Assembly (NCBI GenBank): GCA_003339605.1
Contig: QOVW01000078.1
Span: forward strand, 1-40,124
Source of the DNA: Spirobacillus cienkowskii
Lineage (GTDB): Bacteria > Bdellovibrionota_B > Oligoflexia > Silvanigrellales > Silvanigrellaceae
Direction: 5' to 3'
DNA: 40,124 nucleotides
Positions 1-40,124 of this stretch are shown one piece after another. How positions within the stretch are numbered: position 1 is the stretch's first letter; each line of letters begins with the position of its first letter. The notes beneath the pieces were generated by a model. That model had not been told where the DNA came from. It worked only from the letters and a program-made list of their open reading frames with translations, and searched no databases. The translations under genes and the position numbers were made by a program.

Positions 1-297
1 ATATTGACTTTTAACTGATTTCTTCTTTACCATTGGACAACCCTTCTATATGAACGCCTAAGTTCATAGCATATTGTCCACTAAAAGGAATCACTTTAAG
101 TTCATAAATTCAGCAATTTCGGCTATAGTCATTAATGTTATATTTTCACTATTTTTCTAGCTGTTCCCATGTTACACATCACATATTTTCAAAATAGCTT
201 TTCATAAATTGCATCTTTCTAAAAATATGAACGACAATTATATAATCTTTTAGCATTATAGCCGTTTGCACATCTCTATTGATATCATCTTTGCAAA
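1..297. other. Non-coding or decayed sequence left of the CRISPR unit
   Basis: No intact gene is visible. On the minus strand there are two short open stretches that look coding-like but are broken. One runs from about 300 down to a stop at 179-181 and includes the residues NRDVQTAIMLKDYIIVVHI. The other runs from 109 down to a stop at 11-13 and includes VIPFSGQYAMNLGVHIEGL. Between them, at about 145-110 in a neighbouring frame, MTIAEIAEFMNLK appears to continue into the second stretch after a frame change. This pattern would fit a gene inactivated by frameshifts and stops, but I cannot name a family and chance is possible. No tRNA or terminator was seen. Confidence 0.3.
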
Positions 298-385
298 TTT
301 CTCAACCACCTACATGGCGGAAAACAAAAAATAATAGAATTAACTTCTAGACTTACATTTCTCAACCACCTACATGGCGGAAAAC
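298..385 (-). CRISPR. Minimal type I-F-like CRISPR unit (two repeats, one spacer)
   Basis: Two identical 28-bp repeats lie at 298-325 and 358-385, separated by a unique 32-bp spacer (326-357). Repeat 28 and spacer 32 is the standard type I-F geometry. Read on the minus strand the repeat begins GTTTTCC and ends GAGAAA, as canonical I-F repeats begin GTT and end AAGAAA. Repeat positions 6-10 (CCGCC) pair with 16-20 (GGTGG, one G-U pair) around the 5-nt loop ATGTA, the same 5-bp stem and 5-nt loop that Cas6f (Csy4) cuts. Against the Pseudomonas I-F repeat recalled from memory about 20 of 28 positions agree, and one stem pair has changed on both sides. No cas gene is present in the window, so this is an isolated or remnant array, or the edge of one; activity is unknown. 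Confidence 0.7.
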
Positions 386-518
386 TATCTCAAGTGCAAC
401 AATAAACTTAATATACTTAAAGAACGAGTTGCCGTCTAAGTCTGTAGCAATGTTTTTTACATATTAAAAAAATTCAAAAATATTAAATGTTTATAAAAAA
501 ATAAAATAACATTGGTGC
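386..518. other. AT-rich flank, possible CRISPR leader
   Basis: This stretch lies on the 5' side of the repeats if the array is read on the minus strand. It is AT-rich, with A and T runs at about 463-510, as leaders usually are. No gene, promoter match or further repeat copy is convincing. The short GC-richer piece at about 424-448 slightly resembles an I-F repeat, but not well enough to call. Confidence 0.25.
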
Positions 519-538
519 AAAAAAACTCTCATAAGTTT
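519..538 (-). terminator. Weak intrinsic terminator after aroK
   Basis: On the minus strand, 16 nt past the aroK stop, AAACT and AGTTT form a 5-bp stem around the 6-nt loop TATGAG and run directly into seven T residues. The stem is short and A/T-rich, so efficiency is doubtful, but position and T-run fit a terminator for the leftward gene. Confidence 0.35.
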
Positions 539-553
539 GAGGGAAGTTTAAAT

Positions 554-1213
554 TCAAAAGTTCTGTTGATCCTCTATTTCTACTGCCTCTTCTTTTTCTG
601 TCCATTTGCTCGTTTTACGAATTTTTTTAGTCATTATATGATAGATATCAGACATATAATCACGGTTGCCAGCTCTACGTTCAATCAATTCTAAATGCAA
701 CTTCATCGCATCGAGTGTGTTGTAGGTGGTGTTAATGACAACATCAGACTGTTCATAAAAATTTGCACGTTGTTCTAAAAGTTCTTCCACTTTTTGTGAA
801 ATCTCTTCAAGTGTTTGCAATTGCACAAATACAGGACGGAGTTCCTTGTCAGAAAAAATTCTTTTCGAGAGTTCTTGCGGCGAAGCTTCTAATGTCACAA
901 GCAAGCCAAGCTTACGTGCAAATGCAATGTTGCTCGGTTTGAGTAGTGTTCCTCCGCCCATTGCAATGACAAAATTATGACGTCTTTCGAGTTTATTTAA
1001 AATTTTTTCTTCAATAGCGCGAAAACCCGGTTCGCCTTCTTCAAGGAAAAGTTGCGAAATAGATTTTTTTGTTGTGCTTTCTATATAGCTATCAAAATCT
1101 AAGAAAAGCCTTCCGCTATGCTGTGCATAGATTTTGCCAAAGGTTGTTTTACCGCTAGCAGGCATTCCGGTAAGGATAATATTTTTAAATCTTTTTGCCC
1201 AATATTTTGTCAT
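554..1213 (-). CDS. aroK: Shikimate kinase
   Basis: This cytoplasmic enzyme transfers phosphate from ATP to the 3-hydroxyl of shikimate in the chorismate pathway. Residue numbers count from an upstream in-frame ATG at 1225. The Walker A loop GMPASGKT is at 20-27, the shikimate-binding DFD at 43-45, substrate Arg69 in the GFRAIE segment, the GGG of Walker B at 90-92, the lid Arg130 in LRPVF, and the adenine-side Arg153. I prefer the ATG at 1213 (residue 5) because GAGGA precedes it by 5 nt, whereas the ATG at 1225 has no Shine-Dalgarno. The catalytic core ends near residue 182; about 40 further charged residues form a C-terminal extension longer than in typical AroK. It is transcribed alone, divergent from the carbonic anhydrase run. 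Confidence 0.92.
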   Translation of the reverse strand: MTKYWAKRFKNIILTGMPASGKTTFGKIYAQHSGRLFLDFDSYIESTTKKSISQLFLEEGEPGFRAIEEKILNKLERRHNFVIAMGGGTLLKPSNIAFARKLGLLVTLEASPQELSKRIFSDKELRPVFVQLQTLEEISQKVEELLEQRANFYEQSDVVINTTYNTLDAMKLHLELIERRAGNRDYMSDIYHIMTKKIRKTSKWTEKEEAVEIEDQQNF

Positions 1214-1351
1214 CCTAGTCCTCATTTTGTATTCAATGAGAAGACCTCTAAAGATTTGCTCATCAAAGAAATCATTTGTAAACTAAAAGTAAGATAATTG
1301 TAAATAAATCTTATTTATTCGTCTAGTCAAAGTCATTTGCCGTTTGAGTGC

Positions 1352-2149
1352 ATGATGTTCCAACAGGAATTTAAATTTATGTTGTACTTTTACATCTTAT
1401 TAACTTTATTTTTTATTATTAATAACATTAATTTTCCTTATCATAATATCGTTTATGCACAAAACTATGGCTGGGATTATGAAGGAACAGAAGGTCCTGC
1501 ATATTGGGCAAAGGTGGGTGAAGAACTCACTATCTGTGTCATTGGGCGGCAGCAGTCACCAATTGAAATACGGGATTCTGATGCAAAAAAAAATGAAGAA
1601 TTGCCAAAAATCGAGTTTTTTTACCAAAGTGTTCCCTTAAAAATTCAAAATAATGGCAAAACGGCACAGATTAATTATCCAAAAGGAAGTTATGTTAAAA
1701 TTGGTGGGGTAAAGTCTGAATTAATGCAGTTTCATTTTCATACACCAAGTGAACATTTTATTGGACAAAAGGCTTCTGATATGGAACTGCATTTTGTCAA
1801 TAAAAAAGAAGATGGCTCTTTGCTTATCATTGCAGTTCTTATTGAAAGCGGAAAAAATAATACCGCATTAAAAGCGTTGCTTAAAAACTTGCCCTTAGCA
1901 AAAGGAACAGAAACTTCATTACCTTATATTACAATTAATCCTATAGACTTTCTTCCTGCATCGACAAAGTATTATACTTATAAAGGATCGCTCACCACGC
2001 CACCTTGTTTGGAAATGGTGGAGTGGTACATTTTAAAAGAAAAAATAGAAATTTCCTATGAGCAAGTTAAACAGTTTAGAAAATTATTTCCAATTAACGC
2101 GCGTCCCACGCAGCCTTTATTTAGTAGACATATTGAGGAAAAAAGCTAA
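1352..2149 (+). CDS. Alpha-class carbonic anhydrase, exported
   Basis: Alpha-carbonic anhydrase interconverts CO2 and bicarbonate, usually in the periplasm. Numbered from the ATG at 1352, a hydrophobic signal segment covers about residues 10-36 with likely cleavage after VYA. RQQSPIEI follows, then the zinc ligands His128 and His130 in QFHFHTPSEH, His147 in ELHFVN, and the Thr215-Thr216 pair in GSLTTPPC. Cys62 and Cys219 match the usual disulfide. The proton-shuttle His64 position, normally NNGH, reads NNGK here (Lys103). The start is uncertain: the ATGs at 1352/1355 keep a Lys before the signal core, while the ATG at 1379 has the best SD (AGGAA, 9 nt upstream) and a TTG lies at 1337. The next gene starts 2 nt after the stop, so the two are coupled. 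Confidence 0.9.
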   Translation: MMFQQEFKFMLYFYILLTLFFIINNINFPYHNIVYAQNYGWDYEGTEGPAYWAKVGEELTICVIGRQQSPIEIRDSDAKKNEELPKIEFFYQSVPLKIQNNGKTAQINYPKGSYVKIGGVKSELMQFHFHTPSEHFIGQKASDMELHFVNKKEDGSLLIIAVLIESGKNNTALKALLKNLPLAKGTETSLPYITINPIDFLPASTKYYTYKGSLTTPPCLEMVEWYILKEKIEISYEQVKQFRKLFPINARPTQPLFSRHIEEKS

Positions 2150-2151
2150 AT

Positions 2152-3048
2152 ATGCAAAATAATTATTTTATTGGAATCGATGGAGGCGGAAGCAAAACAC
2201 GCTTAAGGCTAGAAGATGCTCAAGGGAATTTGCTTGCAGAAAGCGTATCTGGACCAGGTAATGTGCGATTGTCAATTGAAGTTACGTGTGCGTCAATTTA
2301 TGACGCACTAGAACAAGCGCTTGTAAAGGCAAATTTAAAATCGCAAAAAAATATTAGGTTGCATATTGGTATGGGATTAGCGGGTTTTGAAGTGCAAACA
2401 GCGCGAGAAGAATTTCTTTCTGCATTTCATTATTCATTATGTCAAACATTAGAAGTTCACTCTGATGCCGATATTGCATGTTTTGGAGCTCATGGCGGAA
2501 AGCCAGGCGCTGTCATAATTGTAGGCACTGGAGTTGTTGGATTAAAAATAAAAAAACAACAAAAATTACAGGTTGGAGGATGGGGCTTTCCGCACGGGGA
2601 CGAAGGTGGTGCAGCATGGATTGGGCTCGAAACAATTCGAACTCTTTTGCAATTTTGTGATGGACGGGCAAAAAAAACGCCTTTGCTAAATTATTTGAAA
2701 AAAAAGTTAGGCAATAAAACAGAAGTGATTAATCAATGGGCTTGTTATGCAAATGCAACTCAATATGCTGAAATTGCACGCGATGTGTTTTACTACGCGC
2801 AAAAGCGTGATGCATTTGCTATCAATATTTTAAAATGTGCAGCAAAACATATTGAGAAAATTTTTTTGGCTTTAGAAAAGACAGAAAAAACGAATAAAAA
2901 TAATTTGCCGTATGCGTTGGTTGGTGGTGTTGTGCCATTTGTGATTGGTTTTTTGCGCCCATCTTTAGTAAGACGACTTGTGACACCTCAAGGTGATTCT
3001 TGCGATGGTGCTCTTTTGATGATCAAGCAGCAATTTAAACAATGTTAA
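2152..3048 (+). CDS. BadF/BadG-type sugar kinase, probable N-acetylglucosamine kinase
   Basis: This ASKHA-fold kinase most likely phosphorylates GlcNAc, or glucosamine, at C6. The phosphate-1 loop is GIDGGGSKT at residues 8-16. The probable catalytic Asp107 lies in HSDADIACFGAHGG (103-116), phosphate-2 is GTGVVG (125-130), and GGWGFPHGDEGG (142-153) is the hallmark of the GlcNAc/GlcN kinase branch of this family. An adenosine-loop GGVV lies near 258. Length 298 is normal for the family. It begins 2 nt after the carbonic anhydrase stop and precedes nagA by 31 nt; its product, GlcNAc-6-phosphate, would be the NagA substrate, which supports the assignment over the other BadF members (acyl-CoA reductase activators). 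Substrate choice between GlcNAc and GlcN cannot be read from sequence alone. Confidence 0.82.
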   Translation: MQNNYFIGIDGGGSKTRLRLEDAQGNLLAESVSGPGNVRLSIEVTCASIYDALEQALVKANLKSQKNIRLHIGMGLAGFEVQTAREEFLSAFHYSLCQTLEVHSDADIACFGAHGGKPGAVIIVGTGVVGLKIKKQQKLQVGGWGFPHGDEGGAAWIGLETIRTLLQFCDGRAKKTPLLNYLKKKLGNKTEVINQWACYANATQYAEIARDVFYYAQKRDAFAINILKCAAKHIEKIFLALEKTEKTNKNNLPYALVGGVVPFVIGFLRPSLVRRLVTPQGDSCDGALLMIKQQFKQC

Positions 3049-3079
3049 ATTTGTTTTAAATTTATAAAAGAGAAACTAT

Positions 3080-4234
3080 ATGCTTTGTATTACAAATGCA
3101 AAAATATTTGATGGCGAAAAGTTTTATACAAATAAAAACATTTATATTAGTAATAATAAAATAAAAACTATTTCTTCTAAAAAACCCAGTAAAAATTATA
3201 AAATACTTAATGCTAAAAATAATATTGTTTGTCCAGGCTTTATAGATATTCAGGTTAATGGTGGTGGAGGTGTTTTTTTTAATGAAACTCCGACATCAAA
3301 TGCAGTGCAAAAAATTATGGAAACACACCGAAAATATGGGACAACCTCAATATTACCTACCTTTATCACAGATGAATATTCTAAATTACCAAATGTTTTA
3401 AATGCTATTACAGAAGTCATACAAAAAAAAATTCCTGGTATTTTAGGAGTTCATTTAGAAGGGCCTTATTTAAATATAGAAAAAAAAGGCATTCATCCAG
3501 CAGAATATATAAGAACTCCCACAGAAAAAGAATTAAATTTATTATTTGATTTAAAAGCAAATATTAAATTAATTACTCTTGCTCCTGAAGTAGTTCCAGA
3601 AAATATAATTAAAAATTTACAGCAAAAAAAATATATTGTTTTTGCTGGACATACTAATGCAACATATGTACAAATGCAACATGCTTTTAAAAATGGACTG
3701 AGAGGTGTTACACATTTGTTTAATGCTTGTTCTCCTTTAGCAAGTCGTGAACCAGGAGTGGTTGGTGCAGCTCTGTTAAATAAAGAAGCGTGGTGCAGTA
3801 TTATTGCAGATGGGTTTCATGTCGCATTTAATTCTTTAAATTTAGCATTTAGTGCAAAGAATATCCGTAAATTTATTTTAGTCTCTGATGCAATGTCGCC
3901 TGTTGGAACTAATGCCTCAATGTTTTCAATTGGAAAAAATCAAATTTTTGTAAAAAATAATTGTTACGTAGATTCAAATGGAACTTTAGCAGGATCTTCT
4001 TTAACAGTATATGACGCATTTTTAAACATTTTAAAAAATAAATTAGTTTCGTTAGAAGAAGCTTTGCAAATGGCCTCTACCAATGCTGCACAATGTCTTA
4101 AAATTGATGGAAAAAATGCTAAGTTAAAAAAAGGTCGAATTCTTCCAGAATTTGATGCCGATTTACTTATACTTGATAGTAATAATTATAAGTTACGACA
4201 AGTCATCCAGAACGGTGTATTGTGTAACGGATAA
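3080..4234 (+). CDS. nagA: N-acetylglucosamine-6-phosphate deacetylase
   Basis: NagA is an amidohydrolase-fold enzyme that removes acetate from GlcNAc-6-phosphate to give glucosamine-6-phosphate. CPGFIDIQVNGG (51-62) carries the Gln58/Asn60 pair that replaces the first HxH of the superfamily, as in the E. coli enzyme. The metal ligands are Glu127 in HLEGPY, His191 in GHTNA and His212 in THLFNA. His247 (DGFHV) would contact substrate, and Asp270 in SDAM is the catalytic base. ASREPGVVGA and LAGSSLT are further family landmarks. The length of 384 residues is typical. It lies in the same transcript direction as the kinase and CinA genes. No glucosamine-6-phosphate deaminase (nagB) or NagR-like regulator is in the window. 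Confidence 0.95.
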   Translation: MLCITNAKIFDGEKFYTNKNIYISNNKIKTISSKKPSKNYKILNAKNNIVCPGFIDIQVNGGGGVFFNETPTSNAVQKIMETHRKYGTTSILPTFITDEYSKLPNVLNAITEVIQKKIPGILGVHLEGPYLNIEKKGIHPAEYIRTPTEKELNLLFDLKANIKLITLAPEVVPENIIKNLQQKKYIVFAGHTNATYVQMQHAFKNGLRGVTHLFNACSPLASREPGVVGAALLNKEAWCSIIADGFHVAFNSLNLAFSAKNIRKFILVSDAMSPVGTNASMFSIGKNQIFVKNNCYVDSNGTLAGSSLTVYDAFLNILKNKLVSLEEALQMASTNAAQCLKIDGKNAKLKKGRILPEFDADLLILDSNNYKLRQVIQNGVLCNG

Positions 4235-4262
4235 TATTTTTTTGTTTTAGGAGCCTATTATT

Positions 4263-5624
4263 ATGATTTCAGCTGGTATATTAATTACAGGTAACGAAGT
4301 ATTATCTGCTAAAACAAAAGACACAAATGGCCCATTTATGGGAATGCATTTTAGAAAAGCAGGAATTTCTGTGCGCGCATCGATGATGTGTGGCGATAAT
4401 GAAAAGGATTTACTTGATTGTTTAAATTATCTCGCAGAAAAATGCGATATCATTTTAATGACAGGTGGACTTGGCCCAACAAGTGATGATTTAACAGCAG
4501 AAGTTGTTGCTAAGTTTTTTTCATTGCCACTTTTATTCAATCAAGAAGCATGGGATGCATGCGTTGATTTTTTTATAAAGTCGGGACGTAATTCCATTCC
4601 TGAAAGTAACAAAAAACAAGCGCAATTACCAAAAAATTGTGAGTTAATTGCAAATAAATTTGGTACTGCTTGTGGTTTTGTAACTTCTGGCGAAAAATTT
4701 GGTAGAAAAGTAACAGTTTATAGTTTGCCAGGAGTCCCTTATGAAATGGAGGCAATGTTTTTAAATTATGTTTTGCCAAATTTAGTTAAAAATACAATTA
4801 ATCCAATGACATTAAGCTGGCAGGTATTTAATTTAGGTGAATCTTTTATGCAAAGTGCCATCAATCAGGCCGAAACATCTTTGTTACATCATTTCCCTAA
4901 TTCTACAATTTCTTATCAAGCCCATCCTAACTATGTCACTTATTCTGTATCTTTGTATCCAACTAACCTTTTACAAACAGAGGAATGCCAAAATTATTTA
5001 AAAAATAATTTTATTCCCGAAGTACAAAAATCGTTTGGTGAAAATATTCTTTATAGTGATGAGAAAAAAGTTGCTGCATTTATAATTGCAAAGTTACTAG
5101 AAAATAAAGAAAAAATTTCGTTTGCAGAAACCTCATGTGCAGGCTTTTTAAGCAAAGAATTGAGTGTATTAAGTTCTGATGAATCTTTTTTTTCTGGTGC
5201 AATAGCAGTTAATAATAGTTATTTAACTACAAATTTACTTAAAATTCCAGAAAATATTTTTAATAAAAAATACGAAGATCCATTAAATTATATTAATTAT
5301 TTAGCTTCACAAACATTACTCCAAACAAATGCAGATTATTGCTTAGCAGAATTTGGTTTTCCACAAGATAACATTGTACAGAAAGATTATCCTTTTGAAG
5401 GTTTTTATTTAGCTATAGCTATGTCAAGAGATAAACTAAAATCTAAACCAATTATTGAAGAGTATTTAAAAAATTTTTTATGGGATAAGCAAAATTCTAT
5501 TAGTGGTTTAGATTCTGTTGTGTTTAGTTATTTTTTAAAATATAATAAGCGGCATGCAAGAGAAATTCAGCAACTTCGGGCTGTTTTGTATTTATTGTGT
5601 TCTTTTGCAAAAATAATTACCTAA
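4263..5624 (+). CDS. CinA-like protein (MoCF domain with degenerate amidase-like C-terminus)
   Basis: The N-terminal half is a molybdopterin-binding-like CinA domain, in CinA proteins linked to ADP-ribose/NAD by-product cleavage. MISAGILITGNEVL opens the domain and TGGLGPTSDD (67-76) is its signature; SLPGVPYEMEAMF follows near 165. The C-terminal third aligns with the nicotinamide-nucleotide amidase (PncC) fold, but its motifs are altered: the usual AESCTGG is AETSCAG, and no GxAGP-type loop is seen. This half may therefore be inactive. At 453 residues it is somewhat longer than typical CinA (about 410-420). AGGAG lies 10 nt before the ATG. It is the last gene of the rightward run and faces the kinase gene at 5678 tail to tail; a T-rich spacer (5625-5677) separates them without a clear hairpin. 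Confidence 0.82.
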   Translation: MISAGILITGNEVLSAKTKDTNGPFMGMHFRKAGISVRASMMCGDNEKDLLDCLNYLAEKCDIILMTGGLGPTSDDLTAEVVAKFFSLPLLFNQEAWDACVDFFIKSGRNSIPESNKKQAQLPKNCELIANKFGTACGFVTSGEKFGRKVTVYSLPGVPYEMEAMFLNYVLPNLVKNTINPMTLSWQVFNLGESFMQSAINQAETSLLHHFPNSTISYQAHPNYVTYSVSLYPTNLLQTEECQNYLKNNFIPEVQKSFGENILYSDEKKVAAFIIAKLLENKEKISFAETSCAGFLSKELSVLSSDESFFSGAIAVNNSYLTTNLLKIPENIFNKKYEDPLNYINYLASQTLLQTNADYCLAEFGFPQDNIVQKDYPFEGFYLAIAMSRDKLKSKPIIEEYLKNFLWDKQNSISGLDSVVFSYFLKYNKRHAREIQQLRAVLYLLCSFAKIIT

Positions 5625-5677
5625 AATAATTATCGATTAAATCTAAATCACGGTGTAATTTTTTTTTTTAATTAAAC

Positions 5678-6349
5678 TTATTTTACTTTTTTAATTTTAT
5701 TATAAATATCAATGATATCTATTTCGTATTTAGGGTTTTGCACTGCTTCAATTGGAATTTGTAAATTTTCGGCAATAATTTCTTGAATACGCAATAAATG
5801 TAAATTTTTACGTTCTAATTGACTTTTCTTTGCCCATTTTGCCGCAGCAACAATAAGACTAGATACTTGATCTGCGGTTAGTTTTTCTGTGTTAATTGTA
5901 ATATCAAAATCACTATGATCTTCTATATCAAGACCATAAAGTCTCAAGTAGCGTTTGCGATTTTGTTCATCGCGCTTTAGGGTTTTGTATAGGACTTGCT
6001 CATAACTGGATTGTTTTTCCGTTTCTCTGCGATTGATACGTGAAGCCCTAGCTTCTAAAGGTGCCTGAAGCCAAATTCTGAGTTCAGCATTCATCAGCCA
6101 AGCTGCAAGTCTTGTCCCGATCACAATGTTTTCATTAGAAATCGCATTTCTTATCAAAGTGAGGTCTGTCAAGTAATCATATATTAGGTTTGAAGACGCT
6201 TCGTTATGAAGCTCTTCAAAGTTGATACAAAGATCTCGCGCTAAATCTCGAAATGTGTAATTAACTATTTTGAGTTGTAGGGCTTTTCCAACATTAGTTG
6301 TGGCTGTTGTGTTTCCGCAACCGCTGTGTCCAGATATAGCAATTCTCAT
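5678..6349 (-). CDS. Cytidylate-kinase-like P-loop kinase
   Basis: This is a nucleoside-monophosphate kinase of the (d)CMP kinase-like branch seen in archaea and many bacteria. The P-loop GHSGCGNTT lies at residues 7-15. An internal GTRLAAWL segment, a lid-like region with IWLQAPLEARASRINRR, and RDEQNRKRYLRLYG followed by SDFDITINT match that branch, in which Asp/Asn residues near the C-terminal core bind the base. The C-terminal 60 residues are an extension of unknown role. I chose the ATG at 6349 because GGAG sits 6 nt upstream; another in-frame ATG at 6361 lacks an SD. Whether it is the cell's main CMP kinase or an accessory paralog cannot be decided here. It is divergent from gatCAB. Confidence 0.78.
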   Translation of the reverse strand: MRIAISGHSGCGNTTATTNVGKALQLKIVNYTFRDLARDLCINFEELHNEASSNLIYDYLTDLTLIRNAISNENIVIGTRLAAWLMNAELRIWLQAPLEARASRINRRETEKQSSYEQVLYKTLKRDEQNRKRYLRLYGLDIEDHSDFDITINTEKLTADQVSSLIVAAAKWAKKSQLERKNLHLLRIQEIIAENLQIPIEAVQNPKYEIDIIDIYNKIKKVK

Positions 6350-6399
6350 AAGTGTCTCCATTTAGTATGAGTCATTTTATCCTTAATTGCATTTGATAG

Positions 6400-6428
6400 T
6401 TGATTCAATGCTTCTGTCAGATTACTTT
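6400..6428 (+). promoter_or_regulatory. Possible sigma-70 promoter of gatCAB
   Basis: TTGATT (6400-6405) and TACTTT (6423-6428) are separated by 17 nt and lie about 45 nt upstream of gatC in the divergent spacer. Both hexamers are imperfect matches in AT-rich DNA, so this is only a candidate. Confidence 0.3.
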
Positions 6429-6471
6429 GTCAATTTATTCTATTCTAAGGCGTTGAAAGGATTTTTTCGTG

Positions 6472-6813
6472 ATGAAAGAAGAATTTTCCCGAGAAACTGT
6501 AAAGCGTATCGCTGAACTAGCTCGATTGTATCTTACAGAAGAAGAAGTGTCAGTCTACCAAGAAGAATTGGCTAAAATTATGGATGCTTTTAAAGCATTG
6601 TCGAAGCTTCCTTTGCCCGAAGATTTTGCGGGAGATGCGCGATCGGCTCTTGTTATGACTAAGGCTGTTGCAAATGACGACGACGATTCCATGTCGCGTT
6701 TACGTTCTGATCGAGTTAACAACGAATTGTCTTCTCAAACATTTCTCAGTCAAGCGCCAGAACGAGAAGGGGTATTTATCCGTGTTCCTGCAATTCTTGC
6801 TCCTTCTACTTAA
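6472..6813 (+). CDS. gatC: Asp-tRNA(Asn)/Glu-tRNA(Gln) amidotransferase subunit C
   Basis: GatC is the small subunit that wraps around GatA and GatB and stabilises the heterotrimer. The N-terminal half reads SRETVKRIAELARLYLTEEE followed by an amphipathic helix (ELAKIMDAFKALSKL), the typical GatC fold. The C-terminal part has the usual DxxxxRLRxD-like run in MSRLRSDRVNNEL and ends with VPAIL. About 113 residues is normal for the family. Two starts are possible: a GTG at 6469, 8 nt after AAAGG, or the ATG at 6472. The gene is first in gatC-gatA-gatB and is separated from gatA by 17 nt. Confidence 0.92.
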   Translation: MKEEFSRETVKRIAELARLYLTEEEVSVYQEELAKIMDAFKALSKLPLPEDFAGDARSALVMTKAVANDDDDSMSRLRSDRVNNELSSQTFLSQAPEREGVFIRVPAILAPST

Positions 6814-6830
6814 ATAATAGGTTTCTCGCT

Positions 6831-8312
6831 ATGACTTTCAAAAATAAATTTGCTTCAGAATACACTTCTCAATTTAAAGAACATTCTGCTATTGAGCTTG
6901 TTAAACAGTTTAAAAGCGGTAAAACCTCAATTTCAGAGTATTTAACAAAGCTTTTTAATCACATTGAAAAAATGAATCCAGAACTCAATGCGTTAACAAG
7001 CATTCAAAAAGAACATGCTTTTGAGCGCGCGAAGCAGCTTGAAGCGCAAAAAGTAAATAATGAACAGTGCTTGTATGGTGTTCCAATTATTCTTAAAGAA
7101 AATATTCAAAAAATTAATTTTCCTGTAGAATGCGCTTCTAAAATTTTAAAAGGATATACAGGACAATTTAATGCAACTGTTGTGAATTCTTTTGAAAAAG
7201 CTGGAGCAATCTTTATTGCAACAGCAAATATGGATGAATTCGCAATGGGATCTTCAAACGAACACAGTTGTCATGGCGTGGTCAAAAATCCACATGATGT
7301 GTCACGGGTGAGTGGTGGTTCGAGTGGTGGTTCAGCTGTAGCCTGTGCAGCAGGTTTTGGACCCATCGCACTGGGCTCTGACACCGGAGGCAGTGTGCGG
7401 CAACCTGCAGGATTTTGTGGAATATATGGACTCAAACCAACCTATGGTCGAGTTTCTCGTTATGGTTTGGTTGCGTTTGGCTCAAGTCTCGATCAAATTT
7501 CTCCTTTTGCAAGAACAATGGGCGATCTCGATCTCATGATGCGTGTTATGGCTCACGAGGATCCTCGTGATGCAACAAGTCTTACGGGAAGCTATGCGTC
7601 TTCTAAAGAAACTTATGAGTTAAAAGGTAAGAAAATAGGAGTTTTGCGAAGCGTATTAAAAGAAGGTGTTGATGATAACGTCATGCAAGAGTTTTTGCAG
7701 TTAGAAGAAAATTTAAAAAAGCATGGTGTTACCTTTGTTGATATTGAAATTCCTTCTCTTGAACACACGTTGAGTGTTTATTATTTAATTGCTTGCGCAG
7801 AAGCTTCAACAAACTTATCCCGTTTTGATGGAATTCGTTATGGGCATCGCGCGCAAAATACAAACGACCTTTTTGATTTGTACTGCAAAACCCGCGCAGA
7901 AGGTTTTGGTCATGAAGTAAAACGTCGTATTATGCTTGGAACATTTTCTTTGAGTGCAGGCTTTTACGATGCTTTTTATGGAAAAGCGCAAACTGTGCGT
8001 GATTTGATGGCGCACCAATTTGATTCTGTATTTAAAGAGGTTGATTTTATTTACCTTCCAACCTCACCGGCGAGTGCTTTTCATTTTGGAATCAATGCTT
8101 TTGATCCAATTAAAGAGTATCTGTATGATATATTTACAATTCCTGCCAATTTAATAGGAGTGCCTGCAATATCTGTGCCTGCAAACGTTGCAACAGGTAC
8201 GCTTCCTGTTGGTCTGCAATTTATGGCGAAAAAAGGGAGTGATGCAAATCTTATCGCATTTGCTGCAGCGCTAGAAAATAAAAATTTGGTTGGTACAACT
8301 CGTTTACTATAA
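6831..8312 (+). CDS. gatA: Asp-tRNA(Asn)/Glu-tRNA(Gln) amidotransferase subunit A
   Basis: GatA is the amidase-signature subunit that hydrolyses glutamine and supplies ammonia to misacylated Glu-tRNA(Gln) or Asp-tRNA(Asn). The Ser-cisSer-Lys triad is complete: Lys89 in GVPIILKENI, the cis-Ser164 in SGGSSGGSAVAC, and nucleophile Ser188 in GSDTGGSVRQPAGFCG. The C-terminal part contains YLPTSPASAF and LPVGLQFMAK, as in other GatA proteins. The length of 493 residues is standard. Presence of GatCAB implies that the organism lacks GlnRS, AsnRS or both, or uses the complex for one of the two tRNAs. Cotranscription with gatC and gatB is clear from the spacing (17 and 29 nt). Confidence 0.96.
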   Translation: MTFKNKFASEYTSQFKEHSAIELVKQFKSGKTSISEYLTKLFNHIEKMNPELNALTSIQKEHAFERAKQLEAQKVNNEQCLYGVPIILKENIQKINFPVECASKILKGYTGQFNATVVNSFEKAGAIFIATANMDEFAMGSSNEHSCHGVVKNPHDVSRVSGGSSGGSAVACAAGFGPIALGSDTGGSVRQPAGFCGIYGLKPTYGRVSRYGLVAFGSSLDQISPFARTMGDLDLMMRVMAHEDPRDATSLTGSYASSKETYELKGKKIGVLRSVLKEGVDDNVMQEFLQLEENLKKHGVTFVDIEIPSLEHTLSVYYLIACAEASTNLSRFDGIRYGHRAQNTNDLFDLYCKTRAEGFGHEVKRRIMLGTFSLSAGFYDAFYGKAQTVRDLMAHQFDSVFKEVDFIYLPTSPASAFHFGINAFDPIKEYLYDIFTIPANLIGVPAISVPANVATGTLPVGLQFMAKKGSDANLIAFAAALENKNLVGTTRLL

Positions 8313-8341
8313 GTCCTTTTGAAAGGTAATAAAAATAATTT

Positions 8342-9841
8342 ATGAGTAGAAATAGTCTCGTTAATTATCCTAGAGTTTTAGAAATTAATAAAAAATATGA
8401 TATCGTAATTGGTATCGAAGTCCATTGCCAGCTCGCGACCAAAAGCAAAATGTTTAGTACAAGTAAAAATGCTTATGGAGATGCCCCAAATTCTAATATT
8501 GATCCAACGTGTTTAGGATTACCTGGAGCTTTGCCTACAATTAATGAAGAAGCAGTAAATCTTGCAATCCGTATGGGATTGGCTCTAAAAAGTGAAATTC
8601 AAACAGTCAGTGTTTTTGCACGAAAAAATTATTTTTATCCAGATCTCCCAAAGGGCTATCAAATAACACAATATGATAGACCTTTGTGTTTTGGTGGAGA
8701 AATTATTTTGCCATCGGGTAAAAAAATAGGGATTGAACGCATACAAATCGAAGAAGATGCTGGAAAAAATATTCATGTGGGAACTTGTTCGTTGGTTGAT
8801 TACAATCGCTCTGGTGTAGGGCTTATTGAAATAGTCAGTGCTCCTGATATTTCTTCTCCCGAAGAAGCATCAGAGTATTTAAAAAAGCTACATAGCTATG
8901 TTGTTAATTTAGATATTTCTGATGGAGATTTAGAACGTGGGAATTTTAGAGCTGATGCCAATGTCTCATTAAAACCAAAAGGATCTAAAATTTTTGGCAG
9001 ACGTTGTGAAATAAAAAATGTGAACTCCTTTAAGTACATTGAAAAAGCAATTGCTTATGAAATTGAACGCCAACATGAAATTTTAGAATCTGGTGGTGAA
9101 ATTCAAATGGAGACATTGGGTTATGATAGCGACAAAAATATGACTGTTAGTCAGCGTAGTAAAGAGTTAGCAAAAGATTATCGCTATCTTCCCGAACCCG
9201 ACTTGCCGCCTCTTATTGTTACAAAAGAACGCATTCAAAAAATAATTAGCGAAATGCCAGAATTGCCAGAAGCGAAAGCTGCTCGTTTGATTCAGACTCA
9301 TGGGCTACCAGAGTATGATGCTAAAGTTATTACTGCATCGCGTATTAATAGTGCTTATTTTGAAAAGCTTGTTAAGCTGCTAGAAGGAAAAATTGAACCT
9401 AAAATAATTTCAAACTATTTTATGACGGATGTGATGAGAGCTAGTAAACTTTATGCAGAAGAAAAAGGTATTTCTTTAGATGAACTTGAAGAAGTTCCTG
9501 TTCCGCTAGAATATAGTGTTTCGTTATTGAGTTTACAAATTAAAGGAACAATTAGTGGTAGAATAGCTAAAGAAGTTTTTGAAGAAATGATTTTAACTCA
9601 AAAATCTCCAGAAGAAATTGTTAAATCTAAAAATTTAATTCAAATATCTGACGATACTTCAATTGCAAAAATTTGTGAGCAAGTTATTTTACAAAATCAA
9701 GAAGCACTTTCTGAGTATTATGCAGGTAAAGAAAAACTTTTTGGTTTTTTTGTAGGACAAGCAATGAAACTTTCTGGAGGCAAACTCAATCCAGCAAAAG
9801 TTAATGAAGTTCTTAAAAAATTATTAGACACAAAAAAATAA
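8342..9841 (+). CDS. gatB: Asp-tRNA(Asn)/Glu-tRNA(Gln) amidotransferase subunit B
   Basis: GatB activates the misacylated aminoacyl-tRNA with ATP and transfers ammonia to it. The N-terminal cradle starts with YDIVIGIEVHCQLATKSKMF and continues with CLGLPGALPTIN, FYPDLPKGYQITQYD, IEEDAGKN and VGLIEIVSAPD, all diagnostic GatB segments. GNFRADANVSLKPKG and RRCEIKNVNSFKYIEKAI follow. The C-terminal YqeY-like tRNA-binding tail ends in FVGQAMKLSGGKLNPAKVNEVL. At 499 residues it is slightly longer than the usual 475-480, mainly at the N-terminus; the ATG at 8342 has an AAAGG upstream. It closes the operon and is followed 46 nt later by a strong hairpin. Confidence 0.96.
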   Translation: MSRNSLVNYPRVLEINKKYDIVIGIEVHCQLATKSKMFSTSKNAYGDAPNSNIDPTCLGLPGALPTINEEAVNLAIRMGLALKSEIQTVSVFARKNYFYPDLPKGYQITQYDRPLCFGGEIILPSGKKIGIERIQIEEDAGKNIHVGTCSLVDYNRSGVGLIEIVSAPDISSPEEASEYLKKLHSYVVNLDISDGDLERGNFRADANVSLKPKGSKIFGRRCEIKNVNSFKYIEKAIAYEIERQHEILESGGEIQMETLGYDSDKNMTVSQRSKELAKDYRYLPEPDLPPLIVTKERIQKIISEMPELPEAKAARLIQTHGLPEYDAKVITASRINSAYFEKLVKLLEGKIEPKIISNYFMTDVMRASKLYAEEKGISLDELEEVPVPLEYSVSLLSLQIKGTISGRIAKEVFEEMILTQKSPEEIVKSKNLIQISDDTSIAKICEQVILQNQEALSEYYAGKEKLFGFFVGQAMKLSGGKLNPAKVNEVLKKLLDTKK

Positions 9842-9887
9842 TCAATTAATCTTATAATCTGTCAAAAAAATAACACAAATTAAAATC

Positions 9888-9922
9888 TACTGTTTAGTAT
9901 TTAGTTCTAAACAGTAATTTTT
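9888..9922 (+). terminator. Intrinsic terminator after gatB
   Basis: TACTGTTTAG (9888-9897) and CTAAACAGTA (9907-9916) form a perfect 10-bp stem around a 9-nt loop, followed by ATTTTT. It lies 46 nt beyond the gatB stop. The opposite side also has a short A run, so it could act weakly on transcripts arriving from the right as well. Confidence 0.75.
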
Positions 9923-10271
9923 AAACCTTTAGCATTGTCTCTTAATATTTTATTTAAACTAGCTTAAATAAAATTTACTGTCAAATATTTTTTTAAAGTC
10001 ATTTTTTAAAATTAGTAAGCAAAGTTTAGCATAATATGATCGAATTTTTTATTTTATAAGAAGTGTTTTTTAATTTAATTAAAAAAAATCATAAAATTGA
10101 AATTAATTTTAAATTTAAAAAATAAAAAAATAAATAATACTATTAATTTTAAAAAATAGATCTTATTATTTCTTGAAAATTGTTAAAATAAATAATTATT
10201 TTAAAGAAGTATTTTTTGTTAATTTATAATAAAAAAATTTTTAAATAATACTTGCTTTAATATAGTAAATT
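9923..10271. other. Very AT-rich spacer with no gene
   Basis: This stretch is almost entirely A and T, with long runs, and has no open frame of note on either strand. The heptamers AAGTATT (about 10205) and AATACTT (about 10246) form an inverted pair some 33 nt apart, which may be chance in such sequence. It separates the end of gatCAB from the 3' end of the leftward small-protein gene; no promoter consensus can be trusted here. Confidence 0.5.
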
Positions 10272-10679
10272 TTATCGAAGCTTTTCTGGTTGTGTGTCAT
10301 AGACTCTAGGTAATTCTTTTGCCCAGCGTATTAGCTGTGCTTGTTCATTTCTAAGAAAATCAGAAACTTTTTTACTTTTAGGCTCTGTTCTCATTTTATC
10401 AATTCGTTGTTGTAATGTTAAAATTCGATTACGATTATCTGGCAGTTTCATGACTTCGTCCATAATATTATTAAACGCATCTTTTTCTTGTGGAGTTAGT
10501 CCTGTTGTAATGGAATGTCTATGATACTTTTTTATTGCAGTTTTATCAGTATCAATAATAATAGTGCCATCAGGTTTTTTTTCTTTGACAACACCAGGGT
10601 TGGTATAAATACCAACTTTTGATACATAATCACCGATTTGAATAAATGCCGATCGCGAAGGTGGTGGAATATATACCAT
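10272..10679 (-). CDS. Conserved small protein of unknown function, paralog 2
   Basis: I do not recognise the family. The 135-residue product has no signal peptide or membrane segment. The N-terminal 60 residues look like a small beta domain (GDYVSKVGIYTNPGVV, DGTIIIDTDKT), followed by TTGLTPQEKDAF and two charged helices (RILTLQQRIDKM; KVSDFLRNEQAQLIRWAKE). The gene to its right encodes a protein of the same length and layout with matching landmarks in the same order, so the two are tandem paralogs. GGAGAT precedes the ATG by 6 nt. The 26-nt gap to the paralog suggests one transcript. Strong SD, normal codon bias and preserved similarity argue that it is a real gene. Confidence 0.75.
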   Translation of the reverse strand: MVYIPPPSRSAFIQIGDYVSKVGIYTNPGVVKEKKPDGTIIIDTDKTAIKKYHRHSITTGLTPQEKDAFNNIMDEVMKLPDNRNRILTLQQRIDKMRTEPKSKKVSDFLRNEQAQLIRWAKELPRVYDTQPEKLR

Positions 10680-10705
10680 AAATTCATCTCCTTTTTATTA
10701 ACCAA

Positions 10706-11110
10706 TTAAGTACCAAGCATGATTGGTGCAGTTTCTAAATCTTCGGGCGCAAATTTTTCTCTCACTATTCGGTATTGAAGTTCATTTTCTAAATATCGAA
10801 TGACTCGAGGATCGATTCGCTCTTCTTTAAGCCTTTTAATTTGATGATACAGATCGCGAATTTCTTGCCGTTTGTCGGGGGTATTGCGGCGTATATCGGG
10901 TTTGCTTTCTATTGCAGAAAGATTGGCTAAGTATTCTTCTTTTTGTTTTGGTTCAAGGCCGTTGCGAATGCCAAATTTTGCAGTCTCTTGAACTTTGGCA
11001 AAATCTTTATCTAAAATAATTTTACCAGTATTGTTGTCTCTGTTTGCAATACGGACGGGCTCTCCTGTGCGACTCCAAAGAATATCATTTTGTGTTATGG
11101 TAAACGCCAT
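10706..11110 (-). CDS. Conserved small protein of unknown function, paralog 1
   Basis: This 134-residue soluble protein is unrecognised. It opens with a beta-rich part (ILWSRTGEPVRIANRDNN, TGKIILDKDF), continues with RNGLEPKQKEEYLANL, and ends with basic and acidic helices (EIRDLYHQIKRLKEE; RVIRYLENELQYRIVREKF). These pieces align with IIIDTDKT, TTGLTPQEKDAF, RILTLQQRIDKM and VSDFLRNEQAQLIRWAKE of its neighbour. AAAGGAC lies just upstream of the ATG. The spacing suggests cotranscription with the downstream copy. The two solute-binding-protein genes upstream (145-nt gap) run in the same direction, but a functional link is unproven. Confidence 0.75.
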   Translation of the reverse strand: MAFTITQNDILWSRTGEPVRIANRDNNTGKIILDKDFAKVQETAKFGIRNGLEPKQKEEYLANLSAIESKPDIRRNTPDKRQEIRDLYHQIKRLKEERIDPRVIRYLENELQYRIVREKFAPEDLETAPIMLGT

Positions 11111-11255
11111 TTAAGGTCCTTTTTAAATTTTGTCCGTTCTAGTTACTTTTGTAACAGGAATCATACGAGTGCTGGCGGAACGAAATATTGTGTGTACAAA
11201 TTTTGACAGATTTTGAGATGCTTAAAAGAGTTGGGTTAATCTATAACATTGGAAA

Positions 11256-12227
11256 TTAAAGTTTTTTAGGTGTGAGAATTCTAATTGTTTCTTGCTGAAA
11301 ATTATGCAGTTCTTTTGCAAATGAAAACAATTTTTCTTGCGACCATTGAACCCCATCAGCATCGAATAATTTTTTAAAATCGCTAGTTTTGACTTGAGCG
11401 CATGTTTCTAATCCCTTAATCACTGCTGTTGTCGCAAGCGGATTGTTTTTGAGAGTTTCTACAACAATAGAATCGGGTAAGCTTTGTGAAATTCCTAAAA
11501 CAATATAATCGCTAAATAAAGTTCCTAATTGAATTGGTGTTGTATTTGAAAATTTATCATCTAAAAAATTTTCAGAAACAACTCCAACTTCTGCTAAGTT
11601 TTGGTCTAGCGCTTGTAAAACAGAAGAAAAATTTCCAACAAAGATGGCTGCATTGGGAAAGATGTTGCGTTGCAAAAAATAGAGTCTTGGCACTAAAAAT
11701 CCAATAACGTTATCGGGGGCTGTGTAAGCAACGGTCGATTTATTAAAATATTGAATAATTTTTTCGTTATTTAAATTAAAAGCATTGAGAGCTAAACCAC
11801 TTTTTTGAAAATAACTCTTCCAAATGTTGGTATGACCAATGATCACGGCACGTGTTGATGGTGAACCGTTTTTTGAAAAGATAAGAAGGCTCTTTAATGG
11901 TGTTTTTGCGATCGCATTCATGTATGCCATTGCAGAAATGACTCCATATTGAGCATGGCCTCTTGCTAATGCCGAAACAACGGCTTTGTCATCTGAGGCA
12001 AAATGGATTTCTATTCTGTAGTTTGTCTTATTCTCAAGACAATTTTGAATTTCTGAGCGAGATGAATTGGCGTGAATATTAGAATATGTCGAATCTATAT
12101 AAAGTTTAATTGGCAAAGACTTTGAACCAAGTTCCGGTTTGCCTAACCACAGTTTTGTGCAACTTCCAAAAGTAAAAATTATAATTAAATATACAATACA
12201 TTTTATAAATTTAAAAAATAAAACCAT
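11256..12227 (-). CDS. PhnD-like periplasmic binding lipoprotein
   Basis: This is a putative lipoprotein of the phosphate/phosphonate-type substrate-binding family (PhnD-like, type 2 periplasmic fold). The N-terminal hydrophobic helix ends in FTFGSC with lipid-modifiable Cys23. The body has the alternating pattern of the fold: LPIKLYIDSTYS, a helix with EIQNCLENKTNYRIEIHF, GHAQYGVISAMAYMNA (the loop that in PhnD reports ligand), SPSTRAVIIGH, and AEVGVVSENFL. About 323 residues. No permease or ATPase gene is next to it. It starts 3 nt after the stop of the upstream solute-binding gene, so the two are translated together. The ligand is unknown; such orphan proteins can feed sensor kinases instead of transporters. 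Confidence 0.72.
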   Translation of the reverse strand: MVLFFKFIKCIVYLIIIFTFGSCTKLWLGKPELGSKSLPIKLYIDSTYSNIHANSSRSEIQNCLENKTNYRIEIHFASDDKAVVSALARGHAQYGVISAMAYMNAIAKTPLKSLLIFSKNGSPSTRAVIIGHTNIWKSYFQKSGLALNAFNLNNEKIIQYFNKSTVAYTAPDNVIGFLVPRLYFLQRNIFPNAAIFVGNFSSVLQALDQNLAEVGVVSENFLDDKFSNTTPIQLGTLFSDYIVLGISQSLPDSIVVETLKNNPLATTAVIKGLETCAQVKTSDFKKLFDADGVQWSQEKLFSFAKELHNFQQETIRILTPKKL

Positions 12228-12230
12228 AAT

Positions 12231-13091
12231 TTACAGACCTTTGTTTATCCATGTAAGATTAATTTCTGCTAGTTCTTCTTGTTCAGTCATTTTATAAAGT
12301 TCTCTATCTACTTGGCTTTTAATTTTATCAAGATTGGGATATTTAGACTTTTTAGAAAATGCAAAGTAAAAATCTAGCCAATATAATACATTTTTATACT
12401 GAAAAATATTTTCTTCATCACCTAATTTTTTAATAAGAGGATTTGTTCTTTCTCTGTCGGCTAAACATAAATCAATTTTTTTTTGTTTTAGCTTATTGAT
12501 ACAGTCTTTATAACTTCTAAACTCATACAAATGATTATTCATAACCCGATCTTGAAAAGGGTATCCATCCCAAAATTCTTTTGGGTATTTAAACCCAACA
12601 CGGATTCCTACTGTGTAATTGTGTGCAACAGCATTTTCATAAGTCATAACAGTTTTTTCTTTAACTTTGTCGGCAAATGCATAAAATGAATAAGTTTTAG
12701 AATAGCTTGGCAATCGGGTAAAATGAACGTAAGGTGCATACTTTGATTTTTTTGTAATTCCTAAAATCATATCTGTTTCGCCATTTTTTATTTTCGATTG
12801 TAATTGATTCCAATGAACGAGTTCAATTTCAAATGGAATATTTATTTTATTAAAAATTTTACTAATAATTTCTATATCAGAGCCAACAATTTTTGGCTTT
12901 TCTTGTGTTTCTGTTGTTTCTTTTGGTTTATTTGCTTGTTTTTTATCAGGCTCTACAACTTCATAAAAACTTCGTATCGGTATTGCTTCGGCAATGATTT
13001 TAAATTTTTTTTCTTCGGCAAGAGAAAAATTTTGCAATAAAATAAAGATTATTATAATTGGAATTTGGATGAAAGCTTTGAATTTTTTCAC
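12231..13091 (-). CDS. Family 3 extracellular solute-binding protein
   Basis: This exported binding protein resembles the amino-acid-type SBP family 3. A signal peptide covers about residues 1-25 (KKFKAFIQIPIIIIFILLQ, cleavage near SLA). Lobe 1 contains VGSDIEIISKIFNKINIPFE, LVHWNQLQSKIKNGETDMI and the hallmark TKKSKYAPYVHFT. Lobe 2 carries YTVGIRVGFKYP and LKQKKIDLCLAD. An unusual Lys/Glu/Pro/Thr-rich insertion at about 47-68 interrupts the first strand region. The canonical ligand-carboxylate Arg is not obvious, so I would not assume an amino-acid ligand. No ABC transporter genes are adjacent. It is first in a leftward unit with the PhnD-like lipoprotein (3-nt gap). Confidence 0.8.
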   Translation of the reverse strand: MKKFKAFIQIPIIIIFILLQNFSLAEEKKFKIIAEAIPIRSFYEVVEPDKKQANKPKETTETQEKPKIVGSDIEIISKIFNKINIPFEIELVHWNQLQSKIKNGETDMILGITKKSKYAPYVHFTRLPSYSKTYSFYAFADKVKEKTVMTYENAVAHNYTVGIRVGFKYPKEFWDGYPFQDRVMNNHLYEFRSYKDCINKLKQKKIDLCLADRERTNPLIKKLGDEENIFQYKNVLYWLDFYFAFSKKSKYPNLDKIKSQVDRELYKMTEQEELAEINLTWINKGL

Positions 13092-13117
13092 TGAATTCTC
13101 CTTGTTTCTTTAAAATT

Positions 13118-13169
13118 TAACTTTAAAGAGACTTTTTCCATAATATAAGAATAATATTTTAAAGTTAAG
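13118..13169. repeat. Inverted repeat in the divergent spacer
   Basis: TTAACTTTAAA (13118-13128) recurs as its exact reverse complement at 13159-13169, with 30 nt between the arms, in the 93-nt spacer of two divergent genes. It may mark a binding site for a dimeric regulator, or be a coincidence of AT-rich sequence. No T-run follows, so it is not a terminator. Confidence 0.3.
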
Positions 13170-13184
13170 TTAATAAGGAGTTTT

Positions 13185-13652
13185 ATGAGAATTTGGGTCG
13201 ATGCGGATGCGTGTCCTTCGGTTATTAAAGACATAATTTACAAAGCTGCAGAAAGATTAAAAATAGAAACAATCCTAGTGGCCAATCAACACGTCAAACT
13301 CCCTGCTTCTGCTTATATTAAAGGGGTTTTGGTTTCTAAAGGCTTTGATGTTGCAGACGCTTATATCGTTAAAAATTTACAAAAGTTTGATATGGTGATT
13401 ACTGCAGACATTCCCCTCGCTGATTTGGTTGTAAAACAAGGTGCTGTGGCCATTAATCCTCGGGGGGAGATATATAATGAAAGTAGCATTTCAGAAAAAT
13501 TATCAATTAGAAATTTTACTCAGGTATTGCGAGAAGGTGGGTTAGTGCAAGGAGGTCCTGCTCCTTTGAATTCGACTGATAAACAAAAATTTGCCGCAAC
13601 CTTTGATAAACATTTAACCTTATTGTTAAAGAAAGAAAAACAATCAAGTTAA
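13185..13652 (+). CDS. DUF188 (UPF0178, YaiI/YqxD) family protein
   Basis: This is a 155-residue cytoplasmic protein of the widespread YaiI/YqxD family, which has a PIN-like/NYN nuclease-type fold but no established function. The diagnostic start MRIWVDADACPSVIKDII supplies two Asp residues, and further conserved acidic positions lie in GFDVADAYIV and MVITADIPLADLVV. The C-terminal half has VAINPRGE, followed by GPAPLNSTDKQKFA, which is also typical of the family. AAGGAG stands 6 nt before the ATG. It is a single gene between divergent and convergent neighbours. Confidence 0.9.
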   Translation: MRIWVDADACPSVIKDIIYKAAERLKIETILVANQHVKLPASAYIKGVLVSKGFDVADAYIVKNLQKFDMVITADIPLADLVVKQGAVAINPRGEIYNESSISEKLSIRNFTQVLREGGLVQGGPAPLNSTDKQKFAATFDKHLTLLLKKEKQSS

Positions 13653-13711
13653 TTGTTAAAACAAAAATGCGGCTTTATTGGAATTTGATAAAACAATTCT
13701 CGCTTAAAAAA

Positions 13712-15382
13712 TTAGTGCATCAATTTTTTAAACTTAATGCGCTTAGGATTGACGGCATCGTCGCCTAATCTTCTTTTCTTGTCTGCCATATAGTCTTGAT
13801 AATTGCCTTCAAACCACACAATCTGGCTATTGCCTTCAAAAGCAAGAATATGAGTTGCAATACGGTCTAAAAAATAGCGATCATGGCTGATGACAACCGC
13901 ACAACCAGGAAACGACATCAGTGAGTCTTCTAATGCACGCAATGTGTCAACATCGAGATCATTTGTAGGTTCGTCTAATAGTAAAAGGTTGCCACCGTTC
14001 ATCACCATTTTTGCAAGATTGAGTCTGTTACGTTCACCACCCGATAACTTTCCAACCGCTTTTTGTTGATCAGAACCTCTAAAACCAAAACTCGAAATAT
14101 AAGAGCGTGCAGGGATTTCTCTATTACCAACAACAATAATATCTTTACCCTGACTCAACTCTTGAAATACTGTTTTGTCGCCATCTAAAGTTGATCGATT
14201 TTGATCGACGTAACTAATTTTTACTGTATCACCAATTTTAAGTTCGCCATTATCGGGTTTTTCTAGGCCAGCAATCATTTTAAATAGTGTGGTTTTACCT
14301 GCACCGTTGGGTCCAATAATACCAACAATGCCACCTGGAGGAAGTTTAAAATTTAAGTTTTCAAAAAGAACAGTTTCGCCAAAAGATTTTGTTAAATTTA
14401 AGGCATCAACAACATTGTCACCTAAGCGTGGTGCAGGAGGAAATATAATTTCGCGAAGTCCTTCTTGGCGGTCATTTTGTTCTTTTAATAGTTCTTGGTA
14501 AGCAGAAATACGCCACTTGCTTTTTGCTTGGCGTGCTTTGGGAGACATGCTCATCCAATCGAGTTCTCGTTTTAGAGTTTTTTGACGAGCAGATTCTTGT
14601 TTTTCTTCTTCACCGAGTCGTTTGGTTTTTTGATCAAGCCAAGACGAATAATTGCCTTGCCATGGAATACCTTCGCCTTTATCAAGCTCTAAAACCCATT
14701 CCGTCACGTTATCCAAAAAATAACGATCATGGGTGATTGTCACCAATGTGCCTGTGAATTCTTTTAAGTAACGCTCTAGCCATTGTACGCTTTCTGCATC
14801 CAAATGGTTGGTTGGCTCATCAAGTAAAAGCAAATCCGGTTTTTCCATAAGAAGTTTACAGAGTGCAACGCGACGTATTTCACCACCAGAAAGATTGGTG
14901 ACTTTTGCATCTCCTGGAGGACAGCGTAATGCATCCATTGCAATTTCTATTGTTCTATCAATTTCCCACGCATTTTTTGCGTCAATTTCATCTTGTAAAA
15001 CAGCGGTTTGTTCAAGAATTTTATTCATTTCATCATCGTCAAGAGGTTCTCCAAGACGTTCGTTAAGAGCATCAAATTTATGAATTAAATTTTTGATATC
15101 TTTTACTGCTTCTTCAACATTTTCAAATACTGTTTTATTGGGATCGAGTTGGGGTTCTTGTGGTAAGTAGCCTATTTTTGTTCCTTTTTGTGGAAAAGCT
15201 TCACCAGAAAAATCTTTATCTATTCCTGCCATAATTCTAAGAAGGGTTGATTTACCCGCTCCGTTAGAACCAATTACACCAATTTTTGCTCCATGAAAAA
15301 ATGAAAGATAGATGTCTTTTAGTATGTCTTTACCAGCAATATTTTTGCGGAGTTTGACCATATTAAAAATATAGTTTGCCAT
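13712..15382 (-). CDS. ettA: Energy-dependent translational throttle protein EttA (ABC-F)
   Basis: EttA is a ribosome-associated ABC-F ATPase that binds the E site and gates the first elongation steps according to ADP/ATP ratio. It has two nucleotide-binding domains without membrane segments. Domain 1 has Walker A GSNGAGKST (about 37-45), signature NLSGGEIRR and Walker B LLLDEPTNHLD with an inserted arm. Domain 2 has GPNGAGKTT, KLSGGERNRL and LLLDEPTNDLD. The linker contains the basic MSPKARQAKSKWR segment that reaches the peptidyl transferase region. At 556 residues it matches EttA, and MANYIF at the start is characteristic. The ATG directly abuts the stop of the glycosyltransferase gene, with the SD inside that gene's last codons. 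Confidence 0.95.
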   Translation of the reverse strand: MANYIFNMVKLRKNIAGKDILKDIYLSFFHGAKIGVIGSNGAGKSTLLRIMAGIDKDFSGEAFPQKGTKIGYLPQEPQLDPNKTVFENVEEAVKDIKNLIHKFDALNERLGEPLDDDEMNKILEQTAVLQDEIDAKNAWEIDRTIEIAMDALRCPPGDAKVTNLSGGEIRRVALCKLLMEKPDLLLLDEPTNHLDAESVQWLERYLKEFTGTLVTITHDRYFLDNVTEWVLELDKGEGIPWQGNYSSWLDQKTKRLGEEEKQESARQKTLKRELDWMSMSPKARQAKSKWRISAYQELLKEQNDRQEGLREIIFPPAPRLGDNVVDALNLTKSFGETVLFENLNFKLPPGGIVGIIGPNGAGKTTLFKMIAGLEKPDNGELKIGDTVKISYVDQNRSTLDGDKTVFQELSQGKDIIVVGNREIPARSYISSFGFRGSDQQKAVGKLSGGERNRLNLAKMVMNGGNLLLLDEPTNDLDVDTLRALEDSLMSFPGCAVVISHDRYFLDRIATHILAFEGNSQIVWFEGNYQDYMADKKRRLGDDAVNPKRIKFKKLMH

Positions 15383-16462
15383 TTAAGAATTTCCTTTCCA
15401 GGTAATATTAACATTTATAATATAATTCCAGATCGCCGCCAAAAGGTAGCCGATACTATTTGATAAGTAAATATTTATTCCAAATTCTAACAATTTTATT
15501 CCAATTGCATGGTTAATGAGTGCGCCACTTAAACAAATAGCATGAAAAAGAATCAATCCTCGGAGTAGTTTTTTAAAACCCACTAATTTTTTTGTTTTAA
15601 ATGTCCAATAATTATTTAAAAAGAAATTAGATAATAGACTCATTTCAATAGATAATGCAAGCGATAAGGAGTGATCAAAATCTGTAAAGATTTCTGTAAA
15701 ATAAATAATCAATGTCCCAATTATGAGCCCAATTGTTCCAATAATTCCATACTGAATAAATTTTATTGGAACATATTTTCCGATGCTTAGTTCATATAAC
15801 GCAAAAATATAATCTAAAATGACTTTGTGGGACAATTTACTTTCACCATGAATTCGACCTTTAAAGGTATAGCCCACTTCTGCAATTTTGATATTTTTGG
15901 AGCGAGCAAGGAATTCGAGAAGAATTTTAAATCCTCGTGGATTAATCTGTTCTTTATAGTTTTCGTAGACGCTTCTTTTTAATGCAAAAAAACCGCTCAT
16001 GGGGTCACTCACAGAATGGCGTAATGCGATTTTAGACATGAGCGTTGCAGTCCAAGAAATAAATTTGCGAGTTTGACTCCAGTCTTCAACTTGTCCTCCT
16101 TGTGCTTTGCGAGAACCAACAACAAGGTCTGCACCATTTTGAAAGGCACGATAAAAATCAATCAATGCTTTTTCATCGTGCTGCAGATCGGAGTCCATCA
16201 CTGCAAGAAGATCGCCTTCAGCAATTTCAAAGCCCGCCATCACTGCAGAGCTTAACCCTTTTTCAGTCATGCGTCTGATGACACGAAGCCAAGAATATTT
16301 ATGCTCAAGTGAATGAGCCACTTCCCAGGTTTTATCAGGAGAATTGTCATCGACAATAATGACTTCTTTGGGAATATCTGCCAAATGGATAGAAATTCTT
16401 TCAAGTAAAATTGGTATATTGATACTTTCATTATAAGTTGGAATAACCAATGAAAGAAGCAT
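15383..16462 (-). CDS. GT2 glycosyltransferase fused to GtrA-like membrane domain
   Basis: This is a DPM1-like family 2 glycosyltransferase that would transfer a sugar from a nucleotide donor to polyprenyl phosphate. SLVIPTYNES opens the GT-A fold, VIIVDDNSPDKTW holds the UDP/GDP-binding Asp pair, and MDSDLQHD is the metal-binding DxD region. SDPMSGFFALKR and a GESKLSH segment are typical of the dolichol-phosphate mannosyltransferase branch. From about residue 225 a GtrA-type domain with four predicted membrane helices follows (IQYGIIGTIGLIIGTLIIYF, and NFFLNNYWTFK, a GtrA hallmark). The ATG at 16462 has GGAG 6 nt upstream; an in-frame TTG at 16474 is less likely. It probably serves cell-envelope glycan or lipid modification. 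Confidence 0.87.
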   Translation of the reverse strand: MLLSLVIPTYNESINIPILLERISIHLADIPKEVIIVDDNSPDKTWEVAHSLEHKYSWLRVIRRMTEKGLSSAVMAGFEIAEGDLLAVMDSDLQHDEKALIDFYRAFQNGADLVVGSRKAQGGQVEDWSQTRKFISWTATLMSKIALRHSVSDPMSGFFALKRSVYENYKEQINPRGFKILLEFLARSKNIKIAEVGYTFKGRIHGESKLSHKVILDYIFALYELSIGKYVPIKFIQYGIIGTIGLIIGTLIIYFTEIFTDFDHSLSLALSIEMSLLSNFFLNNYWTFKTKKLVGFKKLLRGLILFHAICLSGALINHAIGIKLLEFGINIYLSNSIGYLLAAIWNYIINVNITWKGNS

Positions 16463-16497
16463 AATTTTCTCCAAAGTTCAAAAGATTTTTTATTTAG

Positions 16498-18135
16498 TTA
16501 ACTCAGTACTACTGTATCTTTTTTATAGTTTAAATCATCAACTTGAGGGTAGTCGAGTGAATAATGGATTCCTCGACTTTCTTTGCGCATTCTGGCACAT
16601 TTTATCGTTAATTTTGCAACAAGCGCTAAATTTCGTACTTCAATTAATGGTCTACTTGGTAAAATATCCCAATAATAAGTTTCAATTTCATGACTAATTT
16701 GATTGATGCGCGCTGCGGCACGGGCGAGTTTTTTTTCACTTCTAACAATACTGACGTAGTTCCACATCGTTCTTCTAATTTCATCCCATAAATGATTGAT
16801 GACGACCATTTCATCAGGTTCTCCTGCTTTGCCAAGCTTCCATTTGGGCACATCAGGAAGAGAGTAGTGTTTGAGCTCTGGCCATAAAGCTTTCAAATCT
16901 TCGTAAATAAAGTCTGCAAAAACAAGACCTTCAAGTAAAGAGTTGGAAGCAAGTCGATTAGCCCCATGAAAACCTGTACACGCCACTTCTCCAACCGCCC
17001 AAAGGGCTTTGACCCCTGTTCTTCCACGATCATCCGTGACAACCCCGCCACAACTGTAGTGTGCTGCTGGTACGACAGGTATTGCATTGCGTGTGATATC
17101 AAGGCCAATACTTAAACACTTAGTATAAATTCCAGGAAAATGTTTTTTTATAAAAATTTTTCCTTTGTGCGAAATGTCGAGCAAAATATAAGGGTCGCCA
17201 GTTTTTTTAATTTGTTCATCAATAGCGCGAGCAACAATATCACGTGGAGCCAGTTCTTTAAGAGGATGTATATTTTCCATAAATCTGTGTCCACTTTTAG
17301 TTTTAAGAATTGCTCCTTCACCACGTAATGCTTCAGAAATCAAAAAATTTTTTGCTCGAGAACTGTATAAACAGGTTGGATGAAATTGCATAAATTCTAA
17401 ATTTGCAACTCGAGCTCCTGCTCGCCAAGCCATTGCTGTTCCATCGCCCGTTGCGATATCAGGATTTGTTGTATAAAGGTATAGTTTTCCATGTCCACCT
17501 GTAGCAAGAATCGTCGCTTTGGCGAGAAAAGCTGATATTGTGTTTTGCTTTTCGTTTATGATGTAAGCACCCAATACTCGATTTCTTGAAAAATTTGGAG
17601 ATACTTTGTCTGTCACAATCAGATCAATTGCAGTGTGGTGCTCAAAAACTGTAATGTTAGAATTTTTTGAAACTTTTTGAATTAGTGTAGATTGTAGCGC
17701 AGCACCAGTCATATCTGCAGCATGAATAATTCTACGGGCACTATGCGCCCCTTCTTGAGTGAGATGATACCTAAAATCTTCTTTTGACGTTATGTCTTTG
17801 GGTGTAAATGGAACTCCCATTGTGATCAATTCTTGAATTGCTTTTGGACCTGCAGCAACAATTTTACGCACAATATGTTCGTGGCACAAACCTGCTCCCG
17901 CATTGAGAGTATCTTGGGCATGATATTCATAACTATCATTTTGGCTCAATACAGAAGCAATGCCTCCTTGAGCCCATTGGGTATTGGAATCAAATAAGGT
18001 TTCTTTACTTAAAAGTGCAACATTACCCAATGCACTGAGTTTTAACGCTGTTGTTGCCCCAGCAACACCACTTCCTATAATTAAAAAATCAAATATTATA
18101 TTTTCGGTAACTTGGAGTAAGGTGCGCTGTGGCAT
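16498..18135 (-). CDS. nadB: L-aspartate oxidase
   Basis: NadB oxidises L-aspartate to iminoaspartate, the first step of de novo NAD synthesis. The FAD-binding Rossmann motif GSGVAGATTAL lies near residues 22-32. It is followed by DSNTQWAQGGIASVL, HAQDTLNAGAGLC, the active-site segment EFMQFHPTCLY, and ISEALRGEGAIL. RDIVARAID and HYSCGGVVTDDRGRT then lead to ALWAVGEVACTGFHGANRLASNSL, the FAD-capping region of the succinate dehydrogenase/NadB family. The Ala-rich helical C-terminal domain is complete. The length of 545 residues is usual. GAGG stands 7 nt before the ATG. It precedes the glycosyltransferase by 35 nt. nadA and nadC are not in this window. Confidence 0.95.
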   Translation of the reverse strand: MPQRTLLQVTENIIFDFLIIGSGVAGATTALKLSALGNVALLSKETLFDSNTQWAQGGIASVLSQNDSYEYHAQDTLNAGAGLCHEHIVRKIVAAGPKAIQELITMGVPFTPKDITSKEDFRYHLTQEGAHSARRIIHAADMTGAALQSTLIQKVSKNSNITVFEHHTAIDLIVTDKVSPNFSRNRVLGAYIINEKQNTISAFLAKATILATGGHGKLYLYTTNPDIATGDGTAMAWRAGARVANLEFMQFHPTCLYSSRAKNFLISEALRGEGAILKTKSGHRFMENIHPLKELAPRDIVARAIDEQIKKTGDPYILLDISHKGKIFIKKHFPGIYTKCLSIGLDITRNAIPVVPAAHYSCGGVVTDDRGRTGVKALWAVGEVACTGFHGANRLASNSLLEGLVFADFIYEDLKALWPELKHYSLPDVPKWKLGKAGEPDEMVVINHLWDEIRRTMWNYVSIVRSEKKLARAAARINQISHEIETYYWDILPSRPLIEVRNLALVAKLTIKCARMRKESRGIHYSLDYPQVDDLNYKKDTVVLS

Positions 18136-18196
18136 TGCTTAACCTCAAAACTGTAAGTTTAAACCAAGTTTGCACATTATGCATGTTATTGAACTC

Positions 18197-18226
18197 TTGC
18201 AAGTCTTGTTGGAAAACGCATATACT
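18197..18226 (+). promoter_or_regulatory. Likely promoter of the lpoB-like gene
   Basis: TTGCAA (18197-18202) and TATACT (18221-18226) are spaced by 18 nt, about 75 nt upstream of the ATG at 18303. The hexamers are good sigma-70 matches and lie in the only spacer between divergent nadB and this gene. Confidence 0.45.
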
Positions 18227-18302
18227 CGGCTCGATTTACTTTTAGGAAATCAGAAGAAAGTGATGCCATGCTTTGTCAGTTTGAAATTTGAAAGGATATT
18301 AA

Positions 18303-18929
18303 ATGTTAACAGCAAAACGATTCAGTTCTTTTGTTCCAGCTTTACTTTCAGCGGTCATGTTATTTTCTGGATGCTCTTCATTTAAAGGTGATTATGGCGA
18401 TCCGGAGCAAGCTCAAATACTTGATGATCGTTGGAATCCAACAGACGCTTCAATAACTGTTAAAAAAATGATTCGCGACATGTCTGAAGCCAGATGGATT
18501 AGCAATTGGCGAGAAGAGTCGGGTAAAAAATCGAATGAAAGACCTTTTGTACTTGATGATGACATAGAAAACAGAACTAGTGAAATTATAGACACGAAAG
18601 CACTTATTGAAGATCTGCGAAACCAAGTATTGAATGAAGGAAAAATTCGTTTTCTTGACGAAAAAATTCGTAAAAAACTTCTTGAAGAATACAAATACCA
18701 ACAGTCAGGAACGGTTAAAAAGTCTCAGGTAAAAGGCCCAGGTAACCAGCAGTCGGCAGATTTCTTTTTATCAGGTGCTATTTCTAGTATTGTTTCAAAA
18801 CAAGGTGGTAAGAGTTCCGTTCAGTATCAAATCGAAATGAAGCTTGTTAATGTTGCCACAGGAGAGTTGGTATGGAGTGGGGTCGAAAAAATTAGAAAAA
18901 ATTTTAAAAGAAACAGTATCGGATGGTGA
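18303..18929 (+). CDS. LpoB-like outer-membrane lipoprotein (PBP activator)
   Basis: This lipoprotein resembles LpoB, which reaches through peptidoglycan to activate the synthase PBP1b. The signal peptide ends in MLFSGC with Cys24 as lipidation site. LpoB-like landmarks follow: a DASITVKKMIRDM helix, VLDDDIENRTSEIIDTKALI (in LpoB the first strand and helix), KIRFLDEKIRKKLLEEYKYQ, ADFFLSGAISSIV, and the strand pair QYQIEMKLVNVATGELVWS ending with EKIRKNF. Length 208 compares with 213 in E. coli. AAAGGA precedes the ATG. It is a single gene closed by a strong terminator. The partner PBP is not in this window, so its interaction is inferred from family only. Confidence 0.85.
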   Translation: MLTAKRFSSFVPALLSAVMLFSGCSSFKGDYGDPEQAQILDDRWNPTDASITVKKMIRDMSEARWISNWREESGKKSNERPFVLDDDIENRTSEIIDTKALIEDLRNQVLNEGKIRFLDEKIRKKLLEEYKYQQSGTVKKSQVKGPGNQQSADFFLSGAISSIVSKQGGKSSVQYQIEMKLVNVATGELVWSGVEKIRKNFKRNSIGW

Positions 18930-18952
18930 TTTGTTATATTAAATAATAAATC

Positions 18953-18982
18953 AAAAGCAGTTTGTTTAACTGCTTTTTTGTT
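18953..18982 (+). terminator. Strong intrinsic terminator after the lpoB-like gene
   Basis: AAAAGCAGTT (18953-18962) pairs with AACTGCTTTT (18968-18977) around a 5-nt loop, and the stem runs into a T-rich tail (TTGTTTT). It lies 24 nt after the stop and insulates frr from read-through. Confidence 0.85.
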
Positions 18983-19015
18983 TTAGTTAGGTAAATAGAA
19001 TAAAGGAATGCTATC

Positions 19016-19576
19016 ATGAATAAAGCACAACTTATTGAAAAAGTTAAAGAAGGCATGGAAAAAACAATATCTTCTTTACAATCTGATTTACAAAAAGTTC
19101 GGACAGGTCGTGCGTCTGCATCACTACTTGATGATGTGAAAGTCGAATCTTATGGGTCATTGATGCCATTGAATTCTGTTGCAACGCTTGCAACTCCTGA
19201 AGCGCGTTTGATTACGGTCAATCCGTTTGATAAGAGTATGCTTCCCGTTGTTGAAAAAGCAATTTTGACTTCAGGTCTCGGTTTAACACCTAATAATGAT
19301 GGAAAAATTATTCGTATTCCCATTCCTGCACTTTCAGAAGATCGTCGTAAAGAAATGGCAAAACAAGTTAAGAAAATTGGTGAAGAAGCAAAAATTGCTG
19401 TACGCCATCATCGTCAAGAGGGCAATGCAAAAGCAAAGGCGTTTCAAAAAGAACAAGGTTGGTCCGAAGATGAAGTCAAACGTACAAGCGAAGAAGTGCA
19501 AAAACTCACCGACTCTTATGTAAAGAAAGTTGATGATTTATGCGCTAGTAAAGAAAAGGAAGTATTAACAGTTTAA
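19016..19576 (+). CDS. frr: Ribosome recycling factor
   Basis: RRF splits post-termination ribosomes together with EF-G. The protein is 186 residues, the standard length. Landmarks are SLQSDLQKVRTGRASASLLD (domain I helix with the invariant RTGRA), VESYGSLMPLNSVATLATPEAR, LITVNPFDKSML (domain II) and IPIPALSEDRRKEMAKQVKKIGE, ending with AKIAVRHHRQ and a C-terminal helix with SEDEVKR. AAAGGA stands 7 nt before the ATG. Unlike many bacteria it is not next to pyrH or tsf. It converges with folE2; their stop codons share one palindrome. Confidence 0.97.
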   Translation: MNKAQLIEKVKEGMEKTISSLQSDLQKVRTGRASASLLDDVKVESYGSLMPLNSVATLATPEARLITVNPFDKSMLPVVEKAILTSGLGLTPNNDGKIIRIPIPALSEDRRKEMAKQVKKIGEEAKIAVRHHRQEGNAKAKAFQKEQGWSEDEVKRTSEEVQKLTDSYVKKVDDLCASKEKEVLTV

Positions 19577-19587
19577 AAATTTTAAAC
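19571..19587. terminator. Palindrome spanning the frr and folE2 stop codons
   Basis: GTTTAAAAATTTTAAAC is a perfect 17-bp palindrome with a 1-nt centre. It contains the TAA of frr (19574-19576) and, on the other strand, the TAA of folE2 (19582-19584). It may work as a weak two-way terminator, but it is all A/T inside and no separate T-run follows on the frr side. Confidence 0.35.
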
Positions 19588-20367
19588 AATACTTTCACTA
19601 TCGACAAACGCCCAAGCATTGTGATTGTGAATGGATTCAAAGTTTTCTGCGCTCACTGTAAAACGTGTAGCGCTATTTTTTTCTTTAAGCTTGATTGCTG
19701 CTTCGCGCACCAAATCTTCTACAAAACGAGGATTGTTGTAAGCTTGTTCTGTGATAAATTTTTCATCAATTCTTTTTAAAATAGGATACACGGCCGCACT
19801 AGCAGAACTTTCTGCAATTTCGATATAATTATGAATGGATAATTGTGGATTCCAAACAGTGATATTTAAATAACTGCGTTGGCTGTGTGCTCCGTAATCA
19901 GAAATTGCCTTGCTACAAGGACAAAGACTCTTGACAGGAATGGTGATGCTTAATTCTGTATCAACAGAATTTGTTTGAGCAAATCCGGTGATTTTCAGAT
20001 CAATTTGCACGTCTGCAAGACCCTTTGAGTGTGAGACTGGCGCATACTTTTCGTAAAAATAGGGAAAATTAGCTTCTAAATAAGACACTTTACTTTCAAG
20101 CTTTTGATTGATTGCTAAGGCAAATTCTTGAAATCTTTGTAACGTGAAATGAGGAGCGAATTCGTAAAGTACACTTGGAAAGCGGCTCATGTGCGTGCCT
20201 TTTTTGTCTGCTGGAAGCTCAACAAAAAAAGAAAATGAAGCAACACTCGGAAAATTTTGTTTTTGCAATGGATGATCGCAATAAAATATAGGATGTTTTA
20301 CATTTTTTATCCCTACTTTCGCAATTTTGATCATGCGATCATCTTTAGAGTCTTGAGTATCTTGCAT
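19582..20367 (-). CDS. folE2: GTP cyclohydrolase FolE2 (type IB)
   Basis: FolE2 converts GTP to 7,8-dihydroneopterin triphosphate for folate or queuosine synthesis, and unlike FolE can use metals other than zinc. The family's signature IPVKSLCPCSKAISDYGAHSQR is clear, with the metal Cys in LCPCSK and the catalytic Glu in the downstream HNYIEIAESSAS segment. The start has KHPIFYCDH and GTHMSRF, both conserved. Length 261 is normal. Many bacteria carry folE2 under Zur control as a back-up enzyme, but I see no Zur box here. It lies alone, 5 nt from frr in convergent orientation. Confidence 0.93.
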   Translation of the reverse strand: MQDTQDSKDDRMIKIAKVGIKNVKHPIFYCDHPLQKQNFPSVASFSFFVELPADKKGTHMSRFPSVLYEFAPHFTLQRFQEFALAINQKLESKVSYLEANFPYFYEKYAPVSHSKGLADVQIDLKITGFAQTNSVDTELSITIPVKSLCPCSKAISDYGAHSQRSYLNITVWNPQLSIHNYIEIAESSASAAVYPILKRIDEKFITEQAYNNPRFVEDLVREAAIKLKEKNSATRFTVSAENFESIHNHNAWAFVDSESIV

Positions 20368-20391
20368 TCAGAATTTCTTTCATCATTTATT

Positions 20392-20880
20392 CTATTTAGG
20401 CTCAATGGATTGCGGAATTTCAATAAATAATGGTCTGCCCACATCTTTTTTATTTGGCCAAGGCATTCCAGCAATTATTAATAATATACCTATGCCTGTA
20501 CAAATCGAGAGTATTTTATGTTTTTTTCTGCCTTCGGCTCTACGCTTAGAAACGCTTTTTCCTATTTGAATAAAAATCACAAATAAAATCATTAAAAAAG
20601 AATGTTCAACTGTCCAAAAACGAAGTGCTGTACTTTTTATCGCAAATTTAAAGTCATGAAAAGCAGCTTGGGTTATTGGACTCAAAACAAAATAAAGAAT
20701 AATCCCTACTAAAAATTGAACGTGCGTAAAGCCTAACAAAATAGAACTTAAAATTTTATCCATTAAAGTAAAAGGTTTTTGTTTAAGCCAACCGATTGTC
20801 GTTTTAAGAAAAACAATAATTAAAAGTAAAATCACAAACCATCGCAACCATGAGTGGGTAAATAAAAACAACTCATACAT
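20392..20880 (-). CDS. Small membrane protein, cytochrome b-like
   Basis: This 162-residue integral membrane protein has four predicted helices: about 10-28 (WLRWFVILLLIIVFLKTTI), 44-66 (SILLGFTHVQFLVGIILYFV), 90-110 (EHSFLMILFVIFIQI) and 126-144 (ILSICTGIGILLIIAGM). His residues fall near helix ends in THSWLRW, LGFTHVQF and TVEHSF, the arrangement of a small family loosely annotated as cytochrome b-like in Bacteroidetes and relatives; haem binding is only a guess. GGAGG stands 8 nt before the ATG. It lies 24 nt upstream of the folE2 start in the same direction, so cotranscription is plausible. Confidence 0.6.
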   Translation of the reverse strand: MYELFLFTHSWLRWFVILLLIIVFLKTTIGWLKQKPFTLMDKILSSILLGFTHVQFLVGIILYFVLSPITQAAFHDFKFAIKSTALRFWTVEHSFLMILFVIFIQIGKSVSKRRAEGRKKHKILSICTGIGILLIIAGMPWPNKKDVGRPLFIEIPQSIEPK

Positions 20881-20956
20881 AAAAAAATCCTCCAGTTTAA
20901 CGTCATGATCATTGTTATATTTTTTATACTTTTAGAGCAACCGCTAAAGTTAAATT

Positions 20957-22114
20957 TCACTCTTGTTTAAATGTAATATGAGAAATTTCACAATGAGTTC
21001 CTAATCGCATTGGAGGCCCCCAAAAACCGGTGCCTTGCGAAACATAAATTTGTTGATTTTCATTAATTTGATAAAGGCCTTTAACATATTTTTGGTCTTT
21101 TTTTACAATAAATTGTAAAGGCCATATTTGCCCACCATGCGTGTGCCCAGAAAATTGCAGATCAATAAATGGATAATCTTCGAGAAGCCTTGAATCCTTA
21201 GGCTGGTGGGCAAGCAAAATATTGAGCGCTTCTTTTTTATTTGAACCAGAATGTTCAAGGTGTTGTACTGCCTGAGAAAGTCTATTGTCATATCTTTTAG
21301 GAATTTTTTCGTAGCTCAACCAATGACGATCTTCTATACCCAATATATTTATAGAAAAATTATTGATATTTATTGTGTGACAGGTATTTGACAAAACTTT
21401 CCAATGAAAAACATTGGCAAAATGATTTTTCCATTTGAGGGGGCCGCTATAGTATTCATGATTGCCTGTAATATAAAAAACGCCATATTTTGCTTTGAGC
21501 TCTTTGAGTGGGGCAATTTCTTTATGAAGTTGATGAACTGAGCCATCCATGAGATCTCCTGTTAAAAAAATCAAATCAGGCTCTAATTTATTAACGGTTT
21601 CAGTAAGTTTTTTTACTCGTTTTTTGCCTATAAGACCAGACACATGAATGTCGCTTAAGATAACACATTGTAAATTTTTAATTTCTGCAGGCAGATTTTT
21701 TTTAACTTTAATTTCTGTTTTAATAATCTTTGGTTTTTTTAATGCCAGGTAAACAGAGAAAAGCGTTAATAAAAGTCCGCTTATAATTACAAAGTAACAA
21801 AGTGTTACGGTATCTTTTCCATAAAATTGTAAGTAAATATTAATTGGTGAAGTGATAAAACATACTATAATAAATAAAAAAGCAGTACCCATCCAAATAA
21901 ACATGATGAGTTCAAATATTTTTCGTAAAAATTGCAGCACAATGCGAAGTATTAAAAATCCAAAAAAGGTAATTGACCAAAGTGCAATAAAAATTGAAAT
22001 CCAAGTAGGATTATGACCAAAAATTGGATCTACAAGTCTTAGATATAAATAATAATGTCCTAAGACTGTAATAAATAAAGCAACAATGATTGAAAATAAT
22101 AGTTTTAAAAACAT
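20957..22114 (-). CDS. Membrane-anchored metallophosphoesterase (YkuE/YaeI-like)
   Basis: This 385-residue protein has about four membrane helices in the first 130 residues and a calcineurin-like phosphoesterase domain after about residue 148. Metal motifs are all present: LSDIHVSG (D-x-H), FLTGDLMDG (GD), YITGNHEYY (GNHE), LLAHQPKD, and FSGHTHGGQIWP (GHxH). Such enzymes often hydrolyse membrane-linked phosphoesters, for example UDP-diacylglucosamine-like or glycerophospholipid substrates, but the target here is unknown. The ATG lies 6 nt after the gspK stop, with its SD overlapping the end of gspK, so it is translated with the secretion operon. Confidence 0.87.
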   Translation of the reverse strand: MFLKLLFSIIVALFITVLGHYYLYLRLVDPIFGHNPTWISIFIALWSITFFGFLILRIVLQFLRKIFELIMFIWMGTAFLFIIVCFITSPINIYLQFYGKDTVTLCYFVIISGLLLTLFSVYLALKKPKIIKTEIKVKKNLPAEIKNLQCVILSDIHVSGLIGKKRVKKLTETVNKLEPDLIFLTGDLMDGSVHQLHKEIAPLKELKAKYGVFYITGNHEYYSGPLKWKNHFANVFHWKVLSNTCHTININNFSINILGIEDRHWLSYEKIPKRYDNRLSQAVQHLEHSGSNKKEALNILLAHQPKDSRLLEDYPFIDLQFSGHTHGGQIWPLQFIVKKDQKYVKGLYQINENQQIYVSQGTGFWGPPMRLGTHCEISHITFKQE

Positions 22115-22120
22115 CTTAAA

Positions 22121-23323
22121 TTATTTCCATCCGCTGTAAAGAATTGTAAAATTAGGAGAGCTTTGTGTTTGATTTTTAGGATTGTTTTGTTGCTGATCGG
22201 ATTGGTTTTCATTGTTTTGATTTGGTTGTGGGGGAGATGGTTGATCAGAAACGGTCTCTTGTTGCAACACAATAACCAGCGTTTGTTCAACACCATTAAC
22301 AACTCCTCGTGACTCAACTTTAAAGATAGTATCTTTTGTACCAATAAAGTTTTTGGTAATATTCAAAGAATCGGTATTCTCTTTGTAATCACTTAAGTTT
22401 TTTGTTAACCAATCGTTTATGGTACTTTTATTAAAATCATTTTTTAATCTAAACATTTCAAAATTATCCCAATCTAAAGAATTTGGGTCCATATTTTCGG
22501 GTGTCAATAATGTCGCAATCAGTTCAATTGGTGCAGAATTAATATTTAAGGTTCCAGAGCCACCAATAATAGGCCAAATTGTAAAATATGGAGAAAAAAC
22601 GTTATAGATATCATCAAGATGAAACCCAGGAATGCGTCTAAGCTCTTCAAGAGATTCTAAGGCCGCATTCTTTGGTTTGTATTTTGCATTAATATTATTG
22701 TAATCCACCTGAGTTACGTTTCTTAAATATTCGTTTGTGTTAGATATTTTTATATAACTTGTTAAGTTATCAACCAATTGTTGTGGCGTGAGATCAAGAG
22801 TCGCTAAAAACTTTTTTGAATCAGGAGTGCTAAATATTCTTTTTAATGCTTTTTGAGCTTCATTAGAAAAATTGGATTGCAATAAATTTAAATTAAATTT
22901 TGCATTTTCTGAATTGATATTTAATACAAAATATCCTGGCATTACTTTTAACGCAGATAAAATTTCTTTTGAGATTGCTTTTGACAATTTCGCTCCAGAA
23001 AGTTCTTCTAAGCTCTCAAGTCCTGAGGCTCCAATAGGTTGCCCATTCAACATGCTGTACATATTTTTTGGCAGAGGAATAAGAGGATTATTCTGATATT
23101 TTTCTGCTAAAATACTTAAAGAAAGCAATAGTTTTGCGAATTCAACTCCAGTTAACGCCGCAGTTTGTGCATCCAGTTTATTCCGTTCTTCTATCGAACT
23201 GCGTGCGCCAACCTGTGTTTGATAAACAATATCACCAACTATACCCATAATCATGGCAACAAAAACTAAAACAAAAATTAATGCAAATCCTTTTTGTTTT
23301 ATACGGTTTGCAATTATTGCCAT
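22121..23323 (-). CDS. gspK: Type II secretion minor pseudopilin GspK
   Basis: GspK caps the pseudopilus tip with GspI and GspJ. The prepilin site is KQKGFALIFVLVFVAMIMG; position 5 after the cleaved Gly is Phe instead of Glu, as is usual for GspK. GVEFAKLLL, a large alpha domain (INSENAKFNLNLLQ, SLEELRRIPGF, LNINSAPIELIATLL) and a helix-hairpin-helix-like segment match the family. The C-terminal 40 residues are rich in Gln, Asn, Pro and Ser, which is an unusual tail. AGGAG stands 7 nt before the ATG. It overlaps gspJ by 10 nt and ends 6 nt before the phosphoesterase. Length 400 is somewhat longer than the family's usual 320-330, mainly because of that tail. Confidence 0.9.
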   Translation of the reverse strand: MAIIANRIKQKGFALIFVLVFVAMIMGIVGDIVYQTQVGARSSIEERNKLDAQTAALTGVEFAKLLLSLSILAEKYQNNPLIPLPKNMYSMLNGQPIGASGLESLEELSGAKLSKAISKEILSALKVMPGYFVLNINSENAKFNLNLLQSNFSNEAQKALKRIFSTPDSKKFLATLDLTPQQLVDNLTSYIKISNTNEYLRNVTQVDYNNINAKYKPKNAALESLEELRRIPGFHLDDIYNVFSPYFTIWPIIGGSGTLNINSAPIELIATLLTPENMDPNSLDWDNFEMFRLKNDFNKSTINDWLTKNLSDYKENTDSLNITKNFIGTKDTIFKVESRGVVNGVEQTLVIVLQQETVSDQPSPPQPNQNNENQSDQQQNNPKNQTQSSPNFTILYSGWK

Positions 23324-24066
23324 GTGTACTCTCCTGAGCTTCCTTGAACTTCTTGTATACTTGTAGAGCTTAAAATATAAGCAATGGTATCGAGTTTGAG
23401 TGTTTGTGGTTTTGGTTGTGTTGCTGGATTCAATGCGTTGAGTTGTTTGTCTAAGGAGCTTTCAGGGATATAAGTTTCGAGATGAATTTTAACCATTTTA
23501 GGAATTTTATTTTGCGTATCGTTTGCTGAGGAATCCCATTCTTTTCTGAATTGTTTTCCGTCCCAAAATTCAAGCGAGAAATTTTTTAGTTCTGGAACAA
23601 GTAATGTTTGTAATCCAACGCCTTTGTTGCTAATTGGTGATGCCATATCGGTGTCTACAACCCGAAAAAGTTGCCTGCGCCCCGCAAGTCGAGGGTGGGA
23701 CTTTATGAAATAACGCACTACTGCAAGGTTGCTTTCATTGGAATTGGCTAAATACGAACGATGATTTTGAATTGATAAAATAAACTCTTCGTAACGGTAA
23801 AAAAAACGTGGTGCAACTTGCCTTCCTGCAATATTAAGTGAAATAGTATATTTGGGATTAGAAATATAGGCACCTTGAATATCGTCATATATTCTTTGCA
23901 TTGCCATATTAATTGAATGCTGTGCAATATTTTGTTCTGTTACTTTTTCTCTGGTAGAAATTTGTGTCGATAAAATATTAATTGTCAAAACACCAATTGT
24001 TGCAAGAATCGAAACCGCAAGAATAATTTCAATTAATGTAAATCCGAGTTCATTGTTTTGTTTCAT
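23314..24066 (-). CDS. gspJ: Type II secretion minor pseudopilin GspJ
   Basis: This minor pseudopilin belongs to the GspI-J-K tip complex. The prepilin leader MKQNNELG is cleaved before FTLIEIILAVSILATIG; Glu5 is present. A helix with QHSINMAMQRIYDDIQGAY and the beta-rich domain (AVVRYFIKSHP, RQLFRVVDTD, LVPELKNFSLEFWDG) are characteristic of GspJ. Length 250 is slightly above the usual 200-230. The ATG lies inside the end of gspI (17-nt overlap) and has no clear SD of its own, suggesting translational coupling. The upstream codons for the tail of GspI are Asn-rich. Confidence 0.88.
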   Translation of the reverse strand: MKQNNELGFTLIEIILAVSILATIGVLTINILSTQISTREKVTEQNIAQHSINMAMQRIYDDIQGAYISNPKYTISLNIAGRQVAPRFFYRYEEFILSIQNHRSYLANSNESNLAVVRYFIKSHPRLAGRRQLFRVVDTDMASPISNKGVGLQTLLVPELKNFSLEFWDGKQFRKEWDSSANDTQNKIPKMVKIHLETYIPESSLDKQLNALNPATQPKPQTLKLDTIAYILSSTSIQEVQGSSGEYTWQ

Positions 24067-24721
24067 TTGATTGATTACTGCTGTTTGAAGGGTTGTTATT
24101 ATTGTTGTTGGTGCCTAAATTGGGTAAAGAAATATTTTTAAAAATATCTTTATCAATAAGAAAAAATCCTTCAGAAATTTCTTTCTCCGTAATTCCACTT
24201 TGCCATTTTACTTGAATTGTAACATTACTAAATGTGCCTTTAGATGAAGAATTTGTGCTTGCATCAAGGGTTGTAGAAATCATACCTAAAGATTTTTCAA
24301 CATCTAATTTTTCGTTACCTTGTGGGTTAACAAGATTATAAATATTTAAGGCACTAATTAAAAATTGTGAGGTTTTGATTTCTTTAAGAGGTGTTCTTGA
24401 AACTAAAATAGAAAATTCAGGATTTGTTATCCATGGAATTTTAATTGATTCAGGGATATCGCTTTGACTTTTGGTATCGGTAATATATTGCATTTGGGCA
24501 ATTGCAGAGCGAGCGGCCCATGAGGCGCGCAAAGAATCGGAAGCAATTTGAGTGACAGAAATAATAGAAGATTGCAGACCTACAATACTTGCAACAACAA
24601 CGCTCAATATCGCAATTGCTAAGATGCATTCAATTAATGTAAAACCTTGTTGAGAGCATGTTTTAGAATTGCTATTATTCAAATTAGGTTTATTATTTTG
24701 ACAAAGAAAAGTTGGCATCAT
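24050..24721 (-). CDS. gspI: Type II secretion minor pseudopilin GspI
   Basis: GspI starts assembly of the pseudopilus tip. The prepilin site is QQGFTLIECILAIAILSVV with Glu5. The leader of about 25 residues is longer than the usual 5-10. The start is the ATG at 24721 with GAAGG 5 nt upstream; a TTG at 24733 lies before it and another ATG is at 24718. The C-terminal domain contains IQVKWQSGITEKEISEGF, matching the GspI core where the strand W-x-x-G is conserved. The last 25 residues are dominated by Asn, Ser and Gln with a run of Asn. It overlaps gspH by 29 nt and gspJ by 17 nt. Confidence 0.87.
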   Translation of the reverse strand: MMPTFLCQNNKPNLNNSNSKTCSQQGFTLIECILAIAILSVVVASIVGLQSSIISVTQIASDSLRASWAARSAIAQMQYITDTKSQSDIPESIKIPWITNPEFSILVSRTPLKEIKTSQFLISALNIYNLVNPQGNEKLDVEKSLGMISTTLDASTNSSSKGTFSNVTIQVKWQSGITEKEISEGFFLIDKDIFKNISLPNLGTNNNNNNPSNSSNQSNETKQ

Positions 24722-25493
24722 GAAAACCTTCAAGCAAATTGGATTCGCCTGTTAATGTGTTGAGGTTGATTGTATACTTTGCTCCGTCATCATCAATAGC
24801 ATCCTGACGTTGTGGATGTCTTGCTGCCAGTTTAATAGACGTTGGAGTTGCTGTGCCATTTGCTAAAAAGTAGGTGTAAGCATATTCTTTTTTTTCTTTA
24901 GAGTTTTTATTATAAAATTCAGTATACTTATAAACTTTTTTTGAAACTCCAAGTTGCATTTCTGCAAAAACAATTTTACCTGGTAATTTTTGTCTGTATA
25001 TCACCGAATCATCAATCTCTTTCCAGGTCACGGGTTTTAACACTTTGCGTTGTACGACTGGAATACTTCTTAGTGAATAGTATGAATTGTCTGATTTATT
25101 TTGAAAAGGAATTTCTCTATTGCCTTCAATTTTTGCAATTTCATCTAAATATTTTAATAGCTCATTTCGTTTATCTTGTTTGAGCTTGGCATCAAGTTCT
25201 GTTCCGGTTTGGAGTTGGGGAGGACGCCCCTCAAAACCTAAAGGTGCTTGTTCAACCCAGTATTCTCCTGCCGAAAGATCAAAAACCATGCGGTGCATTC
25301 TTCCCGAAAAAATGGCGTCATCATAAGCTGCACGCATTTGTCCAGTTAAATTGCGGAGTGATGAAGACATTTGGGAGTCAACAGATAAGGTGAGGTTAGG
25401 CATCACCACAGCAGCGATGGATCCAATCAGAGCAAGAACTATAATGATTTCAAGTAGCGTAAATCCAAATTCTTCTGAAGCATATTTTTTCAT
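24693..25493 (-). CDS. gspH: Type II secretion minor pseudopilin GspH
   Basis: GspH is a minor pseudopilin of the type II secretion piston. The cleavage site is SEEFGFTLLEIIIVLALIGSIAA with Glu5 and a short positively charged leader. The helix continues with MSSSLRNLTGQMRAAYDDAIFSGRMHRMVFDL, the GspH/FimT hallmark. At 266 residues it is longer than usual (about 170-190) because of an inserted charged stretch (about residues 80-160) in the globular domain. A strong SD is not evident; the 30-nt gap after gspG is A/T rich. Confidence 0.85.
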   Translation of the reverse strand: MKKYASEEFGFTLLEIIIVLALIGSIAAVVMPNLTLSVDSQMSSSLRNLTGQMRAAYDDAIFSGRMHRMVFDLSAGEYWVEQAPLGFEGRPPQLQTGTELDAKLKQDKRNELLKYLDEIAKIEGNREIPFQNKSDNSYYSLRSIPVVQRKVLKPVTWKEIDDSVIYRQKLPGKIVFAEMQLGVSKKVYKYTEFYNKNSKEKKEYAYTYFLANGTATPTSIKLAARHPQRQDAIDDDGAKYTINLNTLTGESNLLEGFHDANFSLSK

Positions 25494-25523
25494 TTTTTTA
25501 ACATAATTTATAGTGTGAATTGC

Positions 25524-25982
25524 TTATTTTGGAACGTTAGGTGCTGCAGGATTGCAGTCAACTTTTTTGCCATTTAAGTAACAAAGAGAAGTCGGGCTAT
25601 TTGGTGCGCCTTCAGACCCGTTAGAACTAATATAAGGTCCTTTTGGTGTTAGCGAATAATTAAATTCATTGCCCCAACCATCTTTGAGATCGTCTTCAGC
25701 AGCAATTGGTGCTCCAGAGTTTGATAAAAGTACTTGGAGTCCTTGCTCTGAAGTTGGAAACTTTCCTGTTGCAAGCTGGTACTGAATCAGTTTGGATTGT
25801 AGTGTAAATGCTTTGGTATCAGTAATTCCTGCTTTGGCATTATCAGCCCCGCCAGTGAGGCGTGCAATGATAATTCCCATTAATGTTCCAATAATTGCAA
25901 TAACAATAATAATTTCAATTAACGAAAAACCAGCTTGTGCTTGAGGTGATTTATTGAATTTAAGAAAATTTTTTAATTTCAT
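25524..25982 (-). CDS. gspG: Type II secretion major pseudopilin GspG
   Basis: GspG is the main subunit of the periplasmic pseudopilus. Gly18 precedes FSLIEIIIVIAIIGTLMG with Glu5, and the rest of the domain has the typical helical repeat, GKFPTSEQGLQVLL, DGWGNEFNYSLTPKGPY and a short Ser/Gly-rich loop. The C-terminal loop carries a Cys pair (LCYLNGKKVDC) that could form a disulfide; many GspG proteins have a calcium site here. At 152 residues it is of normal size. A 53-nt gap separates it from gspF, the largest inside the operon, but no terminator is visible. Confidence 0.95.
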   Translation of the reverse strand: MKLKNFLKFNKSPQAQAGFSLIEIIIVIAIIGTLMGIIIARLTGGADNAKAGITDTKAFTLQSKLIQYQLATGKFPTSEQGLQVLLSNSGAPIAAEDDLKDGWGNEFNYSLTPKGPYISSNGSEGAPNSPTSLCYLNGKKVDCNPAAPNVPK

Positions 25983-26035
25983 AGATACAGTGTCCTCGTG
26001 TTCAGAAAGAAGCTTGATTATACAAATAGTTGTTT

Positions 26036-27265
26036 TTAATGCAACTGGTTCATTGCTGCCATCATAGGGCCAATGACGGCCATGACCATTAAAAAAACAA
26101 TGACGGCCATAAAAATCATCATTGCTGGTTCAATCAGGCGTGTGGTTGTGACAATTTGATTGTTGACATCTTCATCGTATACGTCAGATATGTTAACAAG
26201 CATGTCTTCAAGTTGCCCAGTTTTTTCGCCAGTTCGTAGCATATGAATCACCATTGTCGGAAAACGACCCGTGCGTTCTAGAGCTGTTGCAAGTTTATCA
26301 CCATCTTGAACTTTCACAATGGCTTCGTCCAAGGCTTTTTCCATGACCGTATTTCCAACAACTTTACGGGTTAACTGCAAACCTTCAACAATACGGACGC
26401 CACTTGAAAGAATGGTGGATAGGGTTTTAGAAAAACGAGAAATTGTGACGCGTTGAATCAGTGGACCTAAAATAGGCGCTGTATATAAAAAAAGATCAAT
26501 TTTATAGCGTCCTTTCGGAGTTTTTGACCATGTATAAATTCCAAAAACAGAAGCGCCCAGCACTGAGATACAAAATAACCACCAATTTTGCATCCAATTA
26601 GAAATATCATTCATCAATTCTGTATACCAAGGCAGTGTCACTTTTAATGTTGTAAATGACTTTGTCATTTGTGGCATGACTTTAACAAATAAATAAATGA
26701 CAACTGCAAATGCCATCACAATCATGAGTGCAGGGTATGTGAGTGCTCCTACAACTTTACGCTTAATTTCAATTTGATAATTGATAAACTCTGATAATCT
26801 TTGCATTACAAGTGGAAGTGCTCCAGCCTTTTCTGCTGCGGCAATCATATTTGTATAAATTGAAGAAAAGACTTTCGGATAATTTTTATGTGCATCTGAT
26901 AATGATTTGCCTTCCGAAACAAGTTCTCGAATTTTAATATAAACTGATTTCAGCTCTTCATTTTCGACTTGTTCAGAAATTGCACGCAAGGCATCGTTGA
27001 TATCAACGGCAGAGCGCAATAATATTGCAAATTGTTTTGTGGCAACAGCAATATCTTCTTGTTTTGGGGGTTTGCGATTCAGTTTAGCAAGAAAACTTGT
27101 TGTGCTTTGCGCAGAGTTTGCTCTATCATCAACTTTCATTTCAAGGATATAAATTCCTTGTTTTTTGAGCTTAAGTTTAGCGTCTTTAGGAGATTCTGCT
27201 TCAATGTAGGCCTTAACCTTTTTGCCTGTTTTTGCAAATTGGCCTTTGTAGGAATACATTGGCAT
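26036..27265 (-). CDS. gspF: Type II secretion inner-membrane platform protein GspF
   Basis: GspF is the polytopic platform on which the GspE ATPase turns to build the pseudopilus. The start MPMYSYKGQFAKTGKKVKAYIEAES is characteristic of the family. Two homologous cytoplasmic domains follow (FAILLRSAVDINDALRAI; FSKTLSTILSSGVRIVEGLQ), each ended by membrane helices (ALTYPALMIVMAFAVVIYLF; the C-terminal IEPAMMIFMAVIVFLMVMAV). RTGEKTGQLEDML is the usual glycine-containing motif. Length 409 is standard. The ATG is 1 nt after the gspE stop, with GAGGT in the end of gspE as SD. Confidence 0.95.
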   Translation of the reverse strand: MPMYSYKGQFAKTGKKVKAYIEAESPKDAKLKLKKQGIYILEMKVDDRANSAQSTTSFLAKLNRKPPKQEDIAVATKQFAILLRSAVDINDALRAISEQVENEELKSVYIKIRELVSEGKSLSDAHKNYPKVFSSIYTNMIAAAEKAGALPLVMQRLSEFINYQIEIKRKVVGALTYPALMIVMAFAVVIYLFVKVMPQMTKSFTTLKVTLPWYTELMNDISNWMQNWWLFCISVLGASVFGIYTWSKTPKGRYKIDLFLYTAPILGPLIQRVTISRFSKTLSTILSSGVRIVEGLQLTRKVVGNTVMEKALDEAIVKVQDGDKLATALERTGRFPTMVIHMLRTGEKTGQLEDMLVNISDVYDEDVNNQIVTTTRLIEPAMMIFMAVIVFLMVMAVIGPMMAAMNQLH

Positions 27266-27266
27266 A

Positions 27267-29084
27267 TTAGATTACCTCTTGTTGTTGTTCATGCTCAGAT
27301 TGTGTTGCATACAGAGCTTCTTCTAACGTTGTTTCTCCATTTAAAAACCGTTCTTGAGCCGAGTCTCTCAGAGTTTTCATGCCTCTTTGCACACACATTT
27401 TTTTAAGGCTTGCGCCATCTGAACTTTTTAAAACAAAATTTCTAACCGGTTCATCAAAAATTAAAAGCTCATAAATTCCAATTCTTCCCGAATACCCTGT
27501 TGTTTTACAAGCAGGACAACCGCCCTCTTTGGCTTTATAGAATGTTTTTCCGTGCGAATCTTTTTTTGTTAAGCCAATAAGCTCAAGTTCTTCTGCGGTA
27601 TGTTGGGTTTCTTCTCTGCATTGAAAACACACTTTTCTCACCAATCGAACGGCTAATATGGCAACAACGGAGGTCGTGATTTGAAATGGCTCAATTCCAA
27701 AATCCACCAAGCGAGTCACAGAAGCTGCTGTGTCGTTAGTGTGTAACGTACTAAATACTAAGTGACCTGTAATCGATGCTTGCACCGCAATTTGCGCGGT
27801 TTCTGCATCACGAATTTCACCAATTAAAATGATGTTTGGATTTTGTCTTAGGATTGAGCGCAGTGCAGCTGCAAAGGTGAGTCCTGCTTTTTCGTTGACT
27901 TCAACTTGACTCACCCCTGGTAATTGAATTTCGACGGGGTCTTCAACAGTGATAATACTCACATCGGGCTTGTTAATATGCATCAACGCAGATGCAAGTG
28001 TTGTTGTTTTACCAGAGCCTGTAGGCCCTGTGACTAACACAATACCGTGTTTTTGATTGATCACTTGCTTAAAATTTTTAAGAAGAGATTTGGGCATGCC
28101 AATATCGTCAAGATAAGGCAGGCCACCCGATTTATCAAGAATTCTAAGCACAATGCGTTCGCCAAATTTAATTGGCAAGGTGCTAACACGAACATCAATC
28201 TCTCGTGTTCCTACTTTTAAAGTAATACGCCCGTCTTGTGGCAAGCGGCTTTCAGCGATGTTTAGTTTGGCTAAAATTTTTATGCGTGTCGAAACACTGG
28301 ATTGATACTTTTTAGGGATGACCCGTACTTCTTTTAAACGGCCATCTATTCTAAAACGCACCGACACCCGATCTTCAAAGGGTTCAATATGAATATCAGA
28401 TGCTTTTTCTGTAATACTGCGTCTTATAATTGCTGTGACTTCTTTTCGAACAGGGGCTTCTTCATTGTCTTGCAATAAATTATGGGCAACATCAAGACCT
28501 TCTATGCCTTCAATATCATCATCTGAACCCAGTCCTTTGTTTTGATCCACAAGCTCTTGGCGTTCAAAGACATTATTGATTGCAGCCTCAACAAGATCTT
28601 TTGGAGCCACAATTCTTTTAATATTTTTGTTGAGCAATACTCTCAAATCATCAATGCTCACTGTATCCAATGGATTTGTAACGACCACAGTCACATTCAA
28701 ATCGTCTTCTGAAATTGGAACAAACATATTTTGGAGACAAAAGCTTATACTCAATTTTTGAATGAGTTTAGGATTGATTTCATGAAATGGAAAGTTATCT
28801 AAATATTCTAAATTAAGATGTTTGGCATATGCTTTTAATAACTCTGATTCTTGTATCACTTCATTTTCTATAAGAATTTCAAAAATACTTTTGAGTGTAT
28901 TGCTATGTTCATCATAAGCTTCGTTCCATTGAGCCTGAGTCAATTGAAACTCTTCTATTAATATTTGCTCAAGACTTTTTGAAGAAAGCGAAACCTCAGG
29001 TTGCACTTTTGTTATGTTTTTAGCCTTAATTTTGGCAAGAATTTCTTGGCCTAAATTTTCTGCTAGAGTTGCCTTTGTTATCAT
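27267..29084 (-). CDS. gspE: Type II secretion ATPase GspE
   Basis: GspE is the hexameric cytoplasmic ATPase that powers pseudopilus assembly. An N-terminal GspE-N/N1 region (about 1-170) docks to GspL in other systems. The AAA core contains Walker A GPTGSGKTT (353-361), the Asp box SIITVEDPVEIQLPG, Walker B NIILIGEIRD and the His box STLHTNDTA. A zinc tetracysteine follows (Cys486, Cys489, Cys523, Cys526) with GYSGRIGIYELL after it. Length 605 is longer than the usual 500, mainly in the N-terminal region. AAGGTGG precedes the ATG; the upstream gspD stop is 18 nt away. It presumably needs a GspL partner that is not encoded in this window. Confidence 0.95.
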   Translation of the reverse strand: MITKATLAENLGQEILAKIKAKNITKVQPEVSLSSKSLEQILIEEFQLTQAQWNEAYDEHSNTLKSIFEILIENEVIQESELLKAYAKHLNLEYLDNFPFHEINPKLIQKLSISFCLQNMFVPISEDDLNVTVVVTNPLDTVSIDDLRVLLNKNIKRIVAPKDLVEAAINNVFERQELVDQNKGLGSDDDIEGIEGLDVAHNLLQDNEEAPVRKEVTAIIRRSITEKASDIHIEPFEDRVSVRFRIDGRLKEVRVIPKKYQSSVSTRIKILAKLNIAESRLPQDGRITLKVGTREIDVRVSTLPIKFGERIVLRILDKSGGLPYLDDIGMPKSLLKNFKQVINQKHGIVLVTGPTGSGKTTTLASALMHINKPDVSIITVEDPVEIQLPGVSQVEVNEKAGLTFAAALRSILRQNPNIILIGEIRDAETAQIAVQASITGHLVFSTLHTNDTAASVTRLVDFGIEPFQITTSVVAILAVRLVRKVCFQCREETQHTAEELELIGLTKKDSHGKTFYKAKEGGCPACKTTGYSGRIGIYELLIFDEPVRNFVLKSSDGASLKKMCVQRGMKTLRDSAQERFLNGETTLEEALYATQSEHEQQQEVI

Positions 29085-29102
29085 GGATTGCCACCTTATT
29101 TC

Positions 29103-31454
29103 TTAATTACCAAATGGAGGAGGTGGAGGCGCTAGAGGTGCTGACGTTTGTGGAAAGCCAAAACCGCCCGAGCTTTGATTAGAAGATGGCGCATTGATGG
29201 GGTTTGGATCTTGGCTAGGCATGATAACGCTTTTTGGTTGAATATATTCGTCATCGGACACTTCAAATCCATTTTTTTCTTGAGAGCTTTGATCAGAAGG
29301 CGCTTTACCTTGTTCTCTTGATGGCATTTGTGAATAAAAGCTTTGTTCTTTGTATTTTTCGCCATAAAAAAACTTTAAAAAGAGATCTCTGTCTTTAATT
29401 TTTTGTTCATACACTTTTTCGAGATCTTCAGAGTTTCTCACAATGTGAGGGGTTACAAAAAGATTTAAGCTTGTTTTCTTTTTATCGTTTCTGCTCTTTT
29501 TAAATAGCCAGCCAAGTATTGGTATATCTCCAAGTAAAGGCACTTTTTCTTCAGAAACGGTAATGCGATCTTGAGTTAATCCGCCAATAACCGCTGTTTG
29601 TCCATTTTGCACAATCACTACAGATTCGGCAGTGCGTTTGCTAATGGGGTTTGGATAACCGTTCGTAGTGACAGCACCACTGTCATCAAGCTGCAAATTG
29701 ATTTTCATAGAAACAAAATCGGCTCGCGAAATTTGGGGGGTGACCTTTAGAGCCGTTGTCACGGTATATTTTTGTGGTTGAGCAACTGTTCCTGTTCCGT
29801 TGGGGTTTGGGATTTGAATGACGGTGCTGTATTCTTGGTTTGAAGAAAACGACGCCGCTTCGTTGTCGGACACCATCATGCTTGGGTTTTGTAAAATATT
29901 TGAGTTGACGTCTTGTTTTAAACCAAAAATAAGGGCTCCTGGGGTTAAGCTAAAAGCGCCAAGGCTAATTGGTTTAGAGCTCATGATTCCTAAAATTGCG
30001 TCAGAACCTAACGATGACGCAAGGCTTGTTGGATCCGAACTTCCTGATTTGCTAAAAAATAGTGGTGCACCTTTTAGAGCATTGAATCCAAATGGCACTG
30101 TGTACCTGCCATCCGAAGTTTGTGCTGCACCGCCAAGACTTGTGCCAATATTTAAGCCGTTGTTAACTTCCATATCAATAATATTGGCTTCAACATACAC
30201 TTGTGCGCGTCGTTTATCGAGTTGCGCAATGATGTTATCAAGTTCTTCAAAAGCAGATTTGCTACCTTGAATCACTAAAGAGTTTGTTGCTTTGTCTGCT
30301 GTAACTTTAACTCCATTGAGATCAGCAACCGCTTGTGATTGCGAAGAGCCAGGAGCATTGGGAGTCATGGGAGCTGGCGGAAAATAAGGAGGTCGGTATG
30401 TGTTATTGAATTGAGATTTTGCAGCTTGAGTGAGCGCTTGTAGTGTTTGCGCAAGTTTTTCGGCATCGGCGTAATCAAGTGGACGCACACGAACCATGGT
30501 TTGCGAATTTTGATCGAGTGATGGTTTATCAATACGTTGAATAAAGCGCACAACATCATCAAGGCCACTTGCAGGTCCTACAAGAATTATAGAATTGGTA
30601 CGCTCATCAGCGATCACTTTTTGGACGCTCAATGAAGGTCCATTACGATTACCAAAAATTTCGTTTACTTTAACAACCGTATCTTTAGCATCCATGTAAT
30701 TAATTGGGATAATCGACACAACTGGTTGGTTTGTTTTGGAGTCAAGAAGCTTTATCACTTCTAAAATACGACGGATGCGGTTACCTGTGTCAGTTAAAAT
30801 TAAAGAATTTGTTGTTGTAAATGCAGCATATTGTGTGATTCCTAACAAAGGACGAAGCTGATTGATCACAGAATTGGCATCAATGTATCGTAATGGAATG
30901 ACTTGATTGATAATTTCATCAGTTGATGGTGACCAATTTTCTCCGTAATAAGTTTTAATATTTGATGATTTGGCATTTGCAATTGGAAGAATCTTAACAA
31001 CAGAACCAGTATCAACTGTGGTAAAGCCAGCAATATTAAGTGCACTTAAAAATGCTTGGTATGCTTCTTCTTTCGTTACAGGTTCTGGCGAAATAATAGA
31101 TATTCGTGAAGACCCGGCAACTCCTTGGGCAAGTACAAAGTTTTTGCCAGTCCAGAGGCCAATTGTTTTAATAATGTCGCTTAAACTAGCTCCATTTGGA
31201 AAATCAATGCTAACAAGCTCTTTGCCATGTGGAATGCTAGAAGCTTGTGACATATTTTCATTTGTTTTTTTATTATTTTGCGCAGCTGCTGATTGAGCTT
31301 GAATATTGCTATTATTTTGCTTTGCTGGTGACTGTTGTGCTGAAACAGAATAAGAAAATAAAACTCCAATCAGTGTTGCAATCCATTTTGAATGACCTGG
31401 ATTTGTTGGTTGAGAAAAAGTTGTCGAACATTTTTTTAAAAATTTTTGATTCAT
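29103..31454 (-). CDS. gspD: Type II secretion secretin GspD
   Basis: GspD is the outer-membrane secretin through which folded proteins leave. A signal peptide with cleavage near VSAQ (about residue 40) is preceded by a long basic N-region. A Gln/Asn/Ala-rich linker (41-70) leads to the N0-N3 domains (DIIKTIGLWTGKNFVLA; VIPLRYIDANSVINQLRPLL; IRRILEVIKLLD; VRPLDYADAEKLAQTL). The secretin domain shows QVYVEANIIDME, ITVSEEKVPLLGDIPILGWLF and LFVTPHIVRN. The tail after about residue 690 is Ser/Gln-rich and ends with a Pro run. No obvious S-domain or pilotin site was recognised. It overlaps the second gspC-like gene by 4 nt. Confidence 0.95.
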   Translation of the reverse strand: MNQKFLKKCSTTFSQPTNPGHSKWIATLIGVLFSYSVSAQQSPAKQNNSNIQAQSAAAQNNKKTNENMSQASSIPHGKELVSIDFPNGASLSDIIKTIGLWTGKNFVLAQGVAGSSRISIISPEPVTKEEAYQAFLSALNIAGFTTVDTGSVVKILPIANAKSSNIKTYYGENWSPSTDEIINQVIPLRYIDANSVINQLRPLLGITQYAAFTTTNSLILTDTGNRIRRILEVIKLLDSKTNQPVVSIIPINYMDAKDTVVKVNEIFGNRNGPSLSVQKVIADERTNSIILVGPASGLDDVVRFIQRIDKPSLDQNSQTMVRVRPLDYADAEKLAQTLQALTQAAKSQFNNTYRPPYFPPAPMTPNAPGSSQSQAVADLNGVKVTADKATNSLVIQGSKSAFEELDNIIAQLDKRRAQVYVEANIIDMEVNNGLNIGTSLGGAAQTSDGRYTVPFGFNALKGAPLFFSKSGSSDPTSLASSLGSDAILGIMSSKPISLGAFSLTPGALIFGLKQDVNSNILQNPSMMVSDNEAASFSSNQEYSTVIQIPNPNGTGTVAQPQKYTVTTALKVTPQISRADFVSMKINLQLDDSGAVTTNGYPNPISKRTAESVVIVQNGQTAVIGGLTQDRITVSEEKVPLLGDIPILGWLFKKSRNDKKKTSLNLFVTPHIVRNSEDLEKVYEQKIKDRDLFLKFFYGEKYKEQSFYSQMPSREQGKAPSDQSSQEKNGFEVSDDEYIQPKSVIMPSQDPNPINAPSSNQSSGGFGFPQTSAPLAPPPPPFGN

Positions 31455-32392
31455 CTAACATTTACCTTCTTAGTCATCTTTACGCCATTCCTTTGAAATT
31501 GCAAAATGATTTCATATTCATCCTGAAGAACTTCATAGATTTTAAATCCTTGTGAAGGATCCTCAAGATTAATGCCATTAACATTTGTAATAATATCGCC
31601 ATTTTGAAGTTGCATTTTTTCAAAAAGACTACCTGGTGTGATTTCATACACTTTAAATCCAATTGTTTTTCCATTAATTGATTCAGGAATGAGTCGTGCT
31701 GTATTAAGAATTTTAGAATATCCTGGACCAATTTCATCCAATACATAGTCTGTATCAAGATCAATGGTTTCTTCCAAAGAAGGGGTATTTTTTTCTGGTT
31801 TAACTGGATTTTGTTTTTTAATTGGGCTTGTATAAATACAAATTTTTTTATTAATATGACGAATTTCAACAGACTGAGGATTGGGTATTTTATATATTTG
31901 GTAGTTTTCATTATCAATTATATGTTGTCCTTCTTTATAAACGTCCGCTGTTTCTACGCTAGGATCTTTAAATGTTACAAGATTGGTTTTAGGATTGCCA
32001 GTGTAAATAATGCCTACAATCTCAATGGGAAGTTGCGAATCTTTAGGAGAACATGGAATCGTATCAAAGTCTTTAATAAGATTTATAGAGCTATCATCAT
32101 TTTCATCTTCATCAGGTGTGAGAGTATCTTTATTAAAAATATTTCTTGCTAAAATTGATTTACGCAATTGAGAAGAAGTGCTCGCCGAACTTTGTGGAAC
32201 ATTATAAAATAAATTATTTTCCACGGTCGATTTTGGTTTTTCTAAGAGTGCAATAGATATAATAGAATTAAAAATAGCTGTGCCAGATAAAATTGCAAAA
32301 ATAAAAACAAACACATTTCTAAGAGATGTTTTTTTAAAAATTCTACTCTTTTTCTTTAATTTTAAAAATGAATTTTGTTGTTCTTGACTCAT
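31451..32392 (-). CDS. GspC-like inner-membrane protein with PDZ domain, copy 2
   Basis: GspC links the inner-membrane platform to the secretin and takes part in substrate choice. A short basic cytoplasmic part precedes one membrane helix (about 27-50, VFVFIFAILSGTAIFNSII). The HR domain starts at SILARNIFNKD and includes IEIVGIIYTGNPKTNLVTFK; it contains a Cys pair (IPCSP, KKICIY) equivalent to that of copy 1. The C-terminal PDZ reads IGFKVYEITPGSLFEKMQL, then GDIITNVNGINLEDP and YEIILQFQRNG. The two copies differ clearly in sequence outside these motifs. Length 313. ATGA overlaps join it to the gspC-like copy upstream and to gspD downstream, so all three are coupled. Confidence 0.82.
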   Translation of the reverse strand: MSQEQQNSFLKLKKKSRIFKKTSLRNVFVFIFAILSGTAIFNSIISIALLEKPKSTVENNLFYNVPQSSASTSSQLRKSILARNIFNKDTLTPDEDENDDSSINLIKDFDTIPCSPKDSQLPIEIVGIIYTGNPKTNLVTFKDPSVETADVYKEGQHIIDNENYQIYKIPNPQSVEIRHINKKICIYTSPIKKQNPVKPEKNTPSLEETIDLDTDYVLDEIGPGYSKILNTARLIPESINGKTIGFKVYEITPGSLFEKMQLQNGDIITNVNGINLEDPSQGFKIYEVLQDEYEIILQFQRNGVKMTKKVNVR

Positions 32393-33318
32393 TGTACGTT
32401 CACTTTTAATGTAATAGTTTGGCCACCTCTTAAGAGTTGAATTTCTATGTTGTTTTCATTTCGTAACGAGTTTAAGGTTTGAATTGCCCGTGCTGCATCA
32501 TTCAATTCAATTCCGTTAATAGAAGACACAATATCTCCATCTTTTAATCCCAATTTTGAGTAAACGCTATCAGGAGTAATGTTTGTAATTGAAAAACCTT
32601 TGACTTGGCCTCCAACAAGATTTGGATTTGCTTTAGCCTCTTCAAGAGTTTTGGCAAAATTATAAGTTAATACATTATTGATCCAAGAACGCGTGACTGT
32701 TGTATTATTTCCTGCTCGTTCAAATCCATTTTCTTTATAAGCTGATCCAGAGGAATTTTGATTCGATCGAGAACCACGCGGATTGAGTGTTTCTGGATAG
32801 CTCAGGTCAATATATTCTGGACAGTTTTTATTTGTAATTAAAATTCTATTTTTTTGAATATCAGTTAAGGTACCACCTAGCGGTAAAGATTCACCTAACT
32901 TAAAAATATTTTTATTTTGTCCTTCTAACACAACCAAACTATTTTTTGCACTACCACCGTATAAAATACCAGAAATTTTATAAGGAAAATTCGATTTAAA
33001 TGGTTCTAGTGTGCAGACCGGAGCTCCTTGTGTATTGGAATCTGGTATTAAACCCTTAAGGTTAAAAATATTTCGAGTAATGATCAAATTCAGATCTTCA
33101 AGAGGCTTTGTGACAACTGCTGGGATATTGATTTTGGCTGGAATGGAGGATTGCTCAACATGTGTCTTTTTAACAAGCTGAAAAATAGTAAGGCCAATTC
33201 CTGCAACAACAACAAGCCCAATAGTGGTCAATGCAAAAGGCATCACCTTTTCGGCTGGTGGAATGCTAACATCAGGAGAAAATAGTTTGTATTTTAGTTT
33301 TGCAATAATTCGAATCAT
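32389..33318 (-). CDS. gspC: GspC-like inner-membrane protein with PDZ domain, copy 1
   Basis: This is a type II secretion GspC. The membrane helix covers about residues 27-49 (FALTTIGLVVVAGIGLTIF). The HR domain begins with LIITRNIFNLKG, the family's RNIF motif, and continues through YKISGILYGGSAKNSLVVLE, the strand pair that binds the secretin N0 domain. It has only two Cys residues (APVCTL and NKNCPEY), probably disulfide-linked. The C-terminal PDZ has VKGFSITNITPDSVYSKLGL and GDIVSSINGIELND. Length 309 is typical. The gene follows the phosphatase gene by 20 nt and overlaps the second copy by 4 nt (ATGA). Which copy is the functional GspC, or whether both act together, cannot be read from sequence. 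Confidence 0.88.
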   Translation of the reverse strand: MIRIIAKLKYKLFSPDVSIPPAEKVMPFALTTIGLVVVAGIGLTIFQLVKKTHVEQSSIPAKINIPAVVTKPLEDLNLIITRNIFNLKGLIPDSNTQGAPVCTLEPFKSNFPYKISGILYGGSAKNSLVVLEGQNKNIFKLGESLPLGGTLTDIQKNRILITNKNCPEYIDLSYPETLNPRGSRSNQNSSGSAYKENGFERAGNNTTVTRSWINNVLTYNFAKTLEEAKANPNLVGGQVKGFSITNITPDSVYSKLGLKDGDIVSSINGIELNDAARAIQTLNSLRNENNIEIQLLRGGQTITLKVNVQ

Positions 33319-33338
33319 TTATTTATAAATTCTTAATA

Positions 33339-34964
33339 TTAATAATATTTTATACGTGTTACAACAACTGTTACATCGTCTTCCAGAGGTTTACTCGTTC
33401 CGTAAAACTCAAGAGAATCTTGTAACAGAAGAGAAACAAATTCAGAACTTGCTTTGGTATAATTTTTTTCAATAAATTTTCTGAGCCTGCGTTTGCCATA
33501 TTCTTCTTCTTTGTCATTTTTATTTTCAATCAACCCATCAGTATAAAAGAAAATAAATTCGCCGCCTTGAATTGGCACTTCTTTTTTTTCAAACACCTTT
33601 TTTTCAACCTTTGCTGGTCCAGAGTTACCAAGGCGGTTACCTGTTGCGATCAGGGCTTCTACTTTTTTGTCTTGTTTGACAATCAGTGGAAAATTATGTC
33701 CCGCATTGGCGTACCTTAGCACTTTTTTTTCAAAATCAAAAACGCTCGAAAAACAAGTCATGTTGTAACTCACTTCACTGTTGCCCATACTCGTTAACAC
33801 AATATCAAATCCTTCTAATATCTGATCCACATCGAGGTCTTCACCAGATAAAAGTTTTGATTTTATTGAAACAAAATATCCAGAAATTGCAGCAGTCACC
33901 ATTGCGCTTGCAGTACCATGACCTGTCACGTCAGCAATAAAGACATAAAATTTGTCTTTTAGTGAAATTGTGTTCCACCAGTCGCCTCCGCAAAAAGCGG
34001 CTGGTATCGCGGTGCCAAAACAATCTACCATTTGGTGCTCAGGGGCAATTTGAGGTAAAAATGTTTTTTGCACCAATTGACTGGTTGCCAGTTCCATCTC
34101 TAATGTTCTTCTTTGACCTTCTTTTTCTTCAATTTCTTTTTTAATTTGATCGTAACGCTTGGCGAGTTCGTCGTTGGCTCGACCAAGTTCATAGTTACTT
34201 TTATTGACCTGATTAAAAAGTCTTACTGTTTCTGCCTGGTTTTTGGCAATCATCGTGTAACCAAGAAGCACACCAGTTGTACTTTCAATTTTGACGCCAT
34301 TAATAGAAAATGGAAGGAGTTCACCTTCTGAGGTTTGCACAAAAACTTCCACATCTCTCACAAACCCTTGAGTGGTAAATTGAATTTCCAGCTCTAGATA
34401 GTAATCAACAAGACTTTCTGCATGGGGAAATAACTTTCTAATATGTTGCCCTATTAAATCAGCTTGCGAAAATTGAGTTGTTTCACATGCTGATTTATTG
34501 GCTTTCATGATGATGCCATCTTGATTGAGTAAGAACATCATTTCAAACATGTTATCGACAACTTGGTCAATAAATCGTTGATGCTCTAAAATACCACGAG
34601 CCACTTCAAGCAGTTTTAAATGTGATTCTGAAGTAAAGCTATTCAGTTGTTCTTCTGGTAAAAGATCAAGCTTTTGCATTGAAACCATATGAATAGTTTG
34701 CAAAAGTTTTTGTGTTGGATTGATAAACTCTTCGTGCCATTCTTCTGTAAATGACCGTATTTTTTTTGTAAAATAATAGGTAAATAATCCAGATGCAGCT
34801 ATCATTATGATAAAAATAATATTAAGAAAAATATTTGCTATAAAAATATTTCCTATAACACCAATTAGTGTTATGAATGCAATAAAACCGTAAAGATTGC
34901 TTATTAATTTTTTAATGATTACGGTCCATTTTTTTATAATGTCTTCAATTGTAACTGCACTCAA
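33339..34964 (-). CDS. Membrane PAS-SpoIIE (PP2C-type) serine phosphatase
   Basis: This 541-residue signal protein has two N-terminal membrane helices (about 24-62), a charged juxtamembrane part, a PAS domain (about 140-250, FEMMFLLNQDGIIMKANKSA), a coiled coil (about 255-300) and a PP2C-like SpoIIE domain. The phosphatase part carries the metal Asp in FCGGDWWNT, DVTGHGTASAMV, YANAGHNFPL and FFYTDGLIEN, followed by DDVTVVVTR at the end. Such enzymes usually dephosphorylate an anti-sigma-antagonist or similar regulator. It starts at a TTG with AAGGAGA about 9 nt upstream; no better start is in frame. It is the first gene of the leftward type II secretion unit, 20 nt from gspC, so it is probably cotranscribed. 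Confidence 0.88.
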   Translation of the reverse strand: MSAVTIEDIIKKWTVIIKKLISNLYGFIAFITLIGVIGNIFIANIFLNIIFIIMIAASGLFTYYFTKKIRSFTEEWHEEFINPTQKLLQTIHMVSMQKLDLLPEEQLNSFTSESHLKLLEVARGILEHQRFIDQVVDNMFEMMFLLNQDGIIMKANKSACETTQFSQADLIGQHIRKLFPHAESLVDYYLELEIQFTTQGFVRDVEVFVQTSEGELLPFSINGVKIESTTGVLLGYTMIAKNQAETVRLFNQVNKSNYELGRANDELAKRYDQIKKEIEEKEGQRRTLEMELATSQLVQKTFLPQIAPEHQMVDCFGTAIPAAFCGGDWWNTISLKDKFYVFIADVTGHGTASAMVTAAISGYFVSIKSKLLSGEDLDVDQILEGFDIVLTSMGNSEVSYNMTCFSSVFDFEKKVLRYANAGHNFPLIVKQDKKVEALIATGNRLGNSGPAKVEKKVFEKKEVPIQGGEFIFFYTDGLIENKNDKEEEYGKRRLRKFIEKNYTKASSEFVSLLLQDSLEFYGTSKPLEDDVTVVVTRIKYY

Positions 34965-35030
34965 TCAAATATTCTCCTTCTCTTCATTTTAGTTCTATCG
35001 ATGAAATTGAGATGTCAGTTAAATGAAACT

Positions 35031-35059
35031 TTGAAATCTTCTTACAGTATGTCAATACT
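35031..35059 (+). promoter_or_regulatory. Possible promoter of the MCP-like gene
   Basis: TTGAAA (35031-35036) and AATACT (35054-35059) are separated by 17 nt. The -10 part overlaps the dyad at 35044-35061. On the other strand the same dyad includes TTGACA, a good -35 for the leftward operon, though a matching -10 is not evident. Confidence 0.35.
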
Positions 35060-35061
35060 GT
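35044..35061. promoter_or_regulatory. Palindromic operator candidate between divergent units
   Basis: ACAGTAT and its exact reverse complement ATACTGT flank GTCA, giving an 18-bp dyad in the spacer between the leftward phosphatase/type II secretion unit and the rightward MCP-like gene. No T-run follows, so a protein-binding site is more likely than a terminator. It would overlap possible promoter elements on both strands. Confidence 0.4.
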
Positions 35062-35134
35062 GGCTCCTCATATTGGTGTTACATTAACCGATGAATACAT
35101 AGGAATTTATTTAGACCGCGGGCTGGAGTGCTTC

Positions 35135-37009
35135 ATGGAAGAAATCCGATTTAAACCAACAATATTTGTTCTTATTGCAATATTTGGAGCCAGTGCCATT
35201 GCATCTACCGGGTTTGTTTCAACGGATTGGATGCTTACAACTGCTGTTAGTGTTGTGCTTTTTTTGCTTTCTTATGTATGGTTTTTTTCTGTAAGAAAAA
35301 GAATTGATGAAATTTTGACACATGATCTCGACAAAATTGCCAATGATGCAGCGCGTGCAATTCGAGAAGAAATCGAATCCGCGTCTCCAATGACCTCAGA
35401 AAGAGAAAATGTCGAGAAAGCAAGACAGCTCGAAATTAGAGAAAAAGATATCATAGCACGTGAAAAAGAGCTTGTGAAAAAAATCGAAGAGCTTGAGCTT
35501 AAGAAAAAATCATTTGAACAAGCTTCATCAATTCCTTCTATTACTTCTCTGTCTGGTTCAAAATCTAAAGACTCTGCATCAAAAGAAGAGCTTTTGCAAA
35601 GAGAAATTATTTCTTTGCGGCATCAGTTGTTACATTTAGAAGAAGTGAACAATTCTCGTTTATCTGCTTTGCAGCATGAGTTTCAATCTAAAAATGTTCA
35701 GGCACAAAAAAATATGGAATTTTGGAAATCAAGTGCTGAGAGCATGAACAAGAAGCTCCAAGATCAGAAGCGTGAATTTGATTCGCTTGCTAAATCACTA
35801 GAAAGTCGTGCTGTGCTTGCCGAAGAAAGAGCACTCGAGCAACAAACTCGGCTTAATAAGTTACAACTCGAAACTTCGCAAAAAGAAATTGGTGTCAGTG
35901 AGCAGGTACAGCGGTTAGAGGAAATTATTTCACTTGTGCCAGAGATGACCAATCAATTGCATAACGTCACTCATCAAACGGAGCGCAGTGCTATTGAAAT
36001 TGGTGACAAAGTACGATTTATTTATGAAAAAGCACAAGAACACTTAGAAGAATCTAACGAAATTTCTGCACAATTTAGAGGCGGTAAAGGCAACAATAGC
36101 AATACATCATTGAGTGAAGTGATTCAAAGTAGCTTGTCTTTGCTTCGTGAAATGATCGAAATGTTAGAGCATAACTCAAAATTAAACATGGATTACTCCC
36201 AAGCAATTGATACCATTCTTGTGAATACGGCAGAAATTAATAAAATCAGTGATGAAATTCAATATATTTCTGATCAAACAAACCTTCTTGCTCTCAATGC
36301 GGCAATTGAGGCGGCGCGTGCTGGGGAACATGGACGTGGTTTCTCAGTGGTTGCTGAGGAAGTTCGTAAACTTTCGGATCGTACAAGTTTGGCGAGTAAT
36401 AACATTATCCAAATTGTCGGTAAGGTTAACTCAAGTGTAAGAGATATTAGTAGAAGCTTACTAGAAAACTTAAAGAAAAATACAGAAAAGAAAACTCACG
36501 TGGATCACGCCGTAAATGAATTGGTTCGTACAGCAGAAGAAAGCACAGAAGTGTTTACTAAACTCATTTCTAATGCTGTTGCAAGCTCAGAAAGTGTGGC
36601 AAAAAATATCGATCAAATTATTTTAAGCTTACAGTTCCAAGATATTACAAAACAACAAATTGATCAGGCATTGCAGCCTCTCGATAAGATCAAAATCAAC
36701 ATTGAAGAACTTCTTAATAAAGCATTGCAAAATGATGCCTTGGCATTAAAAGCGGCGCATCAGCAAGGTGGTGGCAGTGATGGAGGTGGTTCTGATAGTG
36801 GTAGAGGAGGAAGCACCCCTCCACCTGTAACAACTCCTCCAGCGAATACCCCACCGCCAGCTCCGCCTTCTGGTGCTGCGCCAAAAGCCAGCGCACCTGC
36901 AAAGCCAGCGGCACCTGCGCCTGCAAAACCCGCTCCCGCACCGGTTTCCAGTTCAAGCTCAAGCGTTGAAGATGAGTCTTTGGTTAAAGGGGATGTGGTG
37001 TTTTTCTAA
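35135..37009 (+). CDS. MCP-like chemotaxis/signal transducer without sensor domain
   Basis: This is a methyl-accepting-chemotaxis-protein-like transducer. Two adjacent membrane helices near the N-terminus (about residues 7-50) leave only a few periplasmic residues, so no extracytoplasmic sensor domain exists. A long charged coiled coil (about 75-300) follows. The MCP signalling tip is [20 protein letters not shown] (about 378-397) then [18 protein letters not shown], which would contact CheA/CheW. A terminal [15 protein letters not shown] segment precedes a Gly/Ser- then Ala/Pro-rich tail. The ATG at 35135 has GGAG 6 nt upstream; a GTG at 35060 opens the frame earlier without an SD. It is 624 residues, divergent from the secretion operon and 173 nt before the AAA+ regulator. 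Confidence 0.88.
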
Positions 37010-37182
37010 GTTGTTATCTTTTCAGTTTATTCCTTTTTTAAATTTTTGCCGAAAAAACTCCCAAATGTTCTCTTGTTAAAATTTTTTCAAGGTGTCATAA
37101 TAAAACTAAGTATTCTTGAATAAATTTTATCTTTTGAAGAAAGCGTCAATTGGCTTTGCCATATGAGCTTAGGGGGCGTTCT

Positions 37183-38640
37183 GTGAATGGTTCATATGCA
37201 TTAATGGGATCCAGTGCCATCATAAGGCATGTGCAACATCTTGTGTATAAAGTTGCTGAAACATCATCAGCAGTGTTGATCACCGGTGAACCAGGGACGG
37301 GCAAAGATGCAATTGCAAAAATTATTCATGAACGATCGCAGCGCGCGAAAGCAAATTTTATTCCTGTAAAATGCGGTGTGGCAACCGAAGAAAGTTTGGA
37401 GCTTGATTTATTTGGCTATGAAAATGGTTATATCCAAGGAAATAGCCAAGGCAGATCTGGTTATTTTGTTGAAGCAGATGCCGGAACTTTATATATTGAT
37501 GAAATTGGTAAGCTCTCGCTAAAATTGCAAGCCTCTTTATTAAAAACAATGATCGAAGGTAGTATTCGGAGTTTTGGGTCAAGTCTTGATTTGCCTATTA
37601 ATGTTCGAATTATTTGTTCAACTTCTGTTGATTTGGAGCAGCTTGTCAAGCGGGGAGCATTTTTAGAAGATCTTTATTATAAGCTGACCGCTGCCTCAAT
37701 TTATTTGCCGCCAATTCGTGAACGACGTGAAGACATCCCTATTTTAACTGAGTTTTTTATTCAAAAATTTAATCAAATAAAATCTAAAAAAATTGCTGGT
37801 ATTTCGCATGATGCAATGAATGCTTTATTACAAAATGTATGGACTCATAATATTCAGGAGCTCGAAAATTTAATTGAGCGGATTGTTGTGTTAAAAACTT
37901 CGGGAAGTGTTGATATTTGTGATTTGCCGCCACGACTTAGAAATTTAGTCACAGATAATATTGATGCTTTTTATGACAGATCTGCACAAACGTATCAGGC
38001 TTCTGCAAATCATAATCACGCCCTTTCAAACTCGTTTCATCAAACTTCAGGACAAAACAATGTCTCAGGTTATGCAAAAGCAATGCATACAAATACGATA
38101 ACACAGCATAATTTGTATCAAAATTCAATGTCACGAGATGCGCATGCATCTGGGCATACGCCAACATTAACAAAAAACTCTCTTTCATCTGCGGTCAATA
38201 ATTATTCTCAAAATGCTGGAACGCAGCAAAATTATCCACAAAATCAAGTCAGTTCACATCAAGCGCATCAGTCAATGAGTCGTGCTTCTTCTATGTTTGA
38301 AGATTTGCCAAGTGAAATTGATCAATTTATTAAAAAAGAAATTGATTTGGGAGCGGGAATTGATTTTTATCGGGTGGTTGAAGAGTTTGAAAATCGCTTA
38401 ATATCAGAAGCGCTGAGAAGGACTAACCACAATAAAAATAGGGCAGCGCAATTGCTTTCTATGAACCGCACGACGCTTGTCGAAAAATTAAAAAAGCGAG
38501 CCACATCATCGCCAGTTAAAAATGAGACTGGACGAGTAAAAAGAAATTCTGCATTTACAATTTTTGATGGTCTTGGAAACGAAAAATCAGAGTTTGAAGG
38601 AATTGATTTTGTAAATATTAGTTCAGAAGATACGCCTTAA
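37183..38640 (+). CDS. Receiver-less AAA+/Fis regulator with degenerate sigma-54 motifs
   Basis: The protein has the AAA+ core of bacterial enhancer-binding proteins and a Fis-type helix-turn-helix at the C-terminus, but no receiver domain. From the GTG start, Walker A GEPGTGKD is at 35-42 and Walker B TLYIDEIG keeps its Asp-Glu (106-107). The loop that should read GAFTGA is GYIQGN (82-87). The two arginine-finger positions in FLEDLYYKL are Leu161 and Lys167, and sensor II reads NIQEL with Gln225 instead of Arg. A Gln/Asn/His/Ser-rich linker of about 100 residues precedes the HTH (NKNRAAQLLSMNRTTLVEKL). I chose the GTG because AGGGGG stands 6 nt upstream; a TTG at 37150 is the alternative. 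DNA binding seems intact; sigma-54 activation is doubtful. Confidence 0.85.
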   Translation: MNGSYALMGSSAIIRHVQHLVYKVAETSSAVLITGEPGTGKDAIAKIIHERSQRAKANFIPVKCGVATEESLELDLFGYENGYIQGNSQGRSGYFVEADAGTLYIDEIGKLSLKLQASLLKTMIEGSIRSFGSSLDLPINVRIICSTSVDLEQLVKRGAFLEDLYYKLTAASIYLPPIRERREDIPILTEFFIQKFNQIKSKKIAGISHDAMNALLQNVWTHNIQELENLIERIVVLKTSGSVDICDLPPRLRNLVTDNIDAFYDRSAQTYQASANHNHALSNSFHQTSGQNNVSGYAKAMHTNTITQHNLYQNSMSRDAHASGHTPTLTKNSLSSAVNNYSQNAGTQQNYPQNQVSSHQAHQSMSRASSMFEDLPSEIDQFIKKEIDLGAGIDFYRVVEEFENRLISEALRRTNHNKNRAAQLLSMNRTTLVEKLKKRATSSPVKNETGRVKRNSAFTIFDGLGNEKSEFEGIDFVNISSEDTP

Positions 38641-39090
38641 AAAATTAAAATATTGTAAATTGCATTGTGGTTTATTTTGCTTAATATTTATTTATCACTT
38701 CCTTTCGTGGATTGAGAAAACACTTCGTTACTTAGATTCAAAACATGAAAATATAAATAAACATAAATATAATTAGCTTGTAATTTTGCAATTTAATGTT
38801 AAAAAACATCGTATTTGTTATATTTAAATTTAATGATTTTAAAATTTTATTTAATTGTTAAAAATCAATTTTATATTATTACAATTAAAACTTACACTTA
38901 AGTATGATATTTATTAGTTTTAAAATTGCTAAAAATATTTTTAGTTTTAATTTAATTGCTATTTTTATATTATTATAATTTTTTAAAAAAAGTTTTAAAT
39001 TTTTTTTTATATATATATTTTATTTCATGTAGTATAAATAATTTTTCTTGTATCTACAAAAAATAAAAATTATTTAACAAAGGAAGCTGT
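38641..39090. other. Very AT-rich spacer with no gene
   Basis: This 450-nt region has no credible open frame. It is strongly AT-biased, particularly after about 38800. It contains a perfect 16-bp palindrome CTAAAAATATTTTTAG (38929-38944) followed by T-rich sequence; it could be a weak terminator or chance. A TATAAATAAT string near 39032-39041 is a possible -10 region for the following gene. No tRNA, repeat array or mobile-element end was seen. Confidence 0.5.
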
Positions 39091-40077
39091 ATGTCGCAGT
39101 ATTCAGGTATGTTTATAAGTTGCCTAGTTGTTTCTTTATTAATAAATTTCGGCTGTAATTCAAAAAGCAGTAAAAACTTGTCAGATTCGGATTTCAAAAA
39201 AAAGATTTTTAGAGAGTATAGACCAAAAGGCAATATTAAAATTAAATTTAATCATAATAACATTCCTTCTGCTACTTGTAGCAAATATAACATTATAGCT
39301 GAAGGTTATTTACAAAATGATTTTGTAAATACAAATTTAAAATTGATTGATCCCGAAAAGCATTTTTTTATTGATAGAACAAACCAAGAAGTTTGTGCAT
39401 CAACTGGAAAATTAACTCTTCTAAATAGTAGAGCGGCACCAATTGGTTCTAGGGCTCAAATTGTTTTTGAAGATGAAAAAAACACAGCTATTGATGAAAT
39501 TGAGGTTGCAACAACGATTCCAATAAATATTATTTATATTAATATTTTATTTTTATCACAAGATTCGTTGTCGCAGGATAAAAATTTGGGAAAACTTAAT
39601 TTTTTGTATGTGGCTCCAGGGGATAATTCAGGAATTTTTAAAATTTATGTGATTCGCAAATTAAATGCAAACAGGGAATATTTAAATTCTGCAGATGAAA
39701 TTTCTCTTGTTGCAACAAACCAAGAAGGAAAAGATTTTACATTACCAATAATAAATATTGTGGCAGATACAGCGACTGATTTTTTTTACTTTAAGATACC
39801 TTCAACATTTTCTTATGGTCCCTATGCAATGCGCTTGTTTGTAAACAATACTCCTAATGTGGAACAATTATTTACGATTAATGTTGTTGATAAATATAAG
39901 GAGATTGACATATTATTTGATAATTCTATAGTAGATGAAGTTTCAATTCCAACTGGCACATGTAAAAATTACACACTTATTGTAAAAGATTTTAATAACA
40001 AAAAGGATTCTATTCATTCTATTTCTAATAATACGCCGTCCACTAAGTTTGTTGGCAACATAGATAACCAAAAATAA
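39091..40077 (+). CDS. Lineage-specific secreted or lipoprotein of unknown function
   Basis: I do not recognise this protein of about 328 residues. A signal segment (about 7-20) ends in LLINFGC with Cys22 as a possible lipidation site, though the residues before it are not a classical lipobox. The rest is beta-rich and low in Cys. IPSATCSKYNIIAEG (about 58-72) recurs as IPTGTCKNYTLIVKD (about 288-302), suggesting tandem immunoglobulin-like or similar domains. The second repeat is cut off by a TAA at 40075-40077 before the distance at which the first repeat has its second Cys. In the same frame after the stop, more sequence with Cys codons follows to the window edge. The gene may thus be truncated. 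AAAGGAAG precedes the ATG. Confidence 0.6.
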   Translation: MSQYSGMFISCLVVSLLINFGCNSKSSKNLSDSDFKKKIFREYRPKGNIKIKFNHNNIPSATCSKYNIIAEGYLQNDFVNTNLKLIDPEKHFFIDRTNQEVCASTGKLTLLNSRAAPIGSRAQIVFEDEKNTAIDEIEVATTIPINIIYINILFLSQDSLSQDKNLGKLNFLYVAPGDNSGIFKIYVIRKLNANREYLNSADEISLVATNQEGKDFTLPIINIVADTATDFFYFKIPSTFSYGPYAMRLFVNNTPNVEQLFTINVVDKYKEIDILFDNSIVDEVSIPTGTCKNYTLIVKDFNNKKDSIHSISNNTPSTKFVGNIDNQK

Positions 40078-40124
40078 ATATTTATACGGAAATTGATGAA
40101 TATTGAAAACAGGATATGCTGCAG

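Follow-up and report, generated by a model that had tools for sequence, protein, structure and literature searches.

The locus analyzed here raises the question of what an enhancer-binding protein (EBP) does once it has lost the residues that couple it to sigma-54. The window, a 40,124-nucleotide stretch of Spirobacillus cienkowskii DNA (contig QOVW01000078.1), contains a forward-strand ORF (37183..38640; 485 aa; GTG start) that encodes a degenerate FleQ/NtrC-type EBP, as judged from the ORF list, Pfam, and the start common to its orthologs. A TTG at 37150 is also in frame; the ortholog starts match the GTG codon at 37183 instead, which agrees with the boundaries given in an earlier note on this DNA. 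Pfam searches detected Sigma54_activat (2.5e-48), AAA_lid_14 (3e-22), and HTH_8 (4.9e-13), the AAA+ and lid domains and the C-terminal Fis-type HTH that define NtrC-type AAA+/Fis EBPs, and found no receiver domain. The closest fold and solved structure to the AAA+ domain is that of FleQ (TM 0.94-0.95). A Gln/Asn/His/Ser-rich linker (38017..38328, forward), which varies in length among orthologs, is predicted to be disordered (pLDDT < 50 at residues 279-377 and 379-382). The missing receiver domain, the intact HTH, and the linker had all been recognized in the earlier note. In addition, the orthologs keep a C-terminal motif, KRNSAFTIFDGLG (38539..38577, forward; ortholog comparison), which is absent from the C-termini listed for canonical relatives.

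Residues of the AAA+ motor were called from an alignment to 69 canonical relatives that share the same HTH motif; all positions are on the forward strand. Of the features that mark a sigma-54 activator, the window protein has the Walker A (GEPGTGKD, 37285..37308) and Walker B (TLYIDEIG, 37486..37509) motifs. It lacks GAFTGA, which is replaced by GYIQGN in the L1 loop (37426..37443), both arginines of the R-finger region, where FREDLYYRL has become FLEDLYYKL (37663..37683), the sensor II Arg, which is Gln (NIREL to NIQEL, 37855..37857), and the switch Asn, which is Lys (VKC, 37369..37371; Asn in 68 of 69 relatives). The sensor I Asn is likewise changed, to Ser (CSTS). The alignment bears out every substitution and both kept Walker motifs named in the earlier note, whose list of losses missed only the switch and sensor I residues.

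Whole-genome searches of 14 Silvanigrellales genomes, 13 from the window's family (the window included) and one from a sister family, recovered an ortholog in each, and GAFTGA occurs in none of the 14 aligned proteins. Their L1 loops read GYIQGN, GYFQGN, NNLQGG, SSLHAG, GYVPQS, GYLPQN, SSVSSN, GAFAAT, or GAFPGA (three species), or are partially or completely deleted; the change of Thr4 to Pro, as in GAFPGA of genus g4, is a noted preference (PMC3162934). Motif losses in a single sequence, taken alone, could mean that a canonical gene had been hit by a sequencing error or by recent pseudogenization, and the earlier note had looked to canonical close homologs as the sign of such an error. This explanation, to which we give practically no chance, is ruled out by the same loss in 14 independent assemblies, by open reading frames, and by dN/dS values well below 1. 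Several other genera (G007, G008, G009, G011, and G012) retain the R-fingers and the sensor II Arg; the L1 loop was therefore lost first, and the ATPase residues later in the window's genus. Two orthologs, G010 (GTKKE) and G013 (GTGCQ), have a broken Walker A motif. At the Walker B Asp, G007, G009, G011, and G012 have Glu, and G013 has lost the residue. Selection is therefore not preserving nucleotide handling. With these losses of Walker A in two lineages and of the Walker B Asp in several, decay of the motor residues goes on within the clade. The nucleotide binding proposed in the earlier note thus holds as a local prediction for the window protein, in which ATP binding could still matter, the Walker motifs being intact, and does not extend to several of its orthologs.

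The MNRTTLVEK HTH also occurs in 69 EBPs of Bdellovibrionota, Myxococcota, Zetaproteobacteria, and Nitrospirota. A GAFTGA-type loop is present in 67 of them (GAFTGA, GSFTGA, or GAFSGA in 65; GAYTGA in two), and the loci of some (L087, L089) hold flagellar genes. In a tree built with a quick method, the 14 orthologs form one clade (SH-aLRT 100), with no clear sister group, inside a larger starred clade (75 rows, mostly canonical EBPs), in line with a loss of sigma-54 coupling before Silvanigrellales diversified. In two EBPs of Myxococcales (L102:8909-10213 and L118:8834-10156), which combine receiver-like N-termini with the same HTH type, GMNRTTLVEKLRRR, the whole GAFTGA loop has been lost, apparently an independent case of the same decay. 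The loop is also deleted or altered in two Bdellovibrionota proteins that belong to the canonical group (L082:9095-10192 and L050:1400-2464). A further EBP of these genomes (L141, G000:C64, and its orthologs) keeps every ATPase residue, with a loop that reads GSFTNA, GAFTNA, or GAFTSA instead of GAFTGA. EBPs with an NRTTLVER-type HTH and intact GAFTGA (L028, L095, and L117) adjoin the gene for ribosome recycling factor (frr); in the window, frr lies at 19016-19576, beyond the type II secretion (T2SS) operon as seen from the EBP gene.

The DNA-binding part of the protein has followed a different course from its motor. The Fis-type HTH (38365..38499, forward), with the recognition helix MNRTTLVEKLKKR, is nearly invariant across the order: its 45 residues are identical throughout the genus (1.00) and 0.98 identical to those of genus g4, compared with 0.78 and 0.55 for the AAA+ domain of the same protein. 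In two control EBPs from the same genomes, the AAA+ domain is more conserved than the HTH (0.88/0.81 and 0.86/0.82 within the genus; control group B was used within the genus only, one sequence beyond it ending at a contig edge). Free divergence at synonymous HTH sites shows that this identity is maintained at the protein level. Estimates of dN/dS lie near 0.055-0.09 for the AAA+ domain and near 0.03-0.06 for the controls (valid pairs; control pairs with infinite values or values above 1, due to mis-mapped codons, were left out), which means that constraint is relaxed rather than absent, with the fold kept and catalysis released. Together, the orthologs, the HTH identities, and the residue alignment support the central proposal of the earlier note, a protein predicted to have given up sigma-54 activation and kept DNA binding. 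Its further suggestion of a co-regulator acting with a true activator at shared sites found no support: among the other proteins of this genome, none carries an HTH that comes close (the best matches at 38% over 45 aa, E 0.001), and competition with a canonical activator for such sites is therefore disfavored.

The genomic neighborhood points to a possible target. The T2SS operon (22121..33318, reverse; two gspC-like genes, gspD, gspE, gspF, pseudopilins, and gspK), sometimes joined by a PAS-SpoIIE phosphatase gene, diverges from the gene of an MCP-like membrane protein, which is followed by the EBP gene. In the window, the divergent phosphatase gene, which some members of the order lack, lies at 33339..34964 (reverse), and the MCP-like gene upstream of the EBP lies at 35060..37009 (forward), with its true start probably at ATG 35135 (Pfam and ortholog loci). 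Comparison of the ortholog loci showed that the EBP gene stands beside the T2SS operon in 14 of 14 genomes. In G001 the MCP gene is missing and the EBP gene diverges directly from gspC; in the sister-family genome G013 the place of the MCP gene is taken by an unrelated ORF (L131:7533-8366; 277 aa, no Pfam match). The constant pair is thus EBP and T2SS, and of the targets that the earlier note had guessed from the MCP neighbor (motility, secretion, or envelope), type II secretion is now the preferred candidate in place of motility. Adjacency alone is no proof of T2SS control. On its other side, the EBP gene is separated by a 450-base, very A+T-rich geneless stretch (38641-39090) from an ORF without Pfam match (39091-40077).

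Upstream sequences were inspected for promoters and operators. A sigma-70-like promoter, TTGTTA-N17-CATAAT, precedes the EBP gene (37073..37101, forward) and is similar in orthologs, and another, TTGAAA-N17-AATACT, conserved in the genus, precedes the MCP-like gene (35031..35059, forward). The region holds about as many promoter-like sites as chance would give (7 versus 5.5), and the support for sigma-70 promoters is their conservation, assessed by eye. The GG-N10-GC core of sigma-54 -24/-12 promoters was not found in the genus control regions of the linked genes. In the T2SS/MCP control region (window 34965-35134 or its equivalent), a comparison of 2304 tetramer-palindrome patterns over seven lineages puts GTCA-N6-TGAC first (Fisher p 0.0006); the sites of the g4 lineage had been seen before this formal ranking, and with g4 left out the pattern ranks second of 2304 (p 0.01). 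In the MCP-EBP gap its rank is 1287 of 2304, and it is not enriched genome-wide (14 matches in G000, 15 for the reversed control), and a scan for exact palindromes across lineages gave no shared exact operator. The published FleQ box is GTCAAT-N2-ATTGAC (PMC10723142). A pattern scan placed two candidate FleQ-like boxes in the window, each matching 7 of 8 positions and neither assigned a strand: GTCAGTTAAATGAA (35014..35027), just upstream of the MCP -35 element, and GTCAATACTGTGGC (35051..35064), which overlaps the -10 element. GTCA-N6-TGAC is regarded here as no more than a candidate operator of this EBP. Loci of other genera (L125, L126, L127, L128, and L129) carry a conserved leader, TCCGCAGGGAGCGGGGAT(G/T)AGGAG, with a CCGC-N5-GCGG hairpin immediately ahead of the EBP start codon; these are absent from the window's genus.

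The explanation that we consider probable is that a FleQ-like EBP has become a sigma-54-independent local regulator of the T2SS/MCP region, working through sigma-70 promoters. A FleQ-like ancestor would have lost sigma-54 coupling early, before the order diversified. Dimers of the Fis-type HTH would bind GTCA-N6-TGAC-like sites that flank and overlap the divergent promoters, and the AAA+ domain would serve as a pseudo-ATPase scaffold for dimerization or oligomerization, perhaps with ligand sensing. The protein would then act at the sigma-70 promoters of the adjacent divergent T2SS/MCP control region; control of T2SS in this way, through ordinary sigma-70 promoters, is what we infer as probable from sequence. 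Because one candidate box overlaps the -10 element, repression by occlusion seems slightly more likely than class-II activation. Two other causes of the motif loss were examined: loss of sigma-54 is ruled out by the presence of RpoN in G000-G012 (it was not found in G013, a 74% complete assembly with another, intact-GAFTGA EBP), and loss of flagella is unsupported, as FliG_C matches are strong in the Silvanigrellales genomes searched.

Other roles would fit parts of these data. The extreme constraint on the HTH beside a decaying AAA+ domain would also be expected of a local nucleoid-like, Fis-like architectural protein or an autoregulator whose main job is not T2SS and whose neighborhood, conserved anyway, is inherited synteny. 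We regard this as unlikely, given that the EBP-gspC pair is found in all 14 genomes although its MCP and phosphatase neighbors are present in some and missing in others, and that the candidate box pattern marks the T2SS/MCP gap and not the MCP-EBP gap. An EBP still linked to sigma-54, as a dominant-negative or regulatory subunit that enters the ring of a canonical EBP and modulates its ATPase without activating alone, would account for the purifying selection on the AAA+ fold, the intact Walker motifs of the window protein, and the presence of RpoN and canonical EBPs in these genomes. The AAA+ interface, however, diverges among orthologs, even at Walker A and B; no canonical partner gene lies nearby, and the genus control region has no sigma-54 core promoter. 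No other part of the protein is nearly as conserved as the HTH, which is also unique in its genome; this points to direct DNA control, and we hold a ring subunit to be rather improbable. A bolder version of the local-regulator explanation would couple an MCP-like sensor to the pseudo-ATPase EBP throughout the order, with T2SS set from sigma-70 promoters through contact of the new KRNxAFTIFDGLG tail with the sensor or with RNA polymerase, and the AAA+ ring as a passive scaffold able to lose nucleotide binding; this is a long shot.

The analysis puts this EBP forward as a possible regulator of type II secretion in Silvanigrellales. Its orthologs form a series, from GAFPGA with R-fingers, through proteins that lack R-fingers and sensor II, to proteins that lack Walker A/B, all with a fixed HTH, and thus offer a ready-made system for studying the role of the EBP AAA+ domain once sigma-54 activation is gone. 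A practical consequence is that EBP counts based on PF00158 only overcount sigma-54 activators.

Among known proteins, canonical short EBPs of Bdellovibrionales (L053, L081, and L089; about 350-400 aa), with an MNRTTLVEKLRKR HTH, share the recognition helix and the lack of a receiver domain with the window protein, but have intact GAFTGA, R-fingers, and sensor II, and the L089 locus, unlike that of the window, also contains flagellar rod genes. FleQ of Pseudomonas aeruginosa, which regulates biofilm promoters without sigma-54 (PMC10723142), resembles the window EBP in its AAA+ fold, its similar recognition helix, RTTLVEK, and a box pattern like that of the candidate sites. In contrast to FleQ, the window EBP lacks a receiver-like N-terminal domain, GAFTGA, the R-fingers, sensor II, and the switch Asn, carries an extra conserved C-terminal motif, and is linked to T2SS and an MCP-like gene rather than a flagellar cluster. 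VpsR, TyrR, DhaR, HupR, and YplP are EBP paralogs without functional GAFTGA, of which TyrR, DhaR, and HupR were shown to be sigma-70 dependent (PMC3162934). The window protein shares with them descent from sigma-54 EBPs and a defective GAFTGA, and its intact HTH and the sigma-70-like promoter sequences would fit a regulator of the TyrR/DhaR/HupR/VpsR kind. The Silvanigrellales EBP differs in its separate origin, its T2SS linkage, its lack of a receiver, and its wider loss of ATPase residues, up to Walker A/B. GAFTGA loss as such is an already known phenomenon; as far as the limited literature searched shows, what is new is the extent of the loss, its order-wide progression while the HTH stayed frozen, the link to T2SS, and the C-terminal motif.
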